Of a stretch of 64,000 nucleotides of DNA, positions 1 through 64,000 are shown one piece after another. Made by a program: the position numbers and the translations under genes. This stretch comes from Sympetrum striolatum (lineage: Eukaryota; Arthropoda; Insecta; Odonata; Libellulidae). The stretch lies in NCBI GenBank assembly GCA_947579665.1, contig CANPUZ010000032.1, positions 806,001 to 870,000 on the forward strand. Direction: 5' to 3'. The notes under the pieces were generated by a model that saw nothing but the letters and a program-made list of their open reading frames with translations, ran no database searches and was not told the origin of the DNA. The first letter of the stretch is position 1. The number at the start of each line of letters is the position of its first letter.

Positions 1-1444
1 TCTTATAAAACCCTTCTTTCCTACTTAATATCTTCGGCGCCTATTCCGTTTCTCTTTCACTCTTCCCTTTGCTCTCCGCATTTTGCTGCAACTTTTAATA
101 GTGGTGCAGTTTCGGGTAGAAAATATTCCTTTCTTCTCTTTATTAGGCCTATTCGAGAATCTTTAATTAGTTTACTAATAAGAAATATGTATACCTTAAT
201 GATAATAGTAATAATAAATAATTATTTTTTATATCTTATTAATAATTATATCGAGTTTAACGACTTTTTAGCTAATTCTATGGGTGCATCCAGCGTCTAT
301 AATGAAGATGGTACCTCTGATCACTCGTATTTTAATGGAAAGGAAATCAAATTGCGCATCCAAATTCTGAAGAAAGGTTTACTACGCGAAAGACCAATGG
401 CTATTGACATTGATTCAACGATAGGGTAAATTGATTCACTGATTTCATTATGCATATTAAATATGCGAAGACGACGCGGCATAAATTTAGAATTCACGTG
501 AATAATGGATTTTTGAATAAGCAAAACGAGTGTTGGAGAGTGACGTGGATGGAACGATTTGAAAATAAGCGCTCAATCAACACTTAATTGAAAATTGGTA
601 TGTCTGTATTCAGATTCTGGTAGACCATTTCCTACTTGGGTCGTTCTGTATATATTCATCTATATTAGATTTTTGTTTATTTTTCTTCTATTTTTATTTC
701 GTATAGTCATGTATATTTATTTTAAATTTGTTACATTCTTTGTTTTTCGTTTGTATTCACTTTAAATGGTCTCAAAACTGTTTGTGAATCTTTCTATAAA
801 TAAATATATTTAAATTTTAGTTTTATGTGTGCGACAAGGAGACTTTACGCGGAATTTTATAGTATATCACAATCAATGACATAATTCATGATCGCTGATA
901 CCTCAACCGTTTACATAAACTTGGTAGTTTCATTGGCATGAAGGACATTATAGTGATTTTAATGCATTTTTTATGTATCTTACATATTTATTTATCGTAT
1001 CAAAAACAAAATCGACATTACATGGATTTATAAAAAAATAACTAGAAAATAACGTAGGAGCAAAGGGAAAAAAATTCTTCCCTATCCCAAAATACTACAA
1101 TAAGTATTCCAGTCACCAAGATGAGGTACCGTCGAAAGAGACTCTGTAATGAGAATTGGAACTGGGCTGAAATTTTCTCTCTGCAACCACTTCTGCACAT
1201 CTGCTTCTCTTGACCACCATGGAGACGCCGAAGGGATTCGGGAAGTCATCGGACGCAAAAACCTTCCTTTTGTTGGCCTCTCTCCATCGACTAATCCCTC
1301 CGTCTAGCCCTGGAAAGACCAGAAGGGCGTCCTTTCTTTTCGGCACGTATTTTGTGACCCCTTGCTTGTGGGTGAGAAAAATGTTTATAAAGTGACACAT
1401 GGTCGCACGTGGACCATTTAAAATAATAAACCCATTTCATTTAG
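1..1444. other. AT-rich sequence, no gene recognised
   Basis: Mostly AT-rich with many stop codons on both strands. A more GC-rich patch at about 1110-1400 is open in a frame on each strand (95 codons on minus, 61 on plus, the latter after a ccaccATGG context), but neither translation is recognised and two open frames on opposite strands usually reflect base composition. It could be an old coding fragment; I cannot assign it. Confidence 0.5.
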
Positions 1445-1499
1445 TGTGGCGAATCGGTCTTTCCAAAGGGTCGTTATGAAGTCACTTGCAAACATGTCA
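1445..1499 (+). CDS. candidate internal microexon 1
   Basis: A 55-nt segment preceded by a pyrimidine-rich acceptor (catttag) and followed by a strong donor (gtaagt). Two of three frames are open; the third has a TGA. Read from its first base it gives CGESVFPKGRYEVTCKHV plus one leftover base, which would complete a Lys codon with the first two bases of the candidate exon at 9115. Product not recognised. Splice sites this short arise by chance, so the case rests on agreement with 9115-9174 and 40007-40044. Confidence 0.35.
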
Positions 1500-1670
1500 G
1501 TAAGTTAGTTGTAATTCATATAAATAGTTATAAATAATAAACTTGCCAGTACTTAAGTTATAAATAAATATGTAAAAATAAGTTATATTAATTTCCCGAT
1601 GGTATTATTAGAGTTAGTTACAAATGTATTTCATATATGTCCCCAAAAACGGATTGTTTAAACGTTCTGG

Positions 1671-1840
1671 CCGGGTAACCTAGATGGTTAAGGCAACCTC
1701 CCTGATAGAGAAAGATCACGGGTTCGATTCCCGGCCCTGTCAAACTTTTTTCAAGTCCGTGTTTCCTTGGGAATTTTCCCTGGTGCACGCCCTTATGTGC
1801 AAAGTCATCTAAACCCTTTCCCTGTATGTATTGTATATAA
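1671..1840 (+). repeat. tRNA-derived SINE copy
   Basis: The head resembles a tRNA: an A-box-like stretch (about 1678-1690), then a perfect B box GGTTCGATTCC at 1721-1731 inside a T-arm-like CGGG/CCCG stem. After the tRNA-like part comes a body starting caaacttttttcaagtccg and running through a cttgggaattttccctgg stretch. The same head and body recur at 36883-37095, so this is a dispersed family, not a tRNA gene; no full acceptor stem pairs. A-box plus B-box implies RNA polymerase III transcription of the source copies. Confidence 0.75.
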
Positions 1841-4350
1841 GTTAGTTACAAATCTATTTAATACATACTTAAATATAACTAAATTACTTTTATACAATAT
1901 AATTAAACTTTCTAAGGATAACCCGTATTGCCTTCTTCCTATCTTATCCTTGTATTACGCAAATTTAAAGTCTAAAAATTTTAATATATTTCTCATTTTT
2001 AATATTAGAAGGATATTATTCGTTTGATGGTACAATAGGTAATGGTTAAATTTCCAATAAAATCGTTAATACGTCATGTATGCAAATTTTGTATTGTGAA
2101 TTACCATAATCAATATAATTATAGAATATAAGGACAGTAAAAATATGAATAATAATAATGAGTAGTAAATTAAAATGCCACGTGCGAAGCTTGCCGATAA
2201 AATTTACGAAATCGTCACGAAAAAGACTTAAATATTAATGGTTTTAGCAATTAACTTGAATGATAAAAGAAATCACAGCTGTCATATTCCGTGCGTAAAT
2301 TCTATTTCTACAGAAATTCTCCAAGGATATCCACAGGATAATGAGCACTGGGCATAAAATCATTATTCAAATTACGACATGCCCCTTTGTTTTTGTACCG
2401 ACCGTACTTCACAGCGATCCCTGCTAGTCCCGCGAAATGGCAGTTAAACAAACAGTATTAGTAGCAACAGATGAAGAGTAATTGCACGGAAAACGTAATG
2501 CGAACGCGCCTCGCTATCGGTGGCCATGGGGGCGGAGAGGCACTCGGTCACTGCAAGAAGCGGGTGGGGTTGTTAGGGCGGGAGTGGCTCCGCTCCGCCA
2601 ACGGCTCAGCCCTCGCAAGCAGCGATTGAGGAATATTACATTTTTGTTACCTAAAATTAAGTTTCACCGAAGTAATGCCTTTCTATTATATATTGTGGCG
2701 ATCAAATATACTATGAAAATATAACTTACGAATGTAATTAAATCGCGCCAATTTTCGGGAAAATAAATAAATACGAGTGGGACTCTCGGGCGGAAGGAGA
2801 ACCAAAAAAAGAAATATATTGCACAAGTAGTCGATCATGGATGCACATTTCGACAAGTTAACTTTCATCGTAAAGTGTAAATTATTCTGCGAAATTTGCC
2901 ACCTCTTCAAAAATACCATCGGATGGTTTATATTTATTTCAGAGTAAATTATGAAGCATCCTAATTTATGATTATTCCACTTTGTTTTTGATAAAGTCGC
3001 TGTTTTATGTTCACTTTTCTCATCACAGTTTACGATTTCCGGATAATGTTTCCGTAGAAACCCAGTATTGTTGTTTCCTTATCGGACCATTGTTGCTGCA
3101 TCGTTGAATTCTTTAAACTTAAAAAGCATGAAAATAAACTCTATTACAATCGGCATAATTCGGCAAATCATTTTTGTATTAGCTTATTAATGAAATTTCT
3201 ACCTTTGGTATTTAGAGGTTGCGGATTGCAAGTTGCAAGATAAACTTTTCGGCTAAAGTGCCGAACCCTAAAAAGACGTTGACATCATCCCCATCGGCGT
3301 AATTCAATCCAGGAAATGCTTCCCGAAAAAGAACGCTTCCTTAGCTGCCGTGACTTTCGTTTTCGGACTTATTTTTAAGTCTTAGAAAAGCTTTTTTCGT
3401 TTTCTTTCCGTGGGTCGTCTTCTTCCCTGATAAAGATGTTCCCTTTACTTTGCTAGTTCTCGGAGGATGGTTTTTTCGGGGGTCATCCAGAGGGACTGCG
3501 AGGAGCGGAAAATTCTTCTCTCGAGTGAATGTTTTTCTCCGCAGTCGATTCCGTGAAAACAGATTTTACAATTTAGTATTTAGATCTTGCCAGAGCACCA
3601 TCGGTTTGCTCATTGGATGGTAGTTGGTCAATTTTAGTAAATAATTAAAGCTTCGACGAAATTAGTTATTTGCTTGGTTGCTTCGATGAAGGAGCTAAGA
3701 GCTCTTGATATTGTATACATCCAACGAATCCATTTGTTAAGGGAATTGAAATACCACAGTTACTTGATGAATATGTGGGATTCTTTCTCTTTGTTTTATG
3801 TGTTTTATCTGAGATCCTATGTACATAATCTAGAAAAATATTAATGCTGTGAATTTGGCGCATGTTTTTAAAAACGGGAGGGTTTATTGTTTTGTAGGAA
3901 TTGGTTAGGTTGAAGGTTATTCCACGGAACCTAGAAGATGGACTTATTTAAGACTGAGTTACCTTTAAATGCTAAGAAATTGTGAATCTTTACTCAATTT
4001 GAGTATATTTATCTTATAGAAATTACGTTGCTTTTTACATACCCAATTATTTAATGAGTTCCAATATAATTGTTTTTATCCAATAATGCATTTCTAATGT
4101 CCACAATGCACTTGGAACTTGCCATGAATTCCGTACGAGACAATATTCACCGGTGACACGAAACACCGGCAGCGAATTGTCGTGTCTTTGCATCCCTTCC
4201 CTACTGTGGCCACTCATAGTGCCGATCTCATTCACCATCAATTGGTGAGGGATCGGCGTTAAGAATAAGAGGGCGTTTCGGAAACGACATCGGACTAACA
4301 ATAAGTATATAACAATAAGTATTAAAAGAATAATAATAAGCTATTCTTAT
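1841..4350. other. AT-rich sequence, no gene recognised
   Basis: No coding region is recognised. A GC-rich patch at about 2480-2640 (gggcgg and ctccgctccgcc motifs) stands out against the surroundings and could be an old element or promoter-like CpG patch, but has no recognisable coding or element signature. Confidence 0.5.
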
Positions 4351-4359
4351 TGTACAGGA

Positions 4360-4580
4360 AAATGCATGGATTCAGCAACCGAATTGGTCGTCAGTGGGAA
4401 TGGTTGTTTACGACCTCAAAATTTATAGAAATATATCGCGTATTTTGTCGAAATTCTGGAATCTTTTCCGTTGTTATGGTGTCTCGACTCTTTAGGACTG
4501 TTCCTTCTAATTAAATTCTGCAAAAGAAATAAAACCTGGGACCGATAAAAGTGAGGTTTACTAATTCTTTATGGGAATTC
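4360..4580 (+). repeat. dispersed repeat family D, copy 1
   Basis: Shares the segment ttggtcgtcag(t/g)gg..tggttgtttac and the later attctgcaaaagaaa block with 42690-42975 in the same order and strand, and part of it with 5470-5740. Diverged, non-coding, no terminal repeats seen. Probably an old transposon fragment of unknown class. Confidence 0.5.
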
Positions 4581-5469
4581 ATCAGAGCGATCTCTCTTCG
4601 AACCCTGAAAGAATATCAAAAATAAAAAGGAGAAAATAGCGAACGGCGTTGACTCCAATCGGAGACAAACGCAGGGTACTCACTTATAAATGCACAGAAT
4701 TTCTGCTTTATTTAGATTGGATTATAACTGACCGAAATCAAACATGTCTTCTGCAAAGGCAACCAAAAGTTTCTTCATTACTATATATGAAGCTACACTC
4801 CAGACTCATTCGTACAGTTTCCTGGGCATATTTAATCGAGCTAGAAGGCTGAAATTTACAGGGTAGGATTACAATTCACAGTCAGGACTGGAAAGAATCG
4901 AAAAACCCCAGATTTTGTCCTAGGTTTCAGCCCAGAGAGGATTATATTTTTCAATGGGATTAAAGAAACTATAAATGGCCATGCAGAACAAATTTATTTC
5001 GTATGTTAAAATATGAAAAAGTACGCGTTACAGCAGTGATACTTATATTATGTATAAAATATCAAAGTTTTCTACCATTTCAAATGGTAGGATATTGCAC
5101 CTACCTAAATTGAATTACGAATATGTTCCCAAAATGTGCTTTTTGACATAGATGAGACCTTAAGATGAGCTGATAAGTGATCCCTGATCTTGGTGATTAC
5201 TTCTTTATGTATGTCCTCCTTTTAAACATTAGGCGAATTGTCCCTAACGACAAGACAACGAAATATCACGTCAATAGCAATGTAAGCATGAGTCATTCGG
5301 AATTTTATTCACAAAGAAAATTTTAAACTTATATAATAGAAGGTATGGGAATTATTTGTAACAATATGTAGCTGAATTTCATTTTCCAAAGTTTTCGAAT
5401 TCTTTATTTGCCACAAAATCTCTTCACCGTTTACTTAAGAGCTGATCTTTCCCGTATATTCGTTCGACA

Positions 5470-5740
5470 GTTTAGCAATCAAATTTGTCGTTAGGGAGTT
5501 GTTTATGCCCACAAAATTGAAAGCAATTTCCTATACATTCTCTCAATTTCGACTCGGATATGATATTTTATGACCAAAATAAGAATCTTTATTCAATTTC
5601 TTTTTTTGGTACTAATGTTGTTTTCGTACGACCATTATTTCACATTTCATTATGCGAAACAAAAAAGTGCCTGCAATCGATCAAAATGACATTTACGTGC
5701 ATTTCTAATGATTTACACGACCGAAATTCAAACGTCAGTA
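5470..5740 (+). repeat. dispersed repeat family D, copy 2
   Basis: Matches the 42690-42975 copy over a block reading roughly gatatt..acgac..aataag..tctttatt.aatt..ttttggtact, followed by the ccattatttc and gcgaaacaaaaaagtgcctgcaa region. Lower similarity than copy 1. No coding content. Confidence 0.45.
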
Positions 5741-5796
5741 TATCAAATGATATCCTCAAGGGGTTATACTATAACTAATTCCTTAATGATATACTA

Positions 5797-6072
5797 AGGG
5801 GTCTCCAAGCTTTTCAGCCCGAGGGCCGCATTAACTATGAAACACCAGTTTGGGAGCCGACTACACACTCGAGGTCCAAATAAAAAAACATAGATGTTGT
5901 TCTTAGTTATTAATGTAATATTATTAAATATGATAATTATTATATTTTAATTCTGTAGAAAAATTACGTCCACGTAAGCGGCGGCTGATCTTTGCCGGTT
6001 ACGCGTAAATTACCTTGATTCTTTTCCGTAGATAAAAAGGTCTCCACCCGGTCGTAGTTTGGAGACCCCTAG
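5797..6072. mobile_element. hAT-type MITE remnant
   Basis: Starts aggggtctccaagcttttca and ends with the inverted gtttggagacccct; the internal gagggccgcatt string next to the terminus is typical of the hAT termini that begin CAGGGGTCTCCAA. Only about 276 bp, with no transposase, so non-autonomous. No clean 8-bp target duplication is visible; both termini have lost the canonical CA/TG ends. Confidence 0.65.
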
Positions 6073-6231
6073 TCTAGCTGGTCGCTGATTGGCCTACTGC
6101 GAATCGAAGAATGCTTTCTTTCTTTCAATGCTTGTTTTTCACTTCCGTTGGAATCGTTTCGTTTCTGGGTTAGGAACTAATATGCAAGTTAAACCCAATT
6201 AAGTGAAATTAAATTAATATGTGAGTGACTG

Positions 6232-6535
6232 AGCAGTGTGACCGAAATGATCGAAGCCCTCGGCTGGAAATCTCTTACGCAAAGAAGAACTGAGAATAGG
6301 CAAGGATCATTCGAGAAATTTTTAAACAGTGATTTACATGACGAAATAAGAGACGTCGTAATCCCAACTCTCAACGAAGGCGATTTTCAGACGACAAAAA
6401 GATTTCGCGAGATAATAGCGAGAGGCCTTTTTCGGTCCCTCTTTTCGGATAGCATAAGGTGCGCGAGAACATTATTTAGGTAGTTTGGTGTTTCACACCC
6501 CCTGCCATACGGCTCGTGGGGTACTTATGTAAATG
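6232..6535 (+). pseudogene. LINE ORF2 C-terminal fragment
   Basis: The frame from 6238 reads ALGWKSLTQRRTENRQ followed by a hydrophilic stretch and ARGLFRSLFSDSIR. This matches the pattern at the end of CR1/Jockey-type LINE ORF2 proteins (LGW.SL..RR...R, then a SFFPRTI-like segment). The following fttcacaccccctgcc..cggctcgtgggg region is like the 3' ends of such elements. The reverse transcriptase and endonuclease are absent, so this is a 5'-truncated insertion, the usual fate of LINE copies. Confidence 0.55.
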
Positions 6536-6539
6536 TTTA

Positions 6540-9114
6540 AAAGGACGCAATCACGTAGTTAATACAGTTTACAACTGTCAGTTTCCTCTAAAGAGCCCCG
6601 AGTTGCCACTATCAATGAGGACAACAGCAACCAATAGCAGCTTTGATAAAATTTTAGATCAAGTCGGAGCTTTATAATCAGATTCCCGCTTTTGAGGAAC
6701 CCAGTTTTCAGTTCAATGCGCCTAAATTTAATTTCTATCTTATGTGATTCAAATCAATATGCAAATATTGCTTCGATGCTTTCCTTACGGAGAGTTATTG
6801 GCAACGGATTATTAAATAAATAGATATGCAGATACATAAATACATAAACGTATACCTAACATATTCCTATGGAATATCAACTAGATAAAATATTTCACAC
6901 TGCTAAATGTATTCATTACGACTAAAGAGCATTTCTCTAGCAACAACTATTCACACAATAAAACACATTTGTTGCCTAGCTACTATAATTTACCATTACA
7001 ATACAATCTATGCAAACAAAGCGAATCATACCTCTCTCCACAACTTTAAATATTTTAACTAAGAGGATCAACTCAAAGCTAAAACATACTCAAAATAGCT
7101 TATTTTCCACAATCTGTGATTACGACCTAAAATAACTATCTGTAAATATCGCCGTCCTAAAATTGCGCTAAATGAATTAACCATAACCCAATCTTATAAT
7201 GGCGGACAGCAAAAGATATGCATCAGAAATTGTTGGGTTTAGAATTTCGAACAGTATCGTATCAGTATTGGATATTGATGGGGTATTTCAGACACCAGCC
7301 CTTTCGCGCCTGTTGTCGTGTACATACAAGACGAACGATTTTGCTATGCAAAAGAAAGAACGTCTCGTATCCACGAAGCAGGCAGAAATGGTCAGTGGGT
7401 GCGTGAGCGCGGGATTTCCGTCCCTTTCCTTGGCAAGCTCGTGGGGGTTCGTAGGTCAATGGGTACAGTGCCGGTCGCAGCATGGGCCTGCCGGAAACAA
7501 TATATATTTGCACTCGTTTTGCCAATAAATTAATTTTGTGATTATTGTTAATATTGCATTGTAAATTATATCCTCGTCTTACGCTGATAATGTACAACTT
7601 TTAAACGTAACTCTAGAGTTAATATTAACATCTTTAGTTTACTTTCATAAGAAAATTCGGATACGCAAAAATACTCTCATTAGGTTCATTTCAGATAGCA
7701 TCTTTGACTATCCAAAGCCCGGATGTAAAAGAGGGATGGAAAATATTTTTTGTTTTTAATACATTGAAACCATGTGGAAGTAGTTACGTAAATATTAACA
7801 CTAGAACTTTGTTTAAAAGTTGTACATCTTTAGCGCAAGACATTGCTTACATTTTCAATGTTAGATTGACAAAAATCACAACAAATAATCATTTGCCGAA
7901 AAACATTTAGTTTCAGACAATGACTCCGACGCCCGGTCGCATCCGGATGATAGCCCCCCACGGGGTTTATGCGGAAAGGGTCAGAAATCCCGGGGCTGAG
8001 GACTCAAAAAAGGTCTAATTTTTACCTGAGGGCACCAACTCTCAAAAATGTCTCCGTATATCAGGATAGAATTTCTCCTCGAGTCCTACGGCAGACACTT
8101 AACGCTGAGGCCGCCGTTAAGTGTTTAATGAGATAATTTTGCAAATTTCTTCTTTTTGCATTTGTATCCGCCAATTTCTGCTCGTTCTGTTGCTGCGGAG
8201 TGTTGTTGAAATATCGAATCCTAAGAAGAACTCCGCTCAATTTAGATGAAGAATTAAAGATTAAGCAGTTTTCGTTAGGACAGAATTCGATCGACGAATG
8301 TTAAGAAAAGTTAATTTATTTGTTTTCTTGCAATTGTAGCAGAAGTGCATTTCCCCCGTCTATTTATCGCTACGTTCCAATCGGATTTATGACATACATA
8401 AATAGAATAGGAGAAAGTTAGGATAAAGTTAATTATTTTAGATTAATTTACTATCTCTGGATATCTGAAGCAATCGCTAACATATGCGTGCCAAAAGTTT
8501 CATCGAATCCTCGACATATTATTTACTTGCCCGCTATAATTGTTTCGTACGTTGATGATTACTCTTCACAATAACATTAGAGTTCGTTACTATGGGTTTG
8601 TTTACATGGCAAACAATGCAATGCAAAGCGTCTGTCACTCTCTTGCTATAGATTGAGCTCTGGCTGATTGATAAGGTTTAAAATGTTTTTTCTTTCTTTT
8701 TTACTGCATTTGTCTTCTGAATTTGTTTTCTTTTGTGTATAGTAATAATATTTGGAATTCACTGTTACTTTTTAAGTTTCCACTGTTTAAATTTGTGGTC
8801 TTTATTCTTATTAATCGTTTGTGTGTTCTTTTGCTCTTCATTCGTTTTTTTTTTTGATTTTGAGGAGGAAATGTGGAGAAAGTCACCTTCGAAATTATTA
8901 AAGAATGTATGAACACAGTTGAATTTTCTGACATATTCATTTTAATTGATGGTTGACCAATTTCAAAGATCGACTAAATCATTTACAGATTTCAATTTAC
9001 ATAGAAACTATAAATAAAATAATAAATAATAAATAAATATAATAAAATATCATTCAAATAATATAAATTCATGGAAACATATTCCACTAATTTGTGGAAA
9101 ATTTTATGTTTCAG
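6540..9114. other. no gene recognised; small hairpin at 8095-8124
   Basis: AT-rich, with two GC-richer patches (about 7380-7500 and 7925-8110). Neither yields a recognisable protein, and overlapping frames are open on both strands in the first. A hairpin with 10-bp perfect arms (acacttaacg / cgttaagtgt) and a GC-rich 10-nt loop lies at 8095-8124. Confidence 0.45.
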
Positions 9115-9174
9115 AAACGGGGGACCTCATCCAGCCCAAAGCTGCCTTTTCTACCCTCATTGGAACAAACAATG
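9115..9174 (+). CDS. candidate internal microexon 2
   Basis: A 60-nt GC-richer segment in very AT-rich surroundings, with acceptor atgtttcag and donor gtaagt. In phase 1 it reads TGDLIQPKAAFSTLIGTNN with a base left at each end, so it is a symmetric cassette-type exon. All three frames are open, so the frame depends on its neighbours. Phase agrees with the candidates at 1445-1499 and 40007-40044. Not recognised by family. Confidence 0.4.
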
Positions 9175-10080
9175 GTAAGTAAATTGTTTACTGTTCAAAT
9201 TATTTCACTTTGAAAACTCATTTTTTACTTTACAAATAATGCTACACCGGAAATCGTAACGGAAATATTAGCTTCAAGTTTACCTCGTGGATAAACTCAT
9301 TTTTCTGCATTCAATTTCGATTGATAACCTATTTTTTCATTTGCATTCCAAAGATCGCCATACCAAACGATTTTTATACAAAGGGAATTATTTGACGATA
9401 AATTTGAAAAATCCGGTTTACAAGTCCCAACTTACCGTTTCATCTTTTGGAAGTAGAATCACTTCTGCGTCAATAATTCAATCCCTTGCCGAATCTTGTC
9501 CAGCATAGTCAAGCCCTGTCTACGCACTACAAGTAGCATAATCCAATTTATCCAATCAGATTAACTATACACAATTATACCGGGTTTGCAAGTTACAAGA
9601 TTTGTCGTACGATTTGTCTTATCGGGAGTTGTACGATAAATTGTAATGTATAAACCGGCATAATAGTCTATCGACTAAACAAAAACATTCCCCGACCAAG
9701 TATATTCATATTTTCACTTCTATTACGTTATATATCTCTCGAATTTTTCCCCAGCATCGATCCGAATTCGCAGTTATGATAAGATGCCGTCGAATGCCAT
9801 TCGAAAAGGGGCATTTATTCTCGTTTCTAGGTCTCAATGGAACTCGCAGTTTCCTCGGATGCGGAAGGCATAGCGGCGGAGAATTTAACGAGGGAAACTT
9901 CTTTGTTCCCGTCGCGATATTTTAAATCGAAAACGTCTCGTAATGTAACATTCCCGCTGAGGGACGAGATCGAGCAACAGGCAGTGGGATTTCTTGCGAC
10001 CTTTACTCCTGCAAGCGCTCTACAGAGATCTCTGAATAACGCCTTATAAGAATCTTAGTAATTTAAGATTCGTCTGCAAC
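9175..10080. other. no gene recognised
   Basis: AT-rich up to about 9800. From 9837 to 10049 a 70-codon frame beginning MELAVSSDAEGIAAEN lies directly after a ttctag-like acceptor. It has balanced codon usage but no recognised homology, and sits just upstream of the LINE. It may be an exon or an older element fragment. Confidence 0.35.
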
Positions 10081-10190
10081 CGAGTGAACATTAACTCAAA
10101 TCAATTACAAGTCGAGGAGCCACATCTCACAGCGCGGGAGCGCCTACCGGCCCGGAGGGGATTGATGGTAACCCCATCCATCATCCCATC

Positions 10191-11832
10191 ATGAGCACCT
10201 CCACGTCTTCAAGACGGTCGCGTTCTCCTTCGAGAACACGCCCAAAACAACAACAGACAGTAGCCAATAGCAATAGACACGCCGGGCCTTTGAATACCAG
10301 CTCCGTCCACGCATCAGAGACCACACCAATCCCAATTCCTGCAACTAGCGGACAAAAAAAGCCTTCACGCAACGCCTCAATCAGGACCGCTCCTCCGACT
10401 CCCGGACGAGGGAGAAACAACTCTTCTGAGGAGTCCTACAGCTCCTCAGACATGGAAGAAGATTACATCCCATCCTTTATCGAGGAGAAGACCGCAACCA
10501 TGGACGACCCGGAACAGACAGCAGCCAGCCTCTTAACTGGACTAACGAAATTGAAGAACCGCATCCCCCCTCACCGCTGGAATGCTATCATCCAGCATCA
10601 TACGGTAAGTGGCGCCTTCACCTCGGTGTCGCCCTCTCCAGCCCCAACCGAAAATGTCAGCGGAAGTGGTTTCAAAACGGTATCCCACAAACGTAAATAC
10701 CCGAGTCATTCTAATTCACCTCCGGACCCGATACCCCTCAAAAATCGATTCGATCCCATCCATAATGACTATATCCCCCGCCCGCCAGCTGAACCATCCG
10801 CGCCCACCACCCCAAAACCTAAACCGAAAATACCCTCTGTCAAAATAATGTACGATCGCAACTGGTCGAAAACATTAAATGGCATTATCAAGGCCACCGC
10901 CATGCCGCCAGTCTGCCAAATGGCTGGCAGTAATGTAATCCTAGTAAAAAAACCAAACAATCGAAGACTATACTAAGTGCTTGCACTACTTAAAGCAAAA
11001 TAACATTGAGTTTTTTACGTATCAAATACCTAACCAAAAGAACCAGGATTATGTTGTAAGAAACCTCCCCGCTAACACGGACCCTGACGCCATAAAAGAA
11101 GCCCTGATTGAAAAGGGACTTCCTGTAATTAACGTCTTACAATTGTTTACCACTAAACCCACCATAGCCGAAAAACTAGCCGGTTCAACCTCGGGAAACA
11201 AAAGACCCTGCCCAGTATTTAAAATAACCACCGAACATCTAGAGGAGCCTAATAGAATCAAAAGCATAACCAGCCTATTACAACTAAGAGTCCAGATATC
11301 CGACTTCATTCGGCCAAAGATACCGACGCAATGCATGAGATGTCAGCGGATCGGGCACACAAAAAATTTTTGCCATCTATCCTACAACTGTGTCAAATGC
11401 GGAGGACCCCATCCAACTCAAGATTGCAAAAAATCAAAAGAAGACGACGCGCAATGCTTCAATTGTAAACAAATACATCCGGCCAATTACCGAGGTTGTC
11501 AAGCTTTCATCGTGGCAAAACAGGCCCTTTTAAACCGCAATAAACTCGCGTCGAGTACTAATCTCCCCACCTCCACTCAAAACTTCCCACCCCTACCGGC
11601 TCCGTCATACAGCCAAGTTCTCTCTGCCCGCACGACCCCTCCCCCCTCCACCTCTAATCCCAATCAGCCTCTCCTTACGCAGGAAACAACCACTTCATAT
11701 AATGACTTAAATGAAACCCAAGACCTAATACATTGGACCATAAATATTATCACTAAAATCAAAAATCTCCCCACGATACAAGAAAAAAAATTATTTATTT
11801 TGACCAAAATTTTGCAAATTCATGGGATATAA
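10191..11832 (+). pseudogene. LINE ORF1, gag-like nucleic-acid-binding protein
   Basis: Packages element RNA in related Jockey elements. The first 260 codons are Ser/Pro-rich and low complexity, as usual. After codon ~250 the frame moves: reading continues from about 10950 in the next frame, consistent with one extra A in an AAAAAAA run, and stays open to TAA at 11830. The second part has an RRM-like/PRE_C2HC region (YVVRNLPANTDPDAIKEAL) and three adjacent zinc knuckles at about 11334-11510 (CMRCQRIGHTKNFC, CVKCGGPHPTQDC, CFNCKQIHPANYRGC). Total about 547 residues when the shift is ignored, a normal length. The start at ATG 10191 follows a GC-rich leader. Confidence 0.85.
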
Positions 11833-14512
11833 AATTCTTTCATGGAACTGCCAAGCCATAAAAAATAAACTTGGCGAACTTCTAGACTTCCTCCAATCCT
11901 GGGATATTGATATATGCCTGCTACAGGAAACACAATTAAAAATCCAACAAAAGCTCTTCACTCCTGAATACCATCTAATTAGGAACGATAGAAACACCCA
12001 AGGAGGAAGAGTAGCCATACTTGTAAAAAACAACATCCCCCACAACATCCTACACAGAAAAAAAATAAATATAATAGAACATGTCGGAATAAGTATCAAA
12101 TGCCAGTCCAATAACATAAACATCTATAGCATATACGTCCCGCCAAAAAGAAAATACTCATCAGATTCACTTCGACAGGAACTTGTTCATATCCTTTCTC
12201 TCCCCGGCAATAATATCTTTTCGGGAGACTGGAACTCTAAACACGAACTGTGGGGATCAATGTCCCAAAACCAAAATGGACAACTCTTAGCCAACCTCAT
12301 TCCAGGACTCAACTCTGACAACCAATTCATTATCACCCACTCTCCCACCCAACCAACTCATACTCACTGCGACAAATCGTCTGATATCCTTGACTTTTGC
12401 ATCACTAACCACATCCATCAAGCACTTTTCCCCACAGTATTATATGAATTCAATTCCGATCACTACCCAATATATTTTCAAATCGACTCCACAACTAATC
12501 CCCTTCCCCCTACATTACACACAACCACCAACTGGAATAAATTTTACGAATACATCCACAACCATATCTCGTCCATTCACCTTCTACAGGAACACTCCCC
12601 CGAGCACATTGATATGCAAGTTAAGCTTATTACAGATTTAATTAATATAGCCAAAAATAATTCCTCTAGATCATATAACAAACCTCAGCCAAAACTTAAA
12701 CTACCCCAGTCCACACTAAATCATATCAAACTCCGCAACAAGTACAGAAGACAATATCGCACCTATAGGCAACCCCTCGACAGATACCTGTATCTAGAAT
12801 ACAAGAAGCTAGTACGAAAAGACATTCAGAGCTTACGTAACAAAATCTGGCTGGATAAAATAAGTTCGTCCACATTTGAAAACAGAGAATTATGGAAAAT
12901 CTCTAAGGCACTCTCAGCCCCGACCTCCCCCTCCATTCCGCTACTTCAAAATGATATCCTCTATGATGATCCCGCTAACAAAGCAAATATATTCGCCGAT
13001 TACCTTGCCGACATAATGAAATCTCCACCCACAAATGCTATTGACATCCCTATCATCAACCAATACAAGGTAATAGACCATACCTCCCCATCCGAACCTA
13101 AACTTACCAACCCTCCGGAAATCTTAAATCACATCAAAAAACTCAAATCACGAAAGGCCCCCGGCCACGATAATATCACAAATTATATGCTAAAAGAACT
13201 CTCATCCATCCCATACTTTCTGCTTTTACTTTCTGAACTTTTTAACGCATGTCCTCTGACCTCTTATTTCCCCTCCTCCTGGAAAAAAGGACTTGTCATC
13301 TTGTTCCCTAAACCTCAAAAAGACCCTACTCTAGCCCAAAACTATCGACCAATTTCCCTCCTACCCACCCTATCAAAATTATTTGAAATCTCCATCCTAG
13401 CACGACTGAAATCATTCCTTTCAGAGCACCAAATTATTATTAACGAACAAATGGGCTTCAGAGATCGACACTCAACGAATCACCAACTGCTCCACCTAAT
13501 TGACTTCATTGCAACAGGCATAAAATTTGGGAAAAAAACCGCCCACACAGTATTTCTAGATGTTGAGAAATCTTTTGACAAAGTATGGCACGAAGGCCTC
13601 ATATGCAAGTTAATTAACATTAGCCTCCCAACCTATCTAGTCAAAATTATAAAAAAATTTTTAAACAATAGACAAATTCAAGTAAAAATACATAGTACCC
13701 TCTCTAGTACTAAAACTTTAACAGCTGGCCTACCGCAAGGCTCCACCCATAGCCCATTACTCTTTAATTGTTATATAAACGACATTCCCACCTCTCCCAG
13801 AATACAGAACCTGCTCTTCGCCGATGATACAGCCTTTCTAACGCAGTCCATTTACCCTGACACCTCATGCAATTGATTGAACTCCCACCTGCGAAAATAC
13901 CGCGAATGGTGCACCAAGTGGAAAATCACAGTCAACCCCACTAAAAGCTCCTACATGTTTTTCAACATCTTCCGCACCAAACGCACCACTATACCTATAA
14001 CTATGAATAATACTCCCATACCAATAGCAAAGAAACACAAATTCCTAGGGGTGACCCTCACCCCAACACTCAATTGGACCACACATATTAACCAAGCCAC
14101 AGCTAAAGCTACTTATAGACAAAATTAACTGCTACATCTCTTCTCCAAAAAAAACTCCCTTTCAGCAGATACTAAACTTAGGATAATCCACTCTTACATC
14201 ATCCCAATACTATTATATGCTTGTCCCATCATATTCAACACAACCAAAAGTAATCTAAAAAAACTGGAAACCACATACAATAGATTAATTAGAATAGCCA
14301 CCAATACTAATAGATTGGTTAGGCTACAAGAAATAAAAAGAATCCAAAAACTAACTACATTAAAGGATAAGGCAATTAAAATAGTCCAAAAATTTCACAA
14401 AAAACTCTCCCTAGTAAATAACCCTCTAGTTCATAGGATATGGTGCTCTGCCCCGAGGAAAAGACGGAAAAAAGACAGAATAAAAAACACAATTAACATC
14501 CTGGACCTATAA
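11822..14512 (+). pseudogene. LINE ORF2, endonuclease-reverse transcriptase
   Basis: Nicks target DNA and reverse-transcribes element RNA at the nick. The endonuclease domain (about residues 1-225) begins KILSWNCQAI and contains QET, SGDWN and SDHYP motifs. The RT domain (about 410-700) has RKAPGHDNI, LFPKPQKDPTLAQNYRPISL, FLDVEKSFDKVW, AGLPQGSTHSPLLFN and the catalytic FADDTAF. One reading frame runs from ATG 11822 to TAA 14512, broken only by TGA at 13874-13876 and TAA at 14126-14128. All catalytic motifs lie before the first stop, but the lost C-terminal part makes this copy probably inactive. About 896 codons, normal for Jockey. Confidence 0.9.
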
Positions 14513-14620
14513 CTAAGCCAAGATATAAAAAATATAAAAATAAAAAAATAAAAAATAATAAAATTAAAAAAATAATAATAATAATAAATTTAAAAAAATA
14601 AAAAAAATGGAATGTACACC

Positions 14621-17600
14621 AGCCTGCAAAAAATATGAAACGAGGGGGCATCACCAGAAAATAAATTTTAATCTAAATTTAAGTTAACTTTAGATACTAA
14701 AAATATCTTTACTAGGCCAATTTCTAGACTTCATGAGACAAAAAATACCAAAACCACTTCCGTTACTCGATTTGATTGTGAGAAACCTAATGTAAAGGGC
14801 GACACCTACTGAGACGCCACTGCGGTGGTAACGGTACTTAGACGCATAGGACAACCCCATAGGTAATGTAACATCTTTTGCCTTTCGCATTCAAATCTCT
14901 CGAGTCGGAAGATTTCTCCGCTAGAGAAACTTCTCTCATTCACCCTTGAATAAACATGCACGGGGCTAAAGAATGGGGAACGGGATTGTTTTCGGAGTTG
15001 TCCTTCCTTCGAGGAGCGTTTTTGAACGGGATGTATCTTAAACGGAGCAACCATCTGCTTTATTCTATATTTATATCCCCATTGAGCTCTCAGGTGCTGC
15101 GTGAATAAACTAGATATCCCCTGAAGTTGTGTCAGTTCAAATTGAAATATTTGTGCCACCAAGAGTTTGGTGTTAGTGATGTTAATTCGAAATCATAATT
15201 CTTGCAACCATTTGGTTTGTTTTAAATTCATGTCTCCATTGAGCACTCGAGTACTAAGTAGATAAACTAGATATTAACCTTTTGAAGGATTCTAGAATGC
15301 GTATCAAATTCTAAAACATTCACTATGCTGCCATGAGTTTGATGTTACTGATGTAAATTCGTAATCATAATTCTTGTGTGGAGTAAATCAATACGGCGTT
15401 CAGAAAAAGTTATCATAATTTAGCAATATAATGCATGTTCCGCTTCACGGGATGTTTCTTTGATTTCTTAGTTTATATTCTTATGTTTACAAAAATGACC
15501 GCCATTTTTTCAGCTAATATCCTGTTGAAGATTGAGTAACAAACAGTATTGTTGTTTTATTGTTGAGGATATCTTTAAATTCCACTGCAGTTCTTGAGGA
15601 AACATTTCCGTCAAACTTTTATCCATTAAATTTTCTTTCGGTTAAAATTTTCAGTAAATTATGATGTTTACTTAGGTAGGATTAATAAAAATACTAGCAA
15701 AGATTGTAGAGCTCAGTCATGATCGCTCAGGATTAACACCAATTGCTAATTTATGATTCTATAAGAGAAAGAACGATGTAGCTACATTAGATGGACTTGA
15801 GGATGGAGAATTTATGAAATGCATTTGTGAAAAAAAGTTTTTGAGGTTTATAATTTCATGAGTATTGGTTTCGATATCACGCTTAGATTCTGAGTTGGTA
15901 GTCAAATCGTTGGATCGAAAATCGAACGCGCTCCCTTGAAAAGCGTACTGGGCCACCAATATGGTTTTTATCCTCTCTTCTCCCTTGTCTTCTTACTTGG
16001 CCTCCCCTATGCACGTAGTGGACCCTGCCGAAAAGTGTTGTATTCGTGAATTAGTGATGGTACAAAACGTTTTGTGAAGAATTGCTAAAATAAATCAGTA
16101 CGCGTTACTTTAAAAACGTGGGGCAATTTGCAAGATGGCTTAATTTACCCAATAATTTCAGAAAGTTCTTTTACCGATGTTGGCACTGATAAAACGCCTC
16201 CTTCTTAATACGTAGGCAGTAACAAATCACTAAAATCAATCCTAGGACTACGGCTTGCTGGGTACAGATTAATTAGTATTTTGCTCTCTTTTATAATTAA
16301 ATAACGTGTCAGAAACATATTCTTGAGAATATTATTTACTTTGAAATGCATGAAAATTGAGGATAAGGTATGATTTTGTTTTATTATTACTTGTTCACCA
16401 TTAAAACATAATAATGAATTAATTTATCAGTAATAAATATAATCACATTTCACCGAACCCGGAATTAAAGCATACACTCAAAAGCACCGTAGTATAATGC
16501 TAATGCATGTGTTTCTTCTTTAAGGAAGATGGTAACAAGCATACACTCTGACACACCAATATTCATGTACGCATTAATATGAGGAATGCACAGCAATCTC
16601 GTAATAATCCTCCCACAGTTCCTCAAGGAAAATATTTCCTATGACTCTCTGTCAATCGATACACGTATGTCTGCTCTCTCGTGTTTTTCCTTCCATATAA
16701 CGACTCCTTCGACTTGGGCGCCGTCTTCATGAGTGTAATCCCATTTCACTGTGTGTGTCGAGAGGAGGCATTCGCTCATTAGCTCACAATGATGAGGATT
16801 CGGAGAGAGGTATCCGCTGACCCTCATTCGAAGGCACTAACGAAACCGACCGTTCCAAGCTGTCCAAATAAACCCCCTCAAGTGAAAATCAAATAGGCAA
16901 GAAAAGTTTGTCAGGATCTCGCTAGGCTGAGTGGCTGCATGGCAATCAATTCATGGATATTTATTATTTCTGGGAAATCCCCTAAACACCACCGCGGAGA
17001 AGAAGCTCTCCCTAGAATCATTCCATACAATTCGAAGAAGCGATCTTTTTTCATTACCTCCTACAATTCCTGTCGGTGAGATTCCTATATATGTAATTAC
17101 GAAGTGTAATATCTTCTGTCTTAACATTTCGATCTGCGATAAGGCTTGACACTGAGTTGTTGTAAAGTGAATAAACAGGACAAATATTTAGACGCAAACA
17201 AATACTCATTGCGATATTTGTACTATAAAACTATCAATCAATCAGATCAATAAATAATAATCATATAAGAGTAGTAAATGAAACAAAACCACAACTATAC
17301 AAGAACTAATTTTTACCATCTATTGTAACATAGACATGTGACGTTAAGTTAATGCAGTCAAATATTCAAGTCTATCCGTTACAATTTTTACATAAAGTCA
17401 ACATCATTGACTAACTTCTTATATCTAAAATCATCTGATCATTATGTTTTATTTCGAGTATAGAGACTCTTATTTTAAATACCCTCTAATAATATGAATT
17501 ATGAGTTATGAACAATTCCTCGAGATATCTCTAACAATCCTATCTCTGAGCCTTGCCGACAATTGTGGCAGGGGCGGGCGTATTTATTCAAGAAAAGCGA

Positions 17601-18261
17601 AGAGTTATCTCTCTAGACGAATCAATTTCAAGGGAATAAAGTGAGGTTCTCAACAGCGGGGGTAGGAAAAGATAATAACGAGGTTAGAAAACGGAAACAA
17701 GGGAAAGGATTCAATGGAAAGATGAGAATGGGATCAGCCTAATAAATTTCATCTTAAGTTGTAAATAATCACGAAAATATTTTTCAAAATATACAAATTG
17801 TAATCAAAACATATTAAACTAAAACTTACAAACCTATTTAAACCTAAACTTTACTTTAACTTGAACTTAAGTAACCTACATATACCTGATTATAATGTGA
17901 AAATTGAAATTACAAACAATATATACATACTTTAATTATATACATGAAAATTCCAAAATACTGTACAATTACATATTTTTATGGTATTCCACAAAACAAG
18001 GTCTTAAAGTCCCGGTTCATCCGGACATTCTGGGTAGTTGGTGGTCACTCTTTTATCTATACCCTTCGAATAACAAACTCTACACCTTTTTTGTTTTTTT
18101 CTATTAACTAACTTATCAGTAATGAAACCTGGAAAATGACTAGAGCTAACATTACTAACGCTAGGAGGAAGAATAACACTATCTGGTAATAAAAAGGTAA
18201 TTATCTCTGGTCTAAAATCGTACAAACTAAGTTTTTTGTACTATACCTATTATCTATTATG
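14621..18261. other. no gene recognised; contains a diverged tandem duplication
   Basis: A block at 15079-15204 is repeated with divergence at 15236-15375 (shared ccattgagc(t/a)ctc..ataaactagatat..cataattcttg), spacing about 160-170 bp. The rest is AT-rich intergenic or intronic sequence without recognisable coding content. An A-rich tract with TAA repeats marks the LINE end just before this region. Confidence 0.45.
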
Positions 18262-19083
18262 TATAGATGCTTCTCCGGATTCATTCATGTTTCCATATAT
18301 ATAGAGAGGATACTAATTCACAGGCTAAACCTCAAGTGTCATTGACTTAAAATTTTTACGACGTATTGGCCACAACGAGTAACCGCCAGAAAAAATGAGA
18401 TTTGGATCCTTACTGTCATGGATTCGATTCTAGAGGGCCCCAAAGTCTGATTTTTTCCATTTAAATGCATTGCTTTGATTTTCGGAAATTTAAAAAATAT
18501 ACTTCCCGGATAGGTAGAGAATCAAAACTCTAGGAGCCTGTATATATAGGGTCAGGATCTATCAAAAATAGTTATTTCTTTTCAGGAAAATATCCTGGGT
18601 TCGATGCTAGGACGATGCAAAAATCTGCCATTTAAAATACATTGAGGTAGTTCTTCATTATTTTTTTTGATGCAGTTATCAAATGAAAGGAAGTTCGTGC
18701 TTGGCTAGAAGATGTATGGTAAGAATTGGTTTAAGAAAAAAATTTAGATCAGACCGTACTATTCCTGGGTTCAATGTCAGCGCACATTAACATTTCTCTC
18801 ATAAGGAATATAAGGGAAAAGTAGGACGTCGTTTGAGGGAGTTGCAGCAAATATTTCTGCTTGAATTTTCACACATAGTTAGAGATGGTGATCTTCTATT
18901 GTGCTGAACAGTAAGTATCACCGGGGAGACCCGGGCTCGATGCCGGACGAATAAATTGCAGCGAATATTAAGAATATTTTCAATCCATTTTTTTTTCTTT
19001 TGAGGACTCACTCTATATGATGCCGACTTAAAATTAGTGTTGTCGATGTGCTTGCAGTATGCAAGCAACATTTTACTAGTATA
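18262..19083 (-). repeat. B-box satellite unit 1, isolated copy
   Basis: A single unit of the family that forms the array at 43.9-64 kb, about 25 kb away from it. Oriented with its B boxes forward on the + strand: spacer module atagatgcttctccggattc, head gatactaattcacaggctaaac, four B-box-like motifs (near 18420, 18598, 18766, 18930; each ggNttcgat or one base off), and terminal hairpin around 19050-19067. Strand '-' means opposite to the first units of the array. It has four subunits, whereas most array units have six, so it may be closer to the ancestral mobile form. It abuts the 3' end of the piggyBac pseudogene. Confidence 0.85.
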
Positions 19084-19129
19084 GTATAAAGCTATTGATA
19101 AGCATTAACTTGAATATGTGTATAGCTAG

Positions 19130-20394
19130 TTTTTTTACCACTTCATTGTTTTACGCTCGCATGGGTAATAAGACAGTAACTGGTCGCAGAGGTCAACACC
19201 ACCCATGAAGGCATTGTATTGAACCACTATTTCCGGTTTATTCTCTTCTGTTTGGCACCACGATAAATCGGCTACCAAACTCAGAGCTAAGGACATCACG
19301 CCTGTCTTTCCACTTGAGAACGCACACACCTTTATTATTACAGCGGTGGATCTCCTCGCCTTTACTTAACTTTTTATTCAACACTTCGGCGGGATTTCCT
19401 TTTCTGTTAGCTCTTAGAGTCCTAGTACAATATGTTTTATTGTCTAGAAGTTCTTCAGCCAGTTTAAACTATTATAAAAATTATCCATACATACAGAGTG
19501 ACCGAGTCCCCTTTTCCTCTCCAAAAGTTTATTTACAACCTTGTTTACGTGTCCATGACCACCTACCTCACTATCGGCTTTCCCAGAATATACAATAAAT
19601 TTTAGGACGAGTCCTGATGGCTCCGTGTATAGCTTCAGATCATACCTATGCCGCTTATTCTTGAGATATTGGCGGAAAATTAAGCGTCCCCTCCACAATA
19701 CCATGGACTCGTCCACACACAACTCTTTTCTCGGAGAATAAACGCCATCAACTCTCTCATGAAAATGATTGATAAAAGGCCGTATCTTATAAAGTCTGTC
19801 ATTCGGGATCGACTCTCCGTCCTCAGGGTTCCTCGCAAAATGCAAATCTTGCAGTATTCCCTGAAATCGATCCCGAGACATAAAATTGCTAAAACATTTA
19901 AGATTGAATAGCCTCCCTCTCCTCCTGTAGTCGTGTAATCTATTCAGACGAATTGTCCCCATATGGAAAAGGAGGCCGAAGAAAATTTGGACTTGCTTCA
20001 CCGTCAGCTCTTTCCACTGAGTGATCCTTGCACCCGGGGAGGAATTACGAAAGAAAATTTCCTCAGCCTGGGCGTTCGTCTCCTTCACAATAAGATTGTA
20101 AAAGGAGTGCGTGGCAAACAGATTGAAGAAGTCCTTCGGTGCCTTTCAATCTGGGGCCTGTTTTAATCCCTGAGAGCCGGCGAAAACAAAAGCCTCTGCC
20201 TGGGGTCGTTCGGCCGCCCACGAAAAATCCTCGGTAGCGGTACTGCTCTGAGGGGGTTCTGGGGATGGAATGGGAGTGGAACTGAGAAATAGTGGAGTTT
20301 CGCTTTCCTCAAAGCTTTTCCTTGATTCGGATGCACGCGCATCACTCCACTCCCAATCTGATCCCGAATCCTCGGTCAGGAAGGACTCGAGCAT
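19130..20394 (-). pseudogene. piggyBac-type transposase, decayed
   Basis: Cut-and-paste DDD transposase. From the start at 20394 an acidic, Ser/Pro-rich N-terminus (MLESFLTEDSGSDW) leads to an in-frame TGA at 20146-20148, then continues in the same frame through DFFNLFATHSFYNLIVKETN and WKELTVKQVQIFFGLLFHMG. Catalytic Asp positions are seen at CVDESMVLWRG (first), CMDNFYNS (second) and GGVDLCDQL (third). A frameshift near 19470 is followed by LDNKTYCTRTLRANRKGNP in another frame, and a second shift occurs near 19300. The sequence stops at KTMKW; the Cys-rich C-terminal domain is missing. Exon-like MSIERCGKRKDESEPVPSTS at 20546-20606 with a gtaag donor may be an upstream exon, though its frame does not join cleanly. 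Confidence 0.88.
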
Positions 20395-20606
20395 CGCTCA
20401 CCCAAATCACCAATCTCTTTCCCAGTGTCTCCTTTATGTCTCTTGGTGGAGGTACCTATAATAATCAGGGCCATCCATAATGATATAAAAACGCTAAACA
20501 GACGAGTAATTGTATAAAATATTGAAGAAATCAAGAATAACTTACCCGAAGTAGATGGAACAGGTTCACTCTCATCCTTCCTCTTTCCACACCGCTCGAT
20601 ACTCAT

Positions 20607-21244
20607 TTTTACACTAAAATAAAATTAAAACTCCACATTATTATTATTATTATCTTTGGTTTTAACACAGTAATTTGCAGTATATTATTAATGAGAATTG
20701 TTATAATTTGCATTTAATACTAAATACTCTATGCTATACTATTATCAGCTGAAATTATCATCGTCGACTCAAAACAAGAAAATAAAGTATCCCAGTAACA
20801 CACACATACATTGGTGCTAAATTATAATTAATTAAAAGTATTTGAATTCACATTTGAAAATACGGCTTGACTTAATCAATGCTAATATCCAATGCGAAAT
20901 CTCATGTTTTAGTAATTTTAAATTATTCTGCTATTAAATCGTCGAAAAAGAGGAATACTTAAGGTCATCGAAAATAGAAGTACAGTAAGCGCCATTTAAG
21001 ATGCCCATCCGCTAAAAATATCTTTATTTGTTTAAAAAAGCTCGATCATTATTAAAAAGCGCTACGGTTTCCCAAATTGTGCCGGTAAAATAAAGGGAAC
21101 TGCAAACGGTACAATATAGGCTACTCCGTCATTTTTACTTCGTCGCTTCCTTCCAAACTAACTGTTTCAGAATCACATCTACAAAAAACTTAAGCATATT
21201 TAACTATATTCATCTCATAAATATTGCAGTTCGTTTCCACTTAC
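20607..21244. other. no gene recognised
   Basis: AT-rich, with a short TTA microsatellite at about 20638-20652. No piggyBac terminal repeats or TTAA target sites could be assigned here. Confidence 0.4.
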
Positions 21245-21400
21245 CAAGATGAAGATTATCTCTGGAAGCCATGACCTTGCAGTCCATATTATACATGGAG
21301 ATATTCCTACAGTTCTGTTTCCAAGTTTCGGGCATCGCCTTAGATACCCATAAGATTTCGAGTTGGGTTTCTGGGGAAACCTCTGATAACAAGAGGCAAT
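21245..21400 (-). CDS. candidate minus-strand exon
   Basis: On the minus strand an acceptor (gggttttcttag) precedes 156 nt ending at a strong donor (gtaagt). In phase 1 it reads CLLLSEVSPETQLEILWVSK then AMPETWKQNCRNISMYNMDC and MASRDNLHL, a plausible protein segment of 51 full codons; a second frame is also open. Not recognised. It could be a host exon or a fragment of a transposon gene. Confidence 0.3.
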
Positions 21401-22535
21401 CTAAGAAAACCCTACGTTCACCCCACAGAACTGACAGAGAGAACTAATGTGGTTGACAGAGTAAGCAAGAAGGGATAGAGCATCCCTATCTCTAACTAAG
21501 ATGAAATCCAGTGAAGCATTCTAAGGGGAAGGTCAAGCTATGGAAGAAAGCGTGGGTGTTCGAAAATATAAGATGGAGTGAAAACTCGAAACACGAATCT
21601 GCCCAAACATTCCTCTCGCATTAGAGATTTATACAATAACGAAATTTACTGCTGAGAAATAGTTAATGTGTTTCAAGCAAGTACGATGAAAAGACCGCTG
21701 AGGAAGCTGGGTTTTTATTCTTTAGGGGCATAAAAAACGAGGGTCTAGTACTCTAAGACTACAACTTTTCCCTCAGATTTTTGGAAAATAATTCGTTCAA
21801 TTGGTCATATTCGCCCGAAACGCGGTCTTGCAAGAACGTAGACCGGAGCGAAAATAGAAATCAACACAGGGGATTAATGAATATAATGAACGATTTAATA
21901 ATGAGAAATAGTGAATATATTCCAAACATTCAGTACGTTGAAAAACCTACTGAAAGAGTTTTATATTCTTTGGTTGGTGAGTGAACGAGGGTAAAATATT
22001 TTAAGACAACCACATTTCCCTCGGATTTTCGGAAACCATTTCCATCAATTTATTCTATCATTGACCTTTTATTTAGTGTATCGCTCGGGGCATAAAATAC
22101 TCTTTATTGAGCTATATGATGGAAGTACGTAGGTCTCCATACTACTGAAATTTTCCCAGCAACCTGAATCCTTTATATGGTGCCGTTCATACTAAAACTC
22201 TGGTATTAATGCTGTGATGGAGGAAAACTTGTTCGACCCTTGTAAATTATTTCGCTCGTGGAATGCCCAGCGTGAGAGATGTGCTACTGGGACTGCTGTA
22301 TTGAGTTCACTGCCAAAAGTCTTAAACTGTTGCCCAAGATTAAAGGAAATCTACACGTAGTATTTTACCCTTCGGTTTTCACCCGGTTCAGTCAGCATTA
22401 GTTATGTATTTTGCTCCTTTCAGATCTATTGCTTATTTTTTAGGTCACGTCCTGCTGAATTTCGTATGAATAAATCGGCTCCCGGCTTCATTAAGGCTAT
22501 TTGGTTTTTATTAAAAACACCACTGACAGCAATGT
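21401..22535. other. no gene recognised; loose tandem duplication
   Basis: Two related blocks at about 21728-21800 and 21985-22060 share acgagggt..actctaagac / cgagggtaaaatattttaagac and ttccctc(a/g)gattttTggaaa, about 250 bp apart. Otherwise unassigned AT-rich sequence. Confidence 0.4.
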
Positions 22536-22587
22536 TAATAAAGTGAGTCAAGATATACCTTATGCTGTCAAAGAAAAATACAGACGG

Positions 22588-22630
22588 TCTTGACGAACGT
22601 TTCGCTACTGCGTGTAGCATCTTCAGAAGA
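22588..22630 (-). ncRNA. hammerhead ribozyme motif in the inverted copy
   Basis: Identical in reverse complement to 28324-28366: core CTGAAGA, stem II GCTAC/GTAGC, GAAA, cleavage triplet GTC and a 4-bp stem I (TCTT/AAGA). It lies in the inverted terminal fragment of the Penelope-like element. Confidence 0.75.
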
Positions 22631-22691
22631 AAAATCGAGACTGAAATTAACTGGAAACAGCGAGCAGAAGGAGAAAAAACAAAAGAAGTCG

Positions 22692-23045
22692 CTAAGCGAG
22701 ATCAACGAGGCTGAACAAGGATCTGTCGAAATCAGTATCAAAATTCATGAGGTGTTCGCGATTTTTATAAATAAATAAATTCTCCCAAGCGTCTAAACCT
22801 GAATTAGCAATGTGAACAAGGCTCAGATTATCTGCGTTAATGTTGTGTGCAAAGTCAAACATATGTTTTGCAACAGCCGAATTAGAAAATCTCCCAGATC
22901 TGAAGTGGGCTATGTGTTCTTTGAACCTAATAATAGTTCTTCTTTTTTTTTGGCCGATATACTTTAGATCGCAATCTGGGCAGGATATACAGTAGATGCC
23001 AGAATTATGAAGCATTTCAGTCTTGTCCTTAGTTGAACCTAGCAA
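22692..23045 (-). pseudogene. GIY-YIG endonuclease fragment (inverted copy)
   Basis: The minus strand encodes the last ~117 residues of the Penelope-like protein: GIYCISCPDCDLKYIGQKKR followed by the RFKEH and C-terminal ENLFIYK segments. It is a duplicate of the plus-strand end at 27903-28260, with a few changes (for example QTKRRS to QKKRRT). There is no reverse transcriptase in this copy. Confidence 0.85.
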
Positions 23046-23111
23046 TTTTTTAAATTAATATCGTTATAATAACATTCTTTCAGATTGTGATGTTTAAAAA
23101 TTGTGAGGAGG

Positions 23112-23208
23112 ACAATTCACTATTGAATGATTGAATGAAAAAGGTAGGTTATTGAATAATAATTTTATTAACCTACCTTTTTCATTCGATCATTCAATAG
23201 TGAATTGT
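23112..23208. repeat. palindrome at the Penelope inverted-copy junction
   Basis: Arms 23112-23151 and 23169-23208 are 40 bp each with a single mismatch, separated by 17 nt. The left arm is a reverse copy of the start of the main element, so the inverted fragment folds back exactly at the truncated 5' end of the main copy. Confidence 0.9.
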
Positions 23209-24378
23209 TTTGATTTTGTCAACAGGATTCCCAAAATTGAATTAAAAGACTCTGATCTTTTAGTTTCTTTTGATGTTTGCAGATTATTTCCCAGTGTTCC
23301 CGTTGACGATACTCTAAATATTTTACATACAGTAGAACCCCGGTAATCCGGACGAATTCTGGCACATAGGCGTCCGGATTAGCGGGGTTTCCGGATTAGC
23401 GAGGTTTTAAAAAAATAACGTAAAAAACCTTTTTTCTCAAAAATTATATTTTATAGATAATGCATGTATAATATGCATTGTATATATTACATAGTGTATT
23501 ACAACATATAAAGTGAATGAATATTATCAGCGAGCAAAAAAGTCAGTCATTTTATTTTGCGCGACCATTCTTATTTTTAAATCAGGTGCACGGTCTCTAA
23601 AATGTCTAAAGAGCATAATTTCATGTGCTTCAAAATTTTGCTTCTTGGCCCACTTTATTAATGTATTGAGTGCCGCCAAAGCCTCAGAATGAGAAATTTT
23701 GACGGAGTTCACAGGGTGGTCGTCGTCGTCATCATCATCATCTTCTGGGCCCTTATTATGACTTTCTTTCGATAAGTGATACGTTTACTTCGAAAGCCTG
23801 CCTCCGGAACGAATATCACACAAAAACGGTTTTAGGAGACCAAGTTACCTATCATTCGTTCGGAAGAACTTCTGCGATAAGTCGTTCGAACGACGTTGCC
23901 AAGTTGACCGTATTTTTGGGATTTTTGGCCGGAAGTCGTCATAGAAATCGAGGTTTAAGGTCATTTGGCGGAAGAAATTCAACTTAGTAAGACATGTGGT
24001 ATGTATGATCCATTGTAAGATTTCAACTTTAGTCGTATGCAGAGTTAATAATGTATCGTGGAATGTTTTGCGAGAATGAGATATGCTTTCGAATATGGTG
24101 TAAGTAGCCGTGAGATGATAGCATTTAATTTCTTAGCCATGATTGTGTAGCATAACGTAATAAGGTTAGTGTTGCGTTTTAATGTGTAATGTCCCTACTT
24201 AACTGTGAATTAATGTTTCATAAATTAATTTAGTGTGAAGCTATGTAGAGTTGAACGGGATTCCAAAGGATAGTCACCTTTTTGGGGTTCGATAATTTGA
24301 ACACAAGCATCCACATGTGATTGTACCTAAAAGTGAGAATTTATCTCTAATAATTATCAGCAGCACTCATTCACTCTT

Positions 24379-24560
24379 TGGTTACATCTTATTTATCTAT
24401 TCTTAGTTACTGCAGACTTTAACTATTCAATATTTGAAAGTATTTATATATTTCTGTTTTGACATGCTTCACTCTGAGGTTACATCTTACTTATCTATTC
24501 TTATAGTTACTGCTGATTTTAACTATTCAATATTTGCAAGTATTTATATATTTACTTTTG
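24379..24560 (+). repeat. tandem duplication, period about 100 bp
   Basis: The block ggttacatctta(t/c)ttatctattc..ttaactattcaatatttg.aagtatttatatattt occurs twice in a row inside the 2.1-kb element. Non-coding. Confidence 0.8.
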
Positions 24561-25584
24561 ACTACCAGGTTTCATTTATCTTTGGGTAGTTCTAGTAGAT
24601 TTTTACTTTTGATCGTTTGGTAGTACTTAGATATTTATGTATTTACTTGTTTGAATCTCAGATTTTGTCTTCCTTATATATTCATACTGCTTGGAGAACT
24701 TCATTATTAATTCATGGCTACTATTTAAATATTTATGTATCTTCCTATTTTACTATCAGATGCCATATTCCTAATAGAACATGTTTGCTTTTTAAAGATT
24801 TTAACTGAACATAAACTGTATTAAAAGATTTACTTTCTTTTCCTTTTCTGAATCCTAATCTCGCTTTCCTCGATTTCTTTTGGCATATAAAGATATATAA
24901 AGCATATGTTTGTTTCTTAGAGATATGGAACTTCTTATGACTTCTTATGTTCCTACTGTACTACTTGCTGTAAACTTCATTGAAGATACACAAAAGTCAC
25001 TAGACATATCATCCATTGCTTCTTTTCTACTTTCTTAAGCTTCTCTGAGTAGGTTTCGCAGTTTTTTCACGCTCACCTTCCTGTGGGCGTTTTTCTGCAC
25101 TTAAATAAAAGGATTGATATCAAAACATGGCTTTCTTTTACATCATGCCCTACCTTCCTTGCGTTTATGTAATCAGTGTAGGGAAATAAAAGCACTTATT
25201 TAAAGATGTTGTTCTCATTTTTAACGTACCCAACTATCCGCAGATCGCTAATAGGTTGAAGAAGGTCGTAAAAAAGAAGTACCGAGATGAAGATGCAAAA
25301 TGTTTATTCAACCTACGTATATTCAATTCTTGCTCACAAGTTAAAGAAATCAAAACCATGAACAAAACAGTAAACCTTGCTCAAGGAAAGAAGTTGAACC
25401 TTAATTATTAAGTATATGTAGTATTTATACCAGGTTGCAACAGTATTTCTTTCACTTAATATGCAACTATGTACAGCATGAAATAATTTACCAAAAACAT
25501 AAATCTTGGTCAATGCCAAGTTCAAAGTAATTACATAAACGATATAAACGTACGAAATCGCTGTCTAGTATCTCGAAAGGATTA

Positions 25585-25788
25585 CTAGCATCCCGTAATG
25601 TCCTCCGAATAGCTCGTAAACGGTTTCTTCTCCTTCACATATGCAATCTCGTCCTCCATCTTTACTCTTCCTTGGCTAGCGAAAGTCTCTATCACCACCT
25701 CCAGAGCAGTCGATAGCTTCGTTCGATAAGTTTCGAATATCACGTAGGTCATAATACCACTTTCGACTGCGCTTTCGTTAACTGGCAA
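25585..25788 (-). CDS. small unassigned frame inside the 2.1-kb element
   Basis: 67 codons, starting MPVNESAVESGIMTYVIFET and ending just before a stop at 25585; Lys/Glu-rich C-terminal half (GRVKMEDEIAYVKEKKPF). It begins about 75 bp inside the right inverted repeat, a usual place for the first exon of a transposon gene. No family recognised, and it may be a chance frame. Confidence 0.3.
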   Translation of the reverse strand: MPVNESAVESGIMTYVIFETYRTKLSTALEVVIETFASQGRVKMEDEIAYVKEKKPFTSYSEDITGC

Positions 25789-28323
25789 AACATGGCGGAT
25801 TTATCGAAAATAACGGTAATTCTATCGAATATCACTTATCAAAAGAAAGTCATAATATGGGCCCTGTCGTTACTGTTCTGATAATTTCATCATCTGTTAA
25901 AGCTTCGTTTCGAGCCAAACTGTCGTCAGCCTCAGCAGCCCACCGGAGAGCTTCAGGGTTAAATATTGCGTTCGAATTTTGTAACTGATTAATGAGTGGC
26001 GCAAGCTGAATTTCTTCTGTTTGCACATTTTCTAAAACTTCCGAGCCAATAAAATTTGGGAGTAAATTTTTCCACGACTTGCTGATCAATAATTTAGACA
26101 CGGATGCCCAGCAGTTAGCAAGATTTAACACGACATCTTTTAAATTTACCTTTTTCAGTGCATTTTACAAATTTTCATTGTTCACAGGATCGTTAAGAAT
26201 ATTTGTAAAAAGCAGCTTACGATATCCTAACTTAATGCTTTGAATAACATTCTGATCCATGGGTTGGACCAGCGCAGTCGTGTTAGGGGGTAAAAACATT
26301 GCGGAAATTTCACCGTCATCAGTGCACAATTCTTCTGCAGAAGGATGGCCAGGACAATTATCAAGCAACAATAAAGCACGTTGTGATAAATTGTCGGATT
26401 ACATATGTTGTCGAACTGCTGGAACGAACTCTTTTTTAAACCAATCCAAAAAGAATTCTCGTGTGACCCAAGCGTTTTTTTGCCCTCGATAGCACACAGG
26501 TAGCGTGACTGACTTGAATGCTTTTGTGGCTGTTCCGACAACAAACAGAGGAAGCTTATGTTTGCCAGTCACACTTACACACGGCGTAAATTTAATCCTC
26601 GCTTTAATTACTTTCTCATTGATTACACGCAGTAACTTAAAATTGTTTAGCCCTTCTCGCTTATAAACACCAACTCTATAGCCCATGTATGGTCATCCTC
26701 ATTGGACGTCTATCGAAGGGAAGGATTGTTTTTTACGCCTCTTCTCTCATAGCTTTTTAATGAACATGATGTTTTGAGAAGTGAAACCCTGCTGCAACTG
26801 AAAATTTATTTTCTTTCGAAATTGTTTAGTCTTGCTCATATTAAGCATTTCTCCAATGGAAAAATGCTGTCTAAGAAAAGTTCCACAACTTAGATGTGTT
26901 ATCACAATAAACGAAATACTTCGCTCTCCATCACATCATTGCAGCCAATGGAGACATTTTTCAAATAGTCTGTCCACCTCTCGCTTCTTGTTACTAATAT
27001 GCGTGTTTATATGTTCAAAAGAAGAAGTTGCGGGTTTGCATAACTCCCAATGGACCGTCCGGATTACCGAGGGTTCCGGATTAGCGAGTGTCCGGATTAC
27101 CGGGGTTCTACTGTACTTGTCTTACTGATTTTGGTTTTTCTGATGTGATTATTGCTGAGTATCTTTCACTTACTAGAATTTGTATGTACCAGAATTGCCT
27201 CCAGTTTAATAACAAATATTATACACAAACTTTTGGTACAGCTATGGGAAATCCCCTTTCTCCCTTCTTTGCTAATATTTTTATGAACCATTTTGAAAAT
27301 TTATGTAAACAAACCTTTGACTACTTTCCTAATGTTTGGTTAAGATACGTGGATGATGTTTTTGCTGTTTTTGACACCTCTATTATGGGCATAGATTCTT
27401 TCCTATCAAAACTGAATAGCTTGTTCCCTTCAATCAAATTTACATTTGAAGTTGAACAGAACAATTGTTTACCCTTCCTTGATGTAATGGTCTCTAGAGT
27501 CTCTAACCGCCTACATTTCGATTTTTATCGAAAGCCTACTTCGTCAAATAATTTTATTCCTAATTCCTCGTTCCATCCTTTAGCCCACAGACACGCAGCT
27601 TTTCATCATTTTGTTCACAGACTTATAAACCTACCTTTAGATATCACTAGTTATAATAAAGAATTAAATTTCATTAAAAATACTGCAGACATGCTAGGTT
27701 ACGATTCTTCATTAATTAATACTTTAGTTAGGAGACATCAATTTAAAAAATTGATTGGTCAATGCTCTACTCTTTCTCAAACTCCTGATACTTTACGTTC
27801 AAAATTTATTAAAATACCGCATTTCCCATCATTAACTAAAGGTCTCCTCACAATTTTTAAACATCACAATCTTAAAGTATGTTATTATAACGATATTAAT
27901 TTAAAGAATTTGCTAGGTTCAACTAAGGACAAGACTGAACTGCTTCATAATTCTGGCATTTACTGTATATCCTGCCCAGATTGCGATCTAAAGTATATCG
28001 GCCAAACAAAAAGAAGAAGTATTATTAGGTTCAAAGAACACATAGCCCACTTCAGATCTGGGAGATTTTCTAATTCGGCTGTTGCAAAACATATGTTTGA
28101 CTTTGCACACAACATTAACGCAGATAATCTGAGCCTTGTTCACATTGCTAATTCAGGTTTAGACGCTTGGGAGAATTTATTTATCTATAAAATCGGGAAC
28201 ACCTCATGAATTTTGATACTGATTTCAACAGATCCTTGTTCAGCCTCGTTGATCTCGCTTAGCGACTTCTTTTGTCTTTTCTCCTTCTGCTCGCTGTTTC
28301 CAGTTAATTTCAGTCTCGATTTT

Positions 28324-28366
28324 TCTTCTGAAGATGCTACACGCAGTAGCGAAACGTTCGTCAAGA
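28324..28366 (+). ncRNA. hammerhead ribozyme motif (Penelope-like element)
   Basis: Self-cleaving RNA fold. Stem I TCTT (28324-28327)/AAGA (28363-28366); core CTGAAGA (28328-28334); stem II GCTAC/GTAGC with loop ACGCA; GAAA (28351-28354); a 2-bp stem III with loop GTTC; cleavage triplet GTC ending at 28362. The minimal type I form with a tiny stem III is the one reported for Penelope-like elements, where the motif lies in the terminal repeats, as here. Activity is inferred. Confidence 0.8.
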
Positions 28367-28417
28367 CCGTCTGTATTTTTCTTTGACAGAATAAGGTTTA
28401 TCTTGACTCACTTTATT

Positions 28418-29074
28418 ATTTGGTTTTTAGTTAGAATTTAGGGCCATTCCTTCCAAAGATTTGTTCTGTCATTAGAAATAAATTAGCTTTCAGTTTCCAG
28501 CTCTAGGTAAACGTTACTCGAACTTTCAAATCAAACTAGAAACTCTCCGGAAACCTGAACAGTAAAAAACGAAATCTATCAACGGAGTAATCTTAACCAC
28601 AACTGAATATATACCCGGTTTCTATAGCAAAGATTACGTCGAAATCACATGTAATATCCCTCGTATCATTCATTATCATTCCTTCCAAACTTTTCGTTTC
28701 GTCCTGTTCTGGTATTCGGTTACTTTATTTATTTATTATTATATATACGCTCCAAGTAGAATTTCTTCTGGTGGCAGCCCCAACCGTTGTCTGAGAACAA
28801 CGTAAATCAAACGAATGTTCCAATATTAACACACAAGTACACATAGACAGTATTCAAACAGATGTCTCTCCCCATCAAAATATAAACACGAAAACCAAAT
28901 TTCACAGTGTTACTTTCCAGGCTCAAATATCACTTTATCGTTTTCACATCGTCACGTTTAAAATTACGTAAATAATACCAAACAACTGCATTCTATCCAC
29001 TTGATTACATAAATTAAAGCATTTACGTTTATGTTTATTTATATTTTTCTCGATTAATTCGATATTGAAACGAC
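28418..29074. other. no gene recognised
   Basis: AT-rich; resembles loosely the non-coding stretches near 30050-30220 and 40780-40910 (gaaatctA..ggagtaatctyaacc), possibly an old dispersed repeat. No coding signal. Confidence 0.35.
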
Positions 29075-29076
29075 TA

Positions 29077-29560
29077 CCGTAATTTTCCATGAATAGTACG
29101 CATATTTTTCCACGAAAAAACGTCAAAAAAGTAGGGTGCGTATTAAACATGGTTACAAACATCATCTCTTTATTCGTGCTGTAGATGACATTTGAAATAA
29201 ATAACTCAACATACGTATATGTATTCTGATTTTATTCTGAAAATAATACTGCTGCATATTATTAAAATTATTAAATTAAAACAAAAATTCAGAGAGGAAG
29301 AACCTTTTACTGATAGATCGTCACATTGAGAAATCAAAGGGGTACGTAAGGGGGAAAGCCATCCATTAGCAGCATTCCATTCTTGCGCGGTGATCTGAAG
29401 GGGGCTGAACGGTCCTGCAGATGACCATACGCGAATAATAGCGTAGAATTCCATTCTCTAAAAGCCAAATGCGTATTATACATGGTGATAAGAAAATTCT
29501 CACATTGCGCTCGTAATAACGTGGGTGCGTCTTATGCGTATTATAATTGGAAAATTACGG
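29077..29560. mobile_element. MITE with CCGTAATTTTCC termini
   Basis: Ends CCGTAATTTTCCATGAATAG and, inverted at right, CCGTAATTTTCCAATTATAA; both ends also carry an (a/g)tacgcat..gggtgcgt segment close inside. Flanked by TA at 29075-29076 and 29561-29562, a 2-bp target duplication as in Tc1/mariner-type elements. 484 bp, no transposase seen. A minus frame at 29206-29454 runs into the right terminus and is probably chance. Confidence 0.75.
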
Positions 29561-30273
29561 TAATTATATAGAATATGGCCCCAAGTTGGGCGCCAAGTTG
29601 AAACTAGTTTTTAAGATTCTAAGAAGGACCCCGGGACGTCAAATTTATAATGATTAAAAAATGCAAAAGATTGGAATCAAATGGACAGACAATTTGGACT
29701 CCAATTTCTAAAGAATCGAATTAATTAAAATCATCGCGAAATAAATATTAGATGAAACGATTTGAGGGTCGCTCCGAAGGAAATTAAAACCATAATTTCT
29801 CTTATTGCATCGAGAGGAATCTATTTAACCAATTTCTACAAGACAAATCAACCTCAAAACTAATAAAAACCATACCCCCAAAAGAAACACAGCTTACCCA
29901 AGAAAACAAACAGTGTAGCCCACATAACACACAGTCACACACAAAAAAAACAAGATAATTGCGGGACAAATTCAGCACACAAAGGGAGGGAGCACTATTC
30001 ACAGAAGGAGTGGTTCAGGGTTTGGGACCTGGAGGAGTCCTCTATTTCCATTTCCGGCCAATTTTGAATCCAACTGAAAATGCTGCTGTAGAAACCCGTT
30101 TATAAATAACGAAATCTAAAAATGGAGGAATCTCAACCCGAACTAGAGTTTTACCCTCTTTAATATTTTAAAATTTACGGAGAAAATCATTTTCAGTCGT
30201 TCTTACGTCCTTTTCTCTGCCTAGATTCCATAACAATCTTAAGGGCAGCGCATAGGTGAGGAGAGAGCATCTT
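29561..30273. other. no gene recognised
   Basis: AT-rich; a stretch around 29860-29960 is A/C-rich. No coding or structural signal beyond weak similarity to other dispersed sequence. Confidence 0.4.
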
Positions 30274-31165
30274 GACCCGACAACTCAGAGTGCGACAACT
30301 CAACGGACGAAAGCTCATCGCGCGAACAACAGACCCATACAACAATTGAAATAATATTACATTCTGAACGTTAAAACAATTGAGTGGTAGTCTTTTTACC
30401 GATTACTGATTGAACTAGTTAATAAGTCTTAAGTGAGTGTTCTACCTTTTGGTAGTTTCATGCGCACTTCAAAATCCATATTAATCGCCATCTCCTTCAT
30501 TTCTTTACAGTTAACCCCACCTCTTATGTCATCCTTTTGTCTTCCCCTGAATTCAATTACAGTCTTAACCAATCCCTCTCTCCTAAATATTTGACCCACG
30601 AGTTATTAACATGGCGAAACTGAACTGACTGAAAATCTAAACTTATATATTAAACATAATGCATTATCACCTAAATATCTGCTTTATTTAATTTTACGAC
30701 ATATATAATGCACTGCAGAAATATACTGGGAAGGGATAAACAGTGACTGCAATACTCGTGGAACCTTAAATGTTGCTCCTGGGGTGAGAGACAGCTGAAG
30801 TATATTATCCCTAAATTGCTCAATAAATATTGTACCCAGAGTGATTCACATTGTTCTATCAGTGCAAGAAACATTGAAAGGGTTCTAAAATATCTTTTGT
30901 TGAGCAATATACTGTTAGAATGGTGATTCTTTATTGTTATATGGAGGTGGTTTATAATACCATTGTAATAGTTTATTGGATATATGTTTTTTATGGAGCT
31001 GTTTTGTTCGCTCAACTTATGATTCTTTTTCTCCTATTAATTTGTAATTTTGGGTTCCGTTCCGATAGGCTTTGCCCGATGGAACTTTAATGTTCTCTTT
31101 GGGTAAATAAATAATAAAGATATCGCGCGATGAGCTGTCGCCCGGTGAGTTGTCAGAGCGCATAC
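30274..31165. mobile_element. element bounded by GAGTTGTCG inverted repeats
   Basis: Left 30288-30325 (gacaactcaacggacgaaag then ctcatcgcgcga) and right 31122-31160 (tcgcgcgatgagctgtcgcc then cggtgagttgtc) are near-perfect inverted copies of about 36 bp. A second gacaactc at 30278 suggests tandem repetition within the end. The same gagttgtcggg motif forms a tandem block at 42998-43305. The interior ends gggtaaataaataataaaga at right, like a LINE tail. No transposase recognised. Confidence 0.55.
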
Positions 31166-31715
31166 ATTGCCGAAAGAGTCCTATGGAATGGAATATAGAT
31201 TAGGAGTGGAGGAAGACGGGCTATTTAAATTCAATGCGTGCGTTGAAAGGCTCCAAAGACGCGAACCATTTTAGGCCACTCAAAGAAAGGTGTGAGGACA
31301 CTCAAGGAAGTTAGATGTCACTTGGGCGATGGGGTGTTCAACCTGAGTTGCGAGGCGTCGATAAGAGGCAGTTAACCGTAGGGGAGGGTGTGCACGCACA
31401 CCTCGCAAGGTGCTTCCTCGGACAGACCCAAGATATAGTAGGAAACCAAGGTTAATGCCTTTATATTTACGAGAGGAAGAAAGAGAACCCAGGGCTATGC
31501 CTAGCATTAAAACGCAAGATTGTGTTGGGTCTTCTTCAGATAGGCAACGCAATGGCCTTTACAAGTAAGAGAATAGTCAAAGGGATATCGTTGCAATTAC
31601 TTACAAGGAATCAGTACAAGCGGTTTAAAAGAAAGAGGAGACTAATGATCGAAATCGATTATAAATTTGGAGGATATAATCAATATGTCCTAGCTGTACT
31701 TCGTGGAACGACATC
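31166..31715. other. unassigned, GC-richer
   Basis: A 90-codon minus frame (31280-31552) and a 65-codon plus frame (31522-31719) are open; neither product is recognised. May be an old coding fragment of a mobile element. Confidence 0.35.
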
Positions 31716-31761
31716 TTAAGTTGAAAGAAAAGTCTTCGTAATTTTCACAATAAATTTTAAT

Positions 31762-31804
31762 TTATTCGACCGGTTTCGGCATTGACAGCCATCCTCAGGT
31801 AATA
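31762..31804 (-). ncRNA. hammerhead-like motif
   Basis: On minus: core CTGAGGA (31792-31798), stem II GGC/GCC with a 7-nt loop, GAAA (31774-31777), then ccGGTC with cleavage triplet GTC (31768-31770). Stem I pairs poorly (one strong C-G next to the core), so this copy is probably degenerate. Same layout as 35335-35377. Confidence 0.55.
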
Positions 31805-32048
31805 TTACATCGGAAATGACAGTATTTATAGGGATGTACAGAGTTTTGAGGGAAGGACCAGGAGAGGGGTTGAGGAAGGTGAGATCGTTAGTTAGGGGTT
31901 TTGTTGAAGAAAGAATTTCTACTGTTTCTAAAGCCGGGTTTACACCGGAGTTGACGACACGTGTTGACGACAGATGTCGACGACATTTCACAAAACAGCA
32001 CTTATTTTGTCGTCAACAAATCGTGTTGACGACAGATTTTCCGTGTCT

Positions 32049-32099
32049 GCAACCGAAATTTTGTTTTCCACCCTTGTTGGAAAACAAAATTTCGGTTGC
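32049..32099. repeat. perfect 22-bp palindrome
   Basis: Arms gcaaccgaaattttgttttc+ca (32049-32070) and its exact inverse (32078-32099), 7-nt loop cccttgt. Lies inside the foldback MITE. Confidence 0.95.
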
Positions 32100-32199
32100 A
32101 AACACATTTGTCGTCAACAAAAGTTGCAGCGCCCATTCGGTGTTGCAGACATTTCCCCGCTACCCCTCTCATCCATCAGAACCAATCAGAACTATGGTG

Positions 32200-32290
32200 G
32201 CTGTTTCCGCCCCTACCCCCTCCACTCATCCACACCCCCGCCCCTACCCCCTCCACTCATCCACACCCCCGCCCCTACCCCCTCCACTCA
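32200..32290 (+). repeat. C-rich minisatellite, 31-bp period, ~3 copies
   Basis: Unit gcccctaccccctccactca followed by tccacaccccc. Strong C/G strand asymmetry. Generates three overlapping Pro-rich open frames that are not genes. Confidence 0.9.
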
Positions 32291-32974
32291 ACAACGTCCT
32301 CCACGCTCGCCATTTGAACTAAGAATGCTTCTTTTTGTCGTCCACAAAAGTCGCAGAAAAATAGAGCGCATTAGGATGTTGTCTGCAACAAAATGTTGTA
32401 GACAAATGACGTCAACAAAAAAAGTTGCATACAAATGTCTGCAACATGCGGTGTAAACCCGCCTTAAGGAATCCATTTTTCTCCCTTTCCATTGTCTGTG
32501 GAGCAGTTTCGGAGTGAAAGAGCAGGAATGGCCACAGGAGGTGCTTTGCCGATCCGTGGTTTCCCAATCGGTAGCATCGCTGATGTTCGGCGGTCCTTGT
32601 TTTAAGGAGATTACGAAGTCTTTTCTTTCAACTTAAATTTGGAGGACTTTAGAATTTACGACCTTAAAGTTGGCTGCAAACTAATTGAAATGGTGCTAGC
32701 TACAAATTAAGACCTGGCCTAGGTGAAATAGCGTCGCCCTACTGTTTTTTTTGAGAAAAAAATTTTAGGGTCTACGGTTAAACCTAGTGTGTGTATTTGA
32801 CAGAGTTGGTTTATAATCAATTACATCTATCTGCCAGAAAACAGCTGATTTTCACGAAAGAAATTTTCTATACTAGAATCTGAAAAGTTCGCATGAAAGA
32901 TAAAACATAAAATTTAAATCATTTATGGAATATGATGATAAAACAAGTGTTGATACATTATTGTCCATACCATA

Positions 32975-33062
32975 TGCTGAGCTATCCTCCCGGATAGTCA
33001 TGTGGACACCGCGTTTGCCTTTGGAGAAAGCGGTCCTGGGCTCGATTCCCGGTGGGAGCCAA
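32975..33062 (+). repeat. tRNA-like SINE head or tRNA pseudogene
   Basis: Contains a T-arm-like cctggGCTCGATTCCcgg with a near-B box (ggctcgattcc, 33039-33049) ending ggtgggagcc, and an upstream atagtcatgtggacacc A-box-like stretch about 50 nt before. The acceptor stem does not pair with the 5' side, so not a functional tRNA. No SINE body like that at 1671 follows. Confidence 0.45.
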
Positions 33063-33477
33063 CTTGCGAAAGGACCTATGATGTTGAAATACTTTTAACA
33101 ATACTACTACAATTCCTTAGCTATCATGTTGCAGAAAATATTCATTCTTATTGGCAAATCTTTGCTCATATCATTATGGATTTATTAACGCAACACAATG
33201 AGAAAAGATATTTGATAAACGATGCTCGAAATATTTTTGTTATCTAACTATTTTCATTGAAGCAACATGACGAGAGATTGCTTTGACACTGGGACGTGCC
33301 GAACACCGGAAATTCCATATGGCGGTCAGTTGGAAGATTAGAATGTGAAGATGTTGCGCCCAGTGCACTGGAAATTGCAATCAATCATGAGCAGAGTATT
33401 ATGAATTGAGATATTAATTCAGTTCTTTTTCATTCTTAATTTTATCCTATTTCTGGAAATTTCTTCCTTTTTAATGT

Positions 33478-33915
33478 ACAGTAAACTCCCGTTTATCCGA
33501 ATCGCGTTTATCCGAAATCCGCTTTATCCGAACAAACTTTCCCGAATGCACCCACCCCCACCCACCGAATACCATCGTGACCCATTACTTATTTGCTCGT
33601 GACACCTCTTCATATATGTACACACTCTATCAACCACATAAATTACGCGGATCACGCTGGCGCTGTTTTTCTGTAAAAACGCAAAATTGCTTTGTTATTC
33701 AGCATTTAAAAACGTTGAGTTTTCAATCATATTTTGGCGCCTTTTTAACACGTCAACACAAATTTTTCAGTCAAAAACATGCAGGCTTATTCACAACCAT
33801 ATCAATTGCATTCTACGTAAGGACGTTTTACGATCATATCTCGCGGTATTGACGCAATTCGGGGTGTTTCACGCGGTACTTCGATTTATCCGAAATTTTC
33901 GTTATCCGAACCGGC
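33478..33915. mobile_element. pogo/Tigger-like terminal fragment
   Basis: TA then CAGTAAACTCCCGTTTATCC, followed by repeated tttatccgaa blocks (33480-33535) and again at 33884-33920 (cgatttatccgaaattttcg). Arrangement resembles the other Tigger-like copies here (CAGTAGAACCCCGG..ccggatt). No inverted right end seen; the middle has no recognisable transposase. Confidence 0.5.
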
Positions 33916-34459
33916 AGCCGCACAGTGTGCTAGAATCGAAAAAAGCTGGCCAAAAATAAAAAAGTTCTTTGTTTTGAGTGCAGACTTAGAAACTTCGCAT
34001 AGTTGTTCTTGAATAAATTTTGCATATAATTTTAAAATCATTTGCGTTGGTTCTCACGTGTTACAATTCTACAGGGGGTCAAAGTTGACCAAATTTTACG
34101 AAAAATGCCGGTCCTCGATTTATGCAAAATTCTTCAATTTCAAGCCAATCCTGAACCAAAATGATCTAAATCATCGGGTAAAAAACGATCCAGTATGATA
34201 AACCTCATCTTTATGCTTCATAATATTGGGTTTGAATGATCACAGTTGAATACTTGTATTATTTATACAACAAAATGGCGAACCCTTATTTTACGGCAAA
34301 TTTACACCTAAAGTGAGGAAAATAGTTGTGAATAAGCGCGATCTACGAGGAGTTATTCATACCAAATTGATTTTTGAAGCTTTTCGAAGAAGAATCTGAA
34401 ATAAAATCCTGAATAAGAAACAATCGCATCACAAAATTACGCACAAGAAAAAGGAAATA
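33916..34459. other. no gene recognised
   Basis: AT-rich, no coding signal; ends at the second Tigger-like copy. Confidence 0.4.
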
Positions 34460-35203
34460 CAGTAGAACCCCGGGAATCAGGGCGAATTCAGGCACATAGG
34501 CGTCCGGATTAGCGGGGTTTCCGGATTAGCGAGGTTTACAAAAAATAACGTAAAAAACCTTTTTTTTTCAAAAATTATATTGTGCAGATAATGCATGTAT
34601 ATATTACATAAGGTATTACAACATATAAAGTGAATGAATATTATCAGCAAAAAAGTCAGTTTTTTCTTTACGCGACCGTTCTTATTTTTAAATCAAGTGC
34701 GCGGTCTCTAAAACGTATAAAGAGCATAATTTCATGTGCTTCAAAAATTTGCTCCACGGCCCACTTTAATGATGTATTGAGTGCCGCCAAAGCCTCATAA
34801 TGAGAAATTTTGACGGAGTCTACAGGATGGTGGTGGTGGTCGTCGTCGTCATCATCATCATCTTCTACCGTTACTGTTCTGATAATATCGTCATCTGTTA
34901 AAGCTTCGTTTCGAGCCAAACTGTCGTCAGCCTAAGCAGCCCACCGGAGAGCTTCAGGGTTAGATATTGGGTTCGAATTTTGTAACTGACTAATGAGTGG
35001 CGCAAGCTGAATTTCTTCAGTTTGCACATTTTCTAAAACTTCCGAACCGATAAAATTTGGGAGTAAATTTTTCTACGACTTGCTGATCAAGAATTTAGAC
35101 ACAGATGCCCAACAGTTAGCTAGATTGAACACGCTATCTTTTAAATTCACCTTTTTCAGTGCATTTTCCAAATTTTCATTGTGCACAGGCTCATTCAGAA
35201 TTC
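34460..35203 (-). mobile_element. second Tigger-like copy, truncated, empty site
   Basis: Starts TA + CAGTAGAACCCCGGGAATCA and aligns with 23330-23746 then directly with 25865-26190, i.e. it lacks the 2.1-kb insertion. It encodes the C-terminal transposase tail on minus (34668-34919, VKISHYEALAALNTSLKWAV; ends with a repeated Asp/His tract) with a stop near 34934. The rest of the transposase and the other terminus are missing after about 35203. Confidence 0.85.
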
Positions 35204-35334
35204 ACCGCAAAACAATGATTATCCCTGACCATTACCCCCCTTTTTCTCCTAGTTTCACCACTCCTTCCCTCGTAGTCTTCCTTACTTTCCCCCGCTCTTT
35301 CCAATATTTATTACTTTTCTGCAGGTTTCTTTCC

Positions 35335-35377
35335 CAGTTCTGAGGATGGCGTAATCATCGCCGAAACCGGTAAACTG
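35335..35377 (+). ncRNA. hammerhead ribozyme motif
   Basis: Stem I CAGTT (35335-35339)/AACTG (35373-35377), perfect 5 bp; core CTGAGGA; stem II GGCG/CGCC with loop TAATCAT; GAAA (35363-35366); 2-bp stem III; triplet GTA ending at 35372. All conserved positions are present. It probably marks a Penelope-type terminus, though no coding part is adjacent. Confidence 0.75.
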
Positions 35378-35531
35378 TTTGCATATATTTTTTGTGGAAT
35401 TGTACAAGTATTGTGTTTTTAACGATGTGTTTGACTTCTTCCTTTCAGAACGTCCACTATTCATACCGATAAAGTAGCACACTCCACTAAGGAATACATC
35501 TATTATTTTTCTTTACCAAGATGTCATCAAT

Positions 35532-35930
35532 TCATTTCGCTTCATGAAAACTTCCTTGGTCAATTATTTTGCTTACCTCTTCCTTGCATCTTCCAAATAA
35601 AAGAGTACTTCCCAAGTAAGAAAATGTATCCACCTGCTCTAGAACATCCACCCTAATAGTTAACTTAGCTTTATTTCCCTTAGTGAGCCTCAGAACTTTA
35701 CTTTCGTTAATTTTCACTCCAAACTCCCTTGCTTTATCGTTAGGAGCACTTACTGATGTTTGCAAGCCCTTTACGGAATCCCACACAATAGCTTCATCGT
35801 CTGCACACCTCATAGACCTCGTCTATTTCTTCCCAGGCTTCTTTCACCATTTCCTCTGCATATATATTAAAAAGTGACTTGGAACACTACCTATTGGACT
35901 TCTAACCACCCTTCCCAATTTCGCCGTATC
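35532..35930 (-). pseudogene. LINE reverse transcriptase fragment
   Basis: Minus strand: a SLFNIYAEEMVKEAW-like part at 35830-35920, then a frameshift to CADDEAIVWDSVKGLQTSV (catalytic FADD changed to CADD) and LEQVDTFSYLGSTLLFGRCK at 35532-35813. The combination ADD...EQV..F.YLGS is characteristic of non-LTR reverse transcriptases. Both ends missing; no element borders found. Confidence 0.75.
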
Positions 35931-35939
35931 TTTCCAGTC

Positions 35940-36882
35940 CAACCATATTTTCTTTTATATCTATTTTAGTTTAAGACAATGTTTATCTTGCTTAAACCTT
36001 CTATAATTTAACTTGTAATTTATTGTGTCTACTTAAAATTTCTATTAATTTTCCCTTTTCGTTGTGAATCTTATTATCCTATTGGTTGTGAATTCAATTA
36101 TTTTTGAGTGTTTTTCTCTTTTCTTATCTTTTAGCTATTACTATCGGTAGGTTTGTGCAGGTTTTTCACACCCCCCTTCCTCGTGGGTGTTTTCCTGCAG
36201 TGGATTTTTTTCCCCTAAGAATCTCTTAGGTTTTTTGCATCCACAATACTTCTAATTTTTTCTACTTGTTATTTTATAGTTAATGACGATGGGTTAGATG
36301 GAAGAAGAGAATTTTAAGTCTCAATCTCGCCCAAATAGAGACGATTTATTATTATTATTATCCTACTTGATCATCGAACTATTAACTATCCATCTATTGT
36401 TTATGAATTAACTACCTTGATGCATTTGCTAATATTTGCAATATTAGGGAACAAAACATGGCGATAAATGCAGGGTACTTTTCTTTATTCAGCATTTTTC
36501 ATGGCATACTTGTTAGTTAATTTAAACACTCTCTTCAGTAATTTCTGCGGACGTGAGAGGTTACGTTCCTCGATAGGGTTTTACCGCATCGAAAGATAGA
36601 AAAATGTCGAACATTCAAATTTGGTGGCAAATATTAACACACTAGCGTCATAATTTCCAATCCTACATTTTGTAGAACCAACTAATTAATGACAATGGAT
36701 CATCTAAACCCACAATTTTACCCGCCGCGAAAGTATGCGTAAATTAATCATTTAAAATAGAAACGTGTCTGATGGATTTTTTTTGCGACTAAGTGATGTC
36801 ATTACTCTATTTTGAAGTTGTCACGACTTTGAAGATAATAATTCGAAGGAAAATAGTTGAAGTGATTTTGTTTATAAGGGCA
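35940..36882. other. probable LINE 3' tail, then unassigned sequence
   Basis: Around 36165-36365 a ttttcacaccccccttcctc and cgtgggtgttttcctgcag region leads to cccaaatagagacgatttat and a (TTA)n tract at 36345-36361, a typical LINE 3' end on plus. A similar ttcacgctcaccttcctgtg occurs at 25068 inside the 2.1-kb element and a related one at 6490. The rest is AT-rich. Confidence 0.45.
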
Positions 36883-37003
36883 TGAGCCAAGGGAAATTCC
36901 CAAGAAAAACGGACTTGAAAAAAGACTGACGGGGCCTAGAATCGAACTCGAGATCTTCCTGTATGTGGGAGGCCGAGATATTAGCTACTCGGCCAGAAGA
37001 CTT
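36883..37003 (-). repeat. tRNA-derived SINE copy, reversed
   Basis: Reverse complement matches the family at 1671: head ggccgagtagctaatatctc, near-B-box gttcgattc (about 36941), body cagtcttttttcaagtccgt and cttgggaatttcccttgg. Its 5' head abuts the next copy head-to-head. Confidence 0.75.
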
Positions 37004-37095
37004 GTTTAATCAGCCTCCCGGATAGAGGAATCCCGGGTTCGATTCCCGGCCCCCTCAGACTTTTTTCAAGTCCGTTTTTCCTCGGGAATAATTAA
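37004..37095 (+). repeat. tRNA-derived SINE copy
   Basis: Head from cagcctcccggatagaggaa, perfect B box at 37036-37046 within a cccggg/cccgg stem, then body cagacttttttcaagtccgt and cctcgggaat. Truncated at both sides relative to the copy at 1671; head-to-head with 36883-37003. Confidence 0.75.
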
Positions 37096-39140
37096 TTGGT
37101 TAACGATGAAATTTGATCGTTCATCTTATTCAATTTTCAACGTTGTTGTAGATATTTTTTCATTTGTAGCGTTAAATCAGGGATAATGGTGGTCTGAAGT
37201 CTATATAAATGCCAATAGAAAGGAAATTGGACTTAGATTCTTATTATAGCCGAAGAATATAGCATTTAGTTAAAAATTGAGAGAATCTTGGCAAAACGAC
37301 TACAAATTGCTCTGATTTTGAGGGCATAAATTATTCCCTAACGAAAAAGGTATTGTCGAACTTTCATACGATTATATGGGAAATATTGGCTCATTTAAAA
37401 TTTACGGGGAAGAAAACCCAACTATTTAAGACAATGAAACCATCAATGAACTTTGGTAATCGATATTTAAAATATTGAGATTAAAATCAACATATTTTGA
37501 AAGAAGAATCCAATCCTCATATTTGTTTTTCGCATCGCGTGACGTGCGTGACTGGTCAAGGACAAGGTCTTCTAGGGTAAATTTAACCTCGACCCTGTTC
37601 CTGGCCATGGTCTCCGTCTTCGAGGGACTGATTTTCTAGCAGAAGTGCCCGTTGAGAATCAACGGGCACTTCTGCTAGTGTAAAAATAATATTCATGGCA
37701 TATAGAGGCATATATAGCGTATGGCTATTAGAGGTGCACCGCGAAGACGATTGAAAAGTCCGATTTAATCGTCTATCCGATTTATCGATTCTGCTTTCGC
37801 TGAACCCTTCATCAGCATTTCACATCAGAGAATAGACGTTGGAGATTTTTCTATGATTCCCTACCGATATCATTACGATTATAGTTTAGGCGTAAAATTG
37901 AAATGTTGGAAATTTCTCTTCGACTTAATTTTTGTAATAAGTAAAAAATGAAGGAAAAGGAATGTCCTCATCATATGGAAGGATTGAATTATAATTTTAA
38001 TTCTGTGGAAATTATGAATTTCCTCTGAGCTTTACTCCTACAGCGATAGTAACTTTTCTTAGTACACAAAATATTATTTTGTGATGTTTATATATATCCC
38101 GTAGGAATTTAAATGTTGGCTTCATCACAAACACTCCTCTCCGTCGACGGACGGTTTACCGATTTGCCGAGAAAGTTTTTCCTCTTCGTTTAGTTTGTCA
38201 TTTTTTTGTTCCGTCAAATGAGCACAATGAACGAAGGATCTTCCACAAATGCAATCGGGATGAGGGGGAGCGGACGTCAGGCCACCGCTAATATGGCAAT
38301 GGCCGAATGTAGGGGCCCCACATGATCCCTAGAACTACCAGCCACACCACCGGCAAAGACGGCGTCGCAGCAGCATATGACGCAAGCCGCTCTGGCCGAA
38401 GACAACTGTTGAGGATGGAGGCGATGGGCGCAGATCCTCCGTGGGCTTAGTCCGATCACTCGCATACGACTCCAAGGACGGGCTCGTTCAACATCCACGT
38501 CATTGTCAAGTCGGCGACATAAAAATCTAATTAAAAAATAATTTGCCTCTAATTCTGGACCCATAAAAGGAATCTCTGCCCCATAAAGAAACATCAAGGC
38601 GGCATATCGAGGCCTGAAATTCCGTAGCAAATGGCATATCTTTATCAAAAAAATATTCGTTTTAACTGAACTAGAATTTTTGGCAATTTTAACGTTTCTT
38701 GCCGAAATTTCGAGACTTTGAGGCAAACATTCTCACAAAAATAGTATTTTATTTTGAAATGAAATTATATCCGTAATGTGGGTGTTCCACTATTGCCGGG
38801 TATTATATTTCTATCAGAAAAACCATGACAAAACGACCCACCCTGCTGTCTAACCAACATCCGTAACATTTCCGTATATATTTCGTATAACCATTTTACC
38901 TGCGTTAAATGTTCTAAATCTTTAATTTGAGCAACACGGAAGCAATATATGTACTTCTTTGCCTTTAAATCACATCGGAAACATTGAAAAACCATTAGGA
39001 AAAAATGCGAAAACTTGTAATTTTTCACATATTTTAAACATTTTGACTAAAATTCGCAGCTGCAGGACGTAATCCGATCGAGTTGAGATTTTTTATATGT
39101 TATAAGGACCTCTTCGAAACCATGCAGGGAAACTCTTCTG
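37096..39140. other. unassigned; GC-rich patch at 38260-38510
   Basis: AT-rich except the patch, which is open for 149 codons on minus (38277-38726) and in parts on plus. Neither translation is recognised. Possibly a decayed mobile-element gene. Confidence 0.35.
37636..37678. repeat. perfect 20-bp hairpin
   Basis: Arms 37636-37655 (ctagcagaagtgcccgttga) and 37659-37678, exact inverse, loop gaa. No mismatches. Lies just upstream of an AT-rich stretch and downstream of a 60-codon minus frame. Could be a small RNA precursor, a MITE or a foldback from replication. Confidence 0.95.
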
Positions 39141-39149
39141 GTATAATTT

Positions 39150-39573
39150 GTTTAAGGAGGCTCTTATATAGACTGGTGTCCTTCAAGCACCGTCCCATCG
39201 GCCGCTGGAGCCCGCCGAACGGCGAACGCTTTGAGGAGTTTTCCGACTCCCCAAATGCCAGCGTCTGTCAACTACGACCACCCCACTGGCCAGGGCACGC
39301 ACCTAGCGAAAACTTCATTGGATATTGGTAATGGGGTAAAGGATGTGGGAGTGGTAGAAGCACAGCCCGCGCGAAACCGTACCTCACAAGATGGGACCCA
39401 CAAGTGCAAGGCCCGCCGCAATGCCACACCTTCCAAAAATTCGGACATGTTGATAAAGCAAAATGCAGCCCATATGTGTAAAGTGCGGTTTTAACCGGCC
39501 GGGCTCCCATCCCCGCGCTTTCGACTGCACACTCACCCGTCGGTATCTCACTCGTGAGCGAGCCCGCCTCTAA
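39150..39573 (+). pseudogene. LINE gag zinc-knuckle fragment, frameshifted
   Basis: A first knuckle reads QCHTFQKFGHVDKAKC (the second Cys is Phe), and after a one-base shift near 39474 the next reads CVKCGFNRPGSHPRAFDC, ending at a stop at 39571-39573. The pair matches CCHC knuckles of Jockey-type ORF1. Upstream codons are disordered. No RT follows directly; the RT piece at 40960 may or may not belong with it. Confidence 0.65.
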
Positions 39574-40006
39574 AGCCGACTTCCTCCTTGAGAGGAATTC
39601 CCGCTAAACGGGCTCCCTCTCCCCTGCATGGTCGCCTCTGGCATCGACTCCCTTAGCTCTCCTTAGGTGTTGCTGCCCATTAGATTCCTCTAGAGCCATA
39701 GAGCCCCAGATCCGCCTCAAAGCTGGCAGTTAGGCTTCGCCGGGGGTGTTCTAAGGACCTCAAACTTTAAGCAGTAGCCGTTGACCGATTACGAGAAAAA
39801 AGATTTCTCTATCCACCCATCGTCCCGCGGTCCATTTTCAGTCCTTATTAACCGGCATAATTATCCAAGGAAATCCACATATCCCAAAAGTAGTGATAAT
39901 GGGAAGGGCTCCTCTTGGGCTACTCATATGACTGTCACGGGATAATTCATTTGCTGGAATTTGCGTTTTTAATCAATTGTTTTAATCAATATAATTCGTT
40001 TTCCAG
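39574..40006. other. no gene recognised
   Basis: The first ~200 bases are C-rich and may belong to the same decayed LINE; the remainder is AT-rich and ends at a strong acceptor-like tract (ttcgttttccag). Confidence 0.4.
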
Positions 40007-40044
40007 GGCCCGTTCTGTGTCATCGACGAGATGAAATCGAGAAG
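40007..40044 (+). CDS. candidate internal microexon 3
   Basis: 38 nt between a pyrimidine-rich acceptor (ttcgttttccag) and donor gtagga. With the phase carried from 9115-9174 it reads (G)PVLCHRRDEIEK and ends on a codon boundary; a second frame (GPFCVIDEMKSR) is also open, the third has a TGA. Not recognised. Donor is weaker than those of the other two. Confidence 0.3.
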
Positions 40045-40959
40045 GTAGGAACTTTCTAATTTTCCCTCGTACTAAAGCATATATTCGCTAAAAAGTATGA
40101 TAATCAGTATAGTTTTGGCTCGCATTTACGGCCTCGGGTAGAATAAGCAGCTACGTAATTCTCTTTATTGTCGCTGTGTTGAATGATTCAAGTATTTTAA
40201 CCTCAGAATCGGCGATTTTGTAGATTACCTCCAATTAATTCTAATTAAAATCAATAGCATTTCTCTGGCAAAAGAACATTTTATTGTTCTTCACTTTCTT
40301 ACGATAATTGAGGCTTAATAGAATACCATGTGAACGGAACAAATGCTTTGTTCGTTGGTTGTCTAGGAAACGGCATTTTCGATATAATCAATTTCCTACT
40401 AATTAACGTAGAATATAAGTAGACTATTTGATTCTTCCGAAGCTTATTTATAATCAACGGAAGGTATTTGCTGGACACTTACTCTGACTAGCCAATTTAG
40501 TTGTCTCCTTATTTTAAAGCATTTTTATCGTCTAAAGTATGATAAATTTTATACTTTTCCGTGTCCTTTACATTTTCTGACTTCAGTGGGAATGAATAGC
40601 TATAAAATTCGCTTTTTTGCATGTAAGCAACTCTGACAGAGTGATTTATGAAAATTTGAATTCAAGAATCGAAGGTTTTTTTCGGCTTTCGTAGATTAGC
40701 TCCGATTCATAATTTACAATCAATCGATACCATTTCTCTGGAAAATTATTTTAATCTTCTTAAACGTGAAGAATGCCCAGAAAAAATATCAAATGGGATC
40801 TCAACTAGAGCTCTCCAAATATTTGATCTTTTTGCAATTTACGTAGGAATCGGCTGTAACAGAGCATTTAAAAAAAATATTTTCAGTTCTTTGTCTCTAT
40901 TTTGCTTGAAATTCGAGTGAATCAAGTCGAATTTGAACTCGTTTTCGATACCTCAATAA
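40045..40959. other. AT-rich with loose repeat
   Basis: Two related blocks (about 40180-40275 and 40655-40745) share cgattttgtagattacctcc-like and accatttctctgg segments, about 470 bp apart. No coding region. Confidence 0.4.
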
Positions 40960-41247
40960 GATCTTTATAAAGCCTTCGATTCGGTTGACACGGATATTAT
41001 GTTTGCAAAGTTGCGAAGAATAGGTTTCTCAGAACTGTCCACGGTTTGTTTTTCTTCTTATCTACATGATCGCGAACAAAAAGTTGTTTCCAATGGTTGC
41101 TCTTCTTCTTGGTTAAACATTGATCGCGGTCTTCCACAGGGATCAACCCTGGGCCCATTGCTCTTTTCGCTATATATCTATGACTGTCCTCAAGCTATTA
41201 CACGTCTGACACAAAGGATGTTGAATTGCAAGATTCGCAAGGTCTGA
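40960..41247 (+). pseudogene. LINE reverse transcriptase fragment
   Basis: Open from GAT 40960: DLYKAFDSVDTDIMFAKL (RT region A with the catalytic Asp just outside) then CFSSYLHDREQKVVSNG and GLPQGSTLGPLLFSLYIYDC. Ends before the FADD box. Both sides are truncated; the stop at 40957 closes it upstream. Confidence 0.8.
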
Positions 41248-41394
41248 AAAAAATAAAAACTGTATCTTTCAAAATATGAGCTAAGTTACTCCGCAAACAA
41301 TTAATGTACTTTTCATAACATGAACCAGTATTGTTATTTACACAATATTTATTTTTCCTCTCCTATACTTTCTTATATTTGCAACTTTTTTACT

Positions 41395-42015
41395 TTCTCC
41401 CTATACGTAGTATAGAGAAAGTATTGTAATCGAAAAATAATTCGACCTCCAGATTTCGACGGAAATAAATGTTTTAGGATCCATAGAGCACGTTTTCGCT
41501 ATTTTCCCGATCATGTGTGTCTGTGTGTCTGTCTGTGGTAAGAAAGTTTGTGGGCGCTCTATCTTAAAAGGTAATCATCCGATCATTTCCAAAATTTATA
41601 TTTAGTATTTCCCTAACAATGCCAAGAGTTGGTTAGTTTTTAGTGAATACCGCTTAACCGGAAGTTGCGGTTTAACCGAAACAAACTTTTGTTTCTTAAA
41701 TATCTCTGTCAGAATGCAATGTAGGTATCAAAAATTATTCATAAAATTTATAGGTTATGTATTTTACTACAACTTTTGTATGAAACATTTTTTCGTAACA
41801 CTGATTGTTTAGGAGTTATTCTTGAATAATTGTTGACCGGAAGTTGTTGTTTATCCAGAAATGGAAGTTCTTCATACATATCTCTGTCAGAATGCAATGT
41901 TGGTATACACAATTGTGTACCAGACTTATAGATAATGTTTTTTACTACATCTTTTGTATGAAACATTTTTCCGTAACACTCATTGTTTTGGAGTTATTTA
42001 CATATTACCGGCATA
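41395..42015 (+). repeat. dispersed repeat with ~180-bp internal duplication
   Basis: Starts actttctccctatacgtagt then agagaaagtattgtaatcg. Two tandem copies of a unit ((g)gaagttg(c/t)(g/t)gttta..tatctctgtcagaatgcaatg) begin near 41660 and 41840. A gt-rich stretch lies at 41515-41535. Non-coding; class unknown. Confidence 0.6.
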
Positions 42016-42689
42016 GGCTTCTGTTTTCAATAAATACGGAGAAAGTCATGTGTTGGCCACATCAGATGTTTTTAATGTGAGTTCCTACGACCTTTGCTTA
42101 TAATAATTTACAACTTTAGTGCTGTTTGTATTTCAGTAGCGGACCTCTTTTTTCATGTCCTAATATTTTTCTCACTAAACAGGATTATATTGCCTACTAT
42201 ACTTGTATTCTTTGAATTGTTTCGTGCTAAATAAAACTCATTATGAATATACTAGTAAACTCAGTACCCTATTTTATAATAAATACCAATCAATATAGAA
42301 TTTGAAGCTAAGATTAGTAGAAAAATTCCGAATTCGACTCCGTTGAACGTTAAGCAGTTCGTGAGAATCACAAAAACGCACTGCTTTAAAATCTATAAAG
42401 ATAAAATTGAGTTTCCGTTAAAATTCTGTGTCTCAAAAATCTTCCAAATATTATATTACATATGTAATAATGTAATATTTCTTCGTCTTCACTGCAAACG
42501 AACAAATAAATGTCCTTTTGTAAATTGATAAAGAAAAACTGCAAAATGGCCGTAGTCTTGTTCCTGCTATTTAAATATCACAGTTTACATTCACTGAAAT
42601 CTCTGTAAATTGCCTCCTCTTCATAAATTCCGACATTAATTCCTACCATTAATTCGATATGGAATTAAAATCCCCGTGTGTTCTCGTGG
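42016..42689. other. no gene recognised
   Basis: AT-rich intergenic or intronic sequence. Confidence 0.4.
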
Positions 42690-42975
42690 AAAAATGAATG
42701 CATCGGATTCAACAATCGCCTTGGTCGTCAGGGGGACTGGTTGTTTACCACGAAGAAAATTCAAGACATTTTCGTCTATTTTGCCTTATTTCTCGTAATT
42801 TCGATTCGAATTCGATATTCCACGACTGAAATAAGATTCTTTATTTAATTTACCTTCGTTTGGTACTTATTTTCACTTTGTGGGACCATTATTTCCAATT
42901 TAATTCTGCAAAAGAAACAAAGCCTGCAAGGTACAAAAACGAACTTGACGTGCATTCCTTATGGAAACGTATTAT
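42690..42975 (+). repeat. dispersed repeat family D, copy 3
   Basis: Aligns with 4360-4580 across its length (ttggtcgtcaggg, tggttgtttac, aattctgcaaaagaaac) and with 5470-5740 in its middle. Longest copy seen. Confidence 0.5.
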
Positions 42976-42997
42976 GGAGTCCTGGGAACGAACCCGG

Positions 42998-43305
42998 GCC
43001 GGGTCCGATGAGTTGTCGAACTCTTAAGTTGTCGGGTGAGAGGGGTTGTCGAATTCTTGAATATTCAGGTCGGATGAGTCTTCAATCTCTGAGTTGTCGG
43101 GTCATATGAGTTGTCGAACCCTGAGTTTTCGCACCCTTAGCTGTCGGGTACGATGAATTGTCGAACACTTACGTTTTCGGGTGAGAGGGGTTTTCGAACT
43201 CTTGAATATTCAGGTCGGATGAGTTTTTCACCTCTAAGTTGTCGGGTCGTATAAGTTGTTAAATTGTTGTACCCTTAGTTGTCGGGTCATATGAGTTTAT
43301 TTATT
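42998..43305 (+). repeat. GAGTTGTCG minirepeat block
   Basis: Many variants of gagttgtcgggtc(g/a)(t/g)atgag and gagttgtcgaac(t/c)c. A longer unit, gtcgggtgagaggggttgtc through ttgaatattcaggtcggatg, recurs after about 135 bp. A last copy lies at 43826-43850, directly before the satellite array. Confidence 0.85.
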
Positions 43306-43857
43306 TATTCTACGGGATGTACCCTTTTGTTGCAAAAAATTACACGGCGCCAATATCACACAGCGGAATTTAAAAGTATAAATTACAATAAACAATAGGA
43401 TTTTATAAGAATAAAATATCAAAAATATGGAAATTAATATCACAAATTATTCGATTTTAAGCATAAATACCACTATTATCACTATAAATAATAAAATTTA
43501 CGCATAGGATGTTACAAATTATAAACATAAACAGCATTTGCGAAGAGAATAATTATCAAATGCAAATAAATTTTAACACATGTGATATATACTATAAAAA
43601 AGTACATATGAATAATACAATGTGACATTTTATGTATTATTTACAGTGAGTGATTAATAATTCTTTTTAAAATTATGTTTAGGATTCAATGGGGCTTAAA
43701 TTTTTAAATGTTTGTAAACTAGAGTGGAATATGTCTATATTTTTAAGGTATTTGCTAATTGATGTAGCCTATTGAGGGGTGCATTAAAAGAGTAATTAGT
43801 TTTCGAAAGAGGTATGGCAAACTCTTGAGCTGTCGTGTCCTATGAGTTATATGACCC
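43306..43857. other. AT-rich, likely an insertion within the minirepeats
   Basis: Starts with a (TTTA)n-like tract after gagttt and ends where ctcttgagctgtcgtgtcct resumes the minirepeat. No coding content. Confidence 0.4.
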
Positions 43858-44676
43858 TACGAGTGAAATGTTGCTTGCATGCTTCAAGCATATCGAAAAA
43901 CACTAATTTAGTGTCGGCATCACATCGAGAGGGTCCTCAAAACAAAAAAACGTTATGTGTAAATATTCTTAAAATTCGTTGCATCTCATCCGAGCGGCAT
44001 CGAACCAAGGTCTTCCTGGTGATACTTTCTGTGCAGCAAAATAGAAGATCACTTTCTCTAACCATGTGTGAAAATTCAAATTGAAATATTTGCTGCAACT
44101 GCCTCAAACGACGTCCTACTTTTCCTTTATATTCCTTATGAGAGAAATTTTATTGTAGTCTGGCTTCGAACCCAGGAACAGTATGGTGGTATTTAAATTT
44201 GTTTCTTAAACTGAGTTTTAATATACATCTTCTAGCTATGAGCGAACTTCCTATGATTTCGAAAAGTGCATCAAAAAAAATAATGAAAAACTACCTCAAT
44301 GTATTTCAAAGGGAAGAATTTTGCATCTTCCTAGCATTGAACCCAGGATATTTTCCGTGTAAGTTATTATTGTTTTCATTAGATATTTACCATTTAAATA
44401 GGCTCCATGAGTTTTGATTCTCTACCTATTGGGGAAGTATTTATTTTTAAATTCCCGAAAATTAAAGCAATGCTTTTAAATGGGAAAAATCGGGATTTTG
44501 AGTCCCTCTGGAATCGAACCCATGACACTGAGGTTCAAAATCACAATTTTTCTGGCGGTTGTACGTTATGGCCAATACGTGGTAAAAATTTCGAGACAAT
44601 GACGCCAGTAGTTTAGCCTGTGAATTAGTATCCTATATATCTATATCCATGGATCAATCCAGAGAAGCATATATAT
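43858..44676 (+). repeat. satellite unit 2 (four boxes)
   Basis: First array unit, with a diverged hairpin end (gcttgcatgcttcaagc). Four boxes, near 43999, 44166, 44336 and 44514; same composition as isolated unit 1. The spacer module is mutated (catggatcaatccagagaag). Confidence 0.85.
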
Positions 44677-45808
44677 ATAACGAGTAAAATGTAGCTTGCA
44701 TACTGCAAGCAGATCGACAACACTAATTTCATAACGGCATTATATCGGGACGGTCCCGGAAAGGAAAAAAAGGATTGAAAATATGCTTAAAATTCGCTTC
44801 AATTTAATCGTCTGGCATCGAACCCGGGTTTTTTTGGTGATATTACTATGCAGCACATCAGAAGATCATCTTCTCTAAATACGTGTGAAAATTCAAGCAG
44901 AAATATTGGCTGCAACTGCCTCAAACGAAGACCTACTTTTCACGAATGTTAATAGCTCTCTGGATTCGAACCAAGGACGATCTAGGAAATATAAAATATG
45001 TTTTCGAAATTTATCTATATTTTCTATATATATACAGAATATCAAGTTTTACTATTATTGGGAAGGGGTTCCAAATAATTCTTAAAAATCGGATCAGTGA
45101 CTGATTGTAGAGACGCCTGGTGTCGAACCCTGGACGTATTGGAAGCTGTAAATGCACGAAATAACTTGCTAGGACCTGATCTAATTTCATAGAAAGTTTG
45201 AAGTCGATATCATGCCGGGAAGTACCTAAAATGTGTTTCCGTTATCCCCGTAAGAAATGCATTGTGGAGTGCAAATGGCCCTATGGGATCGAACCAAGGA
45301 CCATAAGCGAATACAAAAAATTGATTATGAAACATATTTATGGTTTCTAACCCCATGCCAAATTTCAAGTTTCCATGCATTCGGAAAAGGGTCCAAAAAA
45401 ATGTTAAAAATCGCCACAATGCATTTTAAACGGCCGATTTTTGCCTCGACCTAGCATCGAACCCAGGATATTTTCCGTAAAACTCATTTATGTTTTCGAT
45501 ATTTCATAACCATATATATATGCTCCTTGAGTTTTGATTCTCTACCTACCCAGAAAGTATTTTTTTTTTAATTCCTGAAAATCAAAGCAATGCATTTAAA
45601 CGGGAAAAATCGGGACTTTGGGGCCCTCTGGAATCGAACCCATGACACTGAGGTTCAAAATCGCAATTTTTCTGGAGGTTATACGCTATGGCCAATATGT
45701 CGTAAAAATTTGAAGCCATTGGCGCTAGTGGTTTAGCCTGTGACTTTGTATCCTCTCTATATATATATCTAAAATATATAGATGCTTCTCCGGATTCATT
45801 CATATATC
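44677..45808 (+). repeat. satellite unit 3
   Basis: Six boxes (near 44819, 44968, 45123, 45291, 45460, 45634). Ends with the spacer module at 45776-45805. Confidence 0.9.
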
Positions 45809-46938
45809 ATACGAGTAAAATGTAGCTTGCATACTGCAAGCAGATCGGCAATACTAATTTCATATCGGCATCATATCGGGACGGTTCTCAATTGAACAAA
45901 AAAAAATATTCAAAATATTCTTAAAATTCGCTGTTATTTTATCGTCTGGCATCGAACCCGGGTCTTACTGGTAAACTTACTATGTAGCGCAATAGAAGAT
46001 CAACATCTCTAACTATGTGTGAAAATTCAATCAGAAATATTTGTTACTACTGCCTCAAAAGACGTTCTTATTTTCACGAATGTAAATCCCTCTCTGGATT
46101 CGAACCAAGGACGATCCTGGAAATCTAAAACATGATTTTGAAATTTATCTATGATATCTAACTACATGCCGAATTTCAAGTTTCTATATTGTTGGGAAAG
46201 GGTACAAAATTATTATTGAAAATCGGATCAGTTACTGATTGTAGAGACGCCTGGTTTCGAACCCAGGACACACTGGTAGCTGTGACTGCACAGTTAGATT
46301 TTTATGAACTTGATCATATTTTATGCAAAGTTTGAAGTCAATATCATGCCGAGAAGTACCTAAAATCTGTTTCCGTTATCTCCATAAGAAATGCATTGTG
46401 GAGTACAAATGGCCCTCTGGGATCGAACCAAGGACCATAAGCGAATAAAAAAAATTTGATTATAAAATATATTTATGATTTCTAACCCCATGCCAAATTT
46501 CAAGTTTCCATGCATTCGGAAAGGGGTCCAAGAAAAATCTTAAAAATCGCCACAATACATTTTAAACGGCCGATTTTTGCCTCGACCTAGTATCGAACCC
46601 AGGATATTTTCCGTAAAACTCATTTATGTTTTTGATAGATCATGACCATATATAAAGGCTCCTAGAGTTTCTATTCTCTACCTATCCGGGAAGTATTTTT
46701 TAAAAATTCCTGAAAATCAAAGCAATGTATTTAAACGGGAAAAATCGGGACTTTGGGTCCCTCTGGAATCGAACCCATGACACTGAGGTTCAAAATCGCT
46801 ATTTTTCTGGCGGTTACACTCTATGGCGAATATGTCCTAAAAATTTCAAGTCAATGACGCTTGTGGTTTGGCCTGTGAGTTTGTATCCTCTCTATATATC
46901 TATTATATATAGATGCTTCTCCGGATTCATTCATATAT
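45809..46938 (+). repeat. satellite unit 4 (reference spacing)
   Basis: Reverse B boxes start at 45952, 46100, 46258, 46423, 46593 and 46769: spacings 148, 158, 165, 170 and 176 bp. The next box, in unit 5, is 324 bp on, about two monomers. Confidence 0.92.
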
Positions 46939-48130
46939 CATACGAGTAAAATGTAGCTTGCATACTGCAAGCAGATCGGCATACTAATTTCATATCGGCA
47001 TCATTTTGGGACGGTCCTCAAAAGAAAAAAAAAAGCGGATTGAAAATATTCTTAAAATTCGCTGCAATTTCATCGTCTGGTAACGAACCCGGGTCATACT
47101 GGTGAAATTACTATGCAGCACTATCGAAGATCACCATCTCTGACTTAGTGTGAAAATTCAAGCAGAAATGTTGCCTACAACTCCCTCAAAAGACGTTCTA
47201 CTTTTCCCTTATATTCCTTATGAGAGAAATGTTAATGTGCTCTGGCATCGAACCCAGGAATAGTAAGGTCTTATGAAATTTTTTTTCTTAAAGCAATTCT
47301 TACCATACATCTTCTATCCTATTACGAACTTCGTAACATTTCGATAAGTGCATCAAAAAAATAATGAAATATTAACCCAATGTATTTTAAACGGGAGACA
47401 TATTTACCGCCCGGCATCGAACCTGGGTCTTTCTATTAATACTTCCTATGCAACATAATAGAGGATCACCATCTTTAACTATGTGTGAAAATTCAAGCAA
47501 AAATATTGGCTGCAACTGCCTCAAACAACGTCTGACTTTTCCCTAATATTCTTTATGAGAGAAAAGTTACTGTGCTCTGGCATCGAACCCAGGTATAGTA
47601 CGGTCTTATGAAATTTTTTTTCTTAAACAAATTCATAACATATATCATCTATCTGAGCGAGAAAATCCTTACATTCCGATAAGTGCATCAAAAAAATTAA
47701 TGAAAATCTATCCCCATGCATTTTAAATGTGGGATTTTTGCATCGTCCTAGCATCGAACCCAGTACGTTCTCATTAGAAGTCATTAACGTTTTCAATAGT
47801 TCTCGACCATGTCTGTAAGCTCGCTGAATTTGGATTCTCTAACTATCCGGGAAGTATTATTTAAAAATTTTTGAAAATCGCCACCATGTATCCTTATGGA
47901 GAAAATAGGGACTTTGGGTCCTTCTGGAATCGAACCCATGACACCGAGGTTCAATGTCGGCTTTTTCCTGGAGGTTACTCGTTATGGCCAATATGTCGTA
48001 AAAATTTCAAGGCATTGGCACTTGTGGAACATGGTTAGAATTTTGATCCCCTATATATAACTTATGTATATATATATAGGTAAATCCGGAGAAGCGTCTA
48101 TATATAATAGATATTCATATATATATATAT
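46939..48130 (+). repeat. satellite unit 5 (alternative box order)
   Basis: Longest unit (about 1190 bp). Boxes near 47093, 47250, 47418, 47583, 47755, 47930; the central modules (atcgaacccaggaatagta and cgcccggcatcgaacctggg) alternate and replace boxes c-e, as in units 9 and 11. Confidence 0.88.
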
Positions 48131-49235
48131 ATATACGAGTAAAATGTAGCTTGCATACTGCAAGCAGATCGACAAAACTAATTTTATATTGGCATCATAT
48201 CGGGACGGTCCTCAAAAGAAAAAAAAAAGAATTGAAAATATTCTTAATATTTGCTGCAATTTCATCGTCTGGCATCGAACCCGTGTCTTACTGGTGAACT
48301 TACTATGCAGCACAATAGAATATCACCATCTCTAACTATGTGTGAAAATTCAACCAAAAATATTGGCTACAACTGCCTCAAACTACATTCTACTTTTCAA
48401 TAATGTAAATGGCTCACTGGTTTGAACCAAGGACGATCTAGGAAATTTAAAACATGTTTTTGAAATCTATCTATGTTCTCTATCTATATACCTAATTTCA
48501 TGTTTTAACATTATTGGGAAAGGGGTTTAATTTAATTCTTAAAAATCGCCTAATTTACTGATTGTAGAGACGCCTGGTGTCGAAAGCAGGAAATATTGGT
48601 AGCTGTGATTGCACAGTATGACTTATTACGACTTCATCTTATTTCATACAAAGTTTGAAGTCGATATCATGCCGGGAAGTACCTAAAACCTTTATCTGTA
48701 ATCTCCATAAGAAATGCATTGACGAATGTAAATGGCTCTCTGGGATCGAACCAAGGACCGACAACGAATATGTAAAATTTGATTATCAAATAAATCTATG
48801 ATATCCAACCCCATGCAGAATTTCAAGTTTCCATGCATTCGGAAAGGGGTCCAAAAAAAATCTTAAAAATCGCCACAATGCATTTTAAACGGCCGAATTT
48901 TGCCCCGACCTAGCATCGAACCATGGATATTTTTCGTAAAACTCATTTATGTTTTCGATAGATCATGACCATATATAAAGGCTCCTTAAGTTTCGATTCT
49001 CTAACTATACGGGAAGTATTTTTTAAAAATTCCCGAAAATCAAAGCAATACATTTAAACGGGAAAAATCGGGACTTTGGGGCCCTCTGGAATCGAACCCA
49101 TGACTCTGAGGATCAAAGTCGCTTTTTTCCTGGGAGTTTCATGTTATGGTCAATATGTCATAAAAATTTCAGATCAATGACGCTTGTAGTTTAGGCTGTG
49201 AATTAGTTCCCTATCTATCTATCTATCTATATAGG
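48131..49235 (+). repeat. satellite unit 6
   Basis: Six subunits; the second (gtttgaaccaagg, near 48421) and third (gtcgaaagcagg, near 48580) have decayed boxes. Ends in a (TATC)n spacer at 49203-49230. Confidence 0.88.
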
Positions 49236-50260
49236 TATACGAGTAAAATGTAGCTTGCATACTGCAAGCAGATCGGCAATACTAATTTCATATCGGCATC
49301 ATATCGGAACGCTCCTCAAAAGAAAAAAAAAGGATTGAAATTTTTCTTAAAATTCGCTTAAATTTCATTGTCTGGCATCGAACCCGGGTCTTACTGGTGA
49401 ACTAACTATGCAGCACAATAGGAGATCATCATCTCTAACCATGTGTGAAAATTCAAGCAGAAATATTGGCTACAACTGCCTCAAAAGACGTTCTAATTAT
49501 CACGAATGTAAATGGCTCTCTGGATTCGAACCAAGGACGATCCTGGAAATCTAAAAGATATTTCTGAAAGTTATTTATGATTTCTATCTATATGCAGAAT
49601 TTCAAATTTCTATATTATTGGGAATGGTTTCCAAATAATTCCTAAAAATCGGATCAATTTCTGATTGCAGAGAGATACCTGGTGTCGAAGCCAGGACATA
49701 TTGTAAGCTGTGCATGCAAAGTTTGATTTGTAAAGACTTTTTCTTGTATCTTGCAAAGTTTGAAGTCGATAGCATGCCGGGAAGTACCTTAATTTTGTTT
49801 CCGTTATCTCCGTAAGGAATGCATGGAGAAGTGCAAATGGTCCTCTGGGATCGAACCAAGGACCATCAGCGAACATGAAAAATTTGATTACGAAATATAT
49901 TTATGATATCTATCGACGTGCCGAGTTTCAAGTATCCATGTTATCGGGAAAGGAACCAAAAAAATTTTTCAAAAGTCCCTAGAGTTTCAACTCTCTGCTT
50001 TTCCGGGAAGTGCCTCAAAAAAATTTTCGAAAATCCCCGCCATGTAATCTTATGGGGAAAATCGCGACTTTGGGCCCCTCTGGAATCGAACCCATGACAC
50101 TGAGGTTCAAAATTGCAATTTTTCTGGAGGTTATACGTTATGGCCAATATGTCGTAAAAATTTCAAGCCATTGACGCTAGTGGTTTAGCCTGTGACTTTG
50201 TATCCTCTCTATATATCTATTATATATAGATGCTTCTCCGGATTCATTCATGTATCTATT
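49236..50260 (+). repeat. satellite unit 7 (one subunit deleted)
   Basis: Only five boxes and about 1025 bp: the subunit with the agcatcgaacccagg box is missing, joined at about 49970-49985 (cccaaaaaaatttttcaaaa-like seam to cctagagtttcaactctctg). Confidence 0.88.
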
Positions 50261-51425
50261 ATATACGAGTAATATGTAGCTTGCATACTGCAAGCAGATG
50301 GGCAATACTAATTTCATATCGGCATCATATCGGGACGGTACTCAAAAGAAAAAAAAAAAGGATTTAATTTTTTCTTAAAATTCGCTGAAATTTCATCGTC
50401 TGGCATCGAACCCGGGTCTTCCTGGTAAACCTATTATGAAACACAATAGAAGATCACCATCTCTAATTATGTGTGAAAATTCAAGCAGAAATATTGGCTA
50501 TAACTGCCTCAAAAAACGTTCAAATTTTTATGAATGTTAATGCCTCTCGGGACTCGAACCAAGGACGATCGTGGACATCTAAAACATGTTTCTGAAAGTT
50601 ATTTATGATTTCTATCTACTTGCCGAATTTCAAGTTTCTATTTTATTGGGAAAGGTTTCAAAATAATTCCTAAATATCGGATCAACTTCTAATTGCAGAG
50701 ACACCTGGTGTCGAACCTAGGACATATTGTAAGCTGTAAATGCACAGTTTGGTTTGTAAAGACCTGTTCCTCTATCACGCAATGTTTGAAGTCGATAGCA
50801 TGCCGGGAAGTACCTTAATTTTGTTTCCGTTATCTCCGTAAGAAATTCATTGAGAAGTGCAAATAGCCCCCTGGGATCGAACCAAGGACCATCAGCGAAC
50901 ATTTAAAGTTCGATTATGTAATATATTTATGATATCTATCCACGTGCCGAGTTTCACGTATCCACGTTATCGGGAAAGAGTCAAAAAGAAATCTTCAAAA
51001 TCGCCGCAATGCATTTTAAACGGCCGATTTTTGCCCCAACGTAGCATCGAACCATGGACCATATTTGGCGATGTCTTTTTTATTTTCGTTGGATATGCAC
51101 GGCTTCCAGCGATCCCTCGAATTTCAACTCTCTCCTTTTCCGGGAAGTGCCTCAAAAAAATTTTCAAAAATCCCTGCCATGTAATCTTATGGGGAAAATC
51201 GCGACTTTGGGGCCTTCTGGAATCGAACCCATGACACCGAGGTTCAAAGTCGGCTTTTTCCTGGAGGTTAAACGTCATGGCCATAACGTCGTAAAAATTT
51301 CAAGTCAATGACGCTTTTGGTTTAGCCTGTGAATTTGTATCCTATCTGGGTATCTGGGTATCTGGGTATCTGGGTATCTGGGTATATATATGAATGAATC
51401 CGGAGAAGCATCTATATCTATTAAT
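50261..51425 (+). repeat. satellite unit 8
   Basis: Six boxes (50406, 50554, 50712, 50876, 51046, 51222). Its last ~560 bp (50857-51420) reappear inverted at 52660-53250. Ends in five copies of the 8-mer tatctggg at 51340-51385. Confidence 0.9.
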
Positions 51426-52591
51426 ATATACGAGTAAAATGTAGCTTGCATACTGCAAGCAGATCGACAACACTAATTTCATGTCGGCATCATATCGGGA
51501 AGGCCGTCAAAAGAAGGAAAAATGGATTGAAAATATTCTGATTATTCGCTGCAATTTATTCGTCCGGCATCGAACACGGGTCTTCCTAGTGATACTTACT
51601 ATGCAGCACAATAGAAGATCACCATCTCTAACTATCTGTGAAAATTCAAGCAGAAATATTATCTGCAACCTCCTCAAACGACGTCCTACTTTTCCTTTAT
51701 ATTTCTTATGAGAGAAATGTTAATGTGCTCTGGCATCGAACCCAGGAATAATTCGGTCTTCAGAAAACTGTTTTCTTAAACCAGTTTTAACCATACATTT
51801 TCCAGCCAAGCACGAACTTCCTATCATTTCAATAAGTGCATCAAAAAAATAATGAAATACTAACCCTATGTATTTTAAACGGGAGACATATTTACCGCCC
51901 AGCATCGAACCCGGGTCTTTCTGGTAAAACTTCCTATGCAACATAATAGAAGATATTAATCTTTAACTTTTTGCGAAAATTCAAGCAGATGTATTGGCTG
52001 CAACTGCCTCAATCAAAGTCTTATTTTCCCTTATATTCCTTATGAGAGTAATGTTAATGTGCTCTGGCATCGAACCCAGGAATAGTACGGTCTTATGAAA
52101 ATTTTTTTCTTAAACCAATTCTTACCTTACACTTTCCGGCTAAGCACGAACTTCCTATTATTTCGAGAAGTGCATCAAAAAAAATAATGAAAAACAGCTC
52201 CCATGTATTTTAAAGGGCAGATCTTTGCATCGTCCTAGCATCGAACCCAGGATATTTTTTGTAAAAGTCATTGATGTTTTCGAAAGACCAAGACCATAAC
52301 TATAGGAACCTTGAGTTTTATTTCTCTACCTATCCGGAAAGTATTTTTTAAAAATTCCCGAAAATCACGGCAATGCATTTAAACGGGAAAAATCGGGACT
52401 TTGGGGCCCTCTGGAATCGAACCTATGAGACTGAGGATCAAAGTCGCTTTTTTCCTGGGGGTTTCACGTTATGGCCAATACGTCATAAAAATTTCAAGGC
52501 AATGACGCTTGTAGTTTAGCCTGTGAATTTGTATCCTATCTATATAGCTATATAGCTATATAGCTATATGGCTATATAGCTATATGGCTAT
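51426..52591 (+). repeat. satellite unit 9 (alternative box order)
   Basis: Boxes near 51568, 51735, 51905, 52070, 52240, 52418, very evenly spaced (165-178 bp). Ends in seven copies of an 8-mer, tatatagc/tatatggc (52541-52590). Last plus unit before the orientation switch. Confidence 0.9.
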
Positions 52592-52662
52592 ATATATGAA
52601 TGAATCCGGAGAAGCATCTATATCTATTATATATAGATGCTTCTCCGGATTCATTCATATAT
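52592..52662. repeat. perfect 31-bp palindromic junction
   Basis: Arms 52592-52622 and 52632-52662 are exact inverses, each containing the spacer module; 9-nt loop. Units to the left read plus and to the right minus, so the junction is head-to-head. Confidence 0.95.
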
Positions 52663-53776
52663 ATACCCAGATACCCAGATACCCAGATACCCAGATAGGA
52701 TACAAATTCACAGGCTAAACCAAAAGCGTCATTGACTTGAAATTTTTACGACGTTATGGCCATGACGTGTAACCTCCAGGAAAAAGCCGACTTTGAACCT
52801 CGGTGTCATGGGTTCGATTCCAGAAGGCCCCAAAGTCGCGATTTTCTCCATAAGGATACATGGTGTAGATTTTCGAAAATTTTTTTGAGGCATTTCCCGG
52901 AAAAGGAGAGAGTTGAAATTCGAGGGATCGCTAGAAGCCGTGCATATCCAACGAAAATAAAAAAGACATCGCCGAATATGGTCCATGGTTCGATGCTAGG
53001 TCGGGGCAAAAATCTGCCGTTTAAAATGCACTGTGGCAATTTTTAAGATTTATTTTGGATCCTTTTCCGATGGCATAGAAACTTGAAATTTGGTATGAGG
53101 TTAGACACCATAAAAACATATCTTTATCGAATTTTACATATTCGCTGATGGTCCTTGGTTCGATCCCAGAGGGACATTTGAATTCCTCAATGCATTTCTT
53201 ACGGAGATAACGGAAACAAATTTTAGGTACTTTCCGGCACGATATCGATTTCAAACTTTGCATATAGAAAGATCAAGTCCATAAATATCAAACAGTGCAT
53301 TCACAGCTATCAATGTGTCCTGGGTTCGACACCAGGTGTCTCTGCAATCAGAAGTTGATCCGATTTTTAGGAATTATTTTGAAACCTTTCTCTATATTAT
53401 AGAAACTTGAAATTCGGCATATAGATAGAGATCATAAATATCTTTCAAAAACATTTTTTAGATTTCCAAGATCGTCCTTGGTTCGAGTCCCGAGAGCCAT
53501 TCACATTCGTAAAAATTAGAACGTCTTTTTAGGCAGTTGTAACCAATATTTCAGCTTGAATTTTCACACATAGTTAGAGATGGTGATCTTCTATTTTGTT
53601 TCATAGTAGGTTTACCAGTAAGACCCGGGTTTGATGCCAGACGATAAATTTCACCGAATTTTCAGAAAAAATTAAATCTTTTTTTTTTTCTTTTGAGGAC
53701 CGTCCCGATATAATGCCGATATGAAATTAGTGTTGTCGATCTGCTTGCAGTATGCAAGCAACATTTTACTCGTATA
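52663..53776 (-). repeat. satellite unit 10
   Basis: First reversed unit; starts with four copies of the 8-mer acccagat (52668-52697), the complement of unit 8's tatctggg. Boxes at 52810, 52988, 53157, 53323, 53480, 53626 (the last ggtttgatgcc). The first ~590 bp mirror unit 8. Confidence 0.9.
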
Positions 53777-54934
53777 ATAGATAGATGCTTCTCCGGATTC
53801 ATTCATATATATACCTATATAGATAGAAAGGATACAAATTCACAGCCTAAACTACAAGCGTCATTGATCTGAAATTTTTATGACATATTGGCCATAACGT
53901 GGAACCCCCAGGAAAAAAGAGACTTTGATCCTCAGTGTCATAGGTTCGATTCCAGAGGGCCCCAAAGTCCCGATTTTTCCCGTTTGAATGCATTGCCGTG
54001 ATTTTCGGGAATTAAAAAAAAATACTTTCCGGATAGGTAGAGAAGTAAAACTCAAGGTGCCTATATTTATGGTCTTGGACTTTCGAAAACATCAATGACT
54101 TTTACAAAAGTTATCCTGGGTTCGATGCTAGGACGATGCAAAGATCTGCCCTTTAAAATACATGGGAGCCGTTTTTCATTATTTTTTTAGATGCACTTAT
54201 CGAAATGATAGGATGTTCGTGCTTGGCTGGAAGATGTATGGTACGAATAAGTTTTAGAAAAAAATTTTCATAAGACCGTACTGTTCCTGGGTTCGAAGCC
54301 AGAGCACAATAACGTTTCTCTCATAAGGAATATAAAGGAAAAGTAGGACGTCATTTGAGGCAGTTGTAACCAATGTTTCTGCTTGAATTTGCATACGCGG
54401 TTAGAGATGGTGTTTTTCTTTTGTGCTGCATAGAAAGTATTGCCTGAAAGACCCGGGTTCGATGCCGGGCGGTAAAAATATCACCCATATATAATACTAT
54501 GGGGTATCTTTTAATAATTTTTTTATGCATTTATCGATATGTAAGGGAGCTCTTGCTTAGATGGAAGATGTATATTAACACATTGTTTAAGAAAAAAAAT
54601 AGATAAGACCATGCTGTTCCTGGGTTCGATGCCAGAGCACATTATAATTTCTCAAATAAGGAGTGTATGTGAATAGTAGGACGTCGTTTGAGGTAGTTGC
54701 ACCTAATAGTTTTGCTTAGATTTTCACACATAGTTTTAATATGGTTATCTTCTGTTTTGCTGCATAGTAAGTACACCAGGAAGACCAGGGTTCGCTGCCA
54801 GGTGATTAAATTGCAGCGAATTCTACGAATATTTTGAATTTTTTTTTCTTTTGATGTCCGTCCCGATATGATGCCGATATGAAATTAGTGTTGTCGATCT
54901 GCTTGCAGTATGCAAGCTACATTTTACTCGTATA
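53777..54934 (-). repeat. satellite unit 11 (alternative box order)
   Basis: Boxes near 53943, 54119, 54290, 54458, 54620, 54790, with the cctgggttcgatgccagagc and cccgggttcgatgccggg modules alternating. The last box is mutated (ggttcgctgcc). Confidence 0.88.
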
Positions 54935-56068
54935 ATAGATAGATGCTTCTCCGGATTCATTCATGTATATACCTAGATAGATAGATAGATAGGATACTAA
55001 TTCACAGCCTAAACCACAAGCGTCATTGACTTGAAATTTTTACGACGTATTGGCCATAACGTGTAACCGCCAGAAAAATTGCGATTTTGATCCTCAGTGT
55101 CATAGGTTCGATTCCAGAGGGCCCCAAAGTCGCGATTTTCTCCATAAGAATACATGGCGGGGATTTTCGAAAATTTTTTTGAGGCACTTCCCGGAAACGT
55201 AGACAGTTGAAATTCAAGGGATCGCTAGAAGCCGTGCATTTCCAACGTAAATCAGAAAGACATCGCCGAATATGGTCCATGGTTCGATTCTAGGTCGGGG
55301 CAAAAATCGGCCGTTTAAAATGCATTGCGGCGATTTTGAAGATTTTTTTTGGATCGTTTCCCGATAACATGGATACTTGAAACTCGGCACGTCGATAGAT
55401 ATCATGAATATATTTCATAATCAAATTTTACATGTTCGCTGATGGTCCTTGGTTCGATCCCAGAGGACCATTTGCACTTCTCAATGCATTTCTTACGGAG
55501 ATATCGGATACAAAATTTAGGTACTTCCCGACATGCTATCGACTTCAAACTTTGCAAGAAACAAGAACAAGTCTTTACAAATCAAACTTTGCATTCACAG
55601 CTTACAATAAGTCCTGGGTTCGACACCAGGTGGCTCTGCAATCAGAAGTTGATCCGATTTTTAGGAATTATTTTGAAACGTTTCCAAATAATATAGAAAT
55701 TTAAAATTCGGCATATAGATAGAGATCATAAATAACTTTCAGAAACATTTTTTAGATTTCCAAGATCGTTCTTGGTTCGAATCCAGAGAGCCATTTACAT
55801 TCGTGAAAATTAGAACGTCTTTTGAGGCAGTTGTAGCCAATATTTTTGCTTGAATTTTCACACATAGTTAGAGATGGTGATCTTCTATTGTGCTGCATAG
55901 TACGTTAACCGTAAAGACCTGGGTTCGATGCCAGACACTTATATTGAAGCGAATTCTAAGAATATTTTAAATTCTTTTTTTTTTCTTTTGAGGACCGTCC
56001 CGATATGATGCCGATATGAAATTAGTGTTGTCGATCTGCTTACAGTATGCAAGCAACATTTTACTCGT

Positions 56069-56070
<2 letters not shown>
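54935..56070 (-). repeat. satellite unit 12
   Basis: Six boxes (55104, 55280, 55450, 55618, 55774, 55920). From about 55250 onward it is nearly identical to unit 17. The hairpin has a change (gcttacagtatgcaagc). Confidence 0.9.

Positions 56071-56136
<66 letters not shown>
56071..56136. repeat. (TA)n microsatellite
   Basis: About 33 TA pairs between units 12 and 13; duplicated at 61776-61842. Confidence 0.97.
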
Positions 56137-56141
<5 letters not shown>

Positions 56142-57218
56142 GACACAAAGTCACAGGCTAAACCACTAGCGTCAATGGCTTGAAATTTTTACGACATATT
56201 GGCCATAACGTATAACCTCCAGAAAAATAGCGATTTTGAACCTCAGTGTCATGGGTTCGATTCCAGAGGGCCCCAAAATCCCGATTTTTCCCGTTTGAAT
56301 GCATTGCTTTGATTTTCGGGAATTAAAAAAAAATACTTTTCGGACAGGTAGAGAATTAAAACTCAAGGAGCCTATATATATGAACATGATCTATCGAAAA
56401 CATAAATGAGTTTTACGAAAATTATCCTGGGTTCGATGCTAGGTCGGTGCGAAAATCGGCCGTTTAAAACGCATTGTGGAGATTTTTAAGATTTTTTTTG
56501 GACCTCTTTCCGAATGCATGGAAACTTGAAATTTGGCATGGGGTTAGAAATCATAAAAATATTTCATAATTAAATTTTCTTTATTCCCTTTTGGTCCTTG
56601 GTTCGATCCCAGAGGGCCATTTGTACTCCACAATGCATTTCTTATGGAGATAACGGAAACAGATTTTAGGTACTTTTCGGCATGATATTGACTTCAAACT
56701 TTGCATAAAATATGATCAAGTTCATAAAAATCTAACTGTGCAGTCACAGCTACCAGTGTGTCCTGGGTTCGAAACCAGGCGTCTCTACAATCAGTAACTG
56801 ATCCGATTTTCAATAATAATTTTGAACCCTTTCCCAACAATATAGAAACTTGAAATTCGGCATGTAGTTAGATATCATAGATAAATTTCAAAATCATGTT
56901 TTAGATTTCCAGGATCGTCCTTGGTTCGAATCCAGAGAGGCATTTACATTCGTGAAAATAAGAACGTCTTTTGAGGCAGTTGTAACAAATATTTCTGCTT
57001 GAATTTTCACACATAGTTAGAGATGTTGATCTTATATTGTGCTGCATAGTAGGTTTACCAGTAAGACCTGGGTTCGATGACAGACGATGAAATTTCTGCG
57101 AAATTTATGAAAAATTTCAATCCTTTTTTTTTCTTTTGAGGACAGTCCCGATATGATGCCGATATGAATTTAATATTGCCGATCTGCTTGCAGTATGCAA
57201 GCTACATTTTCCTCGTAT
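56137..57218 (-). repeat. satellite unit 13
   Basis: Six boxes (56250, 56428, 56600, 56766, 56924, 57070). Nearly identical to unit 18. Followed by a variant spacer (tatccggagaaacgtct) at 57235-57252 and a tail-to-tail switch to unit 14. Confidence 0.9.
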
Positions 57219-58414
57219 ATATATATATAGGTATATCCGGAGAAACGTCTATATATAATAGATATATATATATATACGAGTAAAATGTAGCTTGCATACT
57301 GCAAGCAGATCGACAACACTAATTTCATAACGGCATTATGTCGGGACGGTCCCGGAAAGGAAAAAAAGCATTGAAAATATTCTTAAAATTCGCATCAATT
57401 TAATTTTTTGGCATCGAACCCGGGTCTTTTTGGTTAAATTTCTATGCAGCACATCAGAAGATCATCTTCTCTAAATAGGTGTGAAAATTCAAGCATAAAT
57501 ATTGGCTGCAACTGCCTCAAACGAAGACCTACTTTTCACGAATGTTAATAGCTCTCTGGATTCGAACCAAGGACGATCTAGGAAATATAAAATGTGTTTT
57601 CGAAATGTATCTATAAGTTCTATATATATGCCGAATTTCAAGTTTTAATATTATTGGGAAGGGGTTCAAAATAATTCTTAAGAATTGGATCAGCGACGGA
57701 TTGTAGAGACGCCTGGTGTCGAACCCTGGACGTATTGGAAGCTGTAAATGCACAAAATTACTTGCTAGGACTTGATCTAATTTCATACAAAGTTTGAAGT
57801 CGATATCATACCGGGAAGTACCTAAAATGTGTTTCTGTTATCCCCATAAGAAATGCATTGTGGAGTGCAAATGGCCCTCTGGGATCGAACCAAGGACCGT
57901 CAGCGAATATGTAAAATTTTATTATGAAATATATTTATGATTTCTAACCCCATGCCAAATTTCAAGTTTCCATGAATTCGGAAAGGGGTCCAAAAAAAAT
58001 CTTAAAAATCGCCACAACGCATTTTAAACGGCCGATTTTTGCCCCGACCTAGCATCGAACCCAGGATATTTTCCGTTAAACCAATTTATGTTTTCGATAG
58101 ATCATGTTCATATATATAGGCTCCTTGAGTTTTAATTCTCTACCTATACGGGAAGTATTTTTTTTTTATTCCCGAAAATCAAAGCAATGCATTTAAACGG
58201 GAAAAATCGGGACTTTGGGGCCCTCTGGAATCGAACCCATGACACTGAGGATCAAAATCGCAATTTTTCTGGTGGTTACACATTATGGCCAATACGCCGT
58301 AAAAATTTCAGCTCAATCACTCTTGTGGTTTAGGCTGTGAGTTTGTATCCTCTCTATATATATATCTATTATATATAGATGCTTCTCCGGATTCATTCAT
58401 GTATCCATATATAT
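57219..58414 (+). repeat. satellite unit 14
   Basis: Unit body starts at 57274. Boxes 57414, 57560, 57720, 57885, 58052, 58230. Very like unit 3 (shared cgggacggtcccggaaagg). Confidence 0.9.
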
Positions 58415-59560
58415 ATACGAGTAAAATGTTGCTTGCATACTGCAAGCAGAACGACAACACTATTTTCATGTCGGCATCGTATCGGGACGGCCATCAAAGA
58501 AAAAAAGGGATTGAAATTTTTCTTAAGATTCGCTGAAATTCCATCGCCTGGCATCGAACCCGGGTATTTACTGTGAACTTACTATGCAGCTTAATAGAAC
58601 ATCACCATCTCTAACTATGTGTGAAAATTCAATCAGAAATATGGGCTACAACTGCCTCAAAAGACGTTCTAATTTTCACGAATTTAAATGGCTCTCTGGA
58701 TTCGAACCAAGGACAATTTTGGAAATCTAAAAAATGTTTCTGAAAGTTATTTATGATCTCTATCTATATGCCGAATTTGAAGTTTCTATATGATTGGCAA
58801 AGGTTTCAAAATAATTCCTAAAAATCGGATCAACTTCTGATTGCAGAGACACCTGGTGTCGAACCCAGGACACATTGATATCTGTGAATACACGGTTTGA
58901 TTTGCACGGACTTGATCATTCTTTGTACAAAGTTTGAAGTCGATGTCGTGCCTGGAAATACCTAAAATGTGTTTCCGTAATCTCCATAAGAAATGCATTG
59001 AGGAATGTAAATGGCCCTCTGGGATCGAACCAAGGACCATAAGGGAATATGAAAAATTTGATTATGAAATATAATTATGATATCTAACGCCATGCCGAAT
59101 TTCAAGTTCCTATGCCATCGGAAAAGGGTCCAAAAAAAATCTTAAAAATCTCCGCAATGCATTTTAAACGGCCGATTTTTGCCTCGACCTAGCATCGAAC
59201 CCAGGATATTTTCAGTAAAACTCATTTAAGTTTTCGATAGATCATGACCATATATATCGGCTCCTTGAGTTTTAAGTCCCTACCTATCCGGCAAGTATTT
59301 TTTTTTAATTCCCGAAAATCACGGCAATGCATTCAAACGGGAAAAATCGGGACTTTGGGGCCCTCTGGAATCGAACCTATGACACTGAGGATCAAAGTCT
59401 CTTTTTTTCCTGGGGGTTTCACGTTATGGCCAATATGTCATAAAAATTTCAGATCAATGACGCCTGTAGTTTAGGCTGTGAATTTGTATCCTATCTATCT
59501 ATATAGGTATATATATGAATGAATCCGGAGAAGCATCTATATATAATAGAAGATATATAG
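58415..59560 (+). repeat. satellite unit 15
   Basis: Boxes 58555, 58700, 58858, 59023, 59190, 59370. Ends with spacer gaatgaatccggagaagcat at 59517-59540, then a head-to-head switch. Confidence 0.9.
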
Positions 59561-60641
59561 AGAGGATACAAACTCACAGCCTAAACCACAAGAGTGATTG
59601 AGCTGAAATTTTGACGACATATTGGCCATAACGTATAACCTCCAGAAAAATTTTGATTTTGATCCTCAGTGTCATGGGTTCGATTCCAGGGGGCTCCAAA
59701 GTCCCGATTTTTCCCGTTTAAATGCATTGCTTTGATTTTCGGGAATTAAAAAAAAATACTTCCCGGATAGGTAGAGAATCAAAACTCAGGGAGCCTTTAT
59801 ATATGGTCATGATCTATCGAAAACATAAATGAGTTTTACGGAAAATGACCTGGGTTCGATGCTAGGTCGATGCAAAAATCTGCCGTTTAAAATGTATTGT
59901 GGCGATTTTTAAGATTTTTTTTGGACCCTTTACCGATGGCATGGAAACTTGAAATTCGGTATCTGGTTGGATATCATGAATACATTTCATAATCAAATTT
60001 TACATATTCGCTGATGGTCCTTGGTTCGATCCCAGAGGGCCATTTGCACTTCTCAATGCATTTCTTACGGAGATAACGGTAACAAAATTAAGGTACTTCC
60101 CGGCATGCTATCGACTTCAAACTTTGCATGATAAAAAAGCCAGCCCTTACAAATCAAACTTTGCATTCTCAGATTACTATATTTCCTGGGTTCAACACCA
60201 GGTGTCTCTGCAATCAGAAATAGATCCGATATTTAGGAATTATTTTGAAACCTTTCCCAATAATATAGATATATGAAATATATATATATATATAAGTATC
60301 ATTTATAGGTTTCAGACACAAATTTTAGATTTCCAAGATCGTCCTTGGTTCGAATCCAGAGAGCCATTTACATTCGTGAAAATTAGAACGTCTTTTGAGG
60401 CAGTTGTAGCCAATATTTCTGATTGAATTTTCACACATAGTTAGAGATGGTGATCTTCTATTGTGCTACATAGTAAGTTCACCAGGAAGACCCGGGTTGG
60501 ATGCCAGACGATGAAATTTCAGCGAATTTTAAGAAAATTTACTTGCCTTTTATTTTTTTTTGAGGACCCTCCCAAAATGATGCCGATATGAAATTAATAT
60601 GCCGATCTTCTTGCAGTATGCAAGCTACATTTTACTCGTAT
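59561..60641 (-). repeat. satellite unit 16
   Basis: Boxes 59688, 59850, 60023, 60190 (ggttcaacacc), 60348, 60495 (ggttggatgcc). A TA-rich stretch at about 60280-60296 interrupts one subunit. Confidence 0.88.
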
Positions 60642-61772
60642 ATATATATGGATACATGAATGAATCCGGAGAAGCATCTATATATAATAGATATAGGGGA
60701 TCAAAATTCTAACCATGTTCCACAAGTGCCAACGACTTGAAATTTTTACGACGTTATGGCCATGACGTGTAACCTCCAGGAAAAAGCCGACATTGAACCT
60801 CGGTGTCATGGGTTCGATTCCAGAAGGCCCCAAAGTCCCGATTTTCTCCATAAGGATACATGGCGGGGATTTTCGAAAATTTTTTGACGCACTTCCCGGA
60901 AAAGTAGAGAGTTGAAATTCGAGGGATCGCTAGATGCTGTGCATTTCCAACGAAAATCAGAAAGACATCGCCGAATATGGTCCATGGTTCGATTCTAGGT
61001 CGGAGCAAAAATCGGCCGTTTAAAATGCATTGCGGCGATTTTGAAGATTTTTTTGGAACTTTTCCCGATAACATGGATACTTGAAACTCGGCACGTCGAT
61101 AGATATCATGAATATATTTCATAATCAAATTTTACATGTTCGCTGATGGTCCTTGGTTCGATCCCAGAGGACCATTTGCACTTCTCAATGCATTTCTTAC
61201 GGAGATAACGGATACAAAATTTAGGTACTTCCCGACATGCTATCGACTTCAAACTTTGCAAGAAACAAGAACAAGTCTTTACAAATCAAACTTTGCATTC
61301 ACAGCTTACAATAAGTCCTGGGTTCGACACCAGGTGGCTCTGCAATCAGAAGTTGATCCGATTTTTAGGAATTATTTTGAAACGTTTCCAAATAATATAG
61401 AAATTTAAAATTCGGCATATAGATAGAGATCATAAATAACTTTCAGAAACATTTTTTAGATTTCCAAGATCGTTCTTGGTTCGAATCCAGAGAGCCATTT
61501 ACATTCGTGAAAATTAGAACGTCTTTTGAGGCAGTTGTAGCCAATATTTTTGCTTGAATTTTCACACATAGTTAGAGATGGTGATCTTCTATTGTGCTGC
61601 ATAGTACGTTAACCGTAAAGACCTGGGTTCGATGCCAGACACTTATATTGAAGCGAATTCTAAGAATATTTTCAATTCTTTTTTTTTTCTTTTGAGGACC
61701 GTCCCGATATGATGCCGATATGAAATTAGTGTTGTCGATCTGCTTACAGTATGCAAGCAACATTTTACTCGT

Positions 61773-61775
<3 letters not shown>
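60642..61775 (-). repeat. satellite unit 17
   Basis: Boxes 60812, 60985, 61156, 61322, 61478, 61625. The head is diverged (gatcaaaattctaaccatgt). From about 60953 it is the copy of unit 12. Confidence 0.9.

Positions 61776-61842
<67 letters not shown>
61776..61842. repeat. (TA)n microsatellite
   Basis: About 32 TA pairs between units 17 and 18; homologous to 56071-56136. Confidence 0.97.
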
Positions 61843-61846
<4 letters not shown>

Positions 61847-62928
61847 GAGGACACAAAGTCACAGGCTAAACCACTAGCGTCAATGGCTTGAAATTTTTAC
61901 GACATATTGGCCATAACGTATAACCTCCAGAAAAATAGCGATTTTGAACCTCAGTGTCATGGGTTCGATTCCAGAGGGCCACAAAGTCCCGATTTTTCCC
62001 GTTTGAATGCATTGCTTTGATTTTCGGGAATTAAAAAAAAATACTTTTCGGACAGGTAGAGAATTAAAACTCAAGGAGCCTATATATATGAATATGATCT
62101 ATCGAAAACATAAATGAGTTTTACGAAAATTATCCTGGGTTCGATGCTAGGTCGTTGCGAAAATCGGCCGTTTAAAACGCATTGTGGAGATTTTTAAGAT
62201 TTTTTTTGGACCTCTTTCCGAATGCATGGAAACTTGAAATTTGGCATGGGGTTAGAAATCATAAAAATATTTCATAATTAAATTTTCTTTATTTCCTTTT
62301 GGTCCTTGGTTCGATCCCAGAGGGCCATTTGTACTCCACAATGCATTTCTTATGGAGATAACGGAAACAGATTTTAGGTACTTTTCGGCATGATATTGAC
62401 TTCAAACTTTGCATAAAATATGATCAAGTTCATAAAAATCTAACTGTGCAGTCACAGCTACCAGTGTGTCCTGGGTTCGAAACCAGGCGTCTCTACAATC
62501 AGTAACTGATCCGATTTTCAATAATAATTTTGAACCCTTTCCCAACAATATAGAAACTTGAAATTCGGCATGTAGTTAGATATCATAGATAAATTTCAAA
62601 ATCATGTTTTAGATTTCCAGGATCGTCCTTGGTTCGAATCCAGAGAGGCATTTACATTCGTGAAAATAAGAACGTCTTTTGAGGCAGTTGTAACAAATAT
62701 TTCTGCTTGAATTTTCACACATAGTTAGAGATGTTGATCTTATATTGTGCTGCATAGTAAGTTTACCAGTAAGACCTGGGTTCAATGATAGACGATGAAA
62801 TTTCTGCGAAATTTAAGAAAAATTTCAATCCTTTTTTTTTTCTTTTGAGGACAGTCCCGATATGATGCCGATATGAAATTAATATTGCCGATCTGCTTGC
62901 AGTATGCAAGCTACCTTTTCCTCGTATA
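61843..62928 (-). repeat. satellite unit 18
   Basis: Copy of unit 13; boxes 61960, 62140, 62305, 62470, 62630, with the last one decayed (ggttcaatgat, near 62780). Confidence 0.9.
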
Positions 62929-62993
62929 TATATATAGGTATATCCGGAGAAACGTCTATATATAATAGATATATATATTATAGGTATATATAT

Positions 62994-63050
62994 GAATGAA
63001 TCCGGAGAAGCATCTATCTATTAAATATAGATGCTTCTCCGGATTCATTC
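62994..63050. repeat. 24-bp palindromic spacer junction
   Basis: Arms 62994-63017 and 63027-63050 are exact inverses holding the spacer module, 9-nt loop. Here both flanking units read minus, so the palindrome is not itself a marker of orientation change. Confidence 0.93.
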
Positions 63051-63054
63051 AAGG

Positions 63055-63056
63055 AT

Positions 63057-63100
<44 letters not shown>

Positions 63101-63101
63101 G
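63055..63101. repeat. (GATA)n microsatellite
   Basis: About eleven copies of the 4-mer at the head of unit 19. Confidence 0.97.
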
Positions 63102-64000
63102 ATACTAATTCACAGCCTAAACTAGAACCGTCATCGACTTGAAATTTTTACGACGTATTGGGCATTACGTGTAACCACCAGAAAAAATGAGATTTTGAAT
63201 CTAAGTGTCATAGGTTCGATTCCAGAAGGCCCCAAAGTCGCGATTTTGTCCATAAGAATACATGGCAGGGGTTTTCGAAATTTTTTTTGAGGCACTTCCC
63301 GGAAAAGGAGAGATTTGAAATTTAAGGGATCGCTAGATGCCGTGCATATCTAAAGGAAACCATAAAGACATCTACGAATATTATCCTTGGTTCGATGCTA
63401 GGTCGGGGCAAAAATCGCCCGTTTAAAATGCATTGTGGCAATTTTTAAGATTTTTTTTGGACCCTTTTCCGATGGCATAGAAACTTGAAATTCGGTGTGA
63501 GGTTGGATACCATAAAAATATATCATAATCGAATTTTACATATTCGCTGATGGTCCTTGATTCGATCCCAGAGGGCCATTTAAATTCCTCAATGCATTTT
63601 TTACGGAGATAACAGAAACAAATTTTAGGTACTTCCCGGCGTGATATCGACTTCAAGCTTTGCATATAGAAAGATCAAGTCCATACAAATCAAACAGTGC
63701 ATTCAGAGCTATTAATTTATCCTGGGTTCGACACCAGGCGTCTCTATAATCAGCATCTGATCCTATTTTCAATAATAATTTTGAACCCTTTCCCAACAAT
63801 ATAGAAACTTGAAAATCGGCATGTAGATAGATTTCATAAATAACTTTTAGAAACATGTTTTAGATTACCAAGATCGTCCTTGGTTCGAATCCAGAGAGCC
63901 ATTTAAATTCGTGAAAATGAGAACGTCTTTTGAGGCAGTTGTAGCCAATATTTCTGCTTGAATTTTCACACATAGTTAGAGATGGCGATGTTCTATTGTG
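63102..64000 (-). repeat. satellite unit 19, cut by the window end
   Basis: Boxes 63210, 63385, 63555 (gattcgatccc), 63725, 63880; the last subunit and hairpin lie beyond the window, so the array continues. Confidence 0.88.

Follow-up and report, generated by a model that had tools for sequence, protein, structure and literature searches.

Tandem repeats near the end of a 64-kb window, the whole stretch of DNA analysed here, raise the question of why a match to the RNA polymerase III (Pol III) B box persists in repeat after repeat. Satellites and elements of the HINE type (Helentron-associated elements) are usually regarded as fast-evolving filler. Here, repeats that for the most part have diverged nearly past recognition still share a site of about 18 bp. 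This makes a functional claim testable, namely whether TFIIIC or some other protein binds the site and whether the element profits from the binding.

Organisation of the array and its unit

The array occupies positions 43858-64000 and continues beyond the end of the window. Its building blocks are complete copies, head-to-tail and inverted, of a unit that is non-coding and resembles a mobile element, with 18 units (u01-u18) of about 0.8-1.1 kb each and microsatellite linkers between them; u18 is truncated by the window end. The boxes lie on the minus strand at 43.9-52.5 kb (u01-u08, 43858-52535) and 57.3-59.5 kb (u13-u14, 57276-59490), and on the plus strand at 52.7-57.2 kb (u09-u12, 52699-57216) and 59.6-64 kb (u15-u18, 59565-64000). 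The first orientation switch is a palindrome made of two facing linker modules (52591-52663), and the second is formed by two facing 3' hairpin ends (57177-57315). The two-unit segment u11-u12 (54993-57216, plus strand) is near-identical to u16-u17 (60700-62925), at 96% and 99%, and on this likeness it is evidently a recent multi-unit duplication. No long coding frame is present in the array, the longest stop-to-stop frame being 126 aa.

Each unit is built of a microsatellite, a stretch of about 110 bp, four to six repeats of 148-176 bp and a 3' hairpin end, and a matching hairpin is found at all 17 array unit ends inside the window. Every internal repeat holds one site, roughly TCC-NN-GGTTCGA-NN-CCAG. 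The repeats of about 160 bp that the initial annotation described as satellite monomers are real, but what repeats is a complete unit resembling a mobile element, with ends of its own. In the type I unit u03 (45811-46887, minus strand), six boxes lie on the minus strand, namely A, GGTTCGATGCC (45948-45958); B, GGTTCGAATCC (46096-46106); C, GGTTCGAAACC (46253-46263); D, GGTTCGATCCC (46419-46429); E, GGTTCGATACT (46589-46599); and F, GGTTCGATTCC (46765-46775). The 3' terminal hairpin of u03 (45825-45846, minus strand; stem GCTTGCA/TGCAAGC) is among the two least-changed 20-bp windows of the type I units. The linker module adjoining u03, AGATGCTTCTCCGGATTCATTCA (46911-46933, plus strand), is found in both orientations relative to its unit.

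A search for GGTTCGANNCC with at most two mismatches gives 281 matches in the window, where a site matching on both strands is counted twice, against 101.9 ± 10.3 expected, and none of 100 shuffles reaches 281. Restriction to the strand of each block and to one box per monomer gives 104 sites and leaves out 11 weaker ones; in this final set, an out-of-register match at 63501 was removed and a degenerate in-register box at 62779 was added. Seventy-four of these boxes are exact, 26 are one base off, three are two off and one is three off. Fifteen units carry six boxes, u01 carries four, and u06 and u18 carry five each because of a deletion and the window end, respectively. The deletion in u06 is the single repeat-sized one seen among the type I units and takes out a box. 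The earlier estimate of about 105 motifs, one per monomer and six per unit, agrees with these 104 in-register boxes, which lie 147-177 bp apart within intact units.

A lone dispersed copy of type II, decayed and with four boxes, interrupts a piggyBac transposase coding region (about 18252-19078, plus strand); its ends, inferred from a reading of both flanks and of a Ladona fulva relative, may be off by some bases. Its hairpin lies at 19050-19066, and its inferred end is at 19078. The one inferred empty site is TATT/GTAT, with exact ends that rest on the protein reading, and no target duplication is seen at this copy. The joined piggyBac flanks have no match in the PDB. The downstream flank piece has no match in NCBIfam, and its match to PF19061 (E=0.013) is below the cut-off and is taken as chance.

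The unit is very likely a mobile element. With its hairpin end, no inverted end repeats found and no target duplication seen, it is somewhat more probably than not an element of the rolling-circle kind. In HINEs a palindrome lies 8-35 nt from the 3' end, as does the hairpin of the lone copy, which is matched by those at the 17 array ends; the unit also has a microsatellite and central satellite-like repeats without a long coding frame. Subterminal inverted repeats (subTIRs), which are 11-15 bp long in HINEs, were sought in the lone copy by comparing its two ends for matches of at least 12 bp with at most one mismatch, and none was found. Because no subTIRs were found and the single inferred target is apparently not TT, the unit is not classed as a HINE. 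The 64-kb window yielded neither an autonomous partner nor further copies. The element hairpin has no match in viral contigs or in prokaryote genome contigs, and the extended box has none in viral contigs, all of them poor places for an insect repeat.

The spacing between boxes, which the initial annotation placed near the nucleosome repeat length, is seen as 175-177, 168-170, 166, 157-159 and 147-148 bp in type I units (excluding the deleted stretch of u06 and the cut end of u18), and inter-box lengths are almost invariant between units. Pairs of type I units differ by 8778 substitutions and 277 indels. The lone copy differs by 133 substitutions and 5 indels from u01 and by 108 and 4 from u08, where one indel is a 334-bp dimer; the figures are 148 and 17 against u10 and 146 and 8 against u04, two alignments that the dimer difference disturbs. 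Since the decaying lone copy likewise has few indels, constant spacing is not evidence for nucleosome phasing, and selection on spacing was rejected, indels being rare generally.

Constraint on the box

Among 14 aligned units, the box core shows 0.204 changes per column, compared with 0.939 outside the box and its flanks, about 4.6-fold lower, a value not reached when six places were drawn at random 20,000 times. The difference holds on internal branches (0.037 versus 0.370) and on terminal branches (0.167 versus 0.592), although the contrast between terminal and internal branches is not significant (p=0.22). Fewer core changes are also found for each base taken separately. A second alignment of 10 units gives differences at 9/540 core positions versus 1041/9533 of the rest, and the four type II array units give 5/198 versus 434/3630 (p=5e-6). 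The 12 repeat consensuses have a mean identity of 43% outside the box, yet eight of nine core positions are invariant and both N positions are freer. The motif had been described at the outset as far better conserved than the sequence between, and in the comparison of box and flank substitution rates proposed with that claim, the boxes proved the more conserved. The conserved site is real but exceeds the 11 bp originally assigned to it, since TCC before the B box and AG after it are conserved as well.

In the lone copy, scored against a consensus made from the array units themselves, 5/36 core positions and 122/690 of the rest are changed (p=0.66), indicating no constraint within the 36 core positions of this one copy; its core differs from that of the array units (p=0.009). 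Since the lone-copy boxes have decayed like the rest, unlike the array cores, the box is not merely slow to mutate. Quietness is not exclusive to the boxes: for boxes C and A taken singly, 21% of 11-bp windows are at least as quiet, and two box-free 20-bp stretches (columns 308 and 859; 0.25 changes per column) match several box windows. At base 57 all five substitutions turn G into A, a point in favour of a B box that could also be ordinary CpG decay. Since the boxes change more slowly than most of the surrounding DNA, it is highly probable, as far as sequence comparison can tell, that the site is conserved by the binding of a protein.

Candidate binders and alternative readings

TFIIIC may well be this protein, although the identification falls just short of probable. 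Base-specific contacts of TFIIIC have been reported at G53, T55, C56, G57, C61 and C62 in tRNA numbering (PMC11811891, in excerpt). With the register set from two bases equated in that excerpt, all six fall in the box core, of which C62 is the least conserved position (C in 86/108). The nine fixed positions of the B box and both freer ones coincide with those of the site. The extra-TFIIIC (ETC) sites of yeast and human typically have box B alone (PMC6950938, in excerpt), and the boxes of the array likewise show no excess of A boxes. These features lead to a tentative explanation that, taken as a whole, is somewhat less than probable. The element would move by a rolling-circle-like route, and the lineages retaining the sites would be those that kept making copies. 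Each site would be a B box that stands alone, with no A box, and is occupied by TFIIIC as at ETC sites, so that TFIIIC could dock at about a hundred places in the array. The benefit would be local, in that open or boundary chromatin or tethering may favour the copying of the element or shield it from silencing.

TFIIIC has a serious rival in another protein, since conserved bases are also found beyond the limits of the B box. The site could be bound by the mobilising protein of the element or by another host DNA-binding protein, in the manner of iterons or subterminal transposase sites, its likeness to a B box being due to chance; this is possible but rather doubtful. TCC and AG are conserved, though no base-specific contacts are reported there in the excerpt of PMC11811891, and these outer bases together with a partial dyad (CCTGG/CCAGG) suggest that another or an additional protein may bind. 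With G-U pairs included, the five outer pairs of the dyad are formed in 100, 63, 84, 80 and 40 of the 104 boxes. The site is present four to six times per unit, and the terminal hairpin, likely a transposition signal, equals the quietest box window in quietness. However, such a protein leaves the agreement with the B box at nine fixed and two freer positions to chance, and the dyad fails exactly at the two N positions, where positions 1 and 2 are 96% and 99% conserved and their mirrors 8 and 7 only 40% and 72%. A hairpin of RNA or DNA was rejected as the function of the box, as neither pairing register is kept throughout.

It is unlikely that the boxes are working Pol III promoters from which the repeats would be transcribed into short RNAs. 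The B boxes are intact, a run of five or more T lies within 60 bp downstream on the box strand of at least 68/104 boxes, and tandem repeats of newt, Xenopus and frog are partial precedents (PMC10702118, in excerpt), but A+T-rich DNA makes T runs common. An exact A box (TRGYNNARNNG at -110 to -22) is found for 0/104 boxes versus 3.2% of base-shuffled stretches, and one with a single mismatch for 33% versus 40%, no excess in a scan by motif that a strongly altered A box could escape. A study of Adamussium used tRNAscan-SE to look for A and B boxes (PMC5874043, in excerpt). No credible match to a tRNA or another Pol III RNA family was found, either with Rfam covariance models or, for tRNA, with ARAGORN (0).

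Slightly less likely still is a motif kept because it helps the repeats to recombine, convert or amplify rather than for binding a chromatin factor. It has been proposed that motifs conserved between otherwise dissimilar satellite monomers aid their amplification (PMC12628747, in excerpt), and the array has inversions, inverted-repeat junctions and the recent two-unit duplication. Against this, the changes of orientation fall within linkers and the duplicated segment comprises whole units, as far as individual breakpoints rather than a systematic map show, and the deletion in u06 removes a box.

It is very improbable that the boxes are leftovers of tRNA-derived SINEs that now have no function; the initial annotation had offered relics of tRNA-SINE ancestry kept by amplification. 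Satellites derived from SINEs with box B in the unit exist (PMC10702118, in excerpt), and near 1721 and 37036 this genome has sequences that resemble tRNAs and SINEs and carry a similar box. Plain relics, however, should not stay conserved, whereas the constraint on the box is well above that on the rest of the unit; in addition to the missing A-box excess and tRNA match, the T-stem pairs poorly, with pairs 1-5 formed in 99, 101, 33, 92 (79 as G-U) and 38 of the 104 boxes, and the lone copy has no visible target duplication.

Other candidates were rejected. None of the 67 matches to Rfam models with E values up to 10 is a hammerhead, which dismisses a hammerhead-ribozyme satellite or retrozyme, and the many matches to miRNA families, all below gathering scores and mostly at AT-rich palindromes and microsatellites, are taken as chance. 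The CENP-B box motif, TTCGnnnnAnnCGGG, requires an A present in 1/108 boxes, and a CENP-B-box satellite was dismissed.

Relation to known systems

Among the matches listed, mainly from the open-access literature and partly in excerpt, there is no description of a satellite or Helentron-like element whose isolated B boxes are under constraint. It is conceivable, if doubtful, that the internal repeats of a rolling-circle-like transposon family acquired isolated B boxes, which are kept under selection to capture host TFIIIC; the arrays would then be a TFIIIC-coated satellite with about one site per nucleosome-length repeat, spreading chromatin-boundary or nuclear-tethering sites. If TFIIIC binds the site, this would connect elements of a rolling-circle-like kind with the birth of satellites and with the organisation of genomes by TFIIIC.

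Cg_HINE of the Pacific oyster is a non-autonomous Helentron with central satellite-like repeats of 140-180 bp, its monomers, otherwise unlike, share two relatively conserved segments, and whole elements of the Helitron type can be repeated in tandem (PMC7492417, in excerpt). The dragonfly unit resembles Cg_HINE and DINE-1 (PMC4067079) in being non-coding, with a microsatellite, central repeats, a 3' palindrome and dispersed copies. It differs from them in that no subTIRs were found, the inferred target is not TT and each repeat has a B-box-like site. Squamate SINE-derived satellites (PMC10702118, in excerpt) are likewise tandem repeats, some including box B, but they trace to known SINEs, whereas no tRNA similarity was found here beyond the box.

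In C. elegans, ETC sites form clusters, with 214/504 sites on CeRep3 repeats (PMC6950938, in excerpt). As in the array, B boxes lie close together in cis on repeated DNA, and Pol III genes are apparently absent. However, most C. elegans sites have both A and B boxes and resemble tRNA pseudogenes, whereas box A is not in excess in the array, a putative ETC cluster. The IR-L and IR-R boundary elements of S. pombe, with five B boxes, recruit TFIIIC but not Pol III (PMC4502379). There too, several B boxes lie within repeated DNA, but five boxes in 327 bp make up one boundary element, compared with about a hundred boxes in 20 kb, with a putative boundary role, in the dragonfly mobile-element array.

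Organization of the array

The array begins at 43.86 kb, continues as far as the window end (64.0 kb) and is made up of 18 units. With the boxes, the B-box-like motifs, on the plus strand, each unit consists in order of a microsatellite with a linker module, GATACAAATTCACAG or a similar sequence, about 110 bp, the box-bearing repeats and a 3' part. The internal repeats are 148–176 bp long with one box apiece, and the 3' part of about 130 bp terminates in a hairpin (GCTTGCAGTATGCAAGC) followed by ACATTTTACTCGT. The boxes in register number 104, with 74 exact, 26 having one mismatch, 3 having two and 1 having three; this count omits an out-of-register match at 63501 and includes a degenerate in-register box at 62779, and 11 weaker matches near better ones were left out of the box list. 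The motif occurs in the window far more often than expected by chance, and its recurrence, reported in the initial annotation, is confirmed and statistically solid.

Type I comprises 14 units with six distinct repeats, named F, E, D, C, B and A, and type II comprises four units (u01, u04, u08 and u10) with alternating middle repeats, which in u08 show a 334-bp period by TRF. Orientation flips at about 52.6, 57.25 and 59.5 kb are located at inverted-repeat junctions. The identity is 96% between u11 and u16 and 99% between u12 and u17, a likeness that reflects a recent two-unit duplication; the remaining type I pairs are 77–93% identical. The linker module AGATGCTTCTCCGGATTCATTCA occurs at 14 places (44650–63051) in both orientations relative to its own unit, as if it were inverting between AT-rich flanks. 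The linker microsatellite varies between units as (AT)n, (TATCTGGG)n or (ATAG)n (variable tracts at 56072–56136, 61776–61842, 51343–51385 and 63057–63100). Immediately before the array, a separate field of short degenerate repeats (GAGTTGTCGAAC/GTCGGGT variants) occupies 42980–43300.

A lone copy in a piggyBac gene

The repeating unit appears to be a mobile element. A lone copy of the type II unit at about 18252–19078, with 82% identity to the first array unit, is flanked by sequences encoding adjacent parts of a piggyBac transposase. What was initially called a satellite is better regarded as an array of mobile elements. The upstream flank piece (19138–19287) matches PF13843 near the end of that family (E=1e-5), and a Pfam search with the downstream piece gave no significant match. 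The flank readings ...LINSFILY and ...LSLYDFR... align continuously with a relative from Ladona fulva and with nine further proteins among those displayed, except that five or six residues are absent at the junction; residues resembling these are readable in the downstream flank in a different frame. Because of this joined protein reading, the ends were placed at 18252 and 19078, set by eye with a possible error of some bases, and no target duplication is evident at them. A hairpin lies about 12 nt from the end of the copy, and no inverted repeat of at least 12 bp with at most one mismatch was found between its end regions.

The broken piggyBac transposase split by the lone copy spans 18007–20145 on the minus strand, with best matches in Ladona fulva (79% and 75%). 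A Jockey-like LINE in several broken frames lies at 10095–14512 on the plus strand, its best match also being a Ladona fulva protein; the closest proteins to the two elements show 79% identity with 82% query coverage (piggyBac) and 47% identity with 76% coverage (Jockey). Penelope-like fragments are present at 22692–23054 (minus strand) and 27085–28209 (plus strand), the second with a reverse-transcriptase match, and the named relatives of the Penelope-like protein among the 120 matches listed out of 214 are insects. These affinities of the window's element proteins make a dragonfly or another odonate the probable host. A 17-bp TCCGGATTA-type repeat occurs near 23.4, 27.1 and 34.5 kb.

Constraint on the site

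Comparison of the copies within this window makes it well supported that selection acts on the site, though not on the box alone. When the 14 type I units were aligned over 1075 columns without reference to the boxes, the nine core positions showed 0.204 parsimony changes per column, compared with 0.417 for the two N positions (the free positions of the B box), 0.593 for the nine flanking positions and 0.939 elsewhere; when six places were drawn at random 20,000 times, the core value was never reached. Among 11-bp windows, the lowest 5% include boxes F, D and E and the lowest 9% box B, but boxes C and A fall only within the lowest 21%. At 0.1 changes per column, the terminal hairpin is level with the quietest window over a box. 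Two box-free 20-bp stretches at consensus columns 308 and 859 (CAAAAATCGGCCGTTTAAAA and GAATTTTCACACATAGTTAG, 0.25 changes per column) have changed less than the windows that cover boxes A, C and E. Twelve repeat consensuses, six from each unit type, were also compared; several of them are counterparts with 76–94% identity, D and B of type I share 70%, and other pairs share 37–51%. Outside the box region their mean pairwise identity is 0.43, and at eight of the nine core positions it is 1.0. The contrast between core and rest persists for each base separately and on both internal and terminal branches, and is repeated with 10 units and a different alignment method (9/540 core and 1041/9533 other differences) and in the four type II array units (5/198 versus 434/3630, p=5e-6). 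The claim that the box is better conserved than its surroundings is borne out by four tests, the alignment of type I units giving 0.204 versus 0.939.

A site that is simply slow to mutate is argued against by the lone copy: measured against a consensus of the four type II array units, it differs at 5/36 core and 122/690 other positions (p=0.66), and in the core it departs from those units (p=0.009), in a comparison of a single copy with small numbers and higher overall divergence (17.7% versus 12.0%).

Candidate binding proteins

The boxes are isolated B-box-like sites, since an A box, a tRNA match and a complete T-stem are all lacking: an exact A box at −110 to −22 accompanies 0/104 boxes, compared with 3.2% of shuffled stretches; no tRNA match in the array was found up to E=10; and T-stem pairs 1, 2 and 4 are present in most boxes (pair 4 chiefly as G-U), with pairs 3 and 5 in about one third. 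No Rfam family reached its cut-off across the whole window. Elsewhere, tRNA-like, SINE-looking sequences lie near 1721 and 37036 with GGTTCGATTCCCGG and at 33039 with GGCTCGATTCCCGG; the first two have a common stretch downstream of the box that is dissimilar to the array repeats.

The base-specific contacts listed for the human TFIIIC structure (PMC11811891) fall at G53, T55, C56, G57, C61 and C62, all within the core, when aligned through two positions that this source equates with yeast numbering. T55 is invariant (108/108) and C62 is retained in 86/108. Base 57 is changed in 5/108, always from G to A; the B box tolerates A at this base, and such changes would be equally expected from CpG decay. 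Extra-TFIIIC (ETC) sites in yeast and human are described as mostly box B alone, and in C. elegans dense ETC clusters include CeRep3 repeats, which hold 214 of 504 sites, most with both boxes (PMC6950938). S. pombe boundary repeats with five B boxes recruit TFIIIC without Pol III (PMC4502379). These precedents on repeats, together with the contacts inside the core, make TFIIIC recruitment to the array boxes plausible.

Binding of a protein other than TFIIIC is a strong rival, favored by conserved bases beyond the B box. The quiet positions within repeat types are TCC, GGTTCGA and CCAG, in that order and each separated from the next by two freer positions, and the constrained stretch exceeds the B box in length: GGTTCGANNCC with the two N positions is accounted for by the B box, and TCC on the upstream side and AG on the downstream side lie beyond it. 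CCTGG/CCAGG gives the site a partial dyad, interrupted exactly at the B-box N positions.

The unit as a whole resembles non-autonomous Helentrons, as described in PMC4067079 and PMC7492417, in its near-end hairpin, the absence of inverted repeats of 12 bp or more between the end regions of the lone copy, its microsatellite and its satellite-like internal repeats. The subTIRs of those elements were not found, and the inferred target of the lone copy does not appear to be TT; therefore, the element is called HINE-like, after the non-autonomous Helentron-associated elements, rather than a HINE.
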